Notes under the pieces: model-generated
What the model was told of the DNA's origin: nothing
What the model saw: the letters and a program-made list of their open reading frames with translations, nothing else
The model's database searches: none
Shown here: positions 1 to 64,000 of the stretch, piece by piece
Position numbering within the stretch: the first letter of the stretch is position 1
How the letters are laid out: each line of letters opens with the position of its first letter
From: a virus
Reading direction: 5' to 3' (one strand)
Length of the DNA: 64,000 nt
IMG/VR virus record: IMGVR_UViG_3300031227_000023
Location: 25,916 to 89,915 of that record
Position numbers and translations under genes: made by a program

Positions 1-529
1 ATGGCAACGATCCAAGCACCTGCGAATAATTCAAGCCCGGTGGAAGCATTGGTTGGGAATACGTGACGCGCACCACCCGTGGGGCAATGGCCACCACGTT
101 GCTGATCATTGGCCGGGTCACATCTTCAATCGTGTAATACCACGTTTGATCAATCGTGTGCGCACCACCAACAACCTGCGAAGCACAACGCACCCGAACC
201 CGCGATAAAGAAACAAACCCATTGGGCACATGCACCGTGATCTTCAGCGTGTCTGCTGTATTCACATACGCGCTGCTTGCTCCGTCAAACCCGGATTGAA
301 ACACCCCGGCAGCAAACGCAAGCTGTTCATCAATCCACACCTGCGTGTTGGCCAAGTCAATGCCATCTGCCCCGAAATCCACAACCTCAAAACACACCAA
401 CGTTCCCGTGGGTACATCGGTTTCATACGGTTCAGGATCACGGTTTATGATCACCGGCCTTGTTGTATCAACGTCCAAAATAACGCTGTCAACGTACAAC
501 CCCGGCAGTTTCAGATTGCCTGCACTCAT
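1..529 (-). CDS. Partial tail/fibre-region protein with Ig-like strand motif (runs off left edge)
   Basis: ATG at 529-527 overlaps the stop of the upstream gene as ATGA, and the frame stays open to base 1, so the C-terminus is missing. About 176 residues are visible. Near the cut end the stretch VVRVTYSQPM resembles the V-x-V-T-F-S-x-P-M strand of bacterial Ig-like (Big/SbsA-type) domains in surface and phage adhesion proteins. It follows the baseplate and two probable tail-tip genes, so a fibre or tail-tip role is inferred from position. No enzyme motif is seen. Confidence 0.6.
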   Translation of the reverse strand, partial: MSAGNLKLPGLYVDSVILDVDTTRPVIINRDPEPYETDVPTGTLVCFEVVDFGADGIDLANTQVWIDEQLAFAAGVFQSGFDGASSAYVNTADTLKITVHVPNGFVSLSRVRVRCASQVVGGAHTIDQTWYYTIEDVTRPMISNVVAIAPRVVRVTYSQPMLPPGLNYSQVLGSLP

Positions 530-1212
530 GCTGCTTCATCCAGTTTCACACGGAAGCCAATCCTGTGGCTGCCTGTGATTTTTGAAACATTGGCTGCCAT
601 GTCCACCCTGTCACGGCTGCGGATCGTATCCAACAGCATGGTGGCCACAGCAACATCATCAATTTCCAGGTTCATGCGCCACTGCAATTCAGGGCACTGC
701 ACAATCAACCCCGCTTCAACAGCAGCAAAGTTTGTGTGCAGAATGGCCCGCTCTGTGCTCTCTGTGACGCCTGCGGGCAAAACTGCATCAATTCTATACC
801 GTCCGTCATTGCCAAGACCCGAACCGCTTACAACGCAAATACGGCCCGTTCCGAAGTATCCCGTTGGGGTGGTTCCGTTGTACGTGATGAACGTGCCCTT
901 GGGAACACGCAGGATGTTCACGCCGGGGGTGGTCGCAACATATTTTTCAGCATCACCCGTGGCGTTGATTTCAGCAGGCAACGCTTCATCCACCCGGAAC
1001 CTGAACGCAGCACGGACAAGGTTTACAGATGAAGGAATGCTGATTGCTTGCGACACCAACGCGAAGTCATCAGGGGCAAGCGCAAATTCATGGGCTTCTT
1101 CTTCATCCAAGCCCAAGCAGAACACCCAACGCCCGTGTGGTGCGGTCCATCCTGCCGGGGCAATCCTGCCGTGCTTTGTTCCCAACGTTACTTGCCAAGG
1201 GCTTGCTGCCAT
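526..1212 (-). CDS. Probable tail-tip/fibre-associated structural protein
   Basis: 228 residues from an ATG at 1212. That ATG has TAGGTGATC just upstream and lies 8 bases after the previous stop. A start at 1248 would overlap the previous gene, so 1212 is preferred. The protein is beta-rich in appearance and ends in ...KLDEAA. Its length, position and middle section (short strands, 'GRYRIDAVLP') resemble the next gene upstream (1221-1961), so both may be concanavalin/laminin-G-like structural proteins. That fold is an inference. I recognise no named family. Confidence 0.6.
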   Translation of the reverse strand: MAASPWQVTLGTKHGRIAPAGWTAPHGRWVFCLGLDEEEAHEFALAPDDFALVSQAISIPSSVNLVRAAFRFRVDEALPAEINATGDAEKYVATTPGVNILRVPKGTFITYNGTTPTGYFGTGRICVVSGSGLGNDGRYRIDAVLPAGVTESTERAILHTNFAAVEAGLIVQCPELQWRMNLEIDDVAVATMLLDTIRSRDRVDMAANVSKITGSHRIGFRVKLDEAA

Positions 1213-1220
1213 CTGATCAC

Positions 1221-1961
1221 CTATGCAGTTTGACGCAACACGCGGCAATGATCCACAAACGCACGGCTGCCTGCCGCACTGAATTCACAACCGAACCCTG
1301 CCCGGCCACCAATCAGGGGGATTGCCCCGCTGTTGTGCCCAAGCACATCATCAATATACGATTCACCCAACGTGTCATTGAACGGAACCAAAACCCAACT
1401 CGGAGCATCAACGTTGTTTGCCGTCAAATCGTTCCGGTAACAAGCCAAAACCACATCACCATTTTCATTGGTGATCAGATCCAACCGCAAGTGCGTCCAC
1501 ACATCGTTCAGCACCGTGCCCACGCTGTGCCGCAAGTTGTTCCCTGTGGCCACAGCAGGAACCCCGCTGTACAGATACCCCTTGCGCAGCACAATCTTGC
1601 ACGGGTCTTCATCGGACAAACCGAGCATATAGCACTGATCAGCCGTGGAATCACCTTGCAGCCCGGCAAACAGGAACGGGCTGAACCCTTCAGGGCTTGC
1701 AGACAGGCCACGCTTTATTGCGCCTTCAATCCTTATGCCCCGATCTGTTGGCCCAAAGTCAGTGACAGTGCAATACTTGCCGTGTGCAAGTTGCCCCCCC
1801 GGTGCAGCCGTGGGAGGTTCCAACGCATGCCACCCAAACACGAACAGGTTTGTGTCAGGCGCAGTTACCGGTGGACCGGTAACACCACCCGTGACACCTG
1901 CACGGAAAGATGCAGCTTCAGCAATGCTGCCCACCAAAGATGCCCAATCTGCCTGTGCCAT
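1221..1961 (-). CDS. Probable lectin-like (ConA/LamG-fold) tail-tip protein
   Basis: 246 residues, beginning MAQADWASL after a GGAG ribosome site. The upstream stop is only 2 bases away. The central part alternates short beta-like strands with phrases such as FLFAGLQGD, YMLGLSDEDP, THLRLDLI and ACYRND, which is the pattern of concanavalin A-like jelly-roll domains in phage particles. It belongs to the distal part of the tail operon, downstream of baseplate genes, so host-surface binding or fibre attachment is a reasonable inference. There is no direct family signature. Confidence 0.55.
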   Translation of the reverse strand: MAQADWASLVGSIAEAASFRAGVTGGVTGPPVTAPDTNLFVFGWHALEPPTAAPGGQLAHGKYCTVTDFGPTDRGIRIEGAIKRGLSASPEGFSPFLFAGLQGDSTADQCYMLGLSDEDPCKIVLRKGYLYSGVPAVATGNNLRHSVGTVLNDVWTHLRLDLITNENGDVVLACYRNDLTANNVDAPSWVLVPFNDTLGESYIDDVLGHNSGAIPLIGGRAGFGCEFSAAGSRAFVDHCRVLRQTA

Positions 1962-1963
1962 TT

Positions 1964-2629
1964 TTATGCTCCAATATCTGCAAGGTTGTCCGGCCAATAC
2001 GCCGCATCAAACTGTTCAGCATCCAAGTGCCGTGGTGACTGATACGCAGGGGGTGCATCATCAAAATACGCCACTTCCGTGAACGCATATGTGACAACCC
2101 AATTATCATTGTACCAACCGGCTTCCATGTCTTCCGTATCTGTCGCATTATCAAACACAGCTTCCGTGAACCGGCCTGCCGCGTATTCCCACAAGTATGC
2201 ATCATTGCCCCAACCGGCTTCCATGTCTTCCGTATCTGTGCCGTTGTCAAACAATGCGGCAGTGGATTGGGTTGGCCAAGTAGACACCCACCCATCATTC
2301 AACCACCCTGATTCAAATGCCTCAATCGTTGCCGCCACGGTGTCACCACCGTTGAAAAAAGAAAAGTCAAAATATTCAGCATCGAATTCCCACAAGAAAC
2401 TTCCCCACCCGTCTTCAAACGATTCAACCCAAGACCCGGTGCCGAACGTTGCCAAGGAAACCAAAGACGCACTTGCAACATGCAACCACTGTGTGGCTGC
2501 ACCCTGACTGCCCAACTCAAAACTTCCGTTAATATCGGGCAGCCCGGTGTCAATCGTAACACCACCCCACGGACCACTGCCCCAAGGGATCGTGCCAAAC
2601 CCGCTTTCAGGTATCACAACCGGTGCCAT
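1964..2629 (-). CDS. Repeat-containing tail-tip protein with F-E-x-GW units
   Basis: 221 residues, Trp- and Asp/Glu-rich and very acidic. At least four repeat units centre on a (V/I/M)E(S/A)(F/G)...GW motif: ESFEDGWGS, EAFESGWLND, EDMEAGWGND and EDMEAGWYND. The last two units share a longer identical peptide (TDTEDMEAGW) and a 30-base exact DNA repeat. Acidic FE-GW repeats of this type occur in phage tail or baseplate accessory proteins; calcium binding is conceivable but not shown. Start ATG 2629 follows the previous stop at 2633. Confidence 0.6.
   Translation of the reverse strand: MAPVVIPESGFGTIPWGSGPWGGVTIDTGLPDINGSFELGSQGAATQWLHVASASLVSLATFGTGSWVESFEDGWGSFLWEFDAEYFDFSFFNGGDTVAATIEAFESGWLNDGWVSTWPTQSTAALFDNGTDTEDMEAGWGNDAYLWEYAAGRFTEAVFDNATDTEDMEAGWYNDNWVVTYAFTEVAYFDDAPPAYQSPRHLDAEQFDAAYWPDNLADIGA
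2114..2239 (-). repeat. Two exact 30-bp direct repeats inside the FE-GW gene
   Basis: Bases 2114-2143 and 2210-2239 are identical (30 bp, 96 bp apart). They encode the repeated T-D-T-E-D-M-E-A-G-W peptide. This looks like recent duplication within a coding repeat and is not a CRISPR array. Confidence 0.85.
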
Positions 2630-2632
2630 CTT

Positions 2633-4492
2633 CTATGCTCCAAACGCAGCGTGCAAGGGAATGATCGGTGTTTCATGCGTTCCGAACCCACCCGCATCCA
2701 CTTCTGTTTGCGACCGAATCAAGGCATCAGATGCCGTTCTGCCATCCCATCGGTTGCCCAACGGAAACGCAGGGGTGCCAATCTTGGCAAGGTCAATCAC
2801 AGACGCATCAGCCGCAGGGTATGCAGGGACACTAGGGGTGCTAGCAAATAGCACCTCGATATCAAACGCCTTTCCACCACCTGCAAACGGGAAGGTTGTC
2901 ACCCCCAGATCATCACTATATAAAAAGTTGTCCCACTGCCACCCAGTTGCCATCTGCGTGGGAGTCAACAACGCATCAGGAATGGCTTCTGTGACTGCCC
3001 CTGTGATCAAATCAGCCATGAAAAACAACCAAAAAACATTATCTGTCACCAACTGATTCAAAGAATCCCAGATGAAATAATTAGGATTCCAAACAGCATC
3101 ACCCGTGCCGAACGATGTTGAACCCAACGCCACAAGATTTGGCACATCAGGACTGCCCGCAATATCAGGAACAATCGAAAGATCCATAGTACCCATGGCT
3201 GTCATGTTCAAGTGTTTCAGTGCCACACCCTTCAGCGTGCCCGGCACAATCGTTTGTGAAGAGTAATAACCCCCAAGCTGCGTGAACCGAACCATAAACA
3301 GCCTGTTGTTGATAAACGCAGTGCCGACACCCGCAGCGGTTTTGTTTTCCACCAAATAAATTCCATACTCCGTGGCTGCACCGAATCGTTGCGACAATGA
3401 ACCATCAGCCTTGTCAGCAGACAAATACCCCACCTTGGCTTCACCACGCAGCACATACCCCGGAACCTGCGGGCCAACAACTTGCACCCGCGTGCCTGTG
3501 TAGTATTCACCCGTTCCCTTATCGGACAAGGTGCGTTCGCCAATCGGGATCACGTCACTGTTGGCAGCATCCAACAAGTGCCCCGGTGTGACTAGTAAAT
3601 TGAATTCGTTCCCTGAACCACCCAACTGATCCGCAAGAATATGCGCCCCTTTAACCTGATAAGCAGCAGACGAACCACTAACACCCATGCCCGGTGGACT
3701 TCCGATGTACATCTTGCTTCCACCCATCCCAATTCCAACCGGCCTGCCCGCGCCCTCTATCACCTGCCCCGCTGTGGAGTGAAGCGAAACCTGCGCCCCT
3801 TGTGTCAGTGTGCCGGAAGCAACAACAGAATGCACCGGACCATGGAACACCACGTTGCACAGCCCATCATCAGCAACAGCACTTGCGCCTTGCACCGGAA
3901 GCACAACCGCCCGGACACAACCAACGATCACATCAGCGGCATCAGCAGAACTTGCCTTTGCAATGGTTGGAACGGACGGGCCACCCGGCAAATCGTACCA
4001 CCCGGTTTGCTTCACAAAACTACCCTGTGCAATCGGTGCCCCGGTTTGGTTTATGCAAATGCGCCCCGGTGCTTGATCCAACAACAGTTCAAACAGTTCT
4101 GTTGAAATCTCCCGTGTTTCACCCCATCCACGCGCACCGGCTTGCTCATTCTCTTCTTCATAAGCAGGCAACCGTTGCGCTGTTAGTGGTGTTGTCACCC
4201 CCACAAGCGTGGTCAATTCTTGCGACCCATACGCGCCGAGTGTGGCCGTTAACTTAATCATCCACGTCCCGTAGTGGTCCAACTCCAACGTGGGGTTGGC
4301 TGCACTTGCACTTGACAACACAGCAGTGCTGTTCCGTGGGCTTGTCACAATCTCCCACGCATACACAGAAATGTTGGTGTCATCATCCACGCCCAACGTG
4401 ATGATGGTCAACGGATTTGTAATACGCAAATCAAGCACCGGCCCATTGCCTGCGCCCGGCCCTGAATCAATCGTGATGTTTGCAACGGTCAT
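2633..4492 (-). CDS. Large tail/baseplate-associated protein with N-terminal PKD/Ig-like domain
   Basis: 619 residues directly downstream of the baseplate J-like gene. Residues ~20-95 (VYAWEIV, LELDHYGTWMIKLTAT) match the strand pattern of PKD/Ig-like domains. The middle is a beta-rich region with many Gly/Ala/Thr residues (ICINQTGAPIAQGSF, VSLHSTAGQV), typical of phage fibre or capsid-decoration proteins. No enzyme motif is seen. By position it is probably a baseplate-attached tail fibre or spike protein. Confidence 0.6.
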   Translation of the reverse strand: MTVANITIDSGPGAGNGPVLDLRITNPLTIITLGVDDDTNISVYAWEIVTSPRNSTAVLSSASAANPTLELDHYGTWMIKLTATLGAYGSQELTTLVGVTTPLTAQRLPAYEEENEQAGARGWGETREISTELFELLLDQAPGRICINQTGAPIAQGSFVKQTGWYDLPGGPSVPTIAKASSADAADVIVGCVRAVVLPVQGASAVADDGLCNVVFHGPVHSVVASGTLTQGAQVSLHSTAGQVIEGAGRPVGIGMGGSKMYIGSPPGMGVSGSSAAYQVKGAHILADQLGGSGNEFNLLVTPGHLLDAANSDVIPIGERTLSDKGTGEYYTGTRVQVVGPQVPGYVLRGEAKVGYLSADKADGSLSQRFGAATEYGIYLVENKTAAGVGTAFINNRLFMVRFTQLGGYYSSQTIVPGTLKGVALKHLNMTAMGTMDLSIVPDIAGSPDVPNLVALGSTSFGTGDAVWNPNYFIWDSLNQLVTDNVFWLFFMADLITGAVTEAIPDALLTPTQMATGWQWDNFLYSDDLGVTTFPFAGGGKAFDIEVLFASTPSVPAYPAADASVIDLAKIGTPAFPLGNRWDGRTASDALIRSQTEVDAGGFGTHETPIIPLHAAFGA

Positions 4493-4501
4493 CTTGTCAC
4501 C

Positions 4502-6040
4502 TTACATTTGCAGGCCGGTTGTACCATTAATCAGGATCACTGTGCCAAGCACAGGGAATTCACTGTTTTGCAAATCCACATCCTCATGCGACCCGTTCAG
4601 CAGAAAGCCGCTTGGCTGCGGTTCCATCTTGCGCACGCCCGTGACATCACGAACCGCGTTGTATATATCAGACAAGGCAATTTCCCCTGCTGAATTGCCG
4701 TCTTCATCCAAAAAGTTTCCACCAAAATCAACATGGGGATTTTCATCCCCTTCATCATCACCGGATGAAATCGTGATTTCAAAGAACGTGGCCAGTGCAG
4801 CTTCAACAGCAGCCTTCACCACGGCTTCAGTGTATCCAGAATGAAGGAACACTGTGGCCTGCACGTTGATTGTTTTATACCGTGCGCTTTGCACATCTAA
4901 CCTGAAGGTCAAAGTATTGGGGTATGTAACTGTCACAAGCGTTTCAACCGCAGCCAACAGCGCACTGCTTGCCGTTCCCCCACCCGCAGGAACAACATAA
5001 AGAATTCCCGCGTTTTCATCAATCCCACTATCCTGATTGCTTGTGTGCATCAGGACACGTGCGGCTGAAGAATTCCGCAGGGCATTGTTTTCATAATCAT
5101 CACGGGTAACAGTGCGGTTCAACGTGCGCAGGCTAGCAGGGGCACGCCTACGGGCAGCAGCAACCGTTTCACGATCAACCCCACCGCTTGCACTCGCCAC
5201 GTTGGTCACTGTGATATTCGCAACCGTTCCATTGGCGTCACGAAATGTTTCATCTATTGCCGTCAATGTGCCCGCGCCAACCTTGCCCACCGTGCCACCA
5301 CCGGTCTTGTACACAACCGTGATTGCGCCACTTGGCACTTGCCCAAGCACGCCATCCCCAAACGCAATCCAAGCCCTGTCATATTCATCAACCCGAATAG
5401 TACAATGCCTGTCTGTGTTTTCACTGAACAGCAACGTGCCTTGTTCATCCCACGTGCCTTCAGCCGTGCTGATCACCGTGTTTACAGTGCCGCCTTCAGG
5501 AGTTTCCAAGTATGGCGTGTATTGCAAGCTGAACAATTGATTGGGCAGCGTGGTGCTTGTGAACTGTTCCGTGTATGAAGTGCTGTGTTCAGCGGCAACA
5601 GTCTTTGCGCCCGTTTCACCTGCCGTCCAAACCACATCTGCCAACGTCTGAAAATAAATGGGATTTTCTGTCAGGGTGCGCACCACCGTGCCCGCAGGCA
5701 CCGTACATGTTGCAGGCAATGCTTCCTGCAATGTCAGGGTCAAATCAACCGTGGCTGCCACTGCGCCGGAAAGTTCATAGTTGATCAGCCGTGAAAGTTT
5801 GATCAGGCTTCCCCGCAACTGCGCCTGTGTGATCCTGCTTTCACGCACCTGCCGGTCAAGATAGTACACCACCACATCACCGGTGAAGGCAAAGGCTTCA
5901 AGCAGCACCACGCCAAAATCACCAACCTGTGAACTTGTCCACTCTGGAAATGCGTGCTTGATCAAATCAAGCAGCCGCAGTTTCAAGGAATCGAAATCCT
6001 TGTCTGTGTAATCCAAAGTGCCAGTGGGAAGAATTGCCAT
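4502..6040 (-). CDS. Baseplate J-like / T4 gp6-like wedge protein
   Basis: 512 residues. The N-terminus has the hallmark of the gpJ/gp6 family: YTDKDFDSLKLRLLDLI, then PEWTSSQVGDFGVVLLEAFAF, then D-x-V-x-YYLDRQ. The middle contains the T-x-x-D-Y-E motif (VTRDDYENNAL) usual before the C-terminal lobe. In contractile tails this protein joins adjacent baseplate wedges. It lies immediately downstream of the gp25-like gene (3-bp gap), the conserved baseplate order. The C-terminus includes an acidic insert (SSGDDEGDENPH). Confidence 0.9.
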   Translation of the reverse strand: MAILPTGTLDYTDKDFDSLKLRLLDLIKHAFPEWTSSQVGDFGVVLLEAFAFTGDVVVYYLDRQVRESRITQAQLRGSLIKLSRLINYELSGAVAATVDLTLTLQEALPATCTVPAGTVVRTLTENPIYFQTLADVVWTAGETGAKTVAAEHSTSYTEQFTSTTLPNQLFSLQYTPYLETPEGGTVNTVISTAEGTWDEQGTLLFSENTDRHCTIRVDEYDRAWIAFGDGVLGQVPSGAITVVYKTGGGTVGKVGAGTLTAIDETFRDANGTVANITVTNVASASGGVDRETVAAARRRAPASLRTLNRTVTRDDYENNALRNSSAARVLMHTSNQDSGIDENAGILYVVPAGGGTASSALLAAVETLVTVTYPNTLTFRLDVQSARYKTINVQATVFLHSGYTEAVVKAAVEAALATFFEITISSGDDEGDENPHVDFGGNFLDEDGNSAGEIALSDIYNAVRDVTGVRKMEPQPSGFLLNGSHEDVDLQNSEFPVLGTVILINGTTGLQM

Positions 6041-6042
6041 TG

Positions 6043-6501
6043 TTATTGCTCCAACCGTGCAACCACTTGCGCTTCTTCCACCGTGGCAGACAAAGCACCT
6101 GCTGCACGCGGGGTGAACAGCACACGAATTTTTACAAAGTTTTTATGTGGGTCTTCAGGCTGATTGCTGCTTGCGAACCGCTCAACCTTCACGCCACGCA
6201 ATTGGATTCTTGGTTCATATTTGCGCAGCACTTCGGCAGTATAAAACCCGGCCACGTGCTGCATCGTTTCAATGGGCATTGTGCTGTGCAGCAGCGTGTG
6301 AATCCGGCTGCCCCGCTCTGTGTCCCAAGGCAGTTCCCCAACTTCCTGCCCATCAGGGCCACGTGTCATCAATAACTGTTCGATTGCAGCACGCAACTGA
6401 TCGATGCCACTTGCCGTGGAAAAATCACCTTTCCCATTCCGCTGAAACGGATGCGTTGGCCCGTTCCAAAATCGTTCTGTTCCGGTGGTAAAAGCCGTCA
6501 A
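6043..6501 (-). CDS. gpW/gp25-like baseplate wedge protein
   Basis: 152 residues. It contains the family pattern around IEQLLMTRGPDGQEVGELPWDTERGSR, equivalent to the 'iLlT..GER...P.fG..l' core of gp25/gpW proteins. It also has the downstream YEPRIQLRGVKVE segment. gp25-like proteins form the inner baseplate wedge and nucleate sheath assembly. It overlaps the upstream gene by 4 bases and precedes the J-like gene, as in P2-like and CIS gene orders. Confidence 0.88.
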   Translation of the reverse strand: MTAFTTGTERFWNGPTHPFQRNGKGDFSTASGIDQLRAAIEQLLMTRGPDGQEVGELPWDTERGSRIHTLLHSTMPIETMQHVAGFYTAEVLRKYEPRIQLRGVKVERFASSNQPEDPHKNFVKIRVLFTPRAAGALSATVEEAQVVARLEQ

Positions 6502-7256
6502 GGTAATTTCTCCAAAACGGTATACACCTGTTGCAGTGCAGACCGCAGTGCGTTCAGCGTGCTGCTGATTTCATCCAAAGCATCTGAATTCAAATTCACG
6601 ACCGGGCCACTCATCACAGAAAAATCAGGCGCAGGAATTTCCACGCCTGCCAACGAACCGAATTGCACCACAATGTCAAAAATCAATGACAGTTGGCCCA
6701 ACAAGGTGCCCGCATATTTGTACTGCTTACAGATCCGGCCCGCAGTTGTATGATACACACGTTCCAATTCAACGTCATTTAATTTGGCAACCGCAATTCC
6801 CATGGGTTTCAACTTAATAGAGGAACGCTTGACGGCTTCCACCATGCTTGCCACAGCATCAACAGCCTGAAGGATTGCGCACACCATCCCGCGCAACGTT
6901 GCCCCAAGGCTGTACACGGGCAGTAACTTCACCACACCCATCAGCTTTTCAATCAGGTTGGGCAGACATTCGGCCAAACCCACAAGCACCGTGATAGGAT
7001 TTGCCTGTGTCACCCCATCCTTGACAGATTCAACACAATCCAACAAAGCCTTCAGGATTTCCAGCACTTCAAAGATTGGGTGGAACGGCATGGATGCGGT
7101 GTTGATCTGATTCAGAATGGTACTGGCAATGGCTTCCGGTGTCGGATAGCCAATGGTCATGTTCAGCGCCAATTCCCCACCACCCGGAAAGACCAACGCA
7201 CAGTCACTTCCCGGATTCCTGCACACCACAAGAATGTCAGTTTCTTCATCAGCCAT
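6498..7256 (-). CDS. Helical baseplate-region protein of unknown function
   Basis: 252 residues, strongly helical and hydrophobic through residues ~50-150 (LEILKALLDCVESV, LVGLAECLPNLIEKLMGVVKLLP). It lies between the spike gene and the gp25-like gene in the baseplate module. No family is recognised. The long amphipathic helices and C-terminal LNALRSALQQVYTVLEKLP suggest a coiled structural or assembly factor. Confidence 0.65.
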   Translation of the reverse strand: MADEETDILVVCRNPGSDCALVFPGGGELALNMTIGYPTPEAIASTILNQINTASMPFHPIFEVLEILKALLDCVESVKDGVTQANPITVLVGLAECLPNLIEKLMGVVKLLPVYSLGATLRGMVCAILQAVDAVASMVEAVKRSSIKLKPMGIAVAKLNDVELERVYHTTAGRICKQYKYAGTLLGQLSLIFDIVVQFGSLAGVEIPAPDFSVMSGPVVNLNSDALDEISSTLNALRSALQQVYTVLEKLP

Positions 7257-7259
7257 TAT

Positions 7260-7817
7260 TCACCCAAGGGGAACATCAGGGTTGGGCACAACGCCACGTT
7301 CCATAATTGTTACCGCGTTTGCGTCCAGATTAATTTCACCAATCGCCTTCAGCGTGATCTTTGTTGCCGCAGAAATCGTGATCGAATTGGCATCTGCATC
7401 AATTTCAATCTTGTCTTCTTCCACATCAATGCCCGTGCCAAGATTCTTTATTGACTTGATCGTGGCCTTGCGTTGGCCTTCCCGTTCATCAACAACCACC
7501 CGGAACGTTTCCGTTTCAAAAACAGACACCAACGGGCTTTCATACTCTGTCGGAACTTCCTGCCCCGGCTGCTTGCTATACGGGCCAATATCAAACAACG
7601 GGTCATCAATGTTGCCCCGGTTGAATTCCACCTTTACCAATTGCCCTTGCCGTGGCGTGTGCCGGGTGGCCAAACCAACCGGCCTTGCCCATCCACTTTT
7701 TGGTTCAAGCAAGCCTTCCACATTCACCTTGACACGGCGCAGGTTTTCCGGGTCTGCGGTGTCCATCACTTTCCCAACGTAGCTTCCCCAATACCTTGCT
7801 TCTGTCGGTGCTTGCAT
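7260..7817 (-). CDS. Baseplate spike protein with gpV/gp5 OB-fold
   Basis: 185 residues. The N-terminal ~90 residues carry the OB-fold signature of the gpV/gp5/VgrG family (GKVMDTADPENLRRVKVNVEGLL, then GWARPVG, then QLVKVEFNRGNIDDPLFDIG). The C-terminal part alternates hydrophobic and polar residues (ITISAATKITLKAIGEINLDA), as expected for a trimeric beta-helix spike. It overlaps the gpD-like stop as TAATG. It would form the membrane-piercing tip of the tail tube with the gpD-like hub. Confidence 0.88.
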   Translation of the reverse strand: MQAPTEARYWGSYVGKVMDTADPENLRRVKVNVEGLLEPKSGWARPVGLATRHTPRQGQLVKVEFNRGNIDDPLFDIGPYSKQPGQEVPTEYESPLVSVFETETFRVVVDEREGQRKATIKSIKNLGTGIDVEEDKIEIDADANSITISAATKITLKAIGEINLDANAVTIMERGVVPNPDVPLG

Positions 7818-9145
7818 TAGGCTGCCCCTTTAAAACGTTCAATTGGATCACCCCACTTCACCACCTTGCCGGTGCCATCAACCCAATTCTCATACAGCCA
7901 CAGTTGCCCGCCAAAGGCATCGTTGTGGTGTGGCCTTGCCTTGGGTATTCCTTTGGTGATGCCACCGGCCTGCGGTGCCAATGCCGGATTAATCCGGGCA
8001 TGGTTTTCCTGCACCACCCTGCGCCGCAGGTTTCCAACAGCATCCTTGCGCAAAACCAAATCCTGCGTGTACCCGCCCGCTGTCACCGTTGACTTGCACG
8101 TCTTCACATAATAGCTTCCAGAAAGATAATCACTAATGCCCCACACTTCAACGATCTGCTTTGCGGCAACCATCGGATCACCTTTGACATTCAGCTTTAA
8201 TTCATAATGCCTTGCCGCACTGTTGATGTAATTGTTGCGTGCAATTTGTTCAGCCGTCGCACGGGTGCCCGGCACACCACGGGTCAGCCCACGCCCCACC
8301 CGCGCCATCACCTTGCTGCCGCCAATCCGTGCCGGGTCTTCCACTTCCAGGATCTTCCCCAACCCATCACGGTCTGTTTCTTGGTTCCCGGCTTTCACTT
8401 CAAACTCTTCACCGGTGATCGGATTGCGCCCAACAATTTTAATAATGCCCGCAGCCCGGCTGAAATCAGCCCTGAACGTTGGCTTGCCGATAATGTCGCC
8501 ACCGGGGTGCGAACCGTCCACTTCATATCCATAGCTGTACACTTTCACCGGTGGGCTCCACAGGGCCAAGCTGTGGAAATGGAACCCGGTGTGATCCGCA
8601 TACAGCCGCCACCCCAACCGGTTGGCCAGCCGCTTCAAAAACTTTGCATCCGTTTCCCCGGCCTGATGTATATGCGGCAGGATTTCACCCGAATCTTCAA
8701 CCCACACCCACGGGTTCACATATCCGTGCCGGGCAGCCATGATCTGTGCCACGTCACTGATTTTCATGTCAATGAACGTGTTGCTTTTTTCATCTATATC
8801 GGCCAGCACAATTTTGCTATGCCCTTCAATCTTCAACCTTTCAAAGCCTGTGATTTTCTTAATAACCAAATCACGCGGGGGTGTCATTGCACCGATGTAC
8901 CCCCATGATGCCCGGATGATTTCACCGGCCTTCAGCCGTTGGTCATCCAACATGGCAAGATCATGGTTGGCAAGTTCAACAATCAAACGATCAGCACCAG
9001 AATCCACATCTTCATGCATCAGCCGCAGGAATCGCTTGCCAGTTTCTTCCTGATCAAAATACACATCAGGCTCATCCCCATCAATCATGGATAGGGTAAG
9101 CACCGGCCCGCGCCTGTTGTATTCAGATTCCACACCCACGTTCAA
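7817..9145 (-). CDS. Late control gene D (gpD / gp27-like) baseplate hub protein
   Basis: 442 residues. It shows the features of phage late control D/gp27 hubs: an N-terminal barrel domain, ISDVAQIMAARHGY followed by HQAGETDAKFLKRLANRLGWRLYAD, and a C-terminal barrel with KQIVEVWGISDYLSGSYYV. Hub proteins connect the tail tube to the spike. The overlap with the spike gene (TAATG) and the upstream LysM-like gene match the standard baseplate hub order. Confidence 0.88.
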   Translation of the reverse strand: MNVGVESEYNRRGPVLTLSMIDGDEPDVYFDQEETGKRFLRLMHEDVDSGADRLIVELANHDLAMLDDQRLKAGEIIRASWGYIGAMTPPRDLVIKKITGFERLKIEGHSKIVLADIDEKSNTFIDMKISDVAQIMAARHGYVNPWVWVEDSGEILPHIHQAGETDAKFLKRLANRLGWRLYADHTGFHFHSLALWSPPVKVYSYGYEVDGSHPGGDIIGKPTFRADFSRAAGIIKIVGRNPITGEEFEVKAGNQETDRDGLGKILEVEDPARIGGSKVMARVGRGLTRGVPGTRATAEQIARNNYINSAARHYELKLNVKGDPMVAAKQIVEVWGISDYLSGSYYVKTCKSTVTAGGYTQDLVLRKDAVGNLRRRVVQENHARINPALAPQAGGITKGIPKARPHHNDAFGGQLWLYENWVDGTGKVVKWGDPIERFKGAA

Positions 9146-9480
9146 AACTCCTTCAGTCTGCCATAATCCAAGATTTTATCACGCAACGTGCGCAGGCTTG
9201 GGATGTACACAACCGTTCCCATTGCCGGGGGAACAGTAGGATCAACCACCGGCACCGGCTGGAAGTCTGCGATTGCCCACCAAAAACCCGCAGGCCGGAC
9301 CATGCCCTTGAAATAAAATCCAGCAAGTGACATCCACGTGTCACCGCTGCGTGCAGTATGCACGGCATTGTCCACAAGATTTTGATACCTGTATGGTTCG
9401 TCTTCTGTCAGGAAGCGTTCACCACTAGCCAAGGTGACATCAGTGCACAGGAAGTGCCTGCTATTTGCTGCGGCTGGCAT
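9142..9480 (-). CDS. LysM-like baseplate/tail protein (gpX/gp53-like)
   Basis: 112 residues from ATG 9480, just 5 bases after the previous stop. The longer open frame to 9708 lies inside the upstream gene and reads as its shadow. The sequence HTARSGDTWMSLAGFYFKGM...PAGFWWAIADFQP...GTVVYIPSLRTL matches the LysM-type fold of phage tail proteins. In many CIS and myovirus operons this gene sits between the tube-like and hub genes, exactly as here. Confidence 0.8.
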   Translation of the reverse strand: MPAAANSRHFLCTDVTLASGERFLTEDEPYRYQNLVDNAVHTARSGDTWMSLAGFYFKGMVRPAGFWWAIADFQPVPVVDPTVPPAMGTVVYIPSLRTLRDKILDYGRLKEF

Positions 9481-9484
9481 ACGA

Positions 9485-10096
9485 TCACCCCCACTCTGTG
9501 CCGTTGGCACGCAAGTCTTCTGCATACATTCTGGAATCACGCACAGACTCAAGCGTGAACTTGGCCGTGTACGCCCAAAGGTCAAGCGTTCCGGTAAATC
9601 GCTTGTACTCGAAATGCAGCCCACGCATGACGCATTCCATTCCGAACAGACCCGGCCACACAAACAACAAGGAATCAGGTGCCCCACCAATGACGCCCGC
9701 GCCCGCATTACTCACAGCCATGAAAGACAACAGGAACTTCCTGAAATCCTTCACTTCACCCACGGCATCAGCAAGACCACGCTGCCGTTCGATTGCAGTG
9801 AAAAACTGATCCACATACAACTGAATTGGAATTTCATGATTGCCGGTGTGGCTGAAAGTCAATGGCTGATGTGACATCCCCATGATGTCATCTTTATTGT
9901 AATAGGCTTCAATGCTGTGTTCAAACGTTTCAGGGTTCAAAGGGAATTCCCTTTCTTCCCCATCACGCAAGTTTTTTATGAACGCCTTCGTTGGATCAGT
10001 TGTTGCAAATCCCCACCCTTCAAACACCGGGGGTTCCCGCTGTTCCTGCCCCTGCTGATCTATCGGTGGAAACAAATCACCTTGTAATACAGGCAT
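9485..10096 (-). CDS. CIS tube-like tail protein (Afp7/Pvc7-type N-terminal domain)
   Basis: 203 residues. The segment FPLNPETFEHSIEAYYNKDD, followed by LTFSHTGNHEIPIQLYVD, follows the 'F.fNPe.l..s....y' pattern of contractile injection system tube-initiator proteins. It lies between the tape measure gene and the LysM-like gene, consistent with a protein capping or initiating the tube at the baseplate. The assignment is by motif and synteny. Confidence 0.75.
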   Translation of the reverse strand: MPVLQGDLFPPIDQQGQEQREPPVFEGWGFATTDPTKAFIKNLRDGEEREFPLNPETFEHSIEAYYNKDDIMGMSHQPLTFSHTGNHEIPIQLYVDQFFTAIERQRGLADAVGEVKDFRKFLLSFMAVSNAGAGVIGGAPDSLLFVWPGLFGMECVMRGLHFEYKRFTGTLDLWAYTAKFTLESVRDSRMYAEDLRANGTEWG

Positions 10097-10105
10097 GGCT
10101 TCTTC

Positions 10106-12838
10106 CTATGTTGCAGGCGATGGTTCAAGCATTCTAGCATCACGGGCTTCCCTAGCATTGGCCACTGCTTCTGCCACCACATCACCATCAATTTCCACCG
10201 TCACCTGTGTTGGCCTGTCTATCGCTGCCTTCATATCAGCACGCAACGCATCCCACTGTTTCTGATAGTCTGCTTGCGCACGTGCAGCTATCTTGCTTTG
10301 CGCTGCAACTCTTGCCGCCACATTATTCACACCTGTTGGATCTGGAATCACAGCCTGCCGCGCCTGCTGCACCACTTCCGGGCCACCGTTGGCAGCAACC
10401 TGCAATGTAGCTTCAGCAGCAGCGGCTTCCCGTTGCCGCCTCTTTACAATACGGAAAGCAAACTGCCGTTCAAGCCGTTCCTGTGTCTGCCCATTAACAG
10501 TATCGGTTTCCTTCATTTGTGCGAACATTGCCGCTGCACGTTTCTGAATGTCCGCACGCTGCGCCTGATTCATTGACTGCAACGCTTCTTCACCGGTTGC
10601 CGCAAACTTTTCTGTTACGCTTTTTTCCAACCCCAATTTTTCACGGATGTGGGTGATGGTTTCCTTGATTTCATCCCACTTGTGTGCCAGCAACAACAGC
10701 CCTGCGGCAATGGCAGCAATGGCCAAAGAAATTGCACCAAACGGGGTGACGGACCACGCCAAGGAAATGGCTGCACCCATCATGCGCATGAACAGCAACA
10801 GCGGCTTTAAGATAATCAGCCCGGCAGTAACGGCAAGAATGCCGGTTGCAATTCCGCCCAACACCTTGCCAGTGATTTCACCGGCCCCGTTCCACCCAAC
10901 AATCGCATCCTTGTTTTTATCAAATTCCCCCGTGCCGCCATTGATAATATCCCACACCAAACTGAACGCATCACCCATCATGCCGAGCATGGGAAGTAAA
11001 TAATTGTCAGCAGCATCAGCAATGCCTTCCACCATCCCATCAAAGAACTTCCCAACCCTTGTGAAAAACTGGCTTGCATTATCCACAAACTTCAGCAGCC
11101 CTTCATTTTCCGCCTTCCCCAACTCCTTTGTCATAGCATCAGACAAATGGCCATCAACCAACAACTGCACCAACGCTTGGAATCCAAGCTTGACCTTTTG
11201 CAACGGTCCAAGGAATTTATCCAAATCATCACTGCCCTTGCTGAACTGTTCCCGCACCACCTTGAACATCTTGTACATCACCCACCCAATTGCAACGATG
11301 GGAAGAATGGTCAACATCAACTTGCCCATCATCAACATCATCCCCTTGGCACTGATGCCAAGCAAGCCCATCACGCCCTTCACCAACAGGATTGTTCCGG
11401 CCAACATCAGGAAAGAACCTGTAAGCACTACAACCTTGGAAATCAACCGCTTTGTTCCATCATCCAACCCGCGCCACGTAACAATCAGCTTGTTCAAATT
11501 TTCAATCATCCACTCAATGGCAGGCCGCATGACCTGTGCAAACGCCTTGCCAAACACAATTTCAAACGTCTGCGCAGAACCCTGCAACAGAATCATTTGC
11601 CCCTTGAACGTATCCAACAGCTTCTTCCTGAATTCTTCAGCCGCGCCTTCTGCACCTTCAATTGCAAACCGCATGGCATTGACTGCCGCCCGACCCTTCA
11701 CCAACATCTTGGTTGCCGGATCAAGTGCATTAGTCAGGAACACCACGGCATCTGCATTTTTCAACACCGATCCGCTGCCGGTCTTAATCGCGCCACCACT
11801 CTTTTCAATCTCTGCCCGCAGATCCCTATAACCCTTTTCACCAATGATCATTTCACCGTTGGCCAGCTTCACTGCTTCCCGGTTGGCAAGAATGGCTTTA
11901 GTAACGGCACGGGTCACACCGGAAAATGAAAGGATTCCGCGCCTGCCCGCAAGGGTGGCTTCAAGACTCTGCCGCTTTTCATCCGTCCAATCTTTTGTGA
12001 CTTCAGCAAGATCCAAAATGATATCCATCATCGGGCGCATTTGCTTAGTTTCTTCATCGAAAACCTTTGCAAACGGCTTGATTGCATCCTGCACGCGACG
12101 TTCAGAGCCCAACCGCATGAACGCAGCAGACAACGCTGTCTGCGCCGTGAAGGCATCAATGCCCACGTTTCGCATCAGACCCATTGCAATCAGCATGTCA
12201 TCAAAAGACTGCCGGAACGGGGAACCCTTACCCATCAACTTGGGGAACGCCCCGATCATGTCGCGTGTTTGAAAGTTGGTAAGCTGTGTCACCCGCAACA
12301 GCTTGTCAGTCATAAGTGCCGCTTCCCCAACATCACGCCCGTATGCCTTCAGTGAAGCAGACGCAATGGCAGCAGCATCAGCCACGCCCAACTGACCCAT
12401 GGAACCGGCAGCAAGATCCAAAGACGAACGCAGCACGGTCATGGAATCAGCCGCATCAAAGCCCGTAGCACCCAAGACTTCCAAGCCTTCAGCGGCTTCC
12501 AGTGGGCTAAACTGCGTGGCAATACCAGCACTGATTGCAGCGTTTTCAAGCAGTTTCAATTCCCGCGTGGTGGCCTGCGTGATCCCACTGACTGATGCCA
12601 TCTTGAATTCAAATTCAGAAAAACCCTTTGCTGCGCTGAACGCACCTGAAAGCAACTTGGCACCGGCAGTGAAAGCAGCAAACCCCTGCCCCATCAGTTT
12701 CAGTGAAGCCGTGGCCGAACGGGTATGCCCGGCAAAGCCCATCATGCCGGAAGACATGTGGCGCATCATTTTGCCAAGGCCACCATCCTTGCCTTGAAAC
12801 AAAAACCCCGTGCCCATCAGGCCGCCATTCAGTGCCAT
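10106..12838 (-). CDS. Tape measure protein (TP901 family)
   Basis: 910 residues. The N-terminal third has the TP901 tape-measure core (FEFKMASVSGITQATTRELKLLE, QFSPLEAAEGLEVLGATGFDA, AFPKLMGKGSPFRQSFDDM). The centre holds several long hydrophobic segments (VVLTGSFLMLAGTILLVKGVMGLLG, IALAIAAIAAGLLLLA-like) expected of tape measures. The C-terminus is helical and coiled-coil-like (Ala/Gln/Arg-rich). At about 1.5 angstrom per residue it predicts a tail near 135 nm, a rule-of-thumb estimate. It follows the frameshifted chaperone genes, as is normal. Confidence 0.92.
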   Translation of the reverse strand: MALNGGLMGTGFLFQGKDGGLGKMMRHMSSGMMGFAGHTRSATASLKLMGQGFAAFTAGAKLLSGAFSAAKGFSEFEFKMASVSGITQATTRELKLLENAAISAGIATQFSPLEAAEGLEVLGATGFDAADSMTVLRSSLDLAAGSMGQLGVADAAAIASASLKAYGRDVGEAALMTDKLLRVTQLTNFQTRDMIGAFPKLMGKGSPFRQSFDDMLIAMGLMRNVGIDAFTAQTALSAAFMRLGSERRVQDAIKPFAKVFDEETKQMRPMMDIILDLAEVTKDWTDEKRQSLEATLAGRRGILSFSGVTRAVTKAILANREAVKLANGEMIIGEKGYRDLRAEIEKSGGAIKTGSGSVLKNADAVVFLTNALDPATKMLVKGRAAVNAMRFAIEGAEGAAEEFRKKLLDTFKGQMILLQGSAQTFEIVFGKAFAQVMRPAIEWMIENLNKLIVTWRGLDDGTKRLISKVVVLTGSFLMLAGTILLVKGVMGLLGISAKGMMLMMGKLMLTILPIVAIGWVMYKMFKVVREQFSKGSDDLDKFLGPLQKVKLGFQALVQLLVDGHLSDAMTKELGKAENEGLLKFVDNASQFFTRVGKFFDGMVEGIADAADNYLLPMLGMMGDAFSLVWDIINGGTGEFDKNKDAIVGWNGAGEITGKVLGGIATGILAVTAGLIILKPLLLFMRMMGAAISLAWSVTPFGAISLAIAAIAAGLLLLAHKWDEIKETITHIREKLGLEKSVTEKFAATGEEALQSMNQAQRADIQKRAAAMFAQMKETDTVNGQTQERLERQFAFRIVKRRQREAAAAEATLQVAANGGPEVVQQARQAVIPDPTGVNNVAARVAAQSKIAARAQADYQKQWDALRADMKAAIDRPTQVTVEIDGDVVAEAVANAREARDARMLEPSPAT

Positions 12839-12878
12839 TAGTCACGCCTTCCAATTGGCCAATGGCTGCCCGCGTTCG

Positions 12879-13930
12879 CTATCCTCTTGCCGCACGCGCT
12901 TCTTTTTGCCGCTGTTCTGTCACCCGATTCAACAGCCACAAGAATTGCTGCATGTCCAGTTCCCAAGCTTCCTTCCACGATATGTTCAGGCCACTGCCGT
13001 CTTGCTGCCACATCAGCCCAAACACGCCTTCAAGAATTTGTTCCCGGCTCATCACCGGGAACATGGCACCGATCAGTTCCGCTGCCGTCGCATCCGTGCC
13101 CTTTTCGATATACCAACCGCCGGAATCAGGAACCGTGAATCGCCAAAAGGGATGTCGAAATCATAGGTTTCCCCGCAGGATGGGCAAGCCACATCAATGG
13201 TAGTGTCAACACCACAGTCCACCTGATCCATGTAATCACGCAACGCTTCTGCATCCTGCGTGTACATTTCCGATTCAATCCACTTGGGCAGATCCACACC
13301 CTTCACCCCTTCCACTTCCAGCACACGCATGCGCAGGGCTGCGCTTGATAGCTTCTGTCGCTGTTGGTGCTGTATCTTGGCAAACTTCAGTTCATCTTCG
13401 CCGGTGGCCAGCTTGAACCAACACGTGCGCTTTGCAACTTCCAGCCCGAACGCAAACTTGTTGTCACCGGATTCCAGTATCGCCCGGCTTGCCTTCGGAA
13501 GTTCCTGCACGGTCAGTGCGTCAAGGTCCACTGCATTAGACTGATCCTTTTCCCCGCATTCCGTACACGTGGCGGGAATTTCATAATTCTTCCCATCCTT
13601 CACGCTGATCTTCCTGAGATTAACCAACATGTGGAACCTGTCACCCTGCAACAGTTTCAGCGGGTTCAGCCGCGCACCGTCTTCAATTCCCCACCCCGCA
13701 TACACGCCCGGATCATCGACACCCAACAGGCAGGCGTCAAGGATTTGGGAAAGGGCAACGCCGCTGCGCATCTTGGCCCGATCCGCCAACGCATTCTGTT
13801 CCTTCACCTTCATTGGCCTGATCCGGTACACCATCCCAGACGGTGCCGTGAACTGTTGGCCATCACCCCCAATGGGTACTTCTTTTATGGGATCTTCTTT
13901 GGATGTCTTGGGCGGGTCTTTCTGTGGCAT
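12879..13930 (-). CDS. Tail assembly chaperone, -1 frameshift fusion product (gpGT-like)
   Basis: Ribosomes slipping -1 at 13151-13145 would add 88 residues to the first 262 of the short product, giving ~350 aa ending at 12879. The -1 frame is open and protein-like well upstream of its first ATG (FTVPDSGGWYIEKG, AAELIGAMFPVMS, then WKEAWELDMQQFLWLLNRV). That makes an independent small gene starting at 13064 less likely. The Trp-rich C-terminus resembles the T-domain of other tail chaperone pairs. Gene order (tube, chaperones, tape measure) agrees. Confidence 0.75.
13073..13930 (-). CDS. Tail assembly chaperone, short product (zinc-binding)
   Basis: 285 residues from ATG 13930, with AAAGGG upstream; a GTG at 13933 is less likely. 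Two Cys pairs (CTECGEKDQ around residue 120 and CPSCGETYDFD around 250) suggest a bound zinc. It sits between tube and tape measure genes, the usual place for the gpG/gpE-type chaperones that coat the tape measure during tail assembly. Near its end a slippery heptamer allows a -1 shift into the following frame (see 12879-13930). Confidence 0.8.
   Translation of the reverse strand: MPQKDPPKTSKEDPIKEVPIGGDGQQFTAPSGMVYRIRPMKVKEQNALADRAKMRSGVALSQILDACLLGVDDPGVYAGWGIEDGARLNPLKLLQGDRFHMLVNLRKISVKDGKNYEIPATCTECGEKDQSNAVDLDALTVQELPKASRAILESGDNKFAFGLEVAKRTCWFKLATGEDELKFAKIQHQQRQKLSSAALRMRVLEVEGVKGVDLPKWIESEMYTQDAEALRDYMDQVDCGVDTTIDVACPSCGETYDFDIPFGDSRFLIPAVGISKRARMRRQRN
13145..13151 (-). promoter_or_regulatory. 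-1 ribosomal frameshift site C CCT TTT
   Basis: On the coding strand the heptamer reads C CCT TTT in the frame of the 285-aa gene (codons ATC CCT TTT GGC). This fits X XXY YYZ exactly. The -1 frame entered here is precisely that of the 88-residue extension. No downstream pseudoknot was evaluated. Confidence 0.8.
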
Positions 13931-13982
13931 CACATTGCCCTTTCATTTGATTGTTTCATTGTCCATTAAGTTAGCACCGACA

Positions 13983-14002
13983 CGGGGCACCGGAATGCCC
14001 CG
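13983..14002 (-). other. Stem-loop between tube and chaperone genes
   Basis: A perfect 7-bp stem CGGGGCA/TGCCCCG with a 6-base loop lies in the 98-bp gap between the tube stop (14029) and the chaperone start. There is no T-tract after it, so it may be an mRNA-stabilising or processing hairpin, or a weak attenuator, rather than an intrinsic terminator. Confidence 0.6.
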
Positions 14003-14028
14003 CATCAGCTAAGGGTTGACAGCCTTGA

Positions 14029-14481
14029 TCAAGCCGCTTCTTCCCAATAGTCACAGGCAATCACCACCGACTCTGCCCGGTGGTCATCACTTGTTGCGTC
14101 AAAGTCACCTTCACTGAACCGCTTGCACCATGCGTTGAAACACCTGATGCGCTTCACGTCGTTCCCGGCCCGATCCAACTGCACAACGTCAATCGTGCGG
14201 TACAGATCAGACGGGTTGGCACCGGTGCCTTCAGCCACAGCAACGCATTCCTTCATCCACTGAAGCAGATCAGTGTCATCATCGAACACGCCCCGTTCCA
14301 ACGTGATGTCAGGGAACGTGACAGTGGCACCCGGCTGCTTCTTAGCAATCAGGGAACCGCCTTGCTTGTAACTCGATTCACCGACTTCCACAGCAAGTTC
14401 CGAACAGCTTTGGAATTCGGCAGACACCACCTTGTCAATCTCAACAAGGAAAGTGCCTTTCAACATGAAATCGCGTGCCAT
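14029..14481 (-). CDS. Tail tube protein (T4 gp19-like)
   Basis: 150 residues beginning MARDFMLKGTFLVEIDKV, with SELAVEVGESSYKQGG and PGATVTFPDITLERGVFDDD. This is the standard tube-protein arrangement (beta-barrel, then a 'P....l.l.rG....d' hairpin). It directly follows the sheath gene. It would polymerise into the inner tube around the tape measure. Confidence 0.9.
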   Translation of the reverse strand: MARDFMLKGTFLVEIDKVVSAEFQSCSELAVEVGESSYKQGGSLIAKKQPGATVTFPDITLERGVFDDDTDLLQWMKECVAVAEGTGANPSDLYRTIDVVQLDRAGNDVKRIRCFNAWCKRFSEGDFDATSDDHRAESVVIACDYWEEAA

Positions 14482-14529
14482 GGTAGCAACCCTTTCACTT
14501 TAAATCAGACGGCAAAAACAGCACACCGA

Positions 14530-16770
14530 TCATGCTGCTTCGTCAAACGCCCGCGTGTCTTTCGATACTTCCACATTGATGAACTCAGCAGGCGTGGCCA
14601 TGGCCAAGCCCATACGAACCTTCAGCTTCCCCTTCGCAACCTGCGGTGCCGGGTTCAACTCCTCGGATACATCCACAAAGAAAGCCGTTTCCGGGTTCTT
14701 CGAAGCAAACGCGCCAATGCCCATCTGCCCGCGCAAGTAGATTTCCACCATACGCTTGACCCGCGCACGCAGTTCCGGGGTGTTGTTTTCGTGCTTCACG
14801 AATTGCAACAGTTCCACCACATCGTGCTTGATATGGATCACGCCCCGGCTTTGGTTCACGAACGGCCAATTGCTGTTGCTATCCAACGCCCGTCCACCGT
14901 CCACATGCCGTGGCCCGGCTGCATACTGCGTGATGGGGTTGATGCGTTCGGGGTAAAGCAAATCCCTGATTTCATCCCGCAGCACTGCTTCATCCTGGAA
15001 GCCAATGCACCCACGCAGGTGCCCGTTTTCCGTGCCAGCCGGTGACTTGTAAATGCCACCCTTTTTGGTGTTATCCAATCGAGACATCAGACCCATGATC
15101 CCACCGGACGGGGGAACATCAACGCTGTCTTCATTGCCGTACACCGACACGGACGGGTTCACAACCTTGTACCATGGCCAATAAACCGAACCGTTGCCCG
15201 CACCGTCTTTCAACGCTGCCGTGGTTCCAACATACGTGATGGCCTGCGTGTACGTGTTGCCCGTGGGGGTGTCAAAGACCACATACACCATGCCTTCACG
15301 GTACGTGTCTGCGTACACGATCAGGCCGGACGCAACGCCCGCTGTGGCCCTACCAGGAACGGCCAACAGGGAAAGGTTGTGGATTGCGTTTAAGCCATAC
15401 AGGCCATTCACACCGGCTTCACTGCCAATGAAATCTGCATCAGCAATGCTTGCCAATCCATCGTTGCCACCGGTCATTGCGGCAGACGTGGCATTTGCCG
15501 GACGTTGCGCAGTGACGGAACCAGCCGCATCTTGATCTGTCACACTGATCAGGCTGCTGCCCGTGTCCGCGTGATTGATCACGGTTTCACAGAAGTTGGC
15601 AAGGGTATCACCCATGGAAATATTCTTCCACCGCTCCTTTACCAACCCGGACACCAACACGTACAGGTTGAATTCACTGGCAGTGCCGCTTGTTGCGGCT
15701 GCCACCTGCACGGTGATGTTCGCGGCAAAAACGCCTTCAGTCTTGCCGTTGCATACCAACGTGTTGACTGCCGTGCCTGCGCTGCCGTAGTTCACCGCAT
15801 TGTCAAAGCCAATTTCATCATCAGCCGTGGAAGCCGCAAGGATCTGCACGCTTGACGCTGCGCCGGTGGTGTTGGAAGTGATCGTGATGGTGGTGGTGCC
15901 GGAAACGGTAACACCGCTGCCTTGCGTCACTGCCAATTCAATGATCGTCTTCAATTCCGCACCCGTCACGTTGGCCACATCAGCCACGTTGCCTGTGCCG
16001 GTATTCAGATCCACAGGGAAGCCCAACACCGCGTTGGACGTGCCACCGGTAATCTGCACCTTGGAACTTGTGCCCAACACATCAGATATGATCCGAACGG
16101 TGTTGCCACCAATCACGGTGCAGCTTGCACCGATCAGACCCGCGTTGATCACTGCCGCCACTTCTTCAGCGGTTGCAGCACCAATTGCGGAAAAGGAACC
16201 GGTCAAAAAAGTTACGGTCTGCGTGCTGCCGCCATCAATCTGCACGGTCAGGGTTTCCGCATTGCTAAGGGCAAACGTTTCCGTGCTTACGCACGTTTCA
16301 ACAGCGGCAACCGCAGTGATCGTTGCCGTTTCTTCCGTTCCGGGTATTGCGGTGTCAACCAAGACTTCCAGGGTGTCACCACTGGCCAACGCGAATGTGG
16401 CACTGTTGGTGCTGATCACGGCACCGGCAGACGCACTTGCCGCAGCCGTTTGCAACGTGACAGCACCCTTAGCAGCCGTGGCCAACGTGCCAGCATCCAC
16501 ATCCGAATAATGGACCACGCGCACGATCCAAGCATACTTGCCGCCTTCACGGAAAAACTGCGCAACGGCCAAGGCCATGTCACTGTTGGCGTTGTAGCCA
16601 CCGAACTTTTCCACATATTCCGTCCAAGAGGTGACAAGGGTGGCTGCACCAATCGGGCCACGGTCAGCAACCCCAATGAACCCGGCCACTGCTGTTGGCT
16701 TTTCAGCCAAATCTTTCATCAATGGCGTGGCATCAGAAGCCTTCACGCCCGGACTAAGTTGCGTCGTCAT
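14530..16770 (-). CDS. Tail sheath protein with large internal insertion
   Basis: 746 residues. The N-terminus (LSPGVKASD, AVAGFIGVADRGP, SWTEYVEKFGGY, AQFFREGGKYAWIVRVV) and C-terminus (EAVLRDEIRDLLYPERINPI, DVVELLQFVKHENN, FFVDVSEELNPAPQVAKGKLKVRMGLAM) are those of contractile sheath proteins. Between them, residues ~90-400 hold a Thr/Ala/Val-rich beta region with at least two repeats of an ATAEEVAAVINA...S...GTSSKVQI...LGF-like unit. This makes it longer than most sheaths. The insert probably projects from the sheath surface. Confidence 0.92.
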   Translation of the reverse strand: MTTQLSPGVKASDATPLMKDLAEKPTAVAGFIGVADRGPIGAATLVTSWTEYVEKFGGYNANSDMALAVAQFFREGGKYAWIVRVVHYSDVDAGTLATAAKGAVTLQTAAASASAGAVISTNSATFALASGDTLEVLVDTAIPGTEETATITAVAAVETCVSTETFALSNAETLTVQIDGGSTQTVTFLTGSFSAIGAATAEEVAAVINAGLIGASCTVIGGNTVRIISDVLGTSSKVQITGGTSNAVLGFPVDLNTGTGNVADVANVTGAELKTIIELAVTQGSGVTVSGTTTITITSNTTGAASSVQILAASTADDEIGFDNAVNYGSAGTAVNTLVCNGKTEGVFAANITVQVAAATSGTASEFNLYVLVSGLVKERWKNISMGDTLANFCETVINHADTGSSLISVTDQDAAGSVTAQRPANATSAAMTGGNDGLASIADADFIGSEAGVNGLYGLNAIHNLSLLAVPGRATAGVASGLIVYADTYREGMVYVVFDTPTGNTYTQAITYVGTTAALKDGAGNGSVYWPWYKVVNPSVSVYGNEDSVDVPPSGGIMGLMSRLDNTKKGGIYKSPAGTENGHLRGCIGFQDEAVLRDEIRDLLYPERINPITQYAAGPRHVDGGRALDSNSNWPFVNQSRGVIHIKHDVVELLQFVKHENNTPELRARVKRMVEIYLRGQMGIGAFASKNPETAFFVDVSEELNPAPQVAKGKLKVRMGLAMATPAEFINVEVSKDTRAFDEAA

Positions 16771-16782
16771 GTTTGATGCTCC

Positions 16783-17133
16783 TTATTTCTTGGGTTCGGG
16801 CTTGGGTGCCACCCTGCCTGCCTGTGCAGCCTTGGGTGCCTGCGCCTGAACCGGTTTCTTTTTCGCTGGGGGGATGGCCACATTGGCCTTGATACGACCA
16901 CGCGCCAACGCAGCGGCAACATCGGGGCATTCCAAAACCGAGTCATGGAACGGGCCAGCCTTCACGCCAACCATCAGGTGAATGGCAAACGGAACGCGCC
17001 GCACCTTCCCCTTGCCAGCATCACCGGGCAACTTCTGCCGCGTACACAAGCACTTCCCGGATTGCACACAATACACATCGTGTTCCAAGTGCAAACTGAT
17101 CGGTGCCCTTGTCAAATTCTCAAGCCTAATCAT
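16783..17133 (-). CDS. Small protein upstream of sheath, Pro/Ala/Lys-rich tail
   Basis: 116 residues. The first ~85 appear folded (CVQSGKCLCTRQKL, FHDSVLECPDVAAAL). The C-terminal ~30 are a low-complexity Pro/Ala/Lys/Gln stretch, probably disordered. It shares ATGA with the previous gene and lies between the tail-completion-like gene and the sheath. Function unknown; a virion or tail accessory role is inferred from location. Confidence 0.65.
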   Translation of the reverse strand: MIRLENLTRAPISLHLEHDVYCVQSGKCLCTRQKLPGDAGKGKVRRVPFAIHLMVGVKAGPFHDSVLECPDVAAALARGRIKANVAIPPAKKKPVQAQAPKAAQAGRVAPKPEPKK

Positions 17134-18059
17134 GGTAATTGCTCCTGTGTCACTGTCGGATCATCTGTTACGGTCCACCCGCGTTCAACAACTGCACGGT
17201 CATCATCTTCATGCCTGAACCCGCGCACAACAAACGGGCAAGAAAACTGATGAACACGGTTGCGCCCACCGGTGGTTGCAAGCTGCAACTTGGGCGGATC
17301 GGTCAAAATCAGCGGGAACGATTCAGCGTCTTCATCCTCAAATGTTAGCCACACGTGCTTCACAGTCAGAAAGAAACGATTCACCACCTTCTTCAAGGCC
17401 ATCAATTCGTTCCTGTTGTCACTGGCAACAACCAAAGTGAACAACAACTTGACCCATTCAACGGGTGCCTTCTGCACCCACTGCGGACCTGTTGCCGTTC
17501 GCTTCCTTGCTTGCTGATTCCTGTAAAGCCGGTCCCACTCTTCATCCGGCCCTTCAACAATCACAATCGGCAAACCTGCGCTTGCAACATCCACAGAAGC
17601 AACACCAAGTTCATCCACTTCTGCGTGATCCAAGTCAGTCAGCCAAGCCACGTTTGGCAAGCTATGACGTTTTAAAAGAACGAGCAACGCACGGACAATT
17701 GCCGAATCTCTCGATTCCCCAACCAATGCGGTCAGTTGATATGTGAACGCATCGGGTCCTATAACGGTTTCAGTTGTGTTGCCATCATCATCAAGCCGAT
17801 TCACCACAATGTCAACATTCTTGGGCAAATCAGAAACGCTGTCTACATACACCGGAACCACAAAATACAGCAGCGTTGGGGCAACAACCTGCACCTTTGA
17901 AGACAGCACCCCATTGACGGAAACACTCATGGTCAACTGTTCATCACCACCACCCGTGCCGGACACAGGCAACCGGAAGTCTTCACCCCACAGCCGTACC
18001 AAATACCCACCTGTGGGTGGTCCAACGATTCGGTCCAAATGATCAAAGCGCAATGCCAT
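17130..18059 (-). CDS. Tail completion/neck-region protein with possible IPT/TIG domain
   Basis: 309 residues from ATG 18059, overlapping the previous stop as TGATG; the open frame to 18119 lies inside the upstream gene. The first ~100 residues (RIVGPPTGGYLVRLWGEDFRLP, APTLLYFVVP) look like an IPT/TIG Ig-like domain. The C-terminal half (VKLLFTLVVASDNRNELMALKKVV, FEDEDAESFPLILTDPP) resembles the tail-terminator type of neck protein. It lies between a head-tail joining gene and the sheath, as a terminator would. Confidence 0.6.
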   Translation of the reverse strand: MALRFDHLDRIVGPPTGGYLVRLWGEDFRLPVSGTGGGDEQLTMSVSVNGVLSSKVQVVAPTLLYFVVPVYVDSVSDLPKNVDIVVNRLDDDGNTTETVIGPDAFTYQLTALVGESRDSAIVRALLVLLKRHSLPNVAWLTDLDHAEVDELGVASVDVASAGLPIVIVEGPDEEWDRLYRNQQARKRTATGPQWVQKAPVEWVKLLFTLVVASDNRNELMALKKVVNRFFLTVKHVWLTFEDEDAESFPLILTDPPKLQLATTGGRNRVHQFSCPFVVRGFRHEDDDRAVVERGWTVTDDPTVTQEQLP

Positions 18060-18556
18060 CACAACCCCAACGCTTTCTGCCAATCCTTGGGCAATTCCTG
18101 CAACTTCTTCTTCACCCACGTATCATAGGTTTGCTGAAGAAAGCTGCGCCGGGGAATGATCACATTTTTGCTTCTGCCTGCGCGGTGCGTTCCAAACTCA
18201 TGCACAGCCGCAATGTTTGCCAATGACCGCGTGCCGCTCTTATCCCTGTGTTGCGCCTGCCTTAATACTCCCACAAAATATCCCTGCCCAACCTTGCGCA
18301 CAATCACGCTGCGCCGCAGTTGCCCGGTAACAATCAGGATCTTCGGATTGCGCACCTTTTCCTTGCGCTGCCGTTGCATCAACGTGCTGGCAGCAAGCGG
18401 TTCCCATGGCGTGCCGCCCGGCTTCTGATTGGTAATTCCCTTGACCACTTCAGCCTGAAACTCATGCGCATACAAAGCTGTCAGCCTGCCTTCTGCAACC
18501 TGAACCTTCTTTGCCAGTGACGCCATGAACCCCGCAGCCTGACCGGAAGACATCAT
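18059..18556 (-). CDS. Phage virion morphogenesis / HK97 gp10-like protein
   Basis: 165 residues. The order of W-E-P-L-A-x-S-T, then LIVTGQLRRSV, then a Y/F-x-V-G segment and AAVHEFGTHRAG...IPRRSFLQ is characteristic of the Mu gpG / HK97 gp10 virion-morphogenesis family of head-tail joining or tail-completion proteins. It shares ATGA with the upstream stop. Neighbours on both sides are connector genes. Confidence 0.85.
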   Translation of the reverse strand: MMSSGQAAGFMASLAKKVQVAEGRLTALYAHEFQAEVVKGITNQKPGGTPWEPLAASTLMQRQRKEKVRNPKILIVTGQLRRSVIVRKVGQGYFVGVLRQAQHRDKSGTRSLANIAAVHEFGTHRAGRSKNVIIPRRSFLQQTYDTWVKKKLQELPKDWQKALGL

Positions 18557-19053
18557 TGCTGCTGCCTGTCATCAATAGTGATTGCCAAAATATTCCGCTT
18601 GGGATTATGCAACGCCAACCCGTAACTGTCGGGCACCGCCTTCACAACGTATTGCCCCGGTGGGTTTGTGAATGTTTCAATCAACGTTCCATCCTTCTGA
18701 TACAACGCCGCAATTCGATCACCGGGTTTGATCAATGCCCGGCCATCAGTCCCAACCAAGCCGTTCCGTTCCAACCACTTAAAATGCGCAAGATACACCG
18801 TGCGGGTCTTTGGAGTCTGCCCACCCGCCATCTGCTGCTGTTCGTTGACCCGTTCTGTATGGATCTGAACAGGCACCCGCACTTCAGCCATTTCCCTGCG
18901 GCTGGATTGGCCAACAGGATTCCCCGCCACTGCGGTTTTGATTGGTTCCCGGAAATCTTCATCGTACCCACCACCGACAACATCAGCAGTGGCTTGGGTA
19001 TCCAGCCTGCACACCCCAATTAAAAATTTGCTAATCAACCGTCCTCTTGGCAT
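18553..19053 (-). CDS. Head-tail connector region protein, unknown family
   Basis: 166 residues from ATG 19053, with AGG eight bases upstream; a GTG at 19062 would also be possible. Beta-rich, with RALIKPGDRIAALYQKDGTLIETF and PPGQYVVKAVPDSYGLALHNPKRN, similar in style to small head-closure or stopper proteins. Position between the adaptor-like and gp10-like genes supports a head-completion role, but I do not recognise the family. Confidence 0.6.
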   Translation of the reverse strand: MPRGRLISKFLIGVCRLDTQATADVVGGGYDEDFREPIKTAVAGNPVGQSSRREMAEVRVPVQIHTERVNEQQQMAGGQTPKTRTVYLAHFKWLERNGLVGTDGRALIKPGDRIAALYQKDGTLIETFTNPPGQYVVKAVPDSYGLALHNPKRNILAITIDDRQQQ

Positions 19054-19535
19054 GTGGCACACCTTTGAAGATTTATGACTTTTTTAATTGCACGCAGCAA
19101 TCCGTCATATTTTGCCAACTCTGAATTGCTGTAAGCAATCGCAAGCACGCCTGCCCGCGCCTGATCACAATCAATCCAGAATTCAAATCTTCCATTGGTC
19201 TGCTTGTTGGCCCGCAGCAACGCATGACCCTTGGCCATCATGAACGCTGCAAGTGCTAAATCTTCCACTTTTATACCACACGAACCGCCTTGACGCATAA
19301 CATTAGTGCCACTCCCAAACCTGACCGCGTGCCGTAACTCTTGCACCCGTTGGTCAAATTGAAAGCATGCCCCGTTGCGCCACTTATCCTTGGCTTCACT
19401 GTGCAGCAGATCGTTTTCATCAAACACAAAGTCATGCTTTTCACGCCTTGACTGCGCCAACTCCACGCCCTTCAACGGAACCCCTTCAAGCAACAGCCAC
19501 GCGGCAAACCCGATTGAATGCGTATGGTATATCAC
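19035..19535 (-). CDS. DUF5659-like small protein, copy 2
   Basis: 166 residues with a GTG start overlapping the upstream TGA (GTGA). The C-terminal ~75 residues (KVEDLALAAFMMAKGHALL...NGRFEFWIDCDQ...AYSNSELAKYDGLLRAIKKVINL) align with the protein at 21045-21512 (DLGLAAWMIVNDVKLV...AYRFIFDDP...NYTNSECTGFDACMRALKRLVNL). Both fit the DUF5659 pattern of phage and bacterial small proteins. Function is unknown. The two copies flank the adaptor gene. Confidence 0.7.
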   Translation of the reverse strand: MIYHTHSIGFAAWLLLEGVPLKGVELAQSRREKHDFVFDENDLLHSEAKDKWRNGACFQFDQRVQELRHAVRFGSGTNVMRQGGSCGIKVEDLALAAFMMAKGHALLRANKQTNGRFEFWIDCDQARAGVLAIAYSNSELAKYDGLLRAIKKVINLQRCATCQEDG

Positions 19536-20584
19536 ACAACCCCCATTTCTGTTGGCCTATGAAACTGCGCAATAACATCATCAATTTCGGGATCACCAGT
19601 GGGGTAAGAATTGACATTGCTGCCCTGCCCCGCGCCCGCCCGTGGGGCAAAGGAAACTGACTGTGTTTTTGTTTTGATAGAACTGACCCTGTGCGCTTCA
19701 CGCCTGTCTTCCATTTCATCCGGGTCATCAAATGTCGGCAGCATGCGCCACACGATCTTCACCGCTGCATCACGCAATTCTTGGGGTGGCGTGTTCACCA
19801 CCAAAATATTATCCTCATCTTCATACACTTCCGTGTACCCGAACACACCCTTGACTTCCACGTTGTGCCTGCCTTCAGGAAATTTGTACGCGGGATCGTA
19901 GAAGGCAATGTGCGGATCTGCACGGTCATCTTCCAGCGTGTTCCTGTTCCTGATGTGCCGGTTGCCAACCCGCATCACTTCATCATCAACATCCCACACC
20001 GGATCATAATCCTTGTCTAAATAATTCACTTCTTCCAACGCATCAATCGGGTGCCTGAACGGCAGCCGGTCCATGCCGTTGCCATCGAACCGGGCCACGA
20101 TGTACCGCAGATCAAAGATGTTTGCCGTGGCCCTGTAAATCAGGCTTGTTGCTGCCTGCAACTTGCTGCCAACTTCAGCATCCGTGGCATCAGCTTCAGC
20201 AATTCCCCAATTCCTGACATCCTGAACCGTGGCCACCTGCTGCCTGTACCGGTTGGCACCCGGATCTGCCACGCACAATTCATACCCGTGTGTGGTCCAT
20301 TCATCTGCTGCCGCAATCTTCCACCGAACCGCAACCAAGTAGTGCCCCTTGTCAGCATCAGCCGGAACAGTCCATGGGATCACGTACCGGCCAACGCCCA
20401 ACAGGGTGGCACTCAAATCAATAACAGCCCAATCAACCACTTCGGTCAGGCCAGTGGCTTCACGAAGGAACACCTTGAAGTCAGCAGAACTTGCAGCCTG
20501 CAAGAATCCGTTCGCATCCATTGCAAAAAACCACAACCTTGGATTGGTTGTGGATACCACTTCGCTCTGCTTCAGGTGTTCCAT
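19532..20584 (-). CDS. Head-tail connector (adaptor, gp6-like) protein
   Basis: 350 residues. The C-terminal half has adaptor features: DVRNWGIAEADATDAEVGSKL...AATSLIYRATANIFDLR, PIDALEEVNYL, GVFGYTE, TPPQELRDAAVKIVWRML. This is the helical DUF/gp6-like fold that docks beneath the portal. The N-terminal ~110 residues form an extra beta domain (LLGVGRYVIPWTVPADADKGHYLVAVRWK), unusual for short adaptors. Gene order after capsid genes fits. Confidence 0.75.
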   Translation of the reverse strand: MEHLKQSEVVSTTNPRLWFFAMDANGFLQAASSADFKVFLREATGLTEVVDWAVIDLSATLLGVGRYVIPWTVPADADKGHYLVAVRWKIAAADEWTTHGYELCVADPGANRYRQQVATVQDVRNWGIAEADATDAEVGSKLQAATSLIYRATANIFDLRYIVARFDGNGMDRLPFRHPIDALEEVNYLDKDYDPVWDVDDEVMRVGNRHIRNRNTLEDDRADPHIAFYDPAYKFPEGRHNVEVKGVFGYTEVYEDEDNILVVNTPPQELRDAAVKIVWRMLPTFDDPDEMEDRREAHRVSSIKTKTQSVSFAPRAGAGQGSNVNSYPTGDPEIDDVIAQFHRPTEMGVV

Positions 20585-20597
20585 GTTCGATGCTCCG

Positions 20598-21032
20598 TTA
20601 TTTCTTCGCCGGGTCTGAATCTAAACCATTCAGCTGCCCATGGATGACTCCCGGTGCCACTTCAACTGCATCCATTGTGTCTTCCCCGGCCTGCGGTTGT
20701 CCACTTTCCGCTGCCTGCGCTTCTTCAGCAGCAGCCTTGTGCAAGCTAATCATATTGAACAGCACGCCCCTGAAATTGCTGAACCCTGTGTGAAGCCCGG
20801 TGACAACCGCATGTCTTAACGGGGCAACAGCAGACTGCGGCAACTGGCCACCATGCATCTTCAGGCTGATGTTTTCTGCAATCTCCTTTTCTTGGAATTC
20901 AACCAAAAACGCACACATGGCATCGAACAGCACAACCTGTTCCGTTGTAAGCGTTGGTCCGCCCAACGCAGCCTTCAGCCTGTCCTTCAACGGGGCAGCA
21001 TCAGGTGCCTGCGCCTTCTTTTCTTCCGACAT
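20598..21032 (-). CDS. Helical structural-module protein, unknown
   Basis: 144 residues, mainly helical (LTTEQVVLFDAMCAFLVEFQEKEIAENIS), with a Gln/Ala/Glu-rich region near residues 100-120. Preceded by a clear GAAGGG ribosome site. It lies between the two DUF5659-like genes and the adaptor gene. No family recognised. Confidence 0.65.
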   Translation of the reverse strand: MSEEKKAQAPDAAPLKDRLKAALGGPTLTTEQVVLFDAMCAFLVEFQEKEIAENISLKMHGGQLPQSAVAPLRHAVVTGLHTGFSNFRGVLFNMISLHKAAAEEAQAAESGQPQAGEDTMDAVEVAPGVIHGQLNGLDSDPAKK

Positions 21033-21044
21033 GGGTCTTTCCCT

Positions 21045-21512
21045 TCATAAATTTACAAGACGCTTCAGGGCACGCATGCATGCGTCAAACCCTGTGCATT
21101 CACTGTTGGTGTAATTAATCGCAAGCCGCTTCCACAGGCTGCCGCCCGGATCGTCAAAAATAAACCGGTACGCGCCACGATTCGGCTTACACGCAACCAC
21201 CAACTTCACATCGTTCACGATCATCCATGCAGCCAATCCCAAGTCACTGGCAATCACCTGCCCACGTTCAGCATCACGGTACTGTGGATTTGACTGCGCA
21301 ATTTCACGCAGGGTGCGCACTTCCCTATCGTACCGGAACAGATCGCGTGAAGCATATGCACCAATATCAGATTCCCACTTCCGTTGCTCGCTTGGCAGGA
21401 ATGTGAAAGTATACCTGTAACGGTCATCCATCACGGCATCCTTCAGCATCCAACCAAGCTGCAACAAGAAGGAAGCAACCCCAAGATTCGTGGTTTGTAA
21501 TTGATCAGCCAT
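21045..21512 (-). CDS. DUF5659-like small protein, copy 1
   Basis: 155 residues, paralogous in its last ~70 residues to the protein at 19035-19535 (see there). The N-terminal half (LGVASFLLQLGWMLKDAV, YTFTFLPSEQRKWESD) also fits a repeated version of the same domain, so the protein may contain two degenerate copies. Function unknown; retained within the head-tail joining gene block. Confidence 0.7.
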   Translation of the reverse strand: MADQLQTTNLGVASFLLQLGWMLKDAVMDDRYRYTFTFLPSEQRKWESDIGAYASRDLFRYDREVRTLREIAQSNPQYRDAERGQVIASDLGLAAWMIVNDVKLVVACKPNRGAYRFIFDDPGGSLWKRLAINYTNSECTGFDACMRALKRLVNL

Positions 21513-21519
21513 TGGGTTC

Positions 21520-22269
21520 CTATCCCTTCGTGGTGGACGCCTTGCGTTTGGCCGGTGCTTTTCGTTTGGCCTTGGCCGGGGCCCTTTTCTTTGCCACAGG
21601 CTTCACGACCGGGGGGGAAGCAGGGGCAGGGGCAACCGCTTCAGCCAACGTGCCCGCATCTTGCGTGGCACCGTGATCAACCAATTCCCCTTTCTCGTTC
21701 ACTTCAACCATCTTCGGTGTGGAAGCACGGGATGCCCGCGCCCCAAGGTCTGTGTTTTCATTCAACGTCACTTCATCCAACCCCGCATCCCAATCCTTAC
21801 TGCCGTCCACTTCACCCTTCACCACCTCGCTTGTGCGGGTTGGAACATCCGGGTGGACTTGTTCCGGTTCCGGCAACGCCTGCACAACACCGGGAAGGTC
21901 CGCACCCGGCCCAACCAAGTCACGTGTCCGGCCAACAGGGCTGGCCTTGATTACCACCGGGGCAGCAGCGGGTTCATCCTGGAAATCAACAGCACTTTCA
22001 GGATTACCCTGCGGAATAAACCCGGCCTGCTGCATCTGCTTCCTGCGCCGTTCCTTGATTTGTTCCTGCAATTCTGCCGGGGTGATGGACTCGAAAACCG
22101 GCAGACTGTCAGGGTCAGCGGGGTTGGTCAGTGCCGTTTTCAGGTAAGGAACAACCCCCGCATCAACCGTGTACCACCCCTTGTCTTTGTGAAAAATCGT
22201 TGACCCAATCGTGTACGTTTTACACTTGGCCTGCACCCTGATCCGCACCAACAGTTTGTCTTGTCCCAT
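21520..22269 (-). CDS. Virion-region protein with basic Lys/Ala/Pro tail, paralog of next upstream gene
   Basis: 249 residues from the second ATG (22269), which sits 8 bases after GGAG. The N-terminal ~70 residues (KCKTYTIGSTIFHKDKGWYTVD...NPADPDSLPVFE) match the N-terminus of the protein at 22329-22724. The rest is low-complexity, ending in a strongly basic KKRAPAKAKRKAPAKRK tail like those of DNA- or capsid-interior-binding proteins. A virion role is inferred from the neighbours. Confidence 0.65.
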   Translation of the reverse strand: MGQDKLLVRIRVQAKCKTYTIGSTIFHKDKGWYTVDAGVVPYLKTALTNPADPDSLPVFESITPAELQEQIKERRRKQMQQAGFIPQGNPESAVDFQDEPAAAPVVIKASPVGRTRDLVGPGADLPGVVQALPEPEQVHPDVPTRTSEVVKGEVDGSKDWDAGLDEVTLNENTDLGARASRASTPKMVEVNEKGELVDHGATQDAGTLAEAVAPAPASPPVVKPVAKKRAPAKAKRKAPAKRKASTTKG

Positions 22270-22328
22270 CGTCATTGCTCCTTCTTATTTCACAATGCCA
22301 CGTTCACAACGAACGCAGCCAACCATCT

Positions 22329-22724
22329 TCAATTAACATCATTCCGAACCCCCGGAACAACAACAGGCACGCCACCACGCCCACCCATTGCAGTCAGCCC
22401 GCCAATACTATAAACAGGCTTTGCTGTGGCCACCCACGCAGCCATTTTCCTGCCACCCGTGCCAGTTGCACGCGGCAAGTCTTGCTTCGCTTTGCCATCT
22501 TCCACAACACCGGCACGTTCAGGTTCAACGGCAACGGCTATTTTCTCTTGCGATCTGACTTCAAACACCGCACCGCTGTCAGGATTTGAAGGATTCACCA
22601 ACACTCCACGGAACACTTCAGCCGCACTATCTTCCACCACGAACCATCCCGCACCCTTGTGGTAAACCCTGCCACCCATCGTGTATGTTTTACATTTCAT
22701 GTCCGGCTTGATTCGTACCTGCAT
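22329..22724 (-). CDS. Small virion-region protein, paralog of downstream gene
   Basis: 131 residues from ATG 22724, 14 bases past the upstream stop; the longer frame to 22784 lies inside that gene. KCKTYTMGGRVYHKGAGWFVVED...NPSNPDSGAVFEV repeats the N-terminal domain of the protein at 21520-22269. The C-terminus is short and lacks the basic tail. The pair looks like a tandem duplication of one small domain. Confidence 0.65.
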   Translation of the reverse strand: MQVRIKPDMKCKTYTMGGRVYHKGAGWFVVEDSAAEVFRGVLVNPSNPDSGAVFEVRSQEKIAVAVEPERAGVVEDGKAKQDLPRATGTGGRKMAAWVATAKPVYSIGGLTAMGGRGGVPVVVPGVRNDVN

Positions 22725-22737
22725 GGATCTGCCTGCT

Positions 22738-23682
22738 TTATTTTCGATCAGCAACAACAAACAATTCAACGCCATCACTGCCAAGGTGCAGCACTTCTTT
22801 CTGTGTCACATTCTTCAATACTTCTTCCAACAAATCCTTCCCAATAGCACCACCGACAAACAAAAATTTTGTTTCCTGAATCATGCAATTCAACCGGTTC
22901 CTTGCCAGTTCAATTTCACCACTGCCAAGCACCCGATCCAAAACGCCAACACAGACAGCAACTACAGCCCTGCGCGGGATTCCATTATCTTCAAACACAT
23001 CACCATGCCTGTATGATACAAGCGAATCAAAGACCCAATTTAAATGCTCTGCCACAGCCCGCTTCTGCGGATCTTTTTCAATTCCAATCACACTAAAGCC
23101 AATCTCTTGCAGCATCCTGCTTTTCCCACCAGTGCTCGACCCAACGTCATACGCACGCCCCGCACGCAAATTGTTTTCGTTGCAGAAACGATGAACATGT
23201 TGAAACCACCCGGACGAATTCACAACATCCCAATCGCCAAAGGCAGGATGATCAATCTGTTCCCGCAGTACATGCCCGTTCTGAAATTGCACCAACCTGT
23301 CTTCCAAATCAACCCACATCTGATTCACTTGCTTGACTTCAACCGGAACAGGAAGCCCGCAAACAATGAACCGGCCACTTCTATGATGCCCGTCGAGCAT
23401 TTCATATTGCCCATTCCCGTGCAAAATAGCTGGTGCAGCAAATTCCGAATCTATCTCTTCGCCTTGAAGCGCACGCAAGGCTTCAATTCTTCCCACCGCT
23501 TCATCTTCTGTCATCCCGTATGCACCACGTATCGCCTTGAAATACGTTGTTGATCGGTAATCACCACCACTTTCCAATGCCCGGTAAACATCACACACGG
23601 CAAGATTTGCAGCATTCCCCCGCCTTGCTCCGTCAATGCTTAACCACCGTACGGGAACTTGATGAATGATGCGCTCTGTCAT
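22738..23682 (-). CDS. ParB-like domain fused to SAM-dependent methyltransferase-like domain, copy 2
   Basis: 314 residues. Residues ~8-120 form a ParB/sulfiredoxin-type domain with the motif YEMLDGHHR (97-101 DGHHR) and LPVPVEV. Residues ~160-314 form a Rossmann methyltransferase-like domain with a motif I of AYDVGSSTGGKS (~178-188) and acidic GIEKD. It overlaps its upstream paralog by ATGA and lies downstream of the giant glycosyltransferase. Methylation of a small molecule or glycan is possible; the substrate is unknown. Confidence 0.7.
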   Translation of the reverse strand: MTERIIHQVPVRWLSIDGARRGNAANLAVCDVYRALESGGDYRSTTYFKAIRGAYGMTEDEAVGRIEALRALQGEEIDSEFAAPAILHGNGQYEMLDGHHRSGRFIVCGLPVPVEVKQVNQMWVDLEDRLVQFQNGHVLREQIDHPAFGDWDVVNSSGWFQHVHRFCNENNLRAGRAYDVGSSTGGKSRMLQEIGFSVIGIEKDPQKRAVAEHLNWVFDSLVSYRHGDVFEDNGIPRRAVVAVCVGVLDRVLGSGEIELARNRLNCMIQETKFLFVGGAIGKDLLEEVLKNVTQKEVLHLGSDGVELFVVADRK

Positions 23683-24716
23683 TTCTTTAATATTCCAGGC
23701 TTGGCCAACGCAAAAACATCACGCTTTTCCGTCTGCCCGATGTGAACAACTTCCCTGTTGGTCACTTCACCAAGCCACTTCATGTATGGTTCTGTCTCAA
23801 AGGAAACAATCGACTTGTTCAAGGAAACGTCACCAACAGCACCACCATCAGTGATGAATACCCGTGTTTCCTGCACCATGCGCTTCAGCCGGTCAATCAC
23901 AAGCTGATGATACCCTTGGCCAAGAAACCGGTGCAGCACACTGACACACACAGTCAACGCTGCCCCACCCCCGTGTGGTGGCACGCCTGTTTCATTGGTC
24001 AAGTCGCCACTCCGGTACGATACAAGCGAATCAAAAATCCAATTGCAATACGATGCCACAGCACGCGCATTGTCATCAATTTCCACGCCGATCACGCTGA
24101 AACCAAGCCCGCGCAACATCCTGCTGATGTGCCCCGTGCAAGATCCAAGATCCCACGCCGTGCCCGCGCTGCCTTCATTCACACTAAACATCTCTTGATA
24201 AACAAGCCAATCCTTGATCAATTCCGTGCGCCTGCCTGACCTGTCAATTTCCCAATCCCTGAATTCAGGATGTTCAATCGGCTGATACAGCAACCGCCTT
24301 CCACTATAAATTCTTTCCAACCGATCCTTGAACGCAAGCCACATCGGGTCAACCTGATTCAAATCAACGGGAATTTCAGTGTGCCCATCAACGATCATCT
24401 TGCAAACCCGGTGATGGGCATCACGAAGTTCATAGACACCATTGGCGTGCAGGATCACAGGCGCAGCAAAGTCTTCCCATATTTCAGATTCAAACAAACC
24501 CCGCAGCTTGTTGATCCGCGCCCGTGCCTGTTCAGGCGACATGCCCAACCCATCAGTGATCACTTTGAAATATTCCGAACCTTCCCCGGATTCGCCACGC
24601 TTCATTGCCCGGAACAAACCACAAGCCGCCAACTCTGTTGGCACCGTCCCCAAGGCACCTTCAACACGCAGCCACGGAACGGGAACAAGATATTTTTCGC
24701 CCATATCAATCACCAT
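23679..24716 (-). CDS. ParB-like domain fused to SAM-dependent methyltransferase-like domain, copy 1
   Basis: 345 residues from ATG 24716 (AGGA six bases upstream), overlapping the glycosyltransferase stop. Same two-domain layout as the next gene: a ParB-like part with ELRDAHHR, where A replaces the usual G, and a methyltransferase-like part with AWDLGSCTGHISRML and GVEID. The two proteins align along their length (YEL/YEM...HHR, RMLRGLGFSVIGVE/RMLQEIGFSVIGIE, NWIFDSLVSYRSGD/NWVFDSLVSYRHGD), so they are tandem paralogs. Translational coupling to the glycosyltransferase suggests a joint pathway. Confidence 0.72.
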   Translation of the reverse strand: MVIDMGEKYLVPVPWLRVEGALGTVPTELAACGLFRAMKRGESGEGSEYFKVITDGLGMSPEQARARINKLRGLFESEIWEDFAAPVILHANGVYELRDAHHRVCKMIVDGHTEIPVDLNQVDPMWLAFKDRLERIYSGRRLLYQPIEHPEFRDWEIDRSGRRTELIKDWLVYQEMFSVNEGSAGTAWDLGSCTGHISRMLRGLGFSVIGVEIDDNARAVASYCNWIFDSLVSYRSGDLTNETGVPPHGGGAALTVCVSVLHRFLGQGYHQLVIDRLKRMVQETRVFITDGGAVGDVSLNKSIVSFETEPYMKWLGEVTNREVVHIGQTEKRDVFALAKPGILKK

Positions 24717-27700
24717 GTTTTTCCTGTGAAGTGCCGAACCAATGCCCACCCTGGAAGATTATCGTATTCACTAAACCGTTTTTCTTGATCAACAACATCA
24801 GCAGCCATGCCAGCAATCGCACCACTCAGGGCATACCAATCATACACATCCCCTGTACGCCTGAACCGTTCCAATATCTTCCCAACTGCCCCATGCACCC
24901 ACGTCATTGATTCAGGCCGGAAACGGGCTTTCTGCGCCAAGCTGAAATAACGCTCATAAATTCCAAGCAACGTCCACTTCGGGCTGTGCTGCCCAAGTAT
25001 CCCACAATGGATCGGGTCAACATGGTGCAGAACGTTTGCAACAGCGACCCTTCCCCCATCCTCTTGCAACTTTTTCATTTGCCCAACGTCGCAAGACAGG
25101 CCATCTGTGAACGTGTATTTTCTGATCAAGTCTGCATCATACGCCTTCACCCCAAAAATTGCCCGCCCAAGATGCACATCCCACAACCCCGCGCACGCAA
25201 TGGCAACATCATCTGTTTCGTTGATCATCCGGAACAGCGTGGCAATGGCGTTGGGATACAACACCATGTCATCATCAACTTGCACAAAATACTTTGTTTT
25301 GCACCGATCAATCATCTGCTGAAAGGCAGCACTCATTGGTTCAATATTCTTGATTTCCCTGACAGCGAACCGCGCCGTTTGCCCATGCAAAGCTTCCACC
25401 ACATCGCTGTAATTAATCCCTCCCGTTGTCACAACGAACACTGTAAGCATTTCAGTCAAGTCATACGACCGGGCAAAATCAGGAATCAAACAGTGCTTCC
25501 GAACAGCCTTGAACGAGACCGGGGCAGGGGCAGGCGTGGAAGGAACAGGCACCATCGCACCTTCACCACTTTTCGCTTTTCCTTTTTCCGTTTCCACAAC
25601 CCGGCACAATTCACGCAACGACTCTGCCCTAATTGACCAATCCCACGCACGGACCATTTCCGCACGGTTCGCACGACCCATTGCAGGAAGCAAGTGCCGG
25701 TTGTCACGCAACCGAACCAACTCCTTCTGCACCGCTTCAACCGTCCTATCCACAATGATTGCACCGCTGGAAAAAACTTCCGGGGCAATGCCGGTGCGCG
25801 TGCTTATCCACGCCCGCCCGCAGGCTGCCGCTTCAAGCAACATATTGGGGGTGCCTTCAATCCATTCCTGCGAACAGCACAGCACCACATCAACGCCTGC
25901 GTAAAACTCAGGCATTTCTTCAATCGGACGCCACCTGTCTTTCCTGTCTGCCATCACAAGTTCAACACCATCAACGCCATCAATTGCAGCATGCAACAAT
26001 GGCATGCCCTTCACATCAGCCCAACGCCAATCAGTATTTGTGGACCCTGCCCACCCCACACGCAGCGGCGTGTCATTCAAATCGGTGCGGTATTCACTGA
26101 ACCGGAACAGGCCGGTATCAACCCCATCTTGACAGAATCCAAACTGATGTTCACCAACCGCATACCCAATTTCAGAACTGACAATCCGAAACAGATTGAA
26201 GTTGGCAAACATATGATAAGGGGTGAACTTCAAGCCTGCCACCAACTGTTCGCGTTCCCACGTTCCCACACCCCACGTGGCTGCATCATAGTGCGCAATG
26301 ATCACAGCGGTGTGTGGACCCAACTTGTCTTTGATGTCTGCAAGTGCTGCATACCACATCAGAACAACAATATCATAATCAAGCACCGCAACATCGGGCA
26401 ATTCAAGCAGTGACAGCCTGTCAACAATAAATTCATCAGACAGGAACCGGGCTTGCTGTTGTGCTATTCTGGAAAATGCCCAATTAGGACGGTCATACAC
26501 GATCAGCACACGCTTTTTCCCGCCACCTGAACAACCACCCGTGGAAGCACAAGCAACAGGGGATTCAACTTCCCCTGCACAATCACATTCATTTCCAACC
26601 ACGCCACCCCCGTCAACTGCCCCGATCTGCACCGCAGGCTTGCCGCTGTGGCCGTCACTGCCATCAGCAGGAACATCTGGCAGCACATCTTCACACTTGG
26701 CCTTCACGGGCAAAATACGAAGGTTCAAATTCCTCTTGGCCAGTGCTGTTCCAAACTTTCCAACCTTCAACCACGCTTCGCCACGTCCGATCTGTTCCAC
26801 TTCATCCATCAGCCGGAACCATTCACCAAACCCACCCTTGTACGTTTTCACTGCGAACGGATACCCCGCCAACCCATGCATGGAAGGCACGTGGAATTTT
26901 CCAGCCCGTGCTTTGCACCCCAACGTCACCACGGGGCAACCCAACCGGATCACATCCAACACCGTGCTGCCCCATGACTCTTCCACCAACGGGTTCACAA
27001 ACCCCGTGGCCTGTGACAGCACGTTGCCGATATTTTCCACATCAGCAGCAGCGTGGAACCGGAACTGCGCAGTGCCCGCCCCACGGAACAGTTCAGGCTG
27101 CCCACCGGAACCGTACACCCACAGCAATGAATCCGGGTGCTTAGGCGCATAGTGCTTCTTCCAGCTATTCACGAACCGGACCACCTGCGAATTGATCACC
27201 CCCGCGTACACCCACAAGTGCTTACCACTCCGGACCAATTGCCGGGCTTCAACATCAGCCTGCCCAACAGCCAACCTGCGAACAGGAAGCACGCACGGCT
27301 TCACATCCATCCATGGGTAACGCTTTTCCAATTGGCCAGCATATGGGGTGAACGGGGTGAATACCCTTGCGCCTTCCAGCGCACTGCGCACATCGTTCCG
27401 TTCAAACCAACCATCAGGCATCAGCGGAATGATCACGGTGTGATCAGGCCACGGCACCAACTCGTCATTGACAGCGGGAAACACGGTCAAGTTCCCATCG
27501 AACCCACCCCACACAGTATCAGCATCAGACGCCACACCCGGCCTGCACCAACGCTTGGCACCGTGCCGCACCGGCAACACGTCCTGCGCCAACAGATCAT
27601 CAGCAACGGCTTCCACCACTTCCACATGATCAGGGTTTGGATACACGCCACGATCCGCAGCGAACCTTCCCGTGACAACAAACTTGCGCCGCTCCGCATC

Positions 27701-28600
27701 ACCGAACAGATCACGGTAATGCAGCACTCTTTCTTCCCATCGAAACGATTCAACACTCGACCGGGCAACATGCGCCAAAGTTTCAAGTTTCACCCGATCT
27801 GTCACCAAAGAAGAAATGGCGTCTGCAATCGAGCCAACAGACCGGCCAACAAAGATCCCGTTATAATTCGGCACAATCACTTCAGGCATAATCCCCACCT
27901 GCGTGGTAATCACAGGCTTGCCGGATGCAAGTGATTCCAACGGTGGGTTGGGGGTGCCTTCCCCTTCAGCACTTGCGCACACATAACAATTAATTTTCTT
28001 GTAAAATGTTTCACACATCTGATCATGCGGAATGATCACCCCGCTGTGGCTGTCTGCCACCACCAACTTCACGCCCGTCTTCTTCACCGCCTGCCGGATC
28101 AGATCAAAGCCCTTAATATTTCCACCGGCCTGACTGTTGCCCGCCCACCCCACAGTGAAATCCTGCGGCAGCGGTGTCTGATGGAACTTGTCAAAATCAA
28201 CCCCATCCATGGTGGTCACAATGCGCAGCCGCATCCTGTCTTCATGATCCAACCCATCCCACAGCCGCTTCCTGATCCTGTCATTGGCCACGGCAAACCC
28301 ATCAGCACGCTTCACGATCAAGTTCCAAAACACAGGATTGTCAGGCCAACTGAACCCATCGTACAGGCCAATGTAAACCTTGTCCGCAATCAGCCCGCGC
28401 TGATCCAACCACGGGAAGCAAGCCCACCACAGGCAAAACACAGCGTCAAAACGCTTCTGTTCCAATTGCGGAAACTCCCCAAACGGAATGGCGGTGAATT
28501 TGTAAAGGTTGGCCAGATGGAACATGATCTGCTGCGCTATTCGATCAAACGCCCAATCACGTTGTTCCATCGTGATCAGCATAGTTGGCTTTTCGGTCAT
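24710..28600 (-). CDS. Giant multi-domain glycosyltransferase (three GT-B-like modules plus GT-A)
   Basis: 1296 residues from ATG 28600; a GTG at 28609 lies too close to the AGGAG site. Module 1 (~1-310): DWAFDRIAQQ, TVGWAGNSQAGGNIKGFDLI, EGTPNPPLESLASGKPVITTQVG, the GT4 donor-site pattern. Module 2 (~325-650): weaker GT-B with EESWGSTVLDVIRLGCPVVT. A Cys/Gly-rich linker (~665-715). Module 3 (~715-1045) repeats module 1: NWAFSRIAQQ, RVGWAGSTNTDW, EGTPNMLLEAAACGRAWIST. Module 4 (~1075-1296): GT-A type with YFVQVDDDMVLYPNA as the DXD metal site. No membrane segment is seen. Placement between capsid and connector genes suggests glycosylation of virion proteins or receptor-like glycans. Confidence 0.85.
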   Translation of the reverse strand: MTEKPTMLITMEQRDWAFDRIAQQIMFHLANLYKFTAIPFGEFPQLEQKRFDAVFCLWWACFPWLDQRGLIADKVYIGLYDGFSWPDNPVFWNLIVKRADGFAVANDRIRKRLWDGLDHEDRMRLRIVTTMDGVDFDKFHQTPLPQDFTVGWAGNSQAGGNIKGFDLIRQAVKKTGVKLVVADSHSGVIIPHDQMCETFYKKINCYVCASAEGEGTPNPPLESLASGKPVITTQVGIMPEVIVPNYNGIFVGRSVGSIADAISSLVTDRVKLETLAHVARSSVESFRWEERVLHYRDLFGDAERRKFVVTGRFAADRGVYPNPDHVEVVEAVADDLLAQDVLPVRHGAKRWCRPGVASDADTVWGGFDGNLTVFPAVNDELVPWPDHTVIIPLMPDGWFERNDVRSALEGARVFTPFTPYAGQLEKRYPWMDVKPCVLPVRRLAVGQADVEARQLVRSGKHLWVYAGVINSQVVRFVNSWKKHYAPKHPDSLLWVYGSGGQPELFRGAGTAQFRFHAAADVENIGNVLSQATGFVNPLVEESWGSTVLDVIRLGCPVVTLGCKARAGKFHVPSMHGLAGYPFAVKTYKGGFGEWFRLMDEVEQIGRGEAWLKVGKFGTALAKRNLNLRILPVKAKCEDVLPDVPADGSDGHSGKPAVQIGAVDGGGVVGNECDCAGEVESPVACASTGGCSGGGKKRVLIVYDRPNWAFSRIAQQQARFLSDEFIVDRLSLLELPDVAVLDYDIVVLMWYAALADIKDKLGPHTAVIIAHYDAATWGVGTWEREQLVAGLKFTPYHMFANFNLFRIVSSEIGYAVGEHQFGFCQDGVDTGLFRFSEYRTDLNDTPLRVGWAGSTNTDWRWADVKGMPLLHAAIDGVDGVELVMADRKDRWRPIEEMPEFYAGVDVVLCCSQEWIEGTPNMLLEAAACGRAWISTRTGIAPEVFSSGAIIVDRTVEAVQKELVRLRDNRHLLPAMGRANRAEMVRAWDWSIRAESLRELCRVVETEKGKAKSGEGAMVPVPSTPAPAPVSFKAVRKHCLIPDFARSYDLTEMLTVFVVTTGGINYSDVVEALHGQTARFAVREIKNIEPMSAAFQQMIDRCKTKYFVQVDDDMVLYPNAIATLFRMINETDDVAIACAGLWDVHLGRAIFGVKAYDADLIRKYTFTDGLSCDVGQMKKLQEDGGRVAVANVLHHVDPIHCGILGQHSPKWTLLGIYERYFSLAQKARFRPESMTWVHGAVGKILERFRRTGDVYDWYALSGAIAGMAADVVDQEKRFSEYDNLPGWALVRHFTGKTW

Positions 28601-28646
28601 TGAAGCCACTCCTGTTATTCTGTCTTATTTCGCCAACTGCGTATCA

Positions 28647-28688
28647 AGAAAAGGGTGCCCGCCTGTATTACCAACAACAAGCAGGCAC
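28647..28688 (-). terminator. Possible intrinsic terminator after capsid/decoration genes
   Basis: On the coding strand a GTGCC(TGC)...(CAG)GCG-GGCAC inverted repeat with a ~15-base loop is followed by CCTTTTCTT. It lies between the stop at 28715 and the glycosyltransferase ribosome site. The stem is imperfect. It may partly insulate the highly expressed capsid genes from the glycosyltransferase. Confidence 0.45.
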
Positions 28689-28714
28689 GCCTTGTGCCGC
28701 ATTAAAACGCGGGC

Positions 28715-29038
28715 TTAAAGCTGCGCCCGAACGATGAACTTCAACCCGGTGGTTGCCGTCACCTTCACGTTCGTGGCGTCGTGTGTTCCTTCGGTGATGA
28801 TGAACCCGGCACCGGCAATGTAACCGGCACTGGTATCCACAGGGATCACCAACACTTCATCTGGAACCGCGCCCAACCCATGGGGGATGCTCTGTTCCGA
28901 ACCATCCGCAGTTTGCTCCGCACTCTTGAAACTGTTCCCACGCGCAACAAGCGATTGAAGCAGCGAGTACAGATCGGGTGCGTGCTGTTTTGCCGCGCCG
29001 CTTCCGGGGAAATCAGCAGGCATTGAAATATTGGCCAT
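28715..29038 (-). CDS. Small probable virion protein downstream of capsid
   Basis: 107 residues with an AAGGAGCAAGGAAC-ATG leader. The C-terminal half (SIPHGLGAVPDEVLVIPVD, VKVTATTGLKFIVRAQL) reads as a compact beta-sandwich like phage head-decoration or fibre segments. The N-terminal ~45 residues are flexible or helical. Position two genes after the major capsid gene supports a decoration or head-fibre role. Confidence 0.65.
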   Translation of the reverse strand: MANISMPADFPGSGAAKQHAPDLYSLLQSLVARGNSFKSAEQTADGSEQSIPHGLGAVPDEVLVIPVDTSAGYIAGAGFIITEGTHDATNVKVTATTGLKFIVRAQL

Positions 29039-29107
29039 GTTCCTTGCTCCTTATTCAGCAGCCCGCAAGCCATGCAGGATGCAATTCAAACAGAACCGGC
29101 CCGGTGC

Positions 29108-29434
29108 CTAGTAAATCACCAACGCCTTCAAGATCACACCGGTCAGATCCACGCCGTTGCCCACTTCCACACCGGTGGAATACAGGTACACCTTAACCTT
29201 GGCGTTGGCTGCGTCATAAACGCCATAATGCGCCCCGGTATACGGGAACAGCACAAGCTGCGCTTCGCCGGTGATCAGTGCCGCAATGACTGCCGGTGGC
29301 AGGGTGTCTGAGAAATCAGCAGCTTCACCGCCGGTGGGGTAACTGGCATCCATGGTGATGCCGAACGTGTCCAGGAATGTGGGTGCAGACGCCTGCCCGC
29401 CAAACTTCTTTGCTCGCGTGATGGTAGCAGCCAT
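29108..29434 (-). CDS. Small capsid-module protein, possible decoration protein
   Basis: 108 residues immediately after the major capsid gene, with an AAGGAGCAAGCAAA-ATG start. Beta-rich (QLVLFPYTGAHYGVYDAANAKVKVYLY, GVILKALVIY). Many HK97-fold phages carry a ~100-residue decoration or stabilisation protein in this position. No specific family recognised. Confidence 0.65.
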   Translation of the reverse strand: MAATITRAKKFGGQASAPTFLDTFGITMDASYPTGGEAADFSDTLPPAVIAALITGEAQLVLFPYTGAHYGVYDAANAKVKVYLYSTGVEVGNGVDLTGVILKALVIY

Positions 29435-29522
29435 TTTGCTTGCTCCTTCTATTCAGAATTAAGGGGCACCACAAGGGCACCCCACGGTTTGTTCACTTCA
29501 GCACGTTGTTCGCTTCAGCCGA

Positions 29523-30455
29523 TCAGGTAGCGATGGCAGACGTGTTCACAACGGCATCTTCTTCCTGGTAATTCGCGCCGACCCGGAACGTGGCCACGAT
29601 AATCACCACACCCGCGCTGATATCCTTGTCGGTTTCCAGCATGATGTTTCGCCAAATACCACCGATGAAATTCTTGGGGTTCATCAACAGGCAGGAAGTT
29701 TGGTTGGTCCCAATCCCCTGATCTTCAGGCATCATGTCAAAGGCACGGACGGGAATGCCGTGGAATCCAGGCTCACGGGTTCCGGTCAGGAACGCATCAC
29801 CCAACGCGGTGCCGCGATTGGAAAGCTGATCGATGTAATCATGCTGCGCGTTGTGCGAAGTCATGTACACCATCTTGGCCTTGTCGCGCCGGTACTTGTT
29901 GGGCATGGATTTCTTGATACTGGAAAGCAGCGTGGTTTCCAGGGCTGCACCCGCGGCATTCACCGCGTGACTTGTGGCAGCAGCCAACCCGCCGTTGAAC
30001 ATGGCAAGGTAGGGATCGGCAGATGTGGTGATGCCCTGGATGAACAGTTCATCCAAGTCAACGCCAACCCGTTCACGCAAGGCTGCCATGATGGTGTTCT
30101 CCATCTGCTTGCCTTCAATGTTGTCTTCCAACACATCGTAGGGCAGCCGGATTTCCGCCTTGGCTTCATGCGTGGTGATGGTGACGGTTTCAGTGGTGGC
30201 CTTGCTGCGTTGCGATTCCGGCAAAGCCTGTCCGGACGTGGCCGCATGCATCACCCGGCTGCCAAACCCGATCTTTTCGAGCTTCGCCGTGTGACTCTTC
30301 AGTCCGCGCATAAAGACAGCGGGCATGAAGTTGGCCTGTTCGATCATTTTCCTCAGAAACTTTTTGGCCTTCTCATCCAACAGATAACCACCGTCATTGA
30401 TCAGATCAGTGACGGTCATGTCTGCTTTCGCCAACACATCTTTGTTGCTCCGCAT
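29523..30455 (-). CDS. Major capsid protein (HK97 fold)
   Basis: 310 residues with a very strong GGAGG ribosome site. It has capsid landmarks: an N-arm followed by the E-loop region (ATSGQALPESQRSKATTETVTITTHEAKAEIRLPYDVLED), spine helix (MENTIMAALRERVGVDLDELFIQG) and P-domain/A-domain segments (YMTSHNAQHDYIDQLSNRGTALGDAFLTG, GIPVRAFDMMPED, NPKNFIGGIWRNIMLETDKD). It follows scaffold and protease genes. There is no separate N-terminal scaffold domain, in keeping with the separate scaffold gene upstream. Confidence 0.9.
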   Translation of the reverse strand: MRSNKDVLAKADMTVTDLINDGGYLLDEKAKKFLRKMIEQANFMPAVFMRGLKSHTAKLEKIGFGSRVMHAATSGQALPESQRSKATTETVTITTHEAKAEIRLPYDVLEDNIEGKQMENTIMAALRERVGVDLDELFIQGITTSADPYLAMFNGGLAAATSHAVNAAGAALETTLLSSIKKSMPNKYRRDKAKMVYMTSHNAQHDYIDQLSNRGTALGDAFLTGTREPGFHGIPVRAFDMMPEDQGIGTNQTSCLLMNPKNFIGGIWRNIMLETDKDISAGVVIIVATFRVGANYQEEDAVVNTSAIAT

Positions 30456-30497
30456 GACTTTCCTCCAACTGTGAAAGGTGGGCTTCTCTGCCCGGTG

Positions 30498-31238
30498 TTA
30501 CTTTTCAGACAAATCAACAGGCCATGGCGTTCCACCACCATCGCCGGAACTCGAGCCCTGCCCACGTTCACCGGGTTCCGGTGATGCTGGCAAGGGGAAA
30601 TCAGAAGCCATCTTGGCCAGTGTGGTGCGGGCTTCACTGCCCTGCTTCTTCAAGCCTTCAACCACTCCGGTCAACTTGATCACCGAATCTTGAACCCCGG
30701 CAACCGGTTCCGCGTACCCGTCCAGGATGGCCTTCACCGCTTCCGGATCTTCCACGCCGAACAAAGCCTTGCGCAACGCCTTCTGCACGGCTTCATCTGA
30801 TCCGATGAACTGCGCCAACAGCTTTCCGCTGAACGCACCCGTTTCCAATTGTTCCTGCAATTTGTCAATCCGTTGGCCGATCACGGCCACACCATCTTCA
30901 CTGCCGGTGGGACTATCACCGCTATCATCAACAGGCGCAGCACCAACCAACAGCTTGACCACTTCAGCCAATCCTGCGGGCACCGCATCCTGCTTGTTCA
31001 AATCCTGCATGTCTTCCAACACGACGGTCAGTTTCTCAAGGGCATCCTGCACCCTGTTCACAGCCTTGTCTTCAAACCCACCATCAGCCTTGGCAATCAG
31101 CCATGCCGTTTCACCGTTTGCACCACGCGGCACAAAGCTGATTTCATCCACACCCAAGCCAACCAATTCCGTGATGTCGTTTGGGTCTTTCCGGGTGGGG
31201 ATTCCGGCCTTTGCAATCTTCTGCTTTTTCTTGGGCAT
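30498..31238 (-). CDS. Capsid scaffold-like protein (XkdF N-terminal-like motif)
   Basis: 246 residues from ATG 31238, after AGGAAC; the longer frame to 31283 lies in the upstream gene. The early segment LVGLGVDEISFVPRGANGETAWLIAKADG matches the 'v.eiSlVdrPAn' strand found in XkdF/prohead-protease proteins. The remainder is helical with predicted coiled coil (AVIGQRIDKLQEQLE, VVEGLKKQGSEARTTL) and a Pro/Gly/Ser-rich tail. Sitting directly before the capsid gene it is the best scaffold candidate. Confidence 0.7.
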   Translation of the reverse strand: MPKKKQKIAKAGIPTRKDPNDITELVGLGVDEISFVPRGANGETAWLIAKADGGFEDKAVNRVQDALEKLTVVLEDMQDLNKQDAVPAGLAEVVKLLVGAAPVDDSGDSPTGSEDGVAVIGQRIDKLQEQLETGAFSGKLLAQFIGSDEAVQKALRKALFGVEDPEAVKAILDGYAEPVAGVQDSVIKLTGVVEGLKKQGSEARTTLAKMASDFPLPASPEPGERGQGSSSGDGGGTPWPVDLSEK

Positions 31239-31248
31239 CGTTTTGTTC

Positions 31249-33861
31249 CTATTCCACAGGCACCCGGTACGAAGTGCCACCAATGCTGAAAGCGTTCAGA
31301 TGTCCATCATCAATAAGTTCCCACAAAGTGCCATCAACTTCAGCCCGAACCAACCAAGTACCTGCCTTGATCGTTCTGCCTGCAATTTCCAAGTCAGTTG
31401 GTGCCAAGTAGCTTTCAAGCACTTGCGCTTCACCAACCGCCCGGCCCTCATGGTAAACTTTAAAATGTCTGTAATCCCGCAGCCAGTTCCAAGCAGCACG
31501 CTGAATTTCTTCTGCACTGACCACATCACCCTGCCTGTCAGGGTCTACTTCATCACCATCACCCCCGTTGTTGGGGATCATGACAACGCCAAGCACATGG
31601 TGCCGGTCATCTGCAATGCCATCAGCTTTGCTCAAATGAACGTTCAACTGATTGCTGTCTGCAACTGGATTGGGCTTGTCAAGGATCGGTGCTACAGATC
31701 CACTGTAAGGGCACCCATTTTCAGTGTCAACATTTCCACGCCCAAATCCCAAACCTTTTGCAACCGCTTCCACCCGTTCATACTGCCCACCCACCATCAA
31801 AAGGTTTTCGTTTTGGAACCATCCGGCCTTCACCAAACCATCACGCATCCCACGCGCCGCTTCACCACCGGCCTGCCAATACCGCAAATGTTCAGGCACA
31901 CACTTTTCCAACGCTTCAGGCAGCCAACTGATTCCATCGGGCGGCATCAGACCCTTGGCCACAGCACGATCAGACAGCACAGCAGGCAACAGCTTGCCAC
32001 GGAAGCACTGCCACCCTTCATCACCCTTCCAAGTGAACACCAACCGGCCACCCGCATCACCTTCCAAAAAGTATTCATGGAATCCTTCACGCTGCACGCC
32101 GAATTCAACAGCCACGTCTGCAAGATCCACTGACTTGTCAACCGCTTCCGGTATGACCTGCACCGCTGCTGATCGGTGTGACTTGAACAGCCCGGTTGGC
32201 AGCACGCTGCTTTCCCATCCATCTTCAACCTTGCCAGCCGGAACAGCCCACCCGATCTGATCAACACCCACTGTGGTGGTGAAACCATAGAACAAATCTT
32301 TGCCAATCGCATGCACCACCACCTTTCCGGGCTTGGCACCAAACGGCACGCGCATAAATGCGTCATGGTCTTTGGCAACGCTATGAACCGCAGCCTGCAC
32401 CGCAGGCGTCAACACCAAATCGTATGCACCACGCACAAGCCCGGCCCTGTCTTCCCCACCACCAACGGCAGCCGGAAGTTCATGGTGATCCTTCAGCAGC
32501 CGGGCAAGGGCATCAGCCGCAGGCCGGGTGAACCCGTCACCCTTGACCACGAACAGCAACCCATCATCATCAGCTTCGATCTGTACGGCATTGGGCTGAA
32601 CAAGAAACGCCCCATCCAACTTCACCTGCCCAAGATTATCCAACCCCTTCTGCACCTGCTGTGCAGCATCCTGTATTGCTTTTTCAACACCGGAAACGGC
32701 AGCCTTGCCAACCCTGGATTTTTGCCTGCCTGACAAGGAAAAAACGGCAGCCCGTTCATCGTGGCACTTGACACACGCGAACGGACCTAATCCAAACAAG
32801 GCTGCCGGTTCCACTGTGCCGGGATCATCCAAACCACCCGACTTCAGCAACCGGGAAACAACACGGTTCACATCATACGTTTCTGCAAATTCATCCACTG
32901 CTGCTGCAAGCCCATCACCATACTTGCGCACGGCAACCACAGCACGTGCCCGATCAGCCGCACCGGAACTGACCAACCCTGTGTCAATGGCACGGATGCT
33001 TGCACTGCCATCGGGGGAATCAAAATCAAGCGTGCCCAACCCATCATCCACATAATAATCATCGGGTGGAACGCCCAACCGGCTAATCTGCCGAATCACC
33101 GCCACGGCATCACCATCACCGCGAACCCGCAGCACATCACCGGCAATACTCTTGACATCAAAGCCCTGTTCAATCAGCAAATCGTAAACTTCGTTTGGAT
33201 CAACCCGCAACGTGGTTGTGATGTAAACAGATTTGCCGTCTTCCCCCGGCATAATCATGGAAACATCAGACAACGGAAGTTCACCCGCTTCAAGCCCTGA
33301 ACTATCCTGCAACCCACGGATTTGTTCAGCCTTCCACCGGGCTTCCCGCACGGCATTGCGGGCTTGATCAATCTCCTTCGGTCCACCTGTTCGATCCGCA
33401 CGCCTGACAAGCTGCGCTGCATTTGACAACTGCCGCTGCGCCTGCGCCAAATCTTCGTTGGTGTGCTTGGTATCACCCGGCACGAACCGGTCGGTGATGG
33501 AAGGCATTTCTTCACTCAGGAACTTCACGCGATTTTCCAACGCAACCTGCGTTTGTACCATCCGGCTGTGCTTATCATGCGCCCGATCATCAACAGACTT
33601 GGCTTGGCGAAACTCTGCCCATGCAGAATCATACACGGCAGCGTCAACCCCGTTCGGCACTGCACGCATTTTCTCTTCTGCTTGTTGCCGCAACGCTGTA
33701 GTTTGCCGCACTTCGCCCTGCTGATCACGGACCTTGTTGCCGTATTCACGAACATCAGCCTGCTTGGGGTTGGGATTGCCAAGCGGGCCAAGGAACCTGC
33801 CCCATTCATCACGTTCACTGTAATAAGCTGGATCAGATTTCTTGACTATATGCTTGGCCAT
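31249..33861 (-). CDS. Large head protein with C-terminal XkdF-like prohead protease domain
   Basis: 870 residues (ATG 33861; a second ATG at 33870 is possible). The last ~120 residues carry the XkdF-type pattern: HVLGVVMIPNNGGDGDEVD, RQGDVVSAEEIQRAAWNWL, VLESYLAPTDLEIAGRTIKAGTWLVRAEVD, LNAFSIGGTSYR. The N-terminal third is charged and helical. The middle includes a CVKCHDER segment (Cys-x-x-Cys-His, more likely zinc than haem in a cytoplasmic protein) and a compact domain around GKVVVHAIGKDLFYGFT. Such fusions of protease with a large head-associated region precede capsid genes in several myoviruses. Confidence 0.7.
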   Translation of the reverse strand: MAKHIVKKSDPAYYSERDEWGRFLGPLGNPNPKQADVREYGNKVRDQQGEVRQTTALRQQAEEKMRAVPNGVDAAVYDSAWAEFRQAKSVDDRAHDKHSRMVQTQVALENRVKFLSEEMPSITDRFVPGDTKHTNEDLAQAQRQLSNAAQLVRRADRTGGPKEIDQARNAVREARWKAEQIRGLQDSSGLEAGELPLSDVSMIMPGEDGKSVYITTTLRVDPNEVYDLLIEQGFDVKSIAGDVLRVRGDGDAVAVIRQISRLGVPPDDYYVDDGLGTLDFDSPDGSASIRAIDTGLVSSGAADRARAVVAVRKYGDGLAAAVDEFAETYDVNRVVSRLLKSGGLDDPGTVEPAALFGLGPFACVKCHDERAAVFSLSGRQKSRVGKAAVSGVEKAIQDAAQQVQKGLDNLGQVKLDGAFLVQPNAVQIEADDDGLLFVVKGDGFTRPAADALARLLKDHHELPAAVGGGEDRAGLVRGAYDLVLTPAVQAAVHSVAKDHDAFMRVPFGAKPGKVVVHAIGKDLFYGFTTTVGVDQIGWAVPAGKVEDGWESSVLPTGLFKSHRSAAVQVIPEAVDKSVDLADVAVEFGVQREGFHEYFLEGDAGGRLVFTWKGDEGWQCFRGKLLPAVLSDRAVAKGLMPPDGISWLPEALEKCVPEHLRYWQAGGEAARGMRDGLVKAGWFQNENLLMVGGQYERVEAVAKGLGFGRGNVDTENGCPYSGSVAPILDKPNPVADSNQLNVHLSKADGIADDRHHVLGVVMIPNNGGDGDEVDPDRQGDVVSAEEIQRAAWNWLRDYRHFKVYHEGRAVGEAQVLESYLAPTDLEIAGRTIKAGTWLVRAEVDGTLWELIDDGHLNAFSIGGTSYRVPVE

Positions 33862-33912
33862 TGTTCCCATCCCACTGTTGGTTCAATTCATCCCCCGGCT
33901 TGCAGGCTGCAA

Positions 33913-34608
33913 TCAGTCCTTCTTGACCGGTTCCGGGGTGGAAAGATCACCGGACCAATCCGTGGTGTCACTCTTTTCCACGCCTTCCTTGGCGGGTTCA
34001 CCACCCGCGCCGGTGTCCGTGGCGGGATCGGTGGTGGCCGGATCGGTGGTGGAATTGGCCGGGTCAGTGGTGCCTTCCTTTTCCAAGGCATCCATACGCT
34101 TCTTCAACTCCGCGTTTTCCGCGTGCAGCTTGGCCACTTCAGCACTGTCGCCCGGTGCAGCGTACTGATCGGCCAACGCCATGGCAGCCTTGGCAAACTC
34201 ACCCAGTGCAGACGCGGCTGATTCATCAACCTTGCCCACTTCGGTGACATGCGCGGAAATCCGCATGGCGGTTTCACCCAAGCCCATCAGCATGCCTTCC
34301 ACGGTGGCATCCTTGCGGATCACATCATGCTGCTTGGCCACGGCACCCGCCATCACGGCAGTGGCCTTCAGCACCGGCAGCATGTCTTCAGGCATCTTGC
34401 CGTCTTCACCAATCTTGCCGATCAGATCGGCAGCCGATTTGGCCACGAACGCGGTCTGCTGCATGGTGTCCGAACCTTCCAGCCCGGCATCTTTCAGCAA
34501 CGCGGTTGCTGTTTCGCTGAATTCTGTGGCCAGTTCCGGGGTGATCGTGGCACCATCCACCTTCAGGGCTTCACCGACTTTGGCCATTTTTTCGAGCAAG
34601 AGTTTCAT
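33913..34608 (-). CDS. Helical head-module protein with TTDPA repeats
   Basis: 231 residues. The first ~175 are Ala-rich helix, ending in a coiled-coil segment (VAKLHAENAELKKRMDALEKEG). The tail contains tandem TTDPA/N repeats (TTDPANS-TTDPATTDPATDTG) and acidic low-complexity sequence. Position between small head genes and the protease fusion suggests a scaffold-like or internal head protein. Function unproven. Confidence 0.65.
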   Translation of the reverse strand: MKLLLEKMAKVGEALKVDGATITPELATEFSETATALLKDAGLEGSDTMQQTAFVAKSAADLIGKIGEDGKMPEDMLPVLKATAVMAGAVAKQHDVIRKDATVEGMLMGLGETAMRISAHVTEVGKVDESAASALGEFAKAAMALADQYAAPGDSAEVAKLHAENAELKKRMDALEKEGTTDPANSTTDPATTDPATDTGAGGEPAKEGVEKSDTTDWSGDLSTPEPVKKD

Positions 34609-34610
34609 GA

Positions 34611-34991
34611 TTATTCCCTTTCATCGTTATCCAAAAAGCCATCAGGCATCATTTCAGCTTGCCCTTTTTCCCCTGCCCACATTCTATCGCGGACGGGTTC
34701 AAATGGCTTGCCATCTAATTCACTTTGCAACGCCTTTGGTAAATTGTCTATTATTCTACGCACGGACCACCCGTGATCACCGCGCAGCTTTTCAAACACA
34801 TCAGTGCAAATCCGCACCCGATTCTTCACGTGCACCCCGTTGTCATTGCACACGATCCGTGGGGGGTTCGTCCTGAATGACTGCGACACCGCAACAATAA
34901 AACCCCTGGAAACCAACGCCACCTGCTTCTGATCTTCCAGCTTGAATTTCTGAACCAACGCATTAACAAATTCCATCCCTTGACTTCCCAT
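34611..34991 (-). CDS. Small head-module protein, unknown
   Basis: 126 residues from ATG 34991, with AAGGAAAG upstream; the frame to 35105 is inside the previous gene. Contains FRTNPPRIVCNDNGVHVKNRVRICTDVFEKLR and FVNALVQKFKLEDQKQVALVSRGFIVAV, a mixed alpha/beta protein. No family recognised. Confidence 0.65.
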   Translation of the reverse strand: MGSQGMEFVNALVQKFKLEDQKQVALVSRGFIVAVSQSFRTNPPRIVCNDNGVHVKNRVRICTDVFEKLRGDHGWSVRRIIDNLPKALQSELDGKPFEPVRDRMWAGEKGQAEMMPDGFLDNDERE

Positions 34992-35016
34992 TGATCTTTC
35001 CTTTTTCCAGCTTTGA

Positions 35017-35376
35017 TTATTCGACCCGTTCGAAATCCCACCCAAGTTCATCTTCAAGAATTGCAGGATGCACGCCAACCCCGTAGTACTCCATGTACCA
35101 CCCATTGGTCACAACCACAAGATGCGCCAACGATGCAGCAACCACATCAGGATCTTCAACCATCGAAAATGGAACCTGATCTTGTGTGCCAATCGGTGGG
35201 TCTGCATCAATCACATCCTTCACCTGCACCGCAATCGTTTCCCCGCCTTCCACAATGACATCATCCCCTTCAACGTAGAAAAAGACAGCCGTGCTGCCAT
35301 CAATTTCAACCTGCCAATATTCACCCTGTGGCACCCCGCCTGAATGTTCCCTGAATTCAATCTTGACCTTTGCCAT
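35017..35376 (-). CDS. Small acidic protein, unknown
   Basis: 119 residues with AAGGAAGACC before the ATG. Acidic, beta-rich (YWQVEIDGSTAVFFYVEGDDVIVEGGETIAVQVKDVIDAD). It follows the MuF gene by 9 bases, so it is co-transcribed with the head genes. No family recognised. Confidence 0.65.
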   Translation of the reverse strand: MAKVKIEFREHSGGVPQGEYWQVEIDGSTAVFFYVEGDDVIVEGGETIAVQVKDVIDADPPIGTQDQVPFSMVEDPDVVAASLAHLVVVTNGWYMEYYGVGVHPAILEDELGWDFERVE

Positions 35377-35385
35377 TGGTCTTCC

Positions 35386-38300
35386 TTACTTGTACGCGCC
35401 GGTGTTAATTGATCCCAGCACACGCGTGAAATGGTCAACGTCTTGCATCACCTTCCCCGCAGACTTCCCATCAAAATATTCCATGCCCATGGATGTCACT
35501 TCTGTTGCATCCAAATCCTTCACGCTTCCACCACGTGGCGTTTTCACAGTCCCTTCCCTGTAATACAACCTACCAACATAGTGGTCTGTGAATTCAGGAT
35601 TACCCCGTTCGACTTTCACAACAATTTCATTCAACTTATATGCTTTGTTTCTTGTCAAATAACGCAGCGGGGTTTCCCCTCCTACAAATCCATCAGCATC
35701 TACTTTGGCGCGCTGCCACAGGAACCACTGCCCATTCTTCAGTGAATCAGAATTGAGTTCATCAAAATGATGTCCATATTCGTGCAGGAACTTGCGCCGT
35801 ACTTCTTCCTTTGACCACTCCGCATATTTCCGAACACGCACGTTTTTTGTTCCAATTGAAATAAACGCACGTTCATCAACCCCCTGGCTTGCTATTGATT
35901 TTGCAGACTCATAGAACGCCCCGCTTTTTGTTGGATCAACATCAACCCTGACAGCAGGCAACCGGCCACGAACAACACCACGACCGTACCGCGTCACATA
36001 ATCATAAATCGCACACCCTTCTTCAATCCCATCACGAACAGGCTTTGGAATTTTTGACCATTGTGCATAAGCCCCGGCATCATCCAAAAACTGTGCTTTG
36101 ATCCTGCCAAACAGCCGGGCTTGTTCAGGTATCGTTTCAACATACGCAAGGGATTTTTCTGCAATCTCACCAGCAACCTTGTGGTGCGCGACACTATCTA
36201 GTGCAAGAGTTCCGGAGGATTCCTTTCTAATCAAATCCTTCAATACCCACTCCCCACGCTTTCTGATCTGATCCACCCTGCCACTTTTCCTTGCCGACCC
36301 CCAACGCGCATCAACAGCCGGTGGCCTTGTACTTGACAACGGGCCAAGCACTTCATCACCACGCAAGCCTTCTTCAGGAACCAACTGCCATGGCTGTTCA
36401 TGCGGCTTCAACGGTGCAGGTACAGCAGGCTTGGGCACAGCAGCGGCAGTCCTGGCAGCAGCCGCACCCCCTGCCCATGGACCCAACCCACCGGGCACCG
36501 CAGTCTGTATGGCCTTCTGATTGTAAATAACAGTGGTCCTGCATAGCGGGTGGTACGGTGGCAAACTCATGCCCAAATCACGCATTTCCTTCACGGTGGA
36601 ATACTGCGAAGCATACTTGCCCGCATCCCATGTTCCCGCACCCGGCTTTGTGACAGTCATGATACTGTTGAACTGCCCCTGTTTATTCATCACCCCCCAG
36701 TCAGCACCCCGCCTGCGCACCCATGGCATTTCAAATTTAATATCTTCAGGATCAGCCAAGTTGTCAGTTGACGTTTGGTGTTCATGCGCAACCTCAACAT
36801 CTATTACTTTACCATGGATGTACCGGCAATTATGAACAACAACCCCTTCTGCAATGTATGTTGGGTCATCTTCCACTTCAAGGTTGTACACGTAACATGC
36901 ACGCCGCACCTTGCGAACGGCAACAACCTTTTCTAGCCTAGTGCCCCTGCAATACTCTTCAACACTACGTTCTCCGGATTCCCTTGATTCAATTGCTCGC
37001 CCGTAATCCTGATCAGTTTCCACCCCATGCCTGCAATTGCTTGTTCTTTTCTTTCCGTCGCATCCTCCCTGAACCCTTCCCTGTGCCAATACTCCCCGTC
37101 CACCTCGATTGCGAGACCGTGCTCCGGTAGAAAGAAATCTACATTGAATCGGTCGACGGGCTTCTCTAGCTCGTAATTGATTCGATTCTTTTCCAACACT
37201 TCCGCAACGATTTCTTCCAACCCCGTTGCCCCCTTCCCAATCAAAAGGCATCTGCGCGAACAATGCTGCCTCTTGACCACTTCCGATTTCTTGATAACAA
37301 ACTTTTTCCCGCACTCCTCGCACGTTATCGTTTCCCTTTGATCCTTCCACCGGCATGCCCGTGAACACGTAGTGCGGGTTTTCCCGGAAAAAAATTCCAC
37401 TGGCTTTATTCTGAACTCCCCCCCACATACAACGCACCGCTTCACCAACAATGCCGGATTCAACCCCTTCCTTCCAGCTTCCACCCTGCACTGATCCGAA
37501 CAATGCTTCATCTGCCCCCGTTTCACATAACACTGCCTTGCCGTGAATGCCTTGCCGCACCATTGACAAACCATTTCCACATTGTTCATCCGATATTTGT
37601 TGTAACAATCCGTGCCGCAATACTGAGCCCTGTTCCCCACCGCTTGAAACGTCTTTCCGCAACCCTTGCATTTCTTCTCTATAGACAAGGCTGTCTCCTT
37701 TCCGCAATTCTCCAATAGGTCTCCATCCATCTGCGGTAAGGATACGATGTTTTTTTGTTGCAATCAAATGATTGCCGGACTGGAGTTGCACTTCAATCAA
37801 CTCTTCATCAACAAATCTTTTCGATACAGCCAACACGTGCCTCAACACCCCTGATCCCGTCACGACAACATCACCCGCATCAATGCTGTCTATACGTTTT
37901 TCCCCTAACTCTGTTTTTACTTTTGTTTCGCCAGAAAAACACCATTCTGTGGTTCGTTCATCCATCACCGCATAGGCAATTACCTCTGTAATGCCCGCTT
38001 CCATGAAGCCGTGCAACTGCGCCCGTGAACGGGAACGCGCAACCAAGTTGTGCGCCACCACCGTCCAATAATTCTTCATCTGCTGTTCATACCCGACACC
38101 AACCGCACTACGCAGGTTGTCCCCGATTTGGCCCGCACCCAACCCTTCACGCAAGCCCTGTTCAATGATCCCCCGTGACTTGTTGGCCATACTCATGGAC
38201 ACGCGCCCGGCCTGATTCCGTACATAAAAGTTCTGATCTTTGACCAACGCTTTGATGGCTTCAGTGTCCTGAAGGTTCAAGCGTGCAGATATCCCAAGGT

Positions 38301-38991
38301 CAGGGCCAATCTGCTTCTTCACTTCACCCATTACTTCACGTGCAGACGTTGACAGGCTGCTTGTAAATGATGCAGACACGGATGCCCACTTTGATGCCGG
38401 AACAAACACCGACACAGCAGACAATGCAGATTCACGCTGCGCCGCTGTCATCCCCTTCCAATTCCTGCCAAGCAGGCCAAGGATTCCACGAATATGCGCC
38501 TGCGTGGCAGGCTTTGACAGGTTGGCCAACTGCCTGCCCAAGCTGTTGGTAATTGCAAGATACCCTTCAGGCGTCAACGGGTTTGCGGCTTTCTCCAACC
38601 GGTACAACGCATGGGCAAGTTCATCACTGGCATCAATCGCGTTGATTGCACTCTGCAAGTTCCCGCAACACATTTCATGGTACTGCGCCACGTCTTCACA
38701 CAGCAGGCTGCCACCAATCACACCCTTCACCATGCACACCGTCACGGGGAACGCCCGTGCTTCACCAACAGCACTGTGCAAACGATCCTGCCCAACGCCT
38801 TCAGTGAACCTGCGCACCAACTGCCCCTGCCCATCAACCACTGCCATTCCGCTTGCCTGCGCAGTGATCCCGCCCACAATACCCTTGGCAATCAGTTCAT
38901 TTTGGAACCGGGCAGGAACAGACCCAACCACCCGCATCCCCTGCGCATCATGCTTGGCCAGCAAGTGCCCGCCAATCAGCACAGTTTTCAT
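35386..38991 (-). CDS. MuF-like head morphogenesis protein with intein and C-terminal zincin-like domain
   Basis: 1201-residue precursor, sharing ATGA with the portal. Residues ~150-350 are a helical MuF-type region with NLVARSRSRAQLHGFMEAGITEVIAYAVMDERTTEW. The intein occupies 351-721 and interrupts DERTTEW|CRYIHGKVIDV, the conserved D-x-R-T-x-x-C-x-x-x-x-G motif, so splicing is needed. Excision would leave ~830 residues. After SLPPYHPLCRTT the C-terminal part carries HEYGHH (1070-1075) in an alpha/beta context, matching the HExxH metallopeptidase signature. MuF proteins fused to C-terminal enzyme or toxin domains are known in other phages. Here the domain may be injected with DNA or may process head proteins. 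Confidence 0.85.
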   Translation of the reverse strand: MKTVLIGGHLLAKHDAQGMRVVGSVPARFQNELIAKGIVGGITAQASGMAVVDGQGQLVRRFTEGVGQDRLHSAVGEARAFPVTVCMVKGVIGGSLLCEDVAQYHEMCCGNLQSAINAIDASDELAHALYRLEKAANPLTPEGYLAITNSLGRQLANLSKPATQAHIRGILGLLGRNWKGMTAAQRESALSAVSVFVPASKWASVSASFTSSLSTSAREVMGEVKKQIGPDLGISARLNLQDTEAIKALVKDQNFYVRNQAGRVSMSMANKSRGIIEQGLREGLGAGQIGDNLRSAVGVGYEQQMKNYWTVVAHNLVARSRSRAQLHGFMEAGITEVIAYAVMDERTTEWCFSGETKVKTELGEKRIDSIDAGDVVVTGSGVLRHVLAVSKRFVDEELIEVQLQSGNHLIATKKHRILTADGWRPIGELRKGDSLVYREEMQGLRKDVSSGGEQGSVLRHGLLQQISDEQCGNGLSMVRQGIHGKAVLCETGADEALFGSVQGGSWKEGVESGIVGEAVRCMWGGVQNKASGIFFRENPHYVFTGMPVEGSKGNDNVRGVREKVCYQEIGSGQEAALFAQMPFDWEGGNGVGRNRCGSVGKESNQLRAREARRPIQCRFLSTGARSRNRGGRGVLAQGRVQGGCDGKKRTSNCRHGVETDQDYGRAIESRESGERSVEEYCRGTRLEKVVAVRKVRRACYVYNLEVEDDPTYIAEGVVVHNCRYIHGKVIDVEVAHEHQTSTDNLADPEDIKFEMPWVRRRGADWGVMNKQGQFNSIMTVTKPGAGTWDAGKYASQYSTVKEMRDLGMSLPPYHPLCRTTVIYNQKAIQTAVPGGLGPWAGGAAAARTAAAVPKPAVPAPLKPHEQPWQLVPEEGLRGDEVLGPLSSTRPPAVDARWGSARKSGRVDQIRKRGEWVLKDLIRKESSGTLALDSVAHHKVAGEIAEKSLAYVETIPEQARLFGRIKAQFLDDAGAYAQWSKIPKPVRDGIEEGCAIYDYVTRYGRGVVRGRLPAVRVDVDPTKSGAFYESAKSIASQGVDERAFISIGTKNVRVRKYAEWSKEEVRRKFLHEYGHHFDELNSDSLKNGQWFLWQRAKVDADGFVGGETPLRYLTRNKAYKLNEIVVKVERGNPEFTDHYVGRLYYREGTVKTPRGGSVKDLDATEVTSMGMEYFDGKSAGKVMQDVDHFTRVLGSINTGAYK
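36829..37941 (-). other. Intein within MuF gene (371 residues)
   Basis: Starts at Cys (TGT 37941-37939) with CFSGETKVKTELGEKRI (block A). Block B is GNHLIATKKHRILTADGWRP. The C-terminal blocks are ACYVYNLEVEDDPTYIAEGVVVHN, ending His-Asn before a +1 Cys (TGC 36828-36826). All splicing residues are present: Cys1, B-block T-x-x-H (TKKH), terminal HN and Cys+1. The central ~210 residues in this frame (for example RNRCGSVGKESNQLRAREARRP) do not look like a domain, because that DNA encodes an endonuclease in the +1 frame. Confidence 0.9.
36933..37688 (-). CDS. Homing endonuclease (Vsr/DUF559-like PD-(D/E)XK, zinc-finger array) nested out of frame in the intein
   Basis: 251 residues from TTG 37688, seven bases after a perfect AAGGAG. 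An ATG at 37730 in the same frame lacks a ribosome site. The frame is +1 relative to the MuF/intein ORF, and the stop falls just before the C-terminal intein blocks. Four Cys-x-x-Cys fingers (CKGCGKTF, CQWCGKAF, CVVCGGEF, CEECGKKF, each with a later C-x3-C pair) precede a nuclease core: RFNVDFFLPEHGLAIEVDGEYWH and GWKLIRITGEQL. That core is typical of the Vsr-like (EDxHD/DUF559) fold found in homing enzymes of inteins and introns. Confidence 0.85.
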   Translation of the reverse strand: MSIEKKCKGCGKTFQAVGNRAQYCGTDCYNKYRMNNVEMVCQWCGKAFTARQCYVKRGQMKHCSDQCRVEAGRKGLNPALLVKRCVVCGGEFRIKPVEFFSGKTRTTCSRACRWKDQRETITCEECGKKFVIKKSEVVKRQHCSRRCLLIGKGATGLEEIVAEVLEKNRINYELEKPVDRFNVDFFLPEHGLAIEVDGEYWHREGFREDATERKEQAIAGMGWKLIRITGEQLNQGNPENVVLKSIAGALG

Positions 38992-40880
38992 TTCACACCC
39001 AACTCTGCACGCTGTTGGTCAAAGTCAATTTCAATCTGCTGTTGCACACCGGCCTGATGCTGCACCTTCATCAGATGCGCCAGCAGAACACGCACTGCCC
39101 CGTTCACATCCAAATCTGCCGCCTGTGTCACGACCTGTCTGCTTGCAGCACCTTCACCTTCTCCCCCGTCTTCTGCCCCATCCTGCCCGCCCTGCTGCAC
39201 AGAACCGTCACCCTGTGCATCATCAGGTTCCACGTTCGGGTCTTCCCAGAAAGCAAATCCCTGTTGGGTCAAGGCCAACGGCTGCTGTGTCCACAATTCC
39301 ATGATCTTGTCAAAGTCCCTATTGAACACACCGGATACAATTTCCCGTGCTTCAGCAGGCGTCAAGATCCCCTGCTGCACCATCAGTGCCACCAATTTCC
39401 CAAGCACTTCCGGGTCTTGTGTGGTGGGTGACAATGAACGGAACTTCACCAACCTGATACCCAACTCATTGACCAACAACGTTTTGTTCAGGAACGCATC
39501 AAAGGCTTCCCGTTCGGGCTGAAACACTTGCTCCTCAGCTTGCCGCATTGCCGCACTTGCTGTGGCCTTGTTAAAATCTTTTGTGTCACCGATCACAATG
39601 GGTGGCAACCGGAATGCGCTGCGGATCTTGTCTGTGGCCTGTAAGTCATATTCAAGAAACAGCCCATCCTTTTCCTGTGCATGCGTCAACGGCTGAATTT
39701 CAATCTTGACCACCCCCGGCTTTTCACCCGGCACACTGAACGGTTCCCCTTCCAGCACCAAAACACTCTGGAAACTTTCACTGCCCTTCAGCTTCTTAAT
39801 ATGGTCTTTGATATTCTTGACGGTTTCGGCAGTGGCCCGCCCACCATGAACCATCACTGCCAATGCAGGCACGGTATTATTGTCTGCATATGCCCGGTTG
39901 ACGCCATCAAACTTGCGCTGCCCAACCACGGATTCACTTGTGCCGATCCAACGCGGCTGCCCGTAACTTGAACCCGCTGCGTACAGCTTAAAATGAATCA
40001 CTTCCGTGGCAGGCAAATCACCATCGGGCTTGTCCTGATCAGCATCAAAGGCAGCCATGTCAACATACACCTTGCCGGTTTTCCTGCTGATCACGCGGGT
40101 GTCGCCAAATTCTTTGAAATAGACCAATTTCCCATCACCCAAGGCTTCCACGAACGTGCGGAACTTCTTGTTGATTTTCCTGTCTTTCCACGTCAACGGG
40201 GAAACCTGCACCCGTTCTTCTATCTGCACCGGTGCCGCAATCTTCGGACGCAGCCGCATGTTTTCCGCAGGCAGGTGATTGACACGCCTTGGCTTGTTGT
40301 CTTTGGTGCGCAGGATTTCCCAATACCCATTGCCGCAGGTTTCCAAGTCAATCCGAGTCTTCCTGCGCAGGGCAATGAACGTTCCTTCACACAGACTGTC
40401 AAACCAAGTTTTTAAGGCAAACCGTTCAACCGCTTCCCTGCGCCGCAACCCATCCATCACCACCAACACTTCTTCATCAGTGGGCACGGTTGCTTCCGGC
40501 ACGTCATTATCCAACGCCAACAGCGGGTCATCCGTATCACCAAGGTACTGTTCAAGCACCATGGCTTGCCGCACGGCTTCAATGTCTTCATCCCCTGCCA
40601 ACTCATAAATGGACTCGATCCGATTCCCAAACCCATCAATGTTGGTGGCGTATGCTTCAAAGCAGCGTGGCAGGGTGGGGGAATGATCCCCCCAAAAAAA
40701 CATATGGGACAACTTCACCGGTGGCGTGATCACCCCGGCACCGCCAAACACCTTGGCATCTTCTTCTTCCGGGTCAATGTATGCCGTTGTCAACCAATCG
40801 GCAACCGCGTCTGCGGCATCTTCCTTCTGCACGCTGATCACATGCAGGGTTCCGTTTTTCCGTGTATCTTCAGCGGGCAT
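38988..40880 (-). CDS. Portal protein (PBSX family)
   Basis: 630 residues from ATG 40880 (GGAG eight bases upstream; a TTG at 40904 is less likely). Early HSPTLPRCFEAYATNIDGFG is the PBSX-family portal signature. Later segments NNTVPALAVMVHGG, LEGEPFSVPGEKPGVVKIEIQPLTHAQEKDGLFLEYD and IRSAFRLPPIVIGDTKDFNKATA match the clip, stem and wing regions. The Gln/Gly-rich C-terminus is flexible. It forms the dodecameric DNA gate and is coupled to the MuF gene by ATGA. Confidence 0.9.
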   Translation of the reverse strand: MPAEDTRKNGTLHVISVQKEDAADAVADWLTTAYIDPEEEDAKVFGGAGVITPPVKLSHMFFWGDHSPTLPRCFEAYATNIDGFGNRIESIYELAGDEDIEAVRQAMVLEQYLGDTDDPLLALDNDVPEATVPTDEEVLVVMDGLRRREAVERFALKTWFDSLCEGTFIALRRKTRIDLETCGNGYWEILRTKDNKPRRVNHLPAENMRLRPKIAAPVQIEERVQVSPLTWKDRKINKKFRTFVEALGDGKLVYFKEFGDTRVISRKTGKVYVDMAAFDADQDKPDGDLPATEVIHFKLYAAGSSYGQPRWIGTSESVVGQRKFDGVNRAYADNNTVPALAVMVHGGRATAETVKNIKDHIKKLKGSESFQSVLVLEGEPFSVPGEKPGVVKIEIQPLTHAQEKDGLFLEYDLQATDKIRSAFRLPPIVIGDTKDFNKATASAAMRQAEEQVFQPEREAFDAFLNKTLLVNELGIRLVKFRSLSPTTQDPEVLGKLVALMVQQGILTPAEAREIVSGVFNRDFDKIMELWTQQPLALTQQGFAFWEDPNVEPDDAQGDGSVQQGGQDGAEDGGEGEGAASRQVVTQAADLDVNGAVRVLLAHLMKVQHQAGVQQQIEIDFDQQRAELGVK

Positions 40881-40947
40881 GGCACTTGCTCCATTCGGTT
40901 GCAATGATCACCACCCCGATGATAAAGCCCTACCCCGCACCGGTCAA

Positions 40948-41454
40948 TTATTCGGAATCACTTGCAGGCAGCAAGCCCATAGCACGCACGTCAACCAACA
41001 CCCTGTGTAATTCGCCAAGCAACTTCCCTTCTTCACAGTCCACCGGACACGTTGCCGGGAACCGGCCTGCAAGCCTTGCTAACACGGAAGCCATCCGTTT
41101 TGCTATATCGTACACTTCACCTGTTGCTTTTTCCTGATCGGCAAGCAGCCGCGTGAACGTGTCCACATGCGTCTGTATTTGCGCCACAATCTTCTCATCA
41201 AACACTTCAACACCTTCATTCTCCGGGCAGCACTCACAGTTCCCATGCAGGCACGCTTCACACACCCGGTTGTACTCCATAGAACCGTGATTGACAAATC
41301 TCATGCCCCGATTGGTGGCCAGCACCTTCAAGTCATCCGAATCATCACTATGAACTTCCACAATCCTATCACGCACCGATTCACGCAACGCAGGAAGAAA
41401 CACACGGAACACCACCGCAGCCACAGCAACCCTGAGCAGCTTGCTTCTCATCAT
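40948..41454 (-). CDS. Small Cys-containing protein with hydrophobic N-terminus
   Basis: 168 residues from ATG 41454, one base after the previous stop; the frame to 41646 lies in upstream genes. The first ~20 residues (LLRVAVAAVVFRVFLPAL) are hydrophobic and may be a membrane anchor. A Cys cluster (CEACLHGNCECC) follows at ~residue 65. The rest is helical. No family recognised. A 67-bp gap separates it from the portal gene and shows nothing notable. Confidence 0.6.
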   Translation of the reverse strand: MMRSKLLRVAVAAVVFRVFLPALRESVRDRIVEVHSDDSDDLKVLATNRGMRFVNHGSMEYNRVCEACLHGNCECCPENEGVEVFDEKIVAQIQTHVDTFTRLLADQEKATGEVYDIAKRMASVLARLAGRFPATCPVDCEEGKLLGELHRVLVDVRAMGLLPASDSE

Positions 41455-41455
41455 G

Positions 41456-41731
41456 TCATTCCCCGCAATCCATCTGGACACCGCCATACGCTCCATTAAC
41501 GAACGCAACGCACTGCCGATAATTCCCATACCTGTTGGGGCACATGCAGTTGTAAACATGCCTGAAGTCTTCCATGTCCAGCACCACGCAATCACACTGC
41601 CCGTCAACCCGCCCGGATTCGTTCCGCTGCACATGCTCTGCCGCAACCTGATCAGCCGGGCACCCCACGTTCAGCACCACAAGCCCGATCACCACGAACG
41701 CCAACACAAGCAACCACTTATTCACCATCAT
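41456..41731 (-). CDS. Small secreted or membrane-anchored Cys-rich protein
   Basis: 91 residues, sharing ATGA with the upstream stop. Lys-6 is followed by a hydrophobic core (WLLVLAFVVIGLVVLNVGC), which is either an N-terminal membrane anchor or a signal peptide. The Cys after NVG is lipobox-like but has Asn at -3, so lipidation is doubtful. The exported part has six Cys (CDCVVLD, YNCMCPN). Possibly a superinfection-exclusion or envelope protein; no family recognised. Confidence 0.6.
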   Translation of the reverse strand: MMVNKWLLVLAFVVIGLVVLNVGCPADQVAAEHVQRNESGRVDGQCDCVVLDMEDFRHVYNCMCPNRYGNYRQCVAFVNGAYGGVQMDCGE

Positions 41732-41964
41732 GATTCATTCCCTTCGCTTTGATCTTGATCACCATCACACTTTGCCATGCAGCTTGCACACCATACATGA
41801 CCCAATATTCCGTTCGTCCACCCTTCAGGAAACGGGATGCTTGCAACCACGTCCATGCTCAATTCACCAACCCTGTGCCCCTTAATCGACACATCACCGC
41901 ACACCTGCTTCAAAACCCCACACCCCGCGCACCGGTAATTCCACACCCGTGACAGTTCAGCCAT
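41728..41964 (-). CDS. Small zinc-ribbon-like protein
   Basis: 78 residues from ATG 41964. Two Cys pairs (YRCAGCGVLKQVCGD and WCASCMAKC) fit a treble or ribbon zinc site. The overlap of its stop with the next gene (ATGA) and the AAGGTGG site support it as real. Function unknown. Confidence 0.6.
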   Translation of the reverse strand: MAELSRVWNYRCAGCGVLKQVCGDVSIKGHRVGELSMDVVASIPFPEGWTNGILGHVWCASCMAKCDGDQDQSEGNES

Positions 41965-41978
41965 CACCACCCCACCTT

Positions 41979-42203
41979 TCACCACTTTGGCAAATACCAA
42001 TGCTCAAGTTTATCCACGTTATCAAGCACGCGCTGCCTGTCTGCATCAACCGTTTCCCCGGCCTTGCACTTCTGTTCAAGGATTTGCAGTTGCAGCTTGG
42101 CTAATTCCACCTTGGCAAGCACCGTTTGCGCAGCAGCCAATTCCTTGGCAGCACTAACCAACGTCTTCCCATCATTGTAATCAAGCCTGAATGCATCCGA
42201 CAT
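41979..42203 (-). CDS. Small helical protein
   Basis: 74 residues starting at ATG 42203, which overlaps the upstream TGA (TGATG). The sequence is an extended helix with coiled-coil heptads (LAAAQTVLAKVELAKLQLQILEQK). No family recognised. Confidence 0.6.
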   Translation of the reverse strand: MSDAFRLDYNDGKTLVSAAKELAAAQTVLAKVELAKLQLQILEQKCKAGETVDADRQRVLDNVDKLEHWYLPKW

Positions 42204-42628
42204 CACACACACCCGTTGTAAATTTTGTTGATCATGTCACCGCACCATTCAACCCGGTGCCGGTGGATCTTCTCTTGCACCGGATCAATGCTGCCCGGCA
42301 CGCGGCACGCCCTTTCACCCTTCAACTCTTCTTCCCGGATAGCACTGAACACCCCTGCCAGCCGCGCCCGTTCATCCATCACGCCCCGCGCATGCGCTTC
42401 TTCATGGCCTTCCACCACGTCGCCATCCTGATACCCCATGATCGCACTCGGCACCCCGTCAACCCACGGTCCACTCGACTGCACAGGCGCATCAACCAAA
42501 TCCTGATCTTCCCCATGCGCCTTCACCTTGGCTGCCGCATCAATCAAAGCCTGTTCAATCGCACCCACCAACGTCTTCCCCGGATACGCTTGCCGCAACG
42601 GTTCTGTCTTGATTATTACCCTGAACAT
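42203..42628 (-). CDS. Hypothetical protein
   Basis: 141 residues with GAAGGGGTGAAGTGCC before the ATG. Early part TLVGAIEQALIDAAAKVKAHGEDQDLVDAP; C-terminal DPVQEKIHRHRVEWCGDMINKIYNGCV. Mixed alpha/beta, no family recognised; coupled to the next gene by TGATG. Confidence 0.6.
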   Translation of the reverse strand: MFRVIIKTEPLRQAYPGKTLVGAIEQALIDAAAKVKAHGEDQDLVDAPVQSSGPWVDGVPSAIMGYQDGDVVEGHEEAHARGVMDERARLAGVFSAIREEELKGERACRVPGSIDPVQEKIHRHRVEWCGDMINKIYNGCV

Positions 42629-42707
42629 GGCACTTCACCCCTTCCTGTTTTTCACTGAAAAGAAACCATTCATGTCCGGGAGTTTTCGCACCCGGTTCAT
42701 TTCCCAT
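42555..42707 (-). CDS. Possible 50-residue small protein
   Basis: ATG 42707 with a strong GGAAGAAGGAACA site. The ORF fills the ~100-bp gap before 42628 and then overlaps that gene by 74 bases in another frame. Begins MGNEPGAKTPGHEWFLF. Coding status is uncertain because of the overlap. Confidence 0.35.
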   Translation of the reverse strand: MGNEPGAKTPGHEWFLFSEKQEGVKCHVQGNNQDRTVAASVSGEDVGGCD

Positions 42708-42729
42708 TGTTCCTTCTTCCTTCATTCAT

Positions 42730-43092
42730 TCAATAACAACCTGCGGCTTGCCGTTCCTTCACAACACGTGCGGACAACAGGCCACCACATTTCTTGCTGC
42801 ACGTCTTCACCTTGTACAGACCCGGTTCAAACATCTCCCCGCATACAGGGCACTTCGCTACGGTAATTCCATACTGCCGCCTATCCGTGGCACGGAAGCA
42901 TTCTTCCAGCTTCCTTTCAACACCAGGGAGATACTTTTTATAATACACCACAGCGATACCGCGCAAACACCCCGGACAATCCATGGCTTCGCTCCGGTTG
43001 ATGCACTGCACCGCTGTCAGTTCCCGGCCTGTATACTTACACTGCACCACCGACACCACAGGCCGGGGTTCCAATAAGCTATTCACCCTCAT
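42730..43092 (-). CDS. Small protein with C-terminal zinc finger
   Basis: 120 residues from ATG 43092, after AGGGGTG; upstream ATGs in the same frame lie inside the previous gene. Cys pairs occur at MDCPGCLRG and, near the end, AKCPVCGEMFEPGLYKVKTCSKKC, a C-x2-C...C-x3-C finger like those in phage-encoded zinc proteins and in the homing endonuclease of this window. Function unknown. Confidence 0.62.
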   Translation of the reverse strand: MRVNSLLEPRPVVSVVQCKYTGRELTAVQCINRSEAMDCPGCLRGIAVVYYKKYLPGVERKLEECFRATDRRQYGITVAKCPVCGEMFEPGLYKVKTCSKKCGGLLSARVVKERQAAGCY

Positions 43093-43576
43093 CTTCTTCA
43101 CCCCTTTCATCAACAAGCACCGGCCCGGACGGCTGCCCACCGGGAAGAAAATTCCCACGGTGCGGTTCAGTCAACCCACGCCACCCTTCAATATTCTTAA
43201 AAGGCACCGGCCCTTCAACCAACCCATCCATATCAACGATGAACTCTTTAATGTCCAATTCCACCAACGGGGAACGCATCAACGCTTCCGTGGTCTGCAT
43301 CATTATCACAAGACCCCTGCGCCACTGTTCAAATGCCTTCACCACATACGCAACAGATTCCCCTTCACCTTCAGGGAACTGGAAGCACGGGCCATGGTGC
43401 CCGTTCCTTGTCAGCACAAACGCCCAATCAACCTGTGCATGTTCATCAGGCTTCCACCCCTTACCAAGCCCAACATAAAGCCGGTGCCGTTCGCACTCTG
43501 TCACCCACATGCTGCCAAACAAATTCACCCACCCCCGCCAATGCATGCCCTGCAATTCATGAACATCAACCAACAT
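43079..43576 (-). CDS. Hypothetical protein
   Basis: 165 residues from ATG 43576 (TGATG overlap). A region rich in Trp and His (GMHWRGWVNLFGSMWVTECERHRLYVGLG, DWAFVLTRNGHHGPCFQFP) suggests an alpha/beta domain. The C-terminus is acidic and Gly-rich. No family recognised. Confidence 0.6.
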   Translation of the reverse strand: MLVDVHELQGMHWRGWVNLFGSMWVTECERHRLYVGLGKGWKPDEHAQVDWAFVLTRNGHHGPCFQFPEGEGESVAYVVKAFEQWRRGLVIMMQTTEALMRSPLVELDIKEFIVDMDGLVEGPVPFKNIEGWRGLTEPHRGNFLPGGQPSGPVLVDERGEEDEGE

Positions 43577-43782
43577 CACTTGCCCCTTTCATGCGCACCG
43601 CTTTCAAGCAGCGTGGCCATCTGATCAAGCACAACCCACCGATCCCCCGCCCTGATCGAATCCAGCTTTTTCCCGGCAGCCCGCGCCGCAACAGCCTTCT
43701 TCTTCCACGTGGCAGCAACACCGCGCACCACCTGCACGCAGGCTTCCCGCTCGTCATCAATTCCATCTTCAAACGTTTGCAT
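43576..43782 (-). CDS. Small helical basic protein
   Basis: 68 residues from ATG 43782 (TAATG overlap with the upstream stop). Helical (REACVQVVRGVAATWKKKAVAARAAGKKLDSIRAG). The longer frame to 43824 lies in the upstream gene. Function unknown. Confidence 0.6.
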   Translation of the reverse strand: MQTFEDGIDDEREACVQVVRGVAATWKKKAVAARAAGKKLDSIRAGDRWVVLDQMATLLESGAHERGK

Positions 43783-44192
43783 TATTCGGTTACACTCCCA
43801 CCCTTCGCCACCGTCCTGAACCACGGCCAGAAATGTTCTATAACCCCAGAATCAGCGGACGGACCAAACCACACCCACGCAACCAAAGGCTTCACTGCAC
43901 AGTGCTTGCCTTCTTCCGTGGTCAGAACATAATCGCCGGGGCACACAATCCCGTTCCCCCCGTTCACCCCACACCGCTGATCAATCCAACCATGTTCATG
44001 GTATGTCTGCCCGCACATCGGACACAGGGCAGTGCCCGGTGCATCAGGGTGCCCACGGAACCTGCGCACAACCAACCCTTCAGGATCAGGGATGCTGCCA
44101 ACCCGCATTTCCCCACCACCCCCGCCTTCACGATCATCGGGGTGGTCGCCATTCTTGAACCACCTACAGAACCGGATCGTTTTGCTTCCCAT
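43782..44192 (-). CDS. Small zinc-binding protein
   Basis: 136 residues from ATG 44192. Contains ALCPMCGQTYHEHGWIDQRCG and a later GIVCPGDYV, a plausible zinc site, within a Trp-rich alpha/beta protein. No family recognised. Confidence 0.6.
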   Translation of the reverse strand: MGSKTIRFCRWFKNGDHPDDREGGGGGEMRVGSIPDPEGLVVRRFRGHPDAPGTALCPMCGQTYHEHGWIDQRCGVNGGNGIVCPGDYVLTTEEGKHCAVKPLVAWVWFGPSADSGVIEHFWPWFRTVAKGGSVTE

Positions 44193-44205
44193 CACCCACC
44201 ACCTT

Positions 44206-44652
44206 TCAAATGATCAAGCCCATTTTTATAAACTCTTCACGCACCGCGCCGGTATCAATGCCCATGATTGCATCATGCAAGTCTTGTATTGAACGCACGT
44301 TTTCAGGCAGCCCGCACCACTTCTTCACTTGCCGCAGCCGGTGGACCATATCAATGGCAACACACGTTCCCATCACATGGACACGGGGCAGTTCCTTCAA
44401 CCCCTTCCCCAACACGAACCCAAGTGCAAGCTGTGTTAGCTTATACACATCACGCACAGCAGGGGCATCACCATCCCTGAAGCCCGGCAGCAAATCAAAC
44501 TGTTTCTGCATGTCTGCTTCAGACCGGCACGCCCGCATGTTCAATACACTGATAATGGGAAGGCCACCAATGCTTTCCCCGCGCACCGCACGCCTGAACG
44601 CTGCCCGCAACTCGTCTTCAGTATCCATGGCCACCGCTTCTTCTTCCGACAT
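44206..44652 (-). CDS. Hypothetical helical protein
   Basis: 148 residues from ATG 44652 after GAAAGGGGTG; an ATG at 44673 in the same frame overlaps that site. Segments LRAAFRRAVRGES and VYKLTQLALGFVLGKGLKELPRVHVMGTCVAIDMVHRLRQVKKW are helical. No family recognised. Confidence 0.58.
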   Translation of the reverse strand: MSEEEAVAMDTEDELRAAFRRAVRGESIGGLPIISVLNMRACRSEADMQKQFDLLPGFRDGDAPAVRDVYKLTQLALGFVLGKGLKELPRVHVMGTCVAIDMVHRLRQVKKWCGLPENVRSIQDLHDAIMGIDTGAVREEFIKMGLII

Positions 44653-44665
44653 CACAGCACCCCTT

Positions 44666-44767
44666 TCATCCATGCAACCAAAGGAACCAACACCCCGAAC
44701 ACCACCACATTCCGTTCACGATCAGGTTCATCGAACCCCCACAGCACGGGCAGAATTTCAACACCAT
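44666..44767 (-). CDS. 33-residue zinc-ribbon micro-protein
   Basis: ATG 44767 follows AAGGG by eight bases and lies 5 bases after the previous stop. The product MVLKFCPCCGGSM...WWCSGCWFLWLHG has two CxxC pairs 17-20 residues apart, a minimal zinc ribbon. It fills the otherwise empty gap between 44652 and 44772. Confidence 0.6.
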   Translation of the reverse strand: MVLKFCPCCGGSMNLIVNGMWWCSGCWFLWLHG

Positions 44768-44771
44768 GGCT

Positions 44772-45101
44772 TCAACCCTTCACCGAACGGTTCAACTCTG
44801 CATTTTCCGCAAGTGCTCGATACCGACCACGCACATCATCCAACCTCAACATGTCAGCAAGCCGCACCACTTCCCAATAAAACCCCGCCGCCCATCCCCA
44901 CAGGTACGGTGCCAATTCAACAGCAAGCATTGCTTCATCAGCCTGCAATTTCCCACGGAATGCCGCAGTTGTCATTTCCCACAACAACTTTTCTTCAACA
45001 CTGCCCGTGATCAATCGACCCCTCGAAGGAATATTCTGCTTGCGCACCTTTGCCATAGAATCAAAACACCGCACAGCTTTAGCAACACTTGATTCACCCA
45101 T
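44772..45101 (-). CDS. Small helical protein
   Basis: 109 residues with an ideal GAAAGGAG site. Mostly helical (VEEKLLWEMTTAAFRGKLQADEAMLAVELAPYLWGWAAGF). No family recognised; possibly a small DNA-metabolism or host-takeover protein, unproven. Confidence 0.6.
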   Translation of the reverse strand: MGESSVAKAVRCFDSMAKVRKQNIPSRGRLITGSVEEKLLWEMTTAAFRGKLQADEAMLAVELAPYLWGWAAGFYWEVVRLADMLRLDDVRGRYRALAENAELNRSVKG

Positions 45102-45104
45102 GAT

Positions 45105-45455
45105 TCAACTCCTTTCAGTCCTGCGCTTCTGCGCCTTCAGGTTTCGCACTTGCCGCTTCAACTCTGCAATCTCTTCACCGTGCCGTGTCCGCTGTGCCTT
45201 GAACCACGCAAGGTGCTGTTCGTAGTATTCCCAGTGGCGTGCGAACTCCACCACCACATCGAACGGGTCAAGGAACGCGCCGCACGTCTTGCATTCAACA
45301 ACGCGCTGTTCCACGTTCACATTCTTCAGCTTGTGCTTGCACTGCTTGTGAAGACCCTGAACACGGAACAGTATTTCTTCCCGCTGCTCCGATCCAACAG
45401 AAGGAAAGAACACAACCCGATCCCCCAACCCATCATCTTTGCTTTCATCACCCAT
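45105..45455 (-). CDS. Zinc-finger plus coiled-coil small protein
   Basis: 116 residues from ATG 45455 (a GTG at 45464 is possible). Two Cys pairs (QCKHKLKNVNVEQRVVECKTCGAF) are followed by a long basic coiled coil (WFKAQRTRHGEEIAELKRQVRNLKAQKRR). Nucleic-acid binding is plausible. No named family. Confidence 0.6.
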   Translation of the reverse strand: MGDESKDDGLGDRVVFFPSVGSEQREEILFRVQGLHKQCKHKLKNVNVEQRVVECKTCGAFLDPFDVVVEFARHWEYYEQHLAWFKAQRTRHGEEIAELKRQVRNLKAQKRRTERS

Positions 45456-45476
45456 GACTTGCACCCCGCAATCAGT

Positions 45477-45656
45477 TCACTTCATAGTGCGGCACCCACC
45501 AACAATCAACGACTTGACCTTTTTTCCATCACCAACGCACCGACTAGAAAGACATTCATCGTTCCGGTAATGTGGAATTGAATGCGCACACTCATCCACA
45601 CCCTGCACCTTGCACTCTGCCGTGCCCGCCTTCGGGCAAACAATTTTAGCACCCAT
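45477..45656 (-). CDS. 59-residue Cys-rich protein
   Basis: ATG 45656 after GGTGGTGCGG; stop TGA 45479-45477. Six Cys (IVCPKAG, AECKVQG, DECAHS, NDECLSSRC, GGCRTMK) in 59 residues. The spacing hints at a zinc-bound small domain. It is similar in character to the Cys-rich gene just upstream (45679-45906). Confidence 0.5.
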   Translation of the reverse strand: MGAKIVCPKAGTAECKVQGVDECAHSIPHYRNDECLSSRCVGDGKKVKSLIVGGCRTMK

Positions 45657-45678
45657 ACCGCACCACCGTTTCTTCTAG

Positions 45679-45906
45679 CTATTCAGCCACAGGAACACAA
45701 CTACATAAAACATTCGGGTGGACAAGTTCACACACTGTTTCTTCAGAACAACACCAATCAGAGCGGACAAGTTCATCATGAGGATTTGCATGATAGCAAA
45801 CTGAATGACGCCCACCATCCGTCATGTAATCACAGCGTTCGGACTGCCTTGCATGATCACAAACGACCTTACCCGCCTTGCTGCATGTAGTCTTGTCTTC
45901 ACCCAT
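45679..45906 (-). CDS. Cys/His-rich small protein
   Basis: 75 residues from the second ATG (45906), which has proper spacing to AAGGAG. Nine Cys and several His (TTCSKAGKVVCDHARQSERC, SVCYHANPHDEL, DWCCSEETVC, VLCSC). Probably a metal-binding protein; no family recognised. Confidence 0.55.
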   Translation of the reverse strand: MGEDKTTCSKAGKVVCDHARQSERCDYMTDGGRHSVCYHANPHDELVRSDWCCSEETVCELVHPNVLCSCVPVAE

Positions 45907-45971
45907 GGCCATTGCTCCTTCAATTGATCCAACCGAACACACCCGTACCATACGCACTGCACAGCCACCTG

Positions 45972-47210
45972 TCACCCGTTGTCAACCTGCACCGATCCAT
46001 CTTCAATCACAATTCCAACCTTGCCGGTCTCATCAACCACTTCCACCCACACCTGATACCCACCGGAACCTGCCATCTCCTCTATAATCTCCATTGATTT
46101 GGAATCCAACAAGCTGCCATCAGTGATGAGGATCACCTTCAACTCTGGGTTTGCCGCCATGGCAATGGCAAGGGAAACACGCAACTGTTCTGCACTGCTA
46201 GCCTGATCCAAGGGAAGCCCGTTGTAAGTCACTTCACCATCACCAAAACTCAACCCATCAACAGGGAAGGTTGCGGATTCCAGGGCATCAGCCTTGCGCT
46301 TATCAATCGCCTTCATCTTGTCTGTCAGTGTACCGGACAACGCCACGGCTTTCTCATGCTCTGCCTTGACCCGTTCGTGATCATCGTACATTGCAGCAAG
46401 CCTGTTCGTTTCCCCGGCATTGGCAATCTTTGCCCTGATGGAATCGACATCCTTGTCAACCCTGGAAGTAACCTCATCCTGTGCTTTACGCACCGCTTCT
46501 TCCACATCACTTTTCTCTGCACTCAGATCCTTGATCTTTTTATTTATCTCAATGATCTGATCCAACTTGACTTTCAGGTAATCCCCGAACCGCTTGTTTT
46601 CTTCGTTGTATTCCCGCCCCGCATCCAATTCCTTCATCAACTCTGCGGTGTCCACCCGCACCGGAACCACATCGCAATCGTCAAGATTGCTTTCATCCCT
46701 CTTAACACGCAACCGCTTGACATCCCGGTTGGTATCAGCACGCTGGCTTTCAGCAAACGCCCGCTGCCCGTTCAGCGTGTCAATGTCAACGTCCAACGTC
46801 ACCATGGATTGCAACGTATCGAACTGCGCACGCTTGTCCTGCCTGATGAACTCGGTTGGATCAAAACTCAACCCGTTGAACAGCTTGTTAAGCATTGCCT
46901 GCGGCTTTTTGAATACCGATAAAAGCCCTTTTGACTCCACCGTAAGCACACCGCCGCCTGCCTCCGTAAACGTTCGCTCCACCACCATGTCGCCAAGGTC
47001 AAGCTTAATCTTGCCCTTCTTTTCACCCTTGCGCAACGGCACATCAGGAATGTTTTTTGCGCCGCCAATCGCACACATGATGGAATCAAGCACACTCGAT
47101 TTGCCAACCCCGTTCGCGCCGGTGATCACAACGGTGCTCCGATCCCCCGGAAAGATTTGAATGGCCTTTAATCGCTTGACGTTTTCCACACAAAGTTCAA
47201 TGATTTTCAT
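45972..47210 (-). CDS. SbcC/RecF/SMC-like ATPase
   Basis: 412 residues, shorter than typical SbcC/Rad50. Walker A GANGVGKS is at 31-38, an ABC signature-like SSAEQLRVSLAIAMA lies near residue 350, and Walker B/D-loop-like LKVILITDGSLLD follows. The central ~160 residues form a charged coiled coil (RLRVKRDESN, EINKKIKDLSAEKSDVEEAVRKAQDE). It fits phage ATPases of the recombination/repair nuclease class (T4 gp46-like). No gp47/SbcD nuclease partner is visible nearby, so it may act with a partner elsewhere. Confidence 0.8.
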   Translation of the reverse strand: MKIIELCVENVKRLKAIQIFPGDRSTVVITGANGVGKSSVLDSIMCAIGGAKNIPDVPLRKGEKKGKIKLDLGDMVVERTFTEAGGGVLTVESKGLLSVFKKPQAMLNKLFNGLSFDPTEFIRQDKRAQFDTLQSMVTLDVDIDTLNGQRAFAESQRADTNRDVKRLRVKRDESNLDDCDVVPVRVDTAELMKELDAGREYNEENKRFGDYLKVKLDQIIEINKKIKDLSAEKSDVEEAVRKAQDEVTSRVDKDVDSIRAKIANAGETNRLAAMYDDHERVKAEHEKAVALSGTLTDKMKAIDKRKADALESATFPVDGLSFGDGEVTYNGLPLDQASSAEQLRVSLAIAMAANPELKVILITDGSLLDSKSMEIIEEMAGSGGYQVWVEVVDETGKVGIVIEDGSVQVDNG

Positions 47211-47293
47211 CGTTCACCCTTTCGATTGGTCCAACAGTACAATACGAACCATACACACCCCCCATCCACACTGCAAGAAAATTCTTCCACCTG
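47211..47293 (-). other. Short gap between terL and the SbcC-like gene
   Basis: 83 bases. It can encode a 27-residue GTG-start frame whose stop overlaps the next ATG (ATGA), but it lacks a well-spaced ribosome site, so I do not call a gene. The gap also holds the AAAGGGTGAACG ribosome site for the SbcC-like gene. Confidence 0.5.
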
Positions 47294-48835
47294 TTAATCC
47301 AGACTGTACGCCCGCACGCCACCCCTGTCTTGCTGATCCTTGACACCAAAGAAGACATCAGTGCCCCACAGCACACCCTGCGTGAACGCATCACGCATAT
47401 CGTTGCCCTGCTTTATGGCATCCAACAACTGCGTGATCAGGCACCCCCGGCTGCCGTCCACCACATCAGGCTTCAACGTGTCGCTGAACAGCACGTTGCC
47501 CCGCTGCATGTATGGCGTCACCATCTTTGTCCGCTCATCCTTGGACACGTGCGGCTTGAACCCATGCGCCCTAATCCAAGGTTCTTCCCTGTGCAGGAAC
47601 TTCAACAGGCTTTCTTGATAGCCAATGGTTTCAATCACGACTTCAGCACCCAACCGCTTGGCATCACCCTTGATACTATCAACCTGTTCGGGGAAGTCCA
47701 TGCGCTTGCGCCACGCATCCAACACCACCATTTTGCGCTGCCGCGAATCCAATGCAATCAACACGCAGGCTGTGTAATTCGCATCATCACCCTTGCTGCT
47801 TGCAAGGTCATATGAAAGCAAGAATATCTTGTTGGCCCTGCCCATCTTGGCAAGGTTCACATACTTGATCCACTCTTCACGCACCAACGTTTCATCGTCT
47901 GCACTTGGCAGAAGTTGGAACGCACGGGCATATTCCACTGCCCCAATATCAACGTATTTTTCCCGCAGGATTCGTTCGGGCCAACGCTCTGGCCAAATCG
48001 AACCAAACAGCCCGTCAACGGGGAATGATAAGTGTTTATAGTTTGGGTTTGTTTTGATGTCGGCAGACAGATCAGCCCGGTGCCATGGCGTGAACAGATA
48101 CCAGATGCGCCCGCTTGGCTCAAGTGTGTTCATCCAATCCGATTTCCACGCCCTGATAACTTCCGGCCTTAACTTTGGTTGCGTCAACGCATTCCTGCGC
48201 CCCACCGGGTCATCACCGAACAGCAGATCAGCACGGCTGCCCGTACCCGGTGACAGCACACCACGCCCTTCCAATGACGGGTCACGCATGATCTTGCGCC
48301 GGTGCAGGGTCAACCTTGCCTTGCTCCAATCCCCCTCATCAGCAGCACGCAGGTGCGGGAACACCTTCTGCACCCGGTGGTTGTGCGTGATCAACTGCCG
48401 CACCTCCCACACCCTATCACGGGCACGCGGGTCTGATTCTCCAATCACCTTCACGCGCAAATCAGGGTTGTGCCCAAACTCCCACACCAACCGATCAACA
48501 CCCTGTGAAGTCTTGCCGCCATCACGAATTACTTCAACAGCCACCTTCTGATGCTTGCCAAGTGCAGCTTGCATTTCTTCATGAAACCAAGCCTGCCTCA
48601 TAAAATCAGGATCATCCCCATTGATATATTCAATAAATGCGTTCGGGTCTGTGCGGGCTTCACGCTTGCGGATTTCATCCACAATCTTTGTGGCACTGAC
48701 CAACTCTGCCCGTGAATATTTGTGCAGATCCTTGTCAGGGATGGTGGTTAAATAAGAACGGGGTGGCCGCCAACGCTTGGCAACCTGCCCCATCCCATTG
48801 CTTGGAATTCGTTTGCCCAATGTACCTTCACACAC
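47294..48835 (-). CDS. terL: Terminase large subunit
   Basis: Up to 513 residues. The GTG at 48835 overlaps the terS stop; an internal ATG at 48793 (MGQVAKRW) would give 499 residues. Walker A-like VEVIRDGGKTSQ is at ~101-111 and Walker B ADLLFGDD at 202-209, followed by the coupling region TPWHRADLS. The RNase H-like nuclease motif SYDLASSKGDDANYT is at ~341-355, with VVIETIGYQESL after it. It packages DNA into the prohead together with the small subunit encoded just upstream. Confidence 0.9.
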   Translation of the reverse strand: MCEGTLGKRIPSNGMGQVAKRWRPPRSYLTTIPDKDLHKYSRAELVSATKIVDEIRKREARTDPNAFIEYINGDDPDFMRQAWFHEEMQAALGKHQKVAVEVIRDGGKTSQGVDRLVWEFGHNPDLRVKVIGESDPRARDRVWEVRQLITHNHRVQKVFPHLRAADEGDWSKARLTLHRRKIMRDPSLEGRGVLSPGTGSRADLLFGDDPVGRRNALTQPKLRPEVIRAWKSDWMNTLEPSGRIWYLFTPWHRADLSADIKTNPNYKHLSFPVDGLFGSIWPERWPERILREKYVDIGAVEYARAFQLLPSADDETLVREEWIKYVNLAKMGRANKIFLLSYDLASSKGDDANYTACVLIALDSRQRKMVVLDAWRKRMDFPEQVDSIKGDAKRLGAEVVIETIGYQESLLKFLHREEPWIRAHGFKPHVSKDERTKMVTPYMQRGNVLFSDTLKPDVVDGSRGCLITQLLDAIKQGNDMRDAFTQGVLWGTDVFFGVKDQQDRGGVRAYSLD

Positions 48836-49403
48836 CGATTCGTTCGGGCACCTTGCCCGTGGTCAACTCCTCCAACAACTCTTCATCCGTGTACGCTTCA
48901 AAGCCCTCCATCTGAATTGCTTCACGGTGATCAGGGCCACCCATTGCAAACGATTCAGCCCGGATCAATGTGCAAATCTGCCGCACGTACCGTTCACCCA
49001 CACGATCCAAAGCCTTGTAATCATCATCACCAATGGCCTTCAGCCGCACACGGATCTTGCGCTTCATGGTGCCGATCAAGCCCAAGGAATCATTCATTGC
49101 TGCGCTGTACTTCACCACAATTTCCGCAGCCGCTTCACGGGCAAGTTCCTGTTCCCGCGCAATATCCGCTTCTTCCTTCAAGACCCGTAGGGCAGGCCAC
49201 CCCTTCACCTTATTCCCCTTGTTGATCAGCCTGCTGATTGTGGCACTATTCCGCCCAACCTCAACAGCAACCTTCTCAGCCTGCATCCCTCCCACATAAA
49301 GCACCTTTATTTGTTCCCATTCTTCCTGCTGCACCCTGCGGTTGGTAATCTTTTTGACGGGCTTTTTGGTGGGCTTCTTGGCCTGCTTCTTCTTCTTTGC
49401 CAT
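48828..49403 (-). CDS. terS: Terminase small subunit
   Basis: 191 residues. The N-terminus is basic (KKKKQAKKPTKKPVKK). A helix-turn-helix follows (QEEWEQIKVLYVGGMQAEKVAVEVGRNSATISRLINKG), then a helical oligomerisation region. Position directly before terL and the HTH support the call. It would recognise the packaging site, plausibly in the adjacent intergenic region. Confidence 0.82.
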   Translation of the reverse strand: MAKKKKQAKKPTKKPVKKITNRRVQQEEWEQIKVLYVGGMQAEKVAVEVGRNSATISRLINKGNKVKGWPALRVLKEEADIAREQELAREAAAEIVVKYSAAMNDSLGLIGTMKRKIRVRLKAIGDDDYKALDRVGERYVRQICTLIRAESFAMGGPDHREAIQMEGFEAYTDEELLEELTTGKVPERIGV

Positions 49404-49608
49404 TGTTCAGCTATACCCTTGTGGTTTCAATAAGTTGCACGCAGCCTGTACTTGCTGTTGCCCGCGTCGTTTCCCTGTGCGCTGCCCCGTGTTGTGGCAC
49501 GTATCGTGTACACCGGATCAGTTGCACAGTGCAAGTGTACCGGTTCTGCAAGGGATCGGCAAACTTTCACTCAGGGGTTGGTTGTGCAACTTGTTCTGCA
49601 ACCGGTTG
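49404..49608 (-). promoter_or_regulatory. Repeat-rich intergenic region upstream of terS (candidate pac/cos or regulatory site)
   Basis: 205 bases without a convincing ORF. It contains a 13-bp palindrome TTGCAC-A-GTGCAA (49522-49534), additional GTTGCAC (49434-49440) and GTGCAAC (49584-49590) copies, near-repeats of GTGTAC-CCGG on both sides of the palindrome, and TTCTGCAAcCGG/TTCTGCAAgGG pairs. Such iterated motifs next to terS resemble terminase-binding sites, but operator use is equally possible. No clear -10/-35 pair was identified. Confidence 0.5.
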
Positions 49609-49719
49609 CTATTCGCCAAAGACAATAAAACGCATGGCATGGAACGGAGCGATAACCACCCAAACAGCAACAGCAGCCCGTGGCCACGTCATTGGGTCTT
49701 TCATGTCAATCACCGGCAT
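49609..49719 (-). CDS. 36-residue predicted single-span membrane peptide
   Basis: ATG 49719 follows AAAGGGGTGAAC and overlaps the end of the ASCH gene. MPVIDMKDPMTWPR is followed by a hydrophobic segment AAVAVWVVIAPFHAMRFIVF. Tiny membrane peptides are common in phage early regions. Function unknown. Confidence 0.5.
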   Translation of the reverse strand: MPVIDMKDPMTWPRAAVAVWVVIAPFHAMRFIVFGE

Positions 49720-50209
49720 TGTTCACCCCTTTCAACACCTCGCATTCCACAGTTTCAATTACGTTGTACCTGAACCCCTGTGAACCCTTCCATGGTATTG
49801 CCCTTGCAAACACCTGCACATTATCCAACACCCACCCCCACCCGCCGTTGTGCCAATTCGTGATTCCATCCGCAAGATGGGGGAACTTGTTCACTGCCCG
49901 CATCTTGTCATGATCACAATGAGTAAACACAAGATCAGCACACCCCACAATTGCCCCGAACGAAGCAGCAGGGGCATCAGGGTCAAAGGAGTACAACTCC
50001 CCTTCCCCATCTTCAACATACAAATCATGTGGATACCCCACAAGATCAATCATGCCCTGTTTCGTCTTGGTTGCATGCAGCAACACTTTGCCACGGTACG
50101 GGGTTGCATACCCCCGATTTTCAACCCGCTTACCACAGCAACAAATGGCATACGCCCAAGGCTGCCATATTGACAGAACAGGTGCCGTCACACTGATTGC
50201 TTCCCTCAT
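49706..50209 (-). CDS. ASCH/EVE-like domain protein
   Basis: 167 residues from ATG 50209, with AAAGG upstream. Motif VLSIWQPWAYAICCCGKRVENRGYATPYRGKVLLHATK is the ASCH signature (S-I-x-Q-P-W, ENR, YRG, LHA). Later GAIVGCADLVF fits the second strand. ASCH proteins bind RNA or modified nucleotides. This one may act in regulation or modified-base handling. Confidence 0.82.
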   Translation of the reverse strand: MREAISVTAPVLSIWQPWAYAICCCGKRVENRGYATPYRGKVLLHATKTKQGMIDLVGYPHDLYVEDGEGELYSFDPDAPAASFGAIVGCADLVFTHCDHDKMRAVNKFPHLADGITNWHNGGWGWVLDNVQVFARAIPWKGSQGFRYNVIETVECEVLKGVNNAGD

Positions 50210-50223
50210 TATCCACAACCTTT

Positions 50224-50634
50224 CTACCGCACAGCCGAGTCTTCCAATATCAATGGGAAGATCAATACATTCCCCCCTTCCCCCAATACAACCTTCACCA
50301 CAGTCTTTGCTGCATCCTCCTTCATGAATTCTTCCCCAAAGCTACCCCCAAGGCCAACATGCACTTTCATATTGTCCAACAGCACAGATGGAACTTGGCT
50401 TACCTTATCCCCCAGTGCTTTGCGCACCCGATCCTTCAGCATCACAACAAGATCATCCAACATCTTCTGCCGGGCATCACCCTGTTCCCTCATCACAGCA
50501 CGCAAGTCACCACCCCCGGCAACACTAATAACCGTGTTCGCCAACGCCAGTTCCAACACATTCAGTGCCCCGCCCTCGGATGTATCTTCTTTCTCCCTTC
50601 CCCAGAATTCCTTCACTTCACCGGTCATTTCCAT
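50224..50634 (-). CDS. Hypothetical protein, partial paralog of downstream-zinc-ribbon neighbour
   Basis: 136 residues from ATG 50634. Helical N-terminal half (LNVLELALANTVISV, MLDDLVVMLKDRVRKAL). The C-terminal SFGEEFMKEDAAKTVVKVVLGEGGNVLIFPLILED matches the start of the neighbouring gene (VVKVTFGKGVGESLVFPVILEV). The shared beta segment suggests duplication. Function unknown. Confidence 0.6.
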   Translation of the reverse strand: MEMTGEVKEFWGREKEDTSEGGALNVLELALANTVISVAGGGDLRAVMREQGDARQKMLDDLVVMLKDRVRKALGDKVSQVPSVLLDNMKVHVGLGGSFGEEFMKEDAAKTVVKVVLGEGGNVLIFPLILEDSAVR

Positions 50635-50921
50635 TGGCCTATCCTTTCCTTGATTGGCACCGTCTTCTTCCCACACGAAGGATCAAGCAACACCGTACAC
50701 CACTGCTTGATTGCATCAGCAACCGTGTCAGCCCGATCACCCTGGAATCCGCACAGATTCAAGCACACAACACCTGCACCATCTTCACCACTCTTCACAC
50801 CCAACCCACCACCACAGCCGGGGCATTCACCTAACTGTTCCATTCCGCGCCGCACTTCCAGGATCACCGGGAAAACCAAGGATTCACCAACGCCTTTCCC
50901 AAATGTAACCTTGACCACCAT
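50625..50921 (-). CDS. Zinc-ribbon (Lar-like) protein, probably missing its original N-terminus
   Basis: 98 residues from ATG 50921. Cys pairs ECPGCGGGL and CLNLCGFQG, followed by ADTVADAIKQWC, resemble the Lar/restriction-alleviation zinc ribbon. The same frame is open and protein-like upstream (NFFIKAWGSGGVGEEYASRM...), matching the neighbouring paralog, but contains no ATG, GTG or TTG. The original start therefore seems lost at the adjacent 45-bp repeat (recombination junction). Confidence 0.6.
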   Translation of the reverse strand: MVVKVTFGKGVGESLVFPVILEVRRGMEQLGECPGCGGGLGVKSGEDGAGVVCLNLCGFQGDRADTVADAIKQWCTVLLDPSCGKKTVPIKERIGQWK

Positions 50922-50952
50922 GCGGCTTGCATATTCTTCCCCAACACCCCCG

Positions 50953-50997
50953 CTTCCCCATGCCTTAATGAAAAAATTCCCATCTTGCTTGCTCCTT
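50953..50997 (-). repeat. Left copy of 45-bp direct repeat
   Basis: Exact match to 58560-58604. On the coding strand it contains AAGGAGCAAGCAAG-ATG and the first codons M-G-I-F-S-L-R-H-G. In this left copy that frame ends after 39 codons, while another frame continues into the zinc-ribbon gene. Confidence 0.95.
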
Positions 50998-51001
50998 GTA
51001 A

Positions 51002-51280
51002 TTAGTATCCCTTTCGATGATAACGGGACAGCGTACTTCTGATCCGCATCGTTCTTCCACGGCGCACATCAACCCCACGCTCCCACCTTCGCGCCTTCCA
51101 TACCCTCGCCCGCTCCTTTTGATCCAGCGCCTCCCACTCATGCGGCTTGATTTCGTACCTATCAATCATTGCGCGGAGGCGATCCTCTGCCGCCATCCGA
51201 AGACCAGGATCGGTATTGCCATCGTCGACAATCGCCACAGCCTTCCGCGCTCGCCTCAGCACTCTCTGTCGTCCCATCAT
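51002..51280 (-). CDS. Small DUF2786-like helical protein
   Basis: 92 residues. RRARKAVAIVDDGNTDPGLRMAAEDRLRAMIDRYEI resembles the DUF2786 helix-pair pattern. The C-terminal ~30 residues (KERARVWKARR...VDVRRGRTMRIRSTLSRYHRKGY) match the C-terminus of the protein at 58609-58893. It sits at the downstream edge of the island. Function unknown. Confidence 0.6.
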   Translation of the reverse strand: MMGRQRVLRRARKAVAIVDDGNTDPGLRMAAEDRLRAMIDRYEIKPHEWEALDQKERARVWKARRWERGVDVRRGRTMRIRSTLSRYHRKGY

Positions 51281-51491
51281 GACGCCACCGATCGACCGTC
51301 CTCAGATAGCCATCGATCTCGACCCTTTGATCCTCTCTCAACTTCACGAACCGATTCAGCCCTCCATCGCCTCCAGCCCACCAGATGCAAGGGATGGGGC
51401 CATCCTCTTCATCCGGCTCAAAACTGAATTTGATAGGGATCTTTCTCCCTGCCGGGATACTCACGCTCAGAACCGTACCTTTGTATTTCAT
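51162..51491 (-). CDS. Small beta-rich protein downstream of csf3
   Basis: 109 residues with GAGGTGTTGGA before the ATG. The N-terminal ~75 residues (KGTVLSVSIPAGRKIPIKFSFEPDE, VKLREDQRVEIDGYLRTV) look like an OB-fold-style barrel. The last ~40 codons overlap the following gene in another frame and read poorly (DCRRWQYRSWSSDGG), so the long overlap is unusual. Possible nucleic-acid-binding partner of the Csf proteins; inference only. Confidence 0.5.
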   Translation of the reverse strand: MKYKGTVLSVSIPAGRKIPIKFSFEPDEEDGPIPCIWWAGGDGGLNRFVKLREDQRVEIDGYLRTVDRWRHDGTTESAEASAEGCGDCRRWQYRSWSSDGGRGSPPRND

Positions 51492-51556
51492 TCCAACACC
51501 TCTTCCTTCGCAGCTTTAACGACGGTATCGCCAAGAGCCTTTTGCACAACCACAAA

Positions 51557-52234
51557 CTATTTCGTAAATCCAACAGCCCACGCTGGCGCATCCTGCCCAA
51601 CATCACAATGATTCACGCGCCCGGTATTGTTCCAATATGGAGCACGTGGCCGAACAAACCGTACTCCATCATTCATCGGCAAATAACGCATCGCCATCCC
51701 ATCGCGCACCATGCTCCAGTCCTCATCGCACCACTCCACATCGATCGACAGCACGCGTCCATAACCACGCGCCCTCTCCCTCCCGACATAACGAATGTTT
51801 TTTCTGAGAAGTTGATCCACACGCTTCCGATTTCCAAGGGCGTAACCAACAAGCGAATGACACAGCGTAACAGGAACAGGGACGTTCCATTCTCGCATCG
51901 TCCCAATTTCACCGTTGACCGTCCCACCTATAAGCTCAATGCGATCGCGCTGCATCTTGCGCCGCCGATAGAATACAGACTCAGCTACAACACCGATCGG
52001 AGCAAGCGCCGACGCACACCATCCCCAAGCTTCTGGTTCGTGACATTTCCAGCGTCCAAGCGGCAACGGTATCTCCACCGGCTCCTGATCGCGGTCAGGA
52101 GGTACGCTTGTGTCACAGTGCATCGGAGCAAGCGCCCACGCTAAAAGTCCGTCCAGATGTGTTGGATTATTCGGATCATAAATCACACCCGTCCCATCAA
52201 ACGAAAACGTAACTTTAATCGGCTTAATCGCCAT
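51557..52234 (-). CDS. csf3: Csf3-like protein (Cas5 group, type IV CRISPR-Cas)
   Basis: 225 residues from ATG 52234, overlapping the CysH-like stop as TGATG. Pattern as in Csf3/Cas5 of type IV: THLDGLLAWALAP, PLPLGRWKCHEPEAWGW, an R-rich middle, EWNVPVPVTLCHSLVGYALGN, and a Gly-rich loop VGRERARGYGRVLSIDVEW near residue 150, then DWSMVRDGMAMRYLP. Cas5 proteins cap the crRNA 5' end in effector complexes. With no array in the window, guide origin is unknown. Confidence 0.78.
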   Translation of the reverse strand: MAIKPIKVTFSFDGTGVIYDPNNPTHLDGLLAWALAPMHCDTSVPPDRDQEPVEIPLPLGRWKCHEPEAWGWCASALAPIGVVAESVFYRRRKMQRDRIELIGGTVNGEIGTMREWNVPVPVTLCHSLVGYALGNRKRVDQLLRKNIRYVGRERARGYGRVLSIDVEWCDEDWSMVRDGMAMRYLPMNDGVRFVRPRAPYWNNTGRVNHCDVGQDAPAWAVGFTK

Positions 52235-52965
52235 CAGATAATTCCTTCCTGCTGAAGCCGAGCCCATACCAACGGGTAGAAACGACGAAGATATTCAAAC
52301 TCTCCCCACCGCTCTCGGTTGCTGTCCCACAACCAACTCACACGCCTCTCATGCCGTTCCGATTTCCCCCACTCCCGATCATATGCAGGATGCAACGGCA
52401 ACCCATGCTCATCAATGTACGCCAACGAATCTGATCCATCCCAACGGCGCATGGGCCACGCGACCGCACAACCCCATCGCTTGCTCTGATAGACCGGACC
52501 AATCTTTGTAATTACTATTCGACGCGTTCTGCTCTCCGAAGATCGCAACCCGACAAACTCCAACACCACACCGCACTCCTGAATCACTTTGCGCACCGGA
52601 CCAATGATCGCTAGGTTGTCCGTCCCAGCGGCTGTGCGATGCGCATTATATCTACCCTTATCTAGTTTGATGTTGAGAGCGTCGCCAGTGGCAACTGCTA
52701 ATTCCAAACCGAGCTGATCGCACACCGCGCGCACCACACCCTCGCTCTCTGGTAGCTCCAATCCGCTATCGTTCCAGATCACCAACGGATCACAATATTG
52801 CGCCACAATGTGCGCCATGCTCACAGAATCTTTTCCTCCACTTACTGCAACAGCGATCTGCCCTGGATAGCGCGCTACGCAGTCACGCACGATACGATGA
52901 GCGTCATCGATAACGGACTGGTAGTGCGCAACATGCGACAGACGGTATGCTCGATCTTCTATCAT
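52234..52965 (-). CDS. CysH-like PP-loop ATPase (PAPS-reductase family), type IV-B-associated
   Basis: 243 residues sharing ATGA with ibrB and TGATG with csf3. The PP-loop AVAVSGGKDS (SGGKDS 42-47) is followed by VIWNDSGLELPES, VGLRSSESRTRR and AWPMRRWDGSDSLAYIDEHGLPLHPAY. These are features of the PAPS reductase/DndC-like family. A cysH-like gene is the well-known companion of type IV-B CRISPR loci, with unknown role. Direct coupling to csf3 makes this identification likely. Confidence 0.82.
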   Translation of the reverse strand: MIEDRAYRLSHVAHYQSVIDDAHRIVRDCVARYPGQIAVAVSGGKDSVSMAHIVAQYCDPLVIWNDSGLELPESEGVVRAVCDQLGLELAVATGDALNIKLDKGRYNAHRTAAGTDNLAIIGPVRKVIQECGVVLEFVGLRSSESRTRRIVITKIGPVYQSKRWGCAVAWPMRRWDGSDSLAYIDEHGLPLHPAYDREWGKSERHERRVSWLWDSNRERWGEFEYLRRFYPLVWARLQQEGII

Positions 52966-53456
52966 TTCTCAGGCTTCCATGAGTTTGAATATTGATGATC
53001 GCGAAAGGCATGGGCAATCCCAAGTTGCTGCTTCAACCGCATAAATTCCTCCGGCTCCATCCCCAAGTTTTCACAAATCTCCTCATCTACAACACCGAGA
53101 TCTTCAAGCTGCACAACCAGCTCACTCATTCCCTCGACCTGGTGCATACCCTTGATCCGATTCATCAGCACGGTAAGCTGCACCGCGTCGTGATATGGGA
53201 TATCCATTACGACCGCAGACACCTCTTCCGCACCCATGCGCTTGAGCACTTCTAGCCTGTGATATCCATCCACAATCCGATACTTTTCCTTATCCGCATC
53301 CCACACCACGATCAGCGGAAAAAGAAACCCGTACTTCCCAATGCACTCCTGGAGCAAATTCATTTCCGTCGTCGGCATCCTGTTCGGGTTGTAGTCGTTT
53401 GCTATCACATCCACAAGCTTGATTACCCGCGATTCTCTTATAACAATTGATCCCAT
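52962..53456 (-). CDS. ibrB: IbrB-like ParB/sulfiredoxin-domain protein
   Basis: 164 residues with GAGGG before the ATG. ParB-type domain with IVDGYHRLEVLKRMG (DGYHR 63-67), preceded by NDYNPNRM and followed by helices. IbrB proteins are encoded next to IbrA, exactly as here (IbrA overlaps its start by 19 bases). The pair is known from E. coli prophage-like regions as regulators of ibp genes. Biochemical function remains unclear. Confidence 0.8.
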   Translation of the reverse strand: MGSIVIRESRVIKLVDVIANDYNPNRMPTTEMNLLQECIGKYGFLFPLIVVWDADKEKYRIVDGYHRLEVLKRMGAEEVSAVVMDIPYHDAVQLTVLMNRIKGMHQVEGMSELVVQLEDLGVVDEEICENLGMEPEEFMRLKQQLGIAHAFRDHQYSNSWKPEK

Positions 53457-54517
53457 TTTTCCCTCGTTCGTTTCGCGCGTTCCGATCCCTTAGTATCGAA
53501 GTGCCGACTGTCCTCATAATCATTGATGAGCAGCTGGCCTACCTGTCCCTTATAAATTCTCTCATTCTTCTCTTGCCTAGAAAACCTATTGGAAAACCGT
53601 TCGCGATGTTCCTGCTCTTGAACGTTCTCCAACAAAAAATCCCGAAACTCCAACCAACTCGAATAATGCTTAGGCAGCGTCTTGTTATCGAACACCAATT
53701 TCTCTGCACCGTACCGCGCGGCTGTAGAAATTCCGCCAATTCTCCGACACAACTTTTCGTATGTATCCGGCTCGTACTTCGGTAATGGGACAAGGCATCG
53801 AAAAGACTTCTCGTGGACGAGATTGGAGACACGCATTCCACGATAAATCGACTCCCCATTCATGAACATCAGATCGTAGACCTTGTTATATTTTATGCTG
53901 TAATCATAAAGGAATTTCCAAACATCGTACACCGTCCAATCGTACAACGGATAGAATTTCTTGACATCTCCATCCATCGTTCCCCACAAAATCCCACGCC
54001 ATCCAGGATACTTCGTCACCGCCCGATAGCGGAGAACTCCTTCCTCTGCACGAATCCCAACTAGATATGCAGCATCAGTATTTAGCTGCTCATACCATTT
54101 GAAAAATGTATAGAACCGATCTCCGTACTCACCTTCGATACTGTGAATTGCCAGCGGATCTTTCTCACGCATCCACTTCTCACCAGGCCCCCACGCGTGA
54201 AGAAAGTAATCGGTATACGATGTGGCATTGGTCAAATACACAGGAACCTGATACCACGCCGGGATCACATTCGGATGTTGCATCATATCTTGCATCACAT
54301 CAATGGACGCCTGGTACTCTGCTTCCTGATCCTGGAAAAACGCCACGATTTTTCTTCCACGCTTAATCGCCTCTTGCAAACACAGATAGTAAAGCACGCA
54401 ACTATCCTTGCCGCTCGACACCGAAACATTAATTGTCTCGAATTCATCGAACAGCATCGAAATGCGCTCTCGCGCCGCATCAAGCGTGTTTTGCTCTTGA
54501 TAGACTTTCCCGGCCAT
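53438..54517 (-). CDS. ibrA: IbrA-like PAPS-reductase family protein
   Basis: 359 residues. PP-loop VSVSSGKDSCVLYYL (SSGKDS 34-39), then VAFFQDQEAEYQASIDVM. A downstream region YLVGIRAEEGVLRYRAV, PLYDWTVYDVWKFLYDY and MRVSNLVHEKSFRCL matches the DUF3440-containing IbrA family. It is much longer than the CysH-like protein in the same island, so two distinct PP-loop enzymes are present. Substrate unknown; adenylyl-transfer chemistry is expected. Confidence 0.82.
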   Translation of the reverse strand: MAGKVYQEQNTLDAARERISMLFDEFETINVSVSSGKDSCVLYYLCLQEAIKRGRKIVAFFQDQEAEYQASIDVMQDMMQHPNVIPAWYQVPVYLTNATSYTDYFLHAWGPGEKWMREKDPLAIHSIEGEYGDRFYTFFKWYEQLNTDAAYLVGIRAEEGVLRYRAVTKYPGWRGILWGTMDGDVKKFYPLYDWTVYDVWKFLYDYSIKYNKVYDLMFMNGESIYRGMRVSNLVHEKSFRCLVPLPKYEPDTYEKLCRRIGGISTAARYGAEKLVFDNKTLPKHYSSWLEFRDFLLENVQEQEHRERFSNRFSRQEKNERIYKGQVGQLLINDYEDSRHFDTKGSERAKRTREKWDQLL

Positions 54518-55265
54518 ACCGAATCACCTCGTTATAGATTTTCATCCGCCGCTCTGATTCCTCGATTACGAATCGATACACTCCCAGGTTCGGCGCACTA
54601 ACCACGCCATTACCAAGAAACGAATCGTAAGATATCTTGATCCCATATCGCCTGTTCGCCAGCGATAAAAGTGAGTTGATCAACAACTTCGGCGTCGCGT
54701 ACCTTGCAAACACATCATCCTTAGCTGCCTGATACCACGCATCATCATCAGCATTCATCTCATACAACTCAAACTTCGTTGTCAGACAATCAAGATCAGA
54801 TATGGTGTCTGCAAGAAGTAGTCGAATATTTGGACCAGAAAGTCTGCAATCATTTTGATCACGATAAAACCATTTCTTCCACTCCGTCTCAAACGCATAG
54901 CTATGCGGGACATTAAATTTACCAACATTGGATATGGAGTAGTGATACCACAACCGCCACGGCTCGCCGATAAATGGCTTAGTATCCAGACAGATTTTCG
55001 GAATGCTTTTTGTCATGGTCTGCAAATACTCGTTAACCATCTCGCACCGGTTGCTCGGAGTGATGATCCGATTGAGCCCAACGACAACGATGAACGGTGG
55101 CGTCAGAGCCGTGTACCGCGCCTTGTATGCGCGGAACTCCATGTACTCTGCTCCCTTGATGTCCGGTATCCCATACCCAAATCCATCACGGTACAGCACC
55201 AGCGTCCCCGCCGGAAGCTCTGGCAGATATGGACACGCCGTATCACGCAGGAACTGTACGCGCAT
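54480..55265 (-). CDS. Island protein of unknown function
   Basis: 261 residues from ATG 55265 (strong GGGAGG site), overlapping the methyltransferase by 23 bases. N-terminal part PFIVVVGLNRIITPSNRCEMVNEYLQ; middle GEPWRLWYHYSISNVGKFNVPHSYAFETEWKKWFYRDQND; C-terminal helices (YATPKLLINSLLSLANRRYG). Alpha/beta with many aromatics; no motif I can assign. Its tight coupling to the methyltransferase and IbrA genes suggests a shared pathway. Confidence 0.65.
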   Translation of the reverse strand: MRVQFLRDTACPYLPELPAGTLVLYRDGFGYGIPDIKGAEYMEFRAYKARYTALTPPFIVVVGLNRIITPSNRCEMVNEYLQTMTKSIPKICLDTKPFIGEPWRLWYHYSISNVGKFNVPHSYAFETEWKKWFYRDQNDCRLSGPNIRLLLADTISDLDCLTTKFELYEMNADDDAWYQAAKDDVFARYATPKLLINSLLSLANRRYGIKISYDSFLGNGVVSAPNLGVYRFVIEESERRMKIYNEVIRYGRESLSRAKHA

Positions 55266-55893
55266 ACCGCCCTCCCAACTTGTTGACCAGATCAATTGCG
55301 ACAGCAAGCTTACGCGGATTAAGCTCTGCGCCGAGGAAGCATATACTCTCCCGATATGCAGCCACAGCCGTAAGCCCTCTGCCAGTACACATATCGCCAA
55401 CCACAAGTGGTCTCTCGTTTGCAATCACCGCACCCGGAGTATCCTCATCGTCCATCCCCGTGTAATTCTGCAACACAGGGGATGCGCCTCCGTACAACAA
55501 ATAGCATGAATGCTTACGATAGTATGTGATTTCCCACTGCTGCACGACCGGGAATAACGCTTCCAACCCAGCACGAAAATCAACACGATGCTGTTTTCCG
55601 ATCTCTAGATAACATGCGCGAGGCGCAATTGCACCAATCACTCTGAATAGATCCAGCATGAACGCATGGAACGAATTGACGTAATCACTACGGCCAGCAT
55701 TGGTAATGAACGCATTGACTTTCCCCTGACTCCATGGCGGGTCGCAATACAAAAGCTCGCATCCGAGCATGTGCGACGGCGCGCCATCTCGCAGATCATG
55801 CACAGCGACCGCCGACCGTCGTTCCTCATCCGTCCACAGTTCACCCTCCATAATCGGGTATCGCTCCCAACTGTCACCGTATCGCCATTTCAT
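55243..55893 (-). CDS. DNA adenine/cytosine amino-methyltransferase (DPPW motif)
   Basis: 216 residues. Motif IV DPPW is at 51-54 (LLYCDPPWSQGK). AdoMet-binding motif I-like VVGDMCTGRGL is at ~165-174 and FLGAELNPRKL follows. The order (IV before I) is that of permuted N6-adenine/N4-cytosine methyltransferases (MT-A70/beta-like). No target-recognition domain is evident. It overlaps csf1 by 20 bases and may mark phage DNA. Confidence 0.78.
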   Translation of the reverse strand: MKWRYGDSWERYPIMEGELWTDEERRSAVAVHDLRDGAPSHMLGCELLYCDPPWSQGKVNAFITNAGRSDYVNSFHAFMLDLFRVIGAIAPRACYLEIGKQHRVDFRAGLEALFPVVQQWEITYYRKHSCYLLYGGASPVLQNYTGMDDEDTPGAVIANERPLVVGDMCTGRGLTAVAAYRESICFLGAELNPRKLAVAIDLVNKLGGRYARTVPA

Positions 55894-56566
55894 CTATTAT
55901 CACACCCTTTCCAGGCAGCAAATACGACATCATGCGATACAGACCGCTTGACTGCTTGTCGCACGCCCACCGATGGAACTCCAACCACACCACTGGATCA
56001 CCACCAGCCAAATTATCGTACGCGCCACCCTGCACCGCAGCGCGTGGAACACCAGCAACGATAAAATCTTGCATCCGCTCAAACCACTCGGCCATACACT
56101 CGCGGTCAGAACAATCCACCACATCGGTTTCAAACGCCCATCGAACTGATCCATGAGCATTAACCGGAGCCACAAGCGCGCCGTGTTTCTTGTAGCTCGT
56201 AGTCACATACCCGCACCACTGACCTGTCGGAGGATCTGTAAACAGCATCTCCCGCGCCGCAGCATGATCAAGCAACACGAACCGCTCACCGTCACACCAC
56301 CACGATCCAAGCGCCTCTTTCCCGTGCTTGAGCGCAGTGTAAGCATCCACACCAATCCATGCGCTGTTCGGTGCCGGCAATCCACCCTGCGATGTAAACG
56401 ACGGACCAATGCTCTCAATACGCGGTACGCATTCCACCCGTTCACCTGTGATGCAGCAAATTTCCATCTTCCGTTTCTCCGGCAATTCGACCAGTCGGCC
56501 AAAGCGGTTTACGGCACCGCCCTGATTTCTCAGGGCTGCGGCAATGAGTTGAACAGCGTGCATCAT
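55874..56566 (-). CDS. csf1: Csf1-like protein (type IV CRISPR-Cas large subunit)
   Basis: 230 residues sharing ATGA with csf2. The motif ICCITGERVECVPRIESIGPSFTSQGGLPAPNSAW...GSWWCDGERFVLLD follows the Csf1 layout: zinc-ribbon half, then FT...P.S, then W...G..F.LL. In typical Csf1 a second Cys pair follows; here that position reads WIGVDAYTAL without Cys, so the zinc site may be incomplete. Csf1 takes the Cas8-like place in type IV complexes. Confidence 0.72.
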   Translation of the reverse strand: MMHAVQLIAAALRNQGGAVNRFGRLVELPEKRKMEICCITGERVECVPRIESIGPSFTSQGGLPAPNSAWIGVDAYTALKHGKEALGSWWCDGERFVLLDHAAAREMLFTDPPTGQWCGYVTTSYKKHGALVAPVNAHGSVRWAFETDVVDCSDRECMAEWFERMQDFIVAGVPRAAVQGGAYDNLAGGDPVVWLEFHRWACDKQSSGLYRMMSYLLPGKGVIIDEMAIR

Positions 56567-57795
56567 GATTCCTCAATCAGCGCACCGAACTCACGAAGGA
56601 ACTGTAGCACCTCATCCTTCCGATCGGCAAGGAAAGAATCATAAAGTTCTGAATCAGGCACATCGCGGAATTCGATTTCCACCTCTCCCATCCCACGCCG
56701 ATTCTCAGCACCGATCTTTCCACGCTCCTGCAAGAGAATCAGCCCACGCCCAAGCGCCGCCAATTCCACTGGCTGAATGTGCCTATCGTAATCTATGCCA
56801 CCATCCATAACCACGCCCGCCTTCATGCACTCGGCGTTCGCAATCATTCCACTATGATCCTCGTTCGGATCACGGACCTCCCTGTCATCTCTCCGGGTAA
56901 GAAACGTCCATGTCATCAGGTCAGAAACATCCAACACACCCGTACCCCACTGGATGCATCTCGGACGCAAATCAGCAATCTGTAGCCTACCTGGAATGAT
57001 CTTATTTCCAAGCGCAGTGCCCAGCAACGACAAGGCAGGAAGCATGTCGCGCAGCATCCTAAATCCATCAGTACGCAATGCACCGTTATTACCCAACAGC
57101 TTGCCAACCCGCTTCGAACTTTTTGCTCCACGCTCTTCAAGCGTACCTCCCGAATAGATCGACTGGAAAAACCACTGCTCAATTACAGGTCGATCACGCC
57201 GCGCCGACAAACCAAGTGATCGCAAAAAATGATCAGCAAGCAAGTCACGCATCTGGCCACGCAGCGCATTCGCCGCGTAGTATGGCAGTGCATCCACACG
57301 GCCATCCGTCGTAAGCGCATCCATCCGCCGAAATAGAGTAGAGTTTCCAGCCTTGCGATCATCCCCATGCACCAGCGGAGACAGGCACGTAACAGTCACT
57401 CCGACGTCATAAGAAGCACGCGGCATGACAATGCATCCGCTCACCTTCTCTTCGTCTAGCGGGATCGATTCAGCACACTCCGCACGTTGCTTATCATCCT
57501 GGATACCAGCGATCATCGCAGCAAGCCGTGGATGCAATCGCAGCCAACGGAGCACCATAGGCGCATCATCATTCCCGATGACTCGCAAAAAATTGTTCGT
57601 CGTATCCTCTGCAATATCACCAGAACCGGCATCCATCACAGAACAAAGCTGTTCAATACACAGCGCCATAGTAGGCTCTGTTGCCGCCTTGCGAATACGA
57701 TCAGAAAGCACATCTATTTTATTGCGCTTAGCCTTTAGGTTCGATGCCAACAAAATAGCTCTGATCATCTCGATCGTTCGAAGCAAAATGTACAT
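56563..57795 (-). CDS. csf2: Csf2-like protein (Cas7 group RAMP) with helical N-terminal extension
   Basis: 410 residues with GAGGTG before the ATG. Residues ~125-410 read as a Cas7/RAMP protein: VTVTCLSPLVHGDD...LPYYAANALRGQMRDLLADHFL, then WFFQSIYSGG, ALGNKIIPGRLQIADLRPRC, TWTFLTRRDDRE, and a C-terminal QERGKIGAENRRGMGEVEI. Residues 1-120 are helical (IDVLSDRIRKAATEPTMALCIEQL, MVLRWLRLHPRLAAMIAGI) and extra relative to ordinary Csf2. No separate small Cas11 gene is present, so this part could be a fused small subunit. Confidence 0.78.
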   Translation of the reverse strand: MYILLRTIEMIRAILLASNLKAKRNKIDVLSDRIRKAATEPTMALCIEQLCSVMDAGSGDIAEDTTNNFLRVIGNDDAPMVLRWLRLHPRLAAMIAGIQDDKQRAECAESIPLDEEKVSGCIVMPRASYDVGVTVTCLSPLVHGDDRKAGNSTLFRRMDALTTDGRVDALPYYAANALRGQMRDLLADHFLRSLGLSARRDRPVIEQWFFQSIYSGGTLEERGAKSSKRVGKLLGNNGALRTDGFRMLRDMLPALSLLGTALGNKIIPGRLQIADLRPRCIQWGTGVLDVSDLMTWTFLTRRDDREVRDPNEDHSGMIANAECMKAGVVMDGGIDYDRHIQPVELAALGRGLILLQERGKIGAENRRGMGEVEIEFRDVPDSELYDSFLADRKDEVLQFLREFGALIEES

Positions 57796-57804
57796 TTCAA
57801 CACC

Positions 57805-58590
57805 TCAAAAATAGTAAGAAAAAACACTCGCCTTATTCACCCTGACCACATAGCCAGAGCCGACATCCGGCTCACTCCATCGATGACTTCCATCCGGCTT
57901 CGGAGCCATCCGCTTCACGTCGTCGTCGCAGCACCAGACCTCGCAGTGGTCCTTGAAATCCCTACAGACATGCCCCTCGATCAGGCAGGTTTCTCCGCCA
58001 GCCTTGATCAACCGGGCATCAATGCCAACCCCGTGCCTGCACACGCCCTTGTCTGCCTGCACGTGCATGGGCAACCCTTCTTCCTTTTTCGTGACCAACC
58101 CACCCCGCCTGTCACACCCATCACAAGCCGCATCATAACGGATTCCATGCCTGCAACAATCATCAGCCGGGGATTGCAACACCATGCTTGGTTCCGTTGT
58201 CCACTTGTGATCACGCCCATGCGCATCAGATGCCTGCCCGATCTTCAGCCAATACCACGTATCAGGCTGCGCCCCATCACGCATCCAATCAAGGAACCAA
58301 CCACCCAACAATTCACCGGTTTCAGGGTCAGGACGAATGAAAGACACACCCCCCTGCGTTGGTCCCATCAGGCAAATACTCAACGCCTTCCCTGACCCAT
58401 GACCGCATTCATCCAACGCCCGATCAACAACAATAACCTTCAGGCTTGTTCCCAACAATTCACCCGCTGCATTCCGTGGCAAATCGAGCATAGAAAAGTT
58501 CACCAAATACAGATCACGGCTGCCATCAGGCTTCTGATCAAACTGATACAACGCCCCAACTTCCCCATGCCTTAATGAAAAAATTCCCAT
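57805..58590 (-). CDS. Cys/His-containing hypothetical protein at island upstream edge
   Basis: 261 residues; its first codons lie inside the right 45-bp repeat. N-terminal half is alpha/beta (DLYLVNFSMLDLPRNAAGELLGTSLKVIVVD, GGWFLDWMRDG). C-terminal half has CCRHGIRYDAACDGCDRRGG and VCRHGVGIDARLI...CLIEGHVCRDF, probable zinc sites formed by two similar CRHG-x-DA units. Function unknown. Confidence 0.62.
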   Translation of the reverse strand: MGIFSLRHGEVGALYQFDQKPDGSRDLYLVNFSMLDLPRNAAGELLGTSLKVIVVDRALDECGHGSGKALSICLMGPTQGGVSFIRPDPETGELLGGWFLDWMRDGAQPDTWYWLKIGQASDAHGRDHKWTTEPSMVLQSPADDCCRHGIRYDAACDGCDRRGGLVTKKEEGLPMHVQADKGVCRHGVGIDARLIKAGGETCLIEGHVCRDFKDHCEVWCCDDDVKRMAPKPDGSHRWSEPDVGSGYVVRVNKASVFSYYF

Positions 58591-58604
58591 CTTGCTTGCT
58601 CCTT
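58560..58604 (-). repeat. Right copy of 45-bp direct repeat
   Basis: Exact match to 50953-50997, 7,607 bp away. It contains the ribosome site and start of the gene at 57805-58590. Confidence 0.95.
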
Positions 58605-58608
58605 TTGA

Positions 58609-58893
58609 TTAGTACCCTTTTCGATGATAGCGAAACAACGTGCTTCTAATTCGCATCGTGTTCCCCACGCGCACATCAACCAACTTCGCCCGGCTTTGCG
58701 CCCTCCACACCCTTGCCCGTTCCCGCTGATTCAACACCTGCCACAACACTTGCGGCTTCATTGCAATCGCAATTTCCCACAGCCGATCAACGGATGGTAA
58801 ATATGCAACCACCACATCTGCCATTGCAGCAAGGAATGCGTCTTGACTCGCATGCACATCCGTCCTGTGCCTTTCATGGTCACTACGGTTCAT
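58609..58893 (-). CDS. Small protein, C-terminal paralog of 51002-51280
   Basis: 94 residues sharing ATGA with the upstream stop. Helical N-terminus (FLAAMADVVVAYLPSVDRLWEIAIAM). The C-terminal RERARVWRAQ...VDVRVGNTMRIRSTLFRYHRKGY matches the island-edge gene at 51002-51280. Function unknown. Confidence 0.6.
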   Translation of the reverse strand: MNRSDHERHRTDVHASQDAFLAAMADVVVAYLPSVDRLWEIAIAMKPQVLWQVLNQRERARVWRAQSRAKLVDVRVGNTMRIRSTLFRYHRKGY

Positions 58894-59552
58894 GACTTCC
58901 CCCCCCCAAACCATTGCTTCCAACAATCGGTGCAGTCATCAACCACACCAGGGCATTCATCATAATCGAACGGGCACACACCCCTTGCCACGTGCCGCAG
59001 GAACGCTTCAAGATTATCCCGTGGCACCCGAACCATCACACTCCGATCATGCGGCTTGGTTGAAAAAACAGGATCATCTTTGGCAGGAACGTCTGAACAT
59101 TGGGCACCACCTTCAATGTCTTCAATCAGGGCACTACATATCTTTATAACACCACCACACCAACACCTGTTTTCAACGGTGTTCGCTCTGCTTAAAAAAA
59201 TGGTTGCCCTTTCCAACTCTGCTTTTAATTTCGCAATGATTCCCTGTGACGCGTCCACCACACCTTGCTCATAAGTCTGCACCGGAACAGCAGGAACGTC
59301 TTCCGGTTGGGTGTCACTTGGGAACGGGTCAGGGATCGGATACCAACGCAGGATGCAATCAACATTGATTCCACCACAACTGCCAAACCCGTACACGTAC
59401 CCTTCCCCCAGATCCACCCGACCAATATCAATCTTCGGATGTTCCGGGTCAATCTCATTCAGCGCCCTGCAACCCAAATCATACTGAAACATAACACAAG
59501 CACTATCATCAGGCATGGCTTCCTGCGCATTGATCCAACGTGGCCTTGTCAT
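58890..59552 (-). CDS. DUF551-like protein with C-terminal Cys cluster
   Basis: 220 residues. Opening RPRWINAQEAMPDDSACVMFQYDLG and LRWYPIP match the DUF551 pattern (W-I-x-x-x-E-x-x-P-x-D...V-x-x-W-x-P). C-terminal CPFDYDECPGVVDDCTDCWKQWFGGG contains four Cys. The last Gly codons form a run of nine G on the coding strand (58899-58907), prone to slippage. Confidence 0.68.
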   Translation of the reverse strand: MTRPRWINAQEAMPDDSACVMFQYDLGCRALNEIDPEHPKIDIGRVDLGEGYVYGFGSCGGINVDCILRWYPIPDPFPSDTQPEDVPAVPVQTYEQGVVDASQGIIAKLKAELERATIFLSRANTVENRCWCGGVIKICSALIEDIEGGAQCSDVPAKDDPVFSTKPHDRSVMVRVPRDNLEAFLRHVARGVCPFDYDECPGVVDDCTDCWKQWFGGGKS

Positions 59553-59785
59553 GGCTTCACCAACCTTGCCAGTTCTTCACAGTCTGCCAAGACCGGAAGC
59601 ACCCGGTGCTTCAAAGCAGCACCAACCGCCATGATTAAATATTCATCAGTGATCCCTTCGCAATCACACACGTGTTTACTGATCCAATTGCGCCTTCCTT
59701 CAGTTCTGGAAGAAACCAAATCAAGCGCATCCCGAATCGGCATTACCCGCAACCCATCAATCACATCTTGAAACTTGTTAGCCAT
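59549..59785 (-). CDS. Small hypothetical protein
   Basis: 78 residues from ATG 59785 after GGGGTGAATC. Helical (FQDVIDGLRVMPIRDALDLVSS, YLIMAVGAALKHRVLPVLADCEELARLV). Overlaps the next gene by four bases. No family recognised. Confidence 0.58.
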   Translation of the reverse strand: MANKFQDVIDGLRVMPIRDALDLVSSRTEGRRNWISKHVCDCEGITDEYLIMAVGAALKHRVLPVLADCEELARLVKP

Positions 59786-59790
59786 CTGAT

Positions 59791-60243
59791 TCACCCCGCT
59801 TTCACTTTTTTTGCATTGGTCCTTTTCGTACCCCTTGGGCCACTAAACTTTTTCATCCACTCCAACGATGCAACCCGCTGCTTCAGCTTTTCAGGATCAT
59901 CCCGCAGTTCTTCAACACCCGCCTTCCTTAATCCATAAATCAATTGAAAGCACCGGTCTGAACAAGTCTTAGCACGCTTGCCCATTTCATCAGTGAACTT
60001 CCCCCCACACAGCACACATTCACGCACAGCCAACCGCCCACGCCCCCACGTGCCGTCAGCATGGTGCAACTTCGCATGGCACGCACGGCACATCGTCTTC
60101 AGATTTCCTTCACTGTTGTTTCTTATGTTTCCATCCATGTGGTGAACATCAAACGCAGGCTTGCCGCCAACATGCCCCTTGCCACACGCTTCACAATAAT
60201 CCTTCCTGAATTCCCCATACACATATTCGCCCGGCCTGCTCAT
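59791..60243 (-). CDS. HNH endonuclease
   Basis: 150 residues from ATG 60243. HNH core: YCEACGKG (17-22), FDVHHMDGNIRNNSEGNLKTMCRACHAKLHH, with His 34/35, Asn in the NN and Cys pairs for zinc. A second C-x2-C...C-x3-C finger follows (ECVLCGGKFTDEMGKRAKTCSDRC), similar to the zinc fingers of the intein endonuclease. Probably a free-standing homing or nicking enzyme. Confidence 0.85.
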   Translation of the reverse strand: MSRPGEYVYGEFRKDYCEACGKGHVGGKPAFDVHHMDGNIRNNSEGNLKTMCRACHAKLHHADGTWGRGRLAVRECVLCGGKFTDEMGKRAKTCSDRCFQLIYGLRKAGVEELRDDPEKLKQRVASLEWMKKFSGPRGTKRTNAKKVKAG

Positions 60244-60653
60244 TGGTTGGAACCCTCCCACATGATCTGTGATGCAATCCGGTAATGCCATGGTTCCAAG
60301 TCACATGCCCGGCCCAAATAATTCAGGAATCCCCCAAGGGAACGCACCGTTGACAACTCAGGATCATAGACACGTTCACCATCAAACGCCACGGTGTGCC
60401 CGCCCCACCCCGGCTTGCCACGCAGCCGCAGCAGACTTGCAACCGGCAATGGGTAATAGTTCCACAGCCGCTTCCACCGAACATTCCTGAACCCCAACTG
60501 CCCAAGCACTTCAATCTGCTTCCTGTTCGTGGTCCCACCCCTTGTGCCAAACATCTGTATTATATCGGCCACCGGCTTGCCGGATACGATAGCAACAGAC
60601 GCCTGCCCACAACTGCGCCGGTATGGCTGTTTGATTAGTTCCACATCATTCAC
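60240..60653 (-). CDS. C39-like papain-fold cysteine peptidase
   Basis: 137 residues. IKQPYRRSCGQASVAIVSGKPVADII gives the Q/C start of a C39-type fold (Cys 15), and GWGGHTVAFDGERVYDPELS gives the His (86) and D-P motif. No transmembrane or ABC domain is attached, so it may process a phage or host protein, or act in a bacteriocin-leader-like way. Catalysis is inferred from motif only. Confidence 0.72.
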   Translation of the reverse strand: MNDVELIKQPYRRSCGQASVAIVSGKPVADIIQMFGTRGGTTNRKQIEVLGQLGFRNVRWKRLWNYYPLPVASLLRLRGKPGWGGHTVAFDGERVYDPELSTVRSLGGFLNYLGRACDLEPWHYRIASQIMWEGSNQ

Positions 60654-60656
60654 CTT

Positions 60657-61178
60657 TCAGCCAATCCACATCTGCTTGAACACAATGCCATACCCTAACT
60701 GCTTCCGAATCAAGCACTGCAAATTGCGGATCTTCAGCCAATTTTCTGACAGATTCCATGACACCTGCAACACATCAACTTCTTCAAACCTGTCTTCAAG
60801 GCAAAAGTTCAGTGCTGCGGTTGTATAAGAAATGGCATCCACAACGAACGGCAACCCGGCCAACTCTTCTGCCCATTCCTTTGCCGTGAAATAATTACCA
60901 CCATCCACTTCCCCACCCCTGATCACTGCTGTTTCTTCAACAATAATCCTTGCATGAAAAACGTCACCATCGCCAAGTACACGCACACGGTGCTTGTACA
61001 ACCCACCGTCAACAGGGAAGGCTGCTTGAAGCACAAGATTGTTGCGCATCCACTGCGACACCACTGCCTTGATTTCATTCCGTACAAGTTCACCCACCGG
61101 CCTGCCAACGAACCGGTCAGCAAGCAGTGATCCAAGCTGAACCAGCAGCCCTTCTTCCATGTCATCCAATTCATCCAT
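60657..61178 (-). CDS. Hypothetical protein
   Basis: 173 residues from ATG 61178 (TGATG overlap). Segments GRPVGELVRNEIKAVVSQWMRNNLVLQAAFP and KHRVRVLGDGDVFHARIIVEETAVIRGGEVD are alpha then beta. No family recognised. Confidence 0.6.
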   Translation of the reverse strand: MDELDDMEEGLLVQLGSLLADRFVGRPVGELVRNEIKAVVSQWMRNNLVLQAAFPVDGGLYKHRVRVLGDGDVFHARIIVEETAVIRGGEVDGGNYFTAKEWAEELAGLPFVVDAISYTTAALNFCLEDRFEEVDVLQVSWNLSENWLKIRNLQCLIRKQLGYGIVFKQMWIG

Positions 61179-62296
61179 CACACCACCCCCTGCACCGGGC
61201 ACGCTGCACAATTGCTGAACCCTCTTGCTTCCGGTCCATCGCAGTCTTCACATTCCGGCATCAACCCACGGTCATCATCATTCACGTGGCAGGAATCCCA
61301 ATCGCCATCACACCCACACGGGCAACCCATGTTTTCACACCACCCCCCTTTGCCATCATCCAAAAACCACGAACAGGAAACGCCAAGGCCATCAAAGCCG
61401 CCATCATCCACAAGCTGCACCGTACCTTCTTCCAACGGCACAGGGTCAGACTCAGACCACCACCGACAATCACCAGCAACACACAGCCCATCACCGCCTT
61501 CACTAAACCGCAACGAATCGCACTTTCCACACCACTCTCGCCGCCCATGATCAACCGATGTATACACAGAACGGCCACCAACACAGTATTCAGACCGGCA
61601 CACATACATGCTTTTTCTGTCATCCCACTTGAACTTGCGGCACACCTTGCACGCCGGTGGCCCGTCCACCTTATCCAACGGCACCGCTTCACCCGTCACC
61701 TTTGCCCACAACCTGCCAACCTTCCCCGGCAAACCCGACACCCACCCGATTGCACGCAGCAACACGAACCGCACCCAACGGGCTGCACGATAGTGCCAGC
61801 CGCGTGGCGTTTGCTTTTTATAATCCCACCACCCGCGCACCCATCGGGCCACAACGTTTTGATCGGCAATGATTCCGTGCCCAACAGGGAAGAATGCATG
61901 CATTCCCTTCACATTCCCCGCACCACACCGCTGGCAAATCCGCGCCGGATACATTAAATAATTATCTTCAGCCACACCGAATATCTGCGGCTGAACCCAC
62001 ATATACTGCCACTCATGCCGGGTGTAAAAACAGGCCATCTTGTTCAACACCCGTGCCCGCATGCGCATCCATCGTGTTTCAACAATCGCCACGGACTGTT
62101 CCGGGTGTCGCACCGCATCAACAGTTCTTAATGGTTCCCATTCTTCAGGATCTTGCCCATGATACCCACACCGGCTGCACCGATCACCAATCTTTGTAAT
62201 GAATTCACCATCCGCAGCGATGAACCACACCGCACGCGGATCATGCCCGAACACCGCGCACACGAACATGCACCACCACCGTTTAATCTTGCTCAT
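61178..62296 (-). CDS. Large Cys-rich multi-zinc protein
   Basis: 372 residues with about 26 Cys, many in CxxC pairs: DRCSRCGYH, RICQRCGAG, PACKVCRKF, YVCRSEYC, EWCGKCDSL, and a C-terminal cluster (CENMGCPCGCDGDWDSC, CEDCDG, NCAACP). A central basic/aromatic segment (GWHYRAARWVRFVLLRAIGWVSGLPGKVG) may contact membrane or nucleic acid. Serial zinc ribbons suggest a scaffold or nucleic-acid-binding protein. No family recognised. Confidence 0.65.
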   Translation of the reverse strand: MSKIKRWWCMFVCAVFGHDPRAVWFIAADGEFITKIGDRCSRCGYHGQDPEEWEPLRTVDAVRHPEQSVAIVETRWMRMRARVLNKMACFYTRHEWQYMWVQPQIFGVAEDNYLMYPARICQRCGAGNVKGMHAFFPVGHGIIADQNVVARWVRGWWDYKKQTPRGWHYRAARWVRFVLLRAIGWVSGLPGKVGRLWAKVTGEAVPLDKVDGPPACKVCRKFKWDDRKSMYVCRSEYCVGGRSVYTSVDHGRREWCGKCDSLRFSEGGDGLCVAGDCRWWSESDPVPLEEGTVQLVDDGGFDGLGVSCSWFLDDGKGGWCENMGCPCGCDGDWDSCHVNDDDRGLMPECEDCDGPEARGFSNCAACPVQGVV

Positions 62297-62910
62297 TTCT
62301 TGCCCCGTTTCTTCAGCAGTCCTGTTGGTTCCAACGCCCCCGCTGCAATCACAGACCCGTCACGTGCTTCCACGTCAACCGGCACGGCTGCGCTTTCAAA
62401 TATATGTTGCAGTGCTTCAACCCCTGCACCCAAAATCCCTGTCAGATATTCTTCCCACGTGATCTGCCCCGTGGCCAAGCCCACCATCACCGGATCTTGT
62501 GCAACGTCTTCCGGTGAATCTTCCCACGGGGTGCCATCCAAGGAATTGCGTTCCTGCCACCGTGTGAATTCAAGCCGCACAGCCTTCAACAATTCCCTGT
62601 ATCCACGGTTGACACCGGCAACACCGGCACCATGCTCATACGTTTCAAGGGCAGCATGCGCCAACACATCATTGGCACCCAACACGAACCATGGCCAGTC
62701 AGGCACGGTGCCATCCATTCGAGTAACCAAATACTTGCCCAATTTTTTCTGCGGCCCGTGTGCTGCTGATTTTTCAGACTCCCACTTGTGCCGCACGCCT
62801 GCCTTCAACGCAGCCTGCACCGGAACGCGCAGGTTGGTTGGTACATCTGCCAACAATTCCTGCAACGCTTCCACATCCCGTTCATCAATGTACACTCTGA
62901 TTTTTGTCAT
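62293..62910 (-). CDS. Hypothetical acidic protein
   Basis: 205 residues from ATG 62910 with GAAGGGGTGAAC upstream; shares ATGA with the next gene. Opens KIRVYIDERDVEALQELLADVP, a beta strand plus helix reminiscent of small ligand- or toxin-type folds. The middle PDWPWFVLGANDVLAHAALETYEHGAGV is helical. No family recognised. Confidence 0.6.
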   Translation of the reverse strand: MTKIRVYIDERDVEALQELLADVPTNLRVPVQAALKAGVRHKWESEKSAAHGPQKKLGKYLVTRMDGTVPDWPWFVLGANDVLAHAALETYEHGAGVAGVNRGYRELLKAVRLEFTRWQERNSLDGTPWEDSPEDVAQDPVMVGLATGQITWEEYLTGILGAGVEALQHIFESAAVPVDVEARDGSVIAAGALEPTGLLKKRGKK

Positions 62911-62942
62911 GTTCACCCCTTCACGCTTGCTGCTTGCAACTG

Positions 62943-63005
62943 AAAAAAACGATGCCCCGCAACACAACATCCTGCCTGTGAAGGCTGAACGGTGCCACGG
63001 GGCAT
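62943..63005 (-). terminator. Candidate intrinsic terminator or attenuator hairpin
   Basis: On the coding strand ATGCCCCG (63005-62998) and CGGGGCAT (62959-62952) form an 8-bp stem with a 38-base loop, followed by CGTTTTTTT. It lies in the 238-bp gap between 63149 and 62910; the rest of the gap shows no convincing gene. The long loop leaves room for a sub-structure or attenuation. Confidence 0.5.
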
Positions 63006-63148
63006 ACGGGGTGCGGGTACTCCCACCAATGGGGTGGATCGGTGGGGCAGCAGTTGGTTTTTACGCGGGCAGCGCAAGGCAACCAACCTTCTTTCAAGCA
63101 AGCACAGTGTAAACCCCAACCGCTGCACAGTCAACCTTTCCATCCCCA

Positions 63149-63691
63149 TTATTCATCACCCGCACTTAGCTGCACAGCCCTTTTGAAAGCCTGCACACAG
63201 CCCACAATTTTGGATACCCACAATTGTATTTCTTCACCAATCAAGAATGCTTCATGCTCTGTCTTCAGCCCGTCGCACGCATCCACGCACCGGGCCAAAC
63301 TGCCCTGCATGCCAACAAGTTCTGCCCGCAGTGATTCGTGGTGTGCAGCCACATCAACCGGGTGCCGCATCACGTTCCGCACACCATCACCCTGCACCTG
63401 CTCCGTGTCCACCACCTGCACCACCACGTCTTCCTGATCCTGCCCTTGATTGGCCATCAGGGCCAGCCCGCCTTGCTCCGTGACTCCCCACACCCGGACA
63501 TCATGCACGCTGTTCGCCACGATAAGCCACCCAACCATCACGCACCGGGCCAACGCTGATTCAACCTGATCCCACGACACCCCAACCCCAACTTGCTGGA
63601 AGTTGTCTTGCAACGCGGATTCCCCAACACTGCCGCTTTCATGCGCAACACCACAGAACCATTCCAAAACTTTTATATTTGTCAGATCCAT
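63149..63691 (-). CDS. Hypothetical protein with winged-helix-like N-terminus
   Basis: 180 residues from ATG 63691 (AGGTGG upstream). The segment TNIKVLEWFCGVAHESGSVGESALQDNFQQVGVGVSWDQVESALARCVMVGWLIV follows a winged-helix layout; VWGVTEQGGLALM follows. The C-terminal half is helical. A longer frame to 63850 begins with a hydrophobic Cys-rich stretch that I consider non-coding in that frame. Possible regulator. Confidence 0.55.
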   Translation of the reverse strand: MDLTNIKVLEWFCGVAHESGSVGESALQDNFQQVGVGVSWDQVESALARCVMVGWLIVANSVHDVRVWGVTEQGGLALMANQGQDQEDVVVQVVDTEQVQGDGVRNVMRHPVDVAAHHESLRAELVGMQGSLARCVDACDGLKTEHEAFLIGEEIQLWVSKIVGCVQAFKRAVQLSAGDE

Positions 63692-63792
63692 TTTCCACCT
63701 GTGATTTTCGACACAACCCAAACCGCTGCCCGCAGAACAACCAAGCACACACCGAACAGCACCTTGTTCCGCCATCCACGCAATATGTACAT
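63682..63792 (-). CDS. 36-residue possible membrane peptide
   Basis: ATG 63792; stop overlaps the next start. RGWRNK is followed by VLFGVCLVVLRAAVWVVSKI, a single predicted span. The ribosome site is weak. Similar in size and character to the peptide at 49609-49719. Confidence 0.4.
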   Translation of the reverse strand: MYILRGWRNKVLFGVCLVVLRAAVWVVSKITGGKWI

Positions 63793-64000
63793 TGCTCGAT
63801 CCCACGCAGCAGGCCACACACAGAACGATTAAAACAACAACACACAACACACATCACACACATTTCAAATTAAAATGGCTTAAATCGTAAAATTCTAATT
63901 GCACGGGCTTCTGATTTTTTGACGCATCGGGGGTTATCTAATCTTTCCATTGTTCACTTCAAGCCGCCAAGCCCGCAACAAGAATAAACCATCCAAGGGG
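63793..64000 (-). other. AT-rich right edge with possible gene end and small ORF
   Basis: On the coding strand the first bases could end an upstream gene (...WFILVAGLAA then TGA, in one frame). A 26-codon ATG frame starting MERLDNPRCVKK follows, and then ~80 bases of AT/GT-rich sequence (ATTTTAATTTGAAATGTG...). A promoter is possible there, but I cannot define a convincing -35/-10 pair. Confidence 0.35.

Follow-up and report, generated by a model that had tools for sequence, protein, structure and literature searches.

Small, partly cysteine-rich open reading frames between the ATPase and portal genes of an uncultured contractile-tailed phage: a probable accessory segment

The window, i.e. 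the whole stretch of DNA analysed, covers 64,000 nucleotides (positions 25,916 to 89,915) of the IMG/VR virus record IMGVR_UViG_3300031227_000023. The source record is 89,915 bases long and its completeness is not given. The genes described here all lie on the minus strand. A putative terminase small subunit (TerS; 48828-49403, 191 residues) is an HTH protein named from its position before the large subunit gene, and its HTH matches are all weak (phrog_517, E 7e-5; Pfam HTH_38, E 0.009). It is followed by the terminase large subunit (TerL; 47294-48835, 513 residues; phrog_38, E 1.2e-55) and by an SMC/RecF-type ATPase (45972-47210, 412 residues; phrog_1499, E 8e-84; AAA_23, E 4e-10). The portal protein (638 residues; Phage_portal, E 8e-22) is encoded at 38988-40904. 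Sixteen small ORFs (P1 to P16, 33 to 177 residues) tile 40948-45906 and fill 4865 of the 5067 bases which separate the ATPase gene from the portal gene, with spacings of -74 to +65 bases; 15 of them fall entirely within 41456-45906. A cluster of small Cys-rich ORFs between TerL and portal, as described in the first-pass annotation, is thus present, but its neighbour on the TerL side is the ATPase gene, with TerL beyond it. Promoter-like sites stand before P1 and before the portal gene, among nine found in all compared to 5.4 expected.

Codon statistics were positive for 11 of the ORFs (29 to 84 bits), weak for P2 and P14 (7-8 bits) and negative for P1, P5 and P11. Because the genes on which this score was trained contain little Cys, it probably underrates Cys-rich proteins. 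P1 (45679-45906, 75 residues) contains nine Cys and no CxxC, and AAGGAG stands 8 bases before its ATG. P2 (45477-45656, 59 residues) carries the pattern CxHxxPHx5Cx4C; it has the six Cys previously reported for it, but lacks CxxC. The local alignment score of P1 with P2 was matched by 9 of 2000 shuffles, and P1 is possibly a diverged copy of P2, for which tblastn against phage records gave just two matches at E about 10. P3 (45105-45455, 116 residues) is predicted to combine a zinc ribbon with a 52-residue helix. P4 (44772-45101, 109 residues, 56 bits) has AAGGAG before its ATG and found no relatives in family searches. P5 (44666-44767) is the 33-residue mini zinc ribbon of the earlier description, with the pattern CPCC-x13-CSGC, and exists as an ORF despite its negative codon score. 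P6 (44206-44652, 148 residues, or 155 from an earlier ATG at 44673; 74 bits) gave no relatives in a scan of viral contigs.

P7 (43782-44192, 136 residues) overlaps by one base with P8 (43576-43782, 68 residues, one Cys, 40 bits), and P9 follows (43079-43576, 165 residues, 80 bits). P10 (42730-43110, 126 residues, 30 bits) contains ten Cys, two CxxC, a CPVC-x13-CSKKC finger and no His. P11 (42555-42725, 56 residues, score -1.3) overlaps P12 (42203-42628, 141 residues, 78 bits) by 74 bases and is probably not a gene. Then come P13 (41979-42203, 74 residues, or 77 from a GTG at 42212; 49 bits), P14 (41728-41964, 78 residues, with CAGC and CASC), P15 (41456-41731, 91 residues, seven Cys, 35 bits) and P16 (40948-41481, 177 residues, seven Cys, two CxxC, 84 bits). 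P15 has a predicted N-terminal membrane or export segment, the hydropathy of residues 6-24 being 2.66. Because most of P1 to P16 were without relatives in the searches run, function is argued below from a few ORFs.

Half of the small ORFs (8 of 16) have at least five Cys. CxxC occurs in six (P3, P5, P7, P10, P14 and P16), five of them within 41456-45906, which is fewer than the "at least eight" proteins initially counted. In the cluster 4.4 % of residues are Cys, compared to 0.77 % in 27 structural-region genes and 2.1 % in 29 other genes; these groups were drawn by position, so that the 29 include TerS, TerL and the ATPase, and 24710-28609, counted among the 27, turned out to encode a glycosyltransferase. 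When residues were shuffled, 4.2 CxxC were expected and ten observed (P 0.007), while the number of CxxC proteins was not significant (6 versus 3.4, P 0.07). Shuffling by codon position gave 0.8 CxxC compared to the ten observed and 34 Cys compared to 73, the observed values being reached in none of 1000 shuffles. The CxxC count thus exceeds chance. The raw Cys content is equivocal as evidence: reading the same strand in its two wrong frames gives 6.7 and 8.0 % Cys (opposite strand 3.0-4.4 %), and therefore a G-rich coding strand can yield short Cys-rich ORFs.

The ATPase matches phrog_1499, a family of AAA ATPases, over its full length (E 8.4e-84, residues 1-408) and was assigned to it. Its Walker A motif is GANGVGKSS, of which the G, N, G, K and S columns are invariant in an alignment of nine sequences. 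Identity to the eight phage ATPases viewed was 31-41 % by tblastn, and 29-40 % in the nine-sequence alignment. Defence-type ATPases were matched as well (mad3, E 2e-14), more weakly than phrog_1499. In six of the eight phages viewed, phrog_1499 ATPases lie near exonuclease, RecT or SSB genes. The 3-6 kb flanks of all eight contain no annotated TerL or portal (the neighbours in MaeS are nearly all unnamed), whereas the ATPase described here lies beside TerL. No match to it was found in 20 related records, which are partial and were searched with no positive control.

P3 was assigned to phrog_1621 (E 8.3e-18, residues 6-114), with which it has in common the CxH...CxxC set, a DPFD motif and the C-terminal helix region, although it is only 21-31 % identical to the members. 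Of its predicted zinc-ribbon set C39, H41, C55 and C58, the three Cys are invariant among 45 sequences and H41 is conserved in at least 90 %. The structure model of P3 (pLDDT 79) had zinc ribbons among its best PDB matches, none of them significant (best E 1.1), and the conserved residues suggest that P3 folds round zinc. A Rad50-hook reading, raised by weak ASRP and LmuB matches, was rejected because the conserved residues run C, H, C, C and a single helix comes after them. The function of phrog_1621 is unknown, and the phages among 20 records retrieved are mostly enterobacterial. Three contexts of relatives were viewed: in Providencia PSTNGR2lys and Enterobacter Tyrion the neighbours include replication or Ead/Ea22-type genes, and in JK004 the context is unnamed, while P3 lies beside packaging genes.

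With P7, tblastn matched 80 phage records at an E value of 1 or lower (best 2e-14), E being at most 1e-3 in 32 of the 40 listed, and 298 relatives were found in IMG/VR. Named, isolated phages with a relative are Cobetia Carin1, Shewanella 3/49, Rhodococcus Peregrin and, more distantly, PhiPA3. A direct family scan with P7 does not reach the PGDYG superfamily (PF14083; phrog_419, phrog_4502 and phrog_1810), but P7 joins it through its relatives: P7 matches gp15 of Shewanella 3/49 at E 2e-9, and gp15 matches phrog_419 at E 4e-32. Relatives at 39-44 % identity match these PHROGs, two match Pfam PGDYG weakly and below its cut-off, and the viral fold matches of P7 (BFVD) include proteins so named. 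P7 has CPGDYVLTTEEGKHCAVKP, in which the PGD part is retained and the C-terminal part has diverged from the YPCKP-type stretch. An insert with a CxxC, H and C set (C57, C60, H67 and C84 in P7) appears to be present in P7 and its close relatives: in the alignment of P7 relatives to the PHROGs about 120 residues stand against about 84 profile positions. Of 473 records with a PGDYG-family match, 60 were listed; in 8 of these the match extends over nearly the full length, in the other 52 it falls short by 8-40 residues, and the missing part would be the Cys/His stretch. Comparison of P7 with PDB folds gave nothing significant (best E 0.72), nor did its profile find PDB sequences better than E 0.37. 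P7 may also fold round zinc. On these sequence matches, both P3 and P7 fall into phage families that are widespread and have no known function; a limited literature search found no paper on "PGDYG".

Relatives of P7 occur in many phages and in varied genome contexts. Of 11 annotated contexts, four of which came from a search with the Shewanella relative rather than with P7 itself, two are between TerL and portal (Cobetia Carin1 and Shewanella 3/49), one is near TerS and eight are elsewhere, including one within a lysis cassette and another that follows the capsid gene at a distance of two genes. When 50 of 80 viral loci with a P7 relative were examined, the portal families PF04860 and PF05133 were each found in three, and Terminase_6N in 16. 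In nine of these 16, by our own arithmetic, Terminase_6N and the P7 relative share a strand and are no more than about 7 kb apart. This proximity is not counted as evidence, because there was no control and because some of the 50 loci (L157 and L215) had already shown TerL.

P10 matches phrog_1271 (HNH endonuclease) weakly (E 8.5e-4, residues 23-109). HNH proteins occur next to terminase genes, and P10 shares with these a family match, but differs in having no His. It therefore cannot hold an HNH active site, and its assignment as an HNH endonuclease was rejected.

The distance between TerL and portal is 6389 bases here, compared to a median of 371 (range -78 to 4496) in 21 records of relatives, from which the near-duplicate loci L042, L071, L073 and L079 had been dropped and L123, with TerL on the other strand, excluded. 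This statistic covers a minority of loci, as just 26 of the 90 with a portal gene yielded a TerL; in some of these loci little sequence precedes the portal. When P1 to P16 were compared with the ORFs of the TerL-portal region of the relatives, eight further loci having been added by hand, there was no convincing match among 1232 pairs; the best Z of 5.1 is by our own estimate about chance level for that number. P14 resembles an 83-residue ORF in the same gap of the relative G006 (1 of 2000 shuffles; phmmer E 0.16). This pair is absent from the 1232, as the longest-ORF rule hid the ORF behind a longer overlapping frame, and the count of CxxC in the relatives (0) is for the same reason too low. 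The variable content anticipated by the first-pass annotation was thus borne out, while its "conserved module" is too strong a term: in G015 a TerL like this one sits about 34 kb from the portal gene, on the opposite strand. Scans of viral contigs with TerL, P6 and the ATPase found no close kin of the cluster, and kin of this phage were found only through portal and sheath. Export-signal ORFs occurred before the portal in 8 of 59 loci, a trend too weak to use.

From the same-strand tiling, the variable gap, the ATPase family, and the Cys/His sets and kinship of P3 and P7, we consider it fairly probable that this stretch is an accessory, non-structural (moron-like) segment in a variable TerL-portal slot of a contractile-tailed phage. 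The first gene of the segment would encode the recombination-type ATPase. Behind it would come 11 small genes that are well supported and up to five that are doubtful, read as one unit. The small proteins would fold round zinc and be made before or beside the late genes. They probably act within the infected cell, on nucleic acids or host proteins to which they would bind, while P15 may act in the envelope. Of the 18 CDS viewed in one half of the Carin1 record, six carry the label "structurally identified and validated"; gp48, the P7 relative, is not one of these. This fits a non-virion role and covers one gene in one phage.

It is improbable that P7, perhaps together with P14, is instead a zinc-bearing helper of TerL or portal which is kept beside them. 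Such a role would agree with the P7 relatives between TerL and portal in Carin1, Shewanella 3/49 and the viral record G031, with those just after TerL (L193 and L215) or at the start of portal (L198), and with the likeness of P14 to the ORF in G006. However, eight of the 11 annotated contexts are neither between TerL and portal nor near TerS, gp48 is not among the validated proteins viewed, and no P7 relative was found in the compared stretches of the relatives of this phage; from the 11 contexts a dedicated packaging role was judged unlikely. The idea that the small ORFs are minor virion or head-assembly proteins has very little probability. Their position before portal would suit it, as would the 95-110-residue protein just before portal in four relatives (L054, L060, L072 and L087; common SxDGxxW-like stretch, by eye), but the high Cys content is unlike the structural region of this phage and the pair comparison produced no convincing counterpart there.

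An anti-defence island, in which several of the small zinc proteins would counter the restriction or abortive systems of the host, is unlikely, if somewhat less so than a packaging helper. The variability of the gap would favour it, and by analogy small zinc proteins with related roles exist: Mu Com, a zinc finger protein, is described in PMC6483171 as a translational activator of mom, and mom guards phage DNA against restriction. Against it, the searches turned up no known counter-defence protein, the collection searched, PADLOC, being one that lists defence proteins. Of nine small ORFs submitted, eight had no match; P3 matched LmuB (E 7.6e-5, residues 32-114), mostly over the helix, and nothing specific to a defence protein. 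P5 was not assigned to the Lar-like restriction alleviation proteins (phrog_6422, E 0.18), and the families of P3 and P7 have unknown function. The excerpt of PMC11984713 gives no gene location for a counter-defence gene next to portal, and the gp001 passage in PMC11849849 concerns phage Churi. It is about as improbable as the packaging role that the cluster is in part an artefact, with P1, P2, P5, P11 and perhaps P14 as non-genes and the Cys as a product of the G-rich coding strand in any frame. The off-frame Cys content, the codon scores and the lack of families or convincing sequence relatives for these five ORFs all speak for it; against it are the AAGGAG before P1, the likeness of P1 and P2, the possible P14 relative and the CxxC excess that persists after codon-position shuffling. 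Leaving out P1, P2 and P5 would also open holes of 0.5 and 0.1 kb in the segment.

As an accessory segment, the cluster may be compared with Bacillus phage G, for which PMC7824862 reports about 35 stand-alone zinc ribbons with proposed transcription-factor or DNA-binding roles. There too one phage carries several small zinc-ribbon-type proteins, whereas the proteins of the present cluster are, apart from the possible likeness of P1 and P2, unlike each other. The slot occupied by P1 to P16 was shown to vary among relatives, P3 and P7 have gained names and relatives, and the likely genes were set apart from doubtful ORFs. As relatives occur in named, isolated phages, the role of the zinc-bearing PGDYG-type protein is open to gene deletion. 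We tentatively suggest, at somewhat less than even confidence, that the TerL-portal space is a recurrent accessory landing slot in this uncultured contractile-tailed lineage, and that zinc-bearing PGDYG proteins are repeated tenants of it across unrelated phages. If this is true, a search of the slot could yield phage proteins acting on the host or on packaging.

The virus record is 89,915 bases long, and in the window (bases 25916-89915 of the record) the minus strand carries nearly all of the ORFs chosen by coding potential. The phage is contractile-tailed, since a tail sheath (phrog_23, phrog_17610) and a tape measure were identified. The minus-strand gene order is small genes, putative TerS, TerL (phrog_38, E 1e-55), an ATPase gene (45972-47210), a cluster of sixteen small ORFs designated P1-P16 (40948-45906), portal (38988-40904; Phage_portal, E 8e-22) and then head and tail genes. 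Promoter-like sites were found on the minus strand ahead of the putative TerS, P1 (45679-45906) and portal, and are weak evidence because nine were found in total where 5.4 were expected. The head gene after portal (35386-38991, minus strand) contains an intein (Intein_splicing E 1e-11, Hint_2 E 2e-8, residues ~351-721); in four relatives the matches to this gene stop at the intein site and restart past it, the insert being absent.

P1-P16 encode 33-177 aa each and fill 4865 of the 5067 bases that separate the ATPase gene from portal; neighbouring ORFs are -74 to +65 bases apart. The first-pass annotation had counted at least eight small CxxC proteins here; eight of the sixteen ORFs do contain at least five Cys (P1 9, P2 6, P5 5, P7 6, P10 10, P14 6, P15 7, P16 7), but CxxC itself is present in only six (P3, P5, P7, P10, P14 and P16 (40948-41481)). 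The Cys share of P1-P16 is 4.4 %, compared to 0.77 % in structural-region genes (n=27) and 2.1 % in other genes (n=29), these groups being drawn by position; one of the 27 is a glycosyltransferase. That gene (24710-28609, minus strand) lies within the structural gene region, and its 1299-aa product has glycosyltransferase group 1 domains. The ten CxxC motifs of the cluster compare with 4.2 after residue shuffling (P 0.007) and 0.8 after codon-position shuffling (0 of 1000). The count of CxxC-bearing proteins was not significant against residue shuffling (P 0.07). For raw Cys the controls disagree: the total of 73 falls to 34 after codon-position shuffling, whereas Cys reaches 6.7 and 8.0 % in the wrong frames on the same strand, and a short Cys-rich ORF alone is therefore no evidence for a gene here. 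Codon statistics supported 11 ORFs (29-84 bits), with P1, P5 (44666-44767) and P11 (42555-42725) negative and P2 (45477-45656) and P14 (41728-41964) weak. Elsewhere in the window (61178-62296, minus strand) a 372-aa protein has 25 Cys, more than any P1-P16 ORF, and gave no Pfam match at E 0.001.

P7 (43782-44192) matched 80 phage records by tblastn at E up to 1, with E 1e-3 or better in 32 of the 40 listed (best 2e-14); the matches include Rhodococcus Peregrin, Cobetia Carin1, Shewanella 3/49, Dickeya JA29 and PhiPA3 gp001 (E 6e-5). A viral scan gave 298 relatives, of which 80 were kept and 57 of these aligned with P7 (58 sequences). Because C60, H67 and C84 are invariant in this alignment, with C57 conserved in at least 90 %, a CCHC zinc site is plausible; W11, N14, G15, D16, H17, P18, D20, G68 and P85 are also among the invariant columns. 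Relatives match phrog_419, phrog_4502 and phrog_1810, with about 120 residues aligning to about 84 profile positions, and two relatives give weak, sub-cut-off matches to Pfam PGDYG (best E 5e-4). In a search with the Shewanella relative (473 records in all, 60 rows listed) the match was near full length in eight of the listed rows and 8-40 residues shorter in 52. The part missing from the shorter matches is probably the Cys/His stretch; P7 would then be a variant, with a zinc site, in a large family. The structure model of P7 (mean pLDDT 73.5) had no significant match in the PDB and matched viral models, proteins named PGDYG among them.

Two of the 11 annotated contexts of P7 relatives lie between TerL and portal and one is near TerS. 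The order is terminase, gp48 (the P7 relative), gp47 and portal in Cobetia Carin1, and TerL, gp15 (the P7 relative) and portal in Shewanella 3/49; the ChewyVIII relative, gp5, comes four genes past TerS. The remaining contexts are arrays of unnamed genes, a lysis cassette, the vicinity of thymidylate synthase/dihydrofolate reductase genes, and a place two genes behind a capsid gene. Terminase_6N was detected in 16 of 50 viral records with a P7 relative, and viral record G031 has the order TerL, P7 relative, portal. Six structurally validated proteins occur among the 18 CDS viewed in Carin1, and the P7 relative is not one of them.

P3 (45105-45455) matches phrog_1621 (E 8e-18). An alignment of P3 with 44 of 80 loci (45 sequences) shows no variation at C39, C55, C58 and F65, and at least 90 % conservation of H41. 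In the model (pLDDT 79) a beta hairpin precedes a helix at residues 64-115; TFIIB and further zinc ribbons are among its best matches in the PDB, none of which is significant. The P3 relative is near replication genes in Providencia PSTNGR2lys, adjoins an Ead/Ea22-like gene in Tyrion and has unnamed neighbours in Cronobacter JK004. Tyrion also has a PAPS-reductase gene near it; in the window, ParB_N and PAPS-reductase genes overlap at 52962-54517 (minus strand).

The ATPase has a full-length match to phrog_1499 (E 8e-84) and weaker matches to ATPases of the defence type (mad3 E 2e-14). Exonuclease, RecT or SSB genes are found near its relatives in Arthrobacter Tiff81, Gordonia TillyBobJoe, Erythrobacter ZS04, Caulobacter Sansa, Glutamicibacter BIM BV-113 and Arthrobacter ArV1; an exonuclease gene is farther away in Corynebacterium PSonyx, and nearly all neighbours are unnamed in Microcystis MaeS. 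Several of the phage records matched by the ATPase carry 'MRE11' as the label deposited. Within the cluster, P10 (42730-43110) has weak HNH-family likeness (E 8.5e-4) and cannot be an HNH enzyme, as its ten Cys are accompanied by no His. P15 (41456-41731) has a membrane or export segment at its N-terminus. P1 and P2 may be related, their score being reached in 9 of 2000 shuffles. A CxHxxPH pattern like that of P2 is known from small proteins of bacteria and phages; a search for it in 44,640 ORFs gave two matches only, both unrelated-looking.

Relatives of the phage were collected by a sheath scan (29 loci) and a portal-profile scan (at least 562 relatives, best 80 kept). Among 20 sheath-bearing records, which may be fragments, portal was found in eight, TerL in four and the ATPase in none, the ATPase search having no positive control. 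The TerL profile detected TerL in 26 of 90 portal-bearing loci, of which 21 were retained after removal of four near-duplicates and one locus with TerL on the opposite strand. The TerL-portal gap in these has a median of 371 bases (range -78 to 4496), compared to 6389 bases (40905-47293) in this phage, and in the relative G015 a TerL 34-35 % identical to that of this phage lies on the opposite strand ~34 kb from portal. Thus the gap varies in size, and the TerL-portal linkage is not fixed. Such a separation, seen in this 94.8-kb relative (L048-L050), is unusual for a packaging module.

When P1-P16 were compared with the ORFs of the 21 gaps and of the pre-portal region of eight further loci (1232 pairs), the best Z was 5.1, by our estimate about chance level for so many. 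The resemblance of P14 to an 83-aa CxxC ORF between TerL and portal of the relative G006, a pair spotted by eye before testing, is suggestive (one shuffle in 2000 reached the score; among 44,640 ORFs phmmer gave E 0.16). One relative (L054, 3082-5631, plus strand) has an 849-aa TerL with, by eye, an intein-like Cys start after the Walker A lysine, and two more have long TerL ORFs (L080, 922 aa; L105, 856 aa). Three further IMG/VR contigs (L013, L014, L015) carry a sheath 99-100 % identical to that of this phage; portal and TerL had no match in the records of L013 and L015. Within bacterial genomes (contigs L223-L228, L274), the portal relatives of top identity (39-41 %) are in Myxococcales, Deltaproteobacteria and unplaced Proteobacteria assemblies, and a Halanaerobiales assembly has one at 39 %, which hints at the host group of the lineage.

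In the collections searched, nothing closely related to the segment as a whole was found, and arrays of small phage genes are commonly without close relatives. Published precedents are Mu Com, described as a zinc finger protein that activates mom translation (PMC6483171), and the zinc-ribbon expansions of phage G, proposed to be transcription or DNA-binding factors (PMC7824862). The anti-defence role for which the cluster proteins had been put forward as candidates is possible. Most likely, this is an accessory segment that would be read through along with the neighbouring genes, its ATPase serving DNA recombination or repair and its small zinc-type proteins binding nucleic acids or host proteins. 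The segment is of a known kind, and P3 and P7, the two small proteins that can be recognised in it, are related to known families of unknown function.
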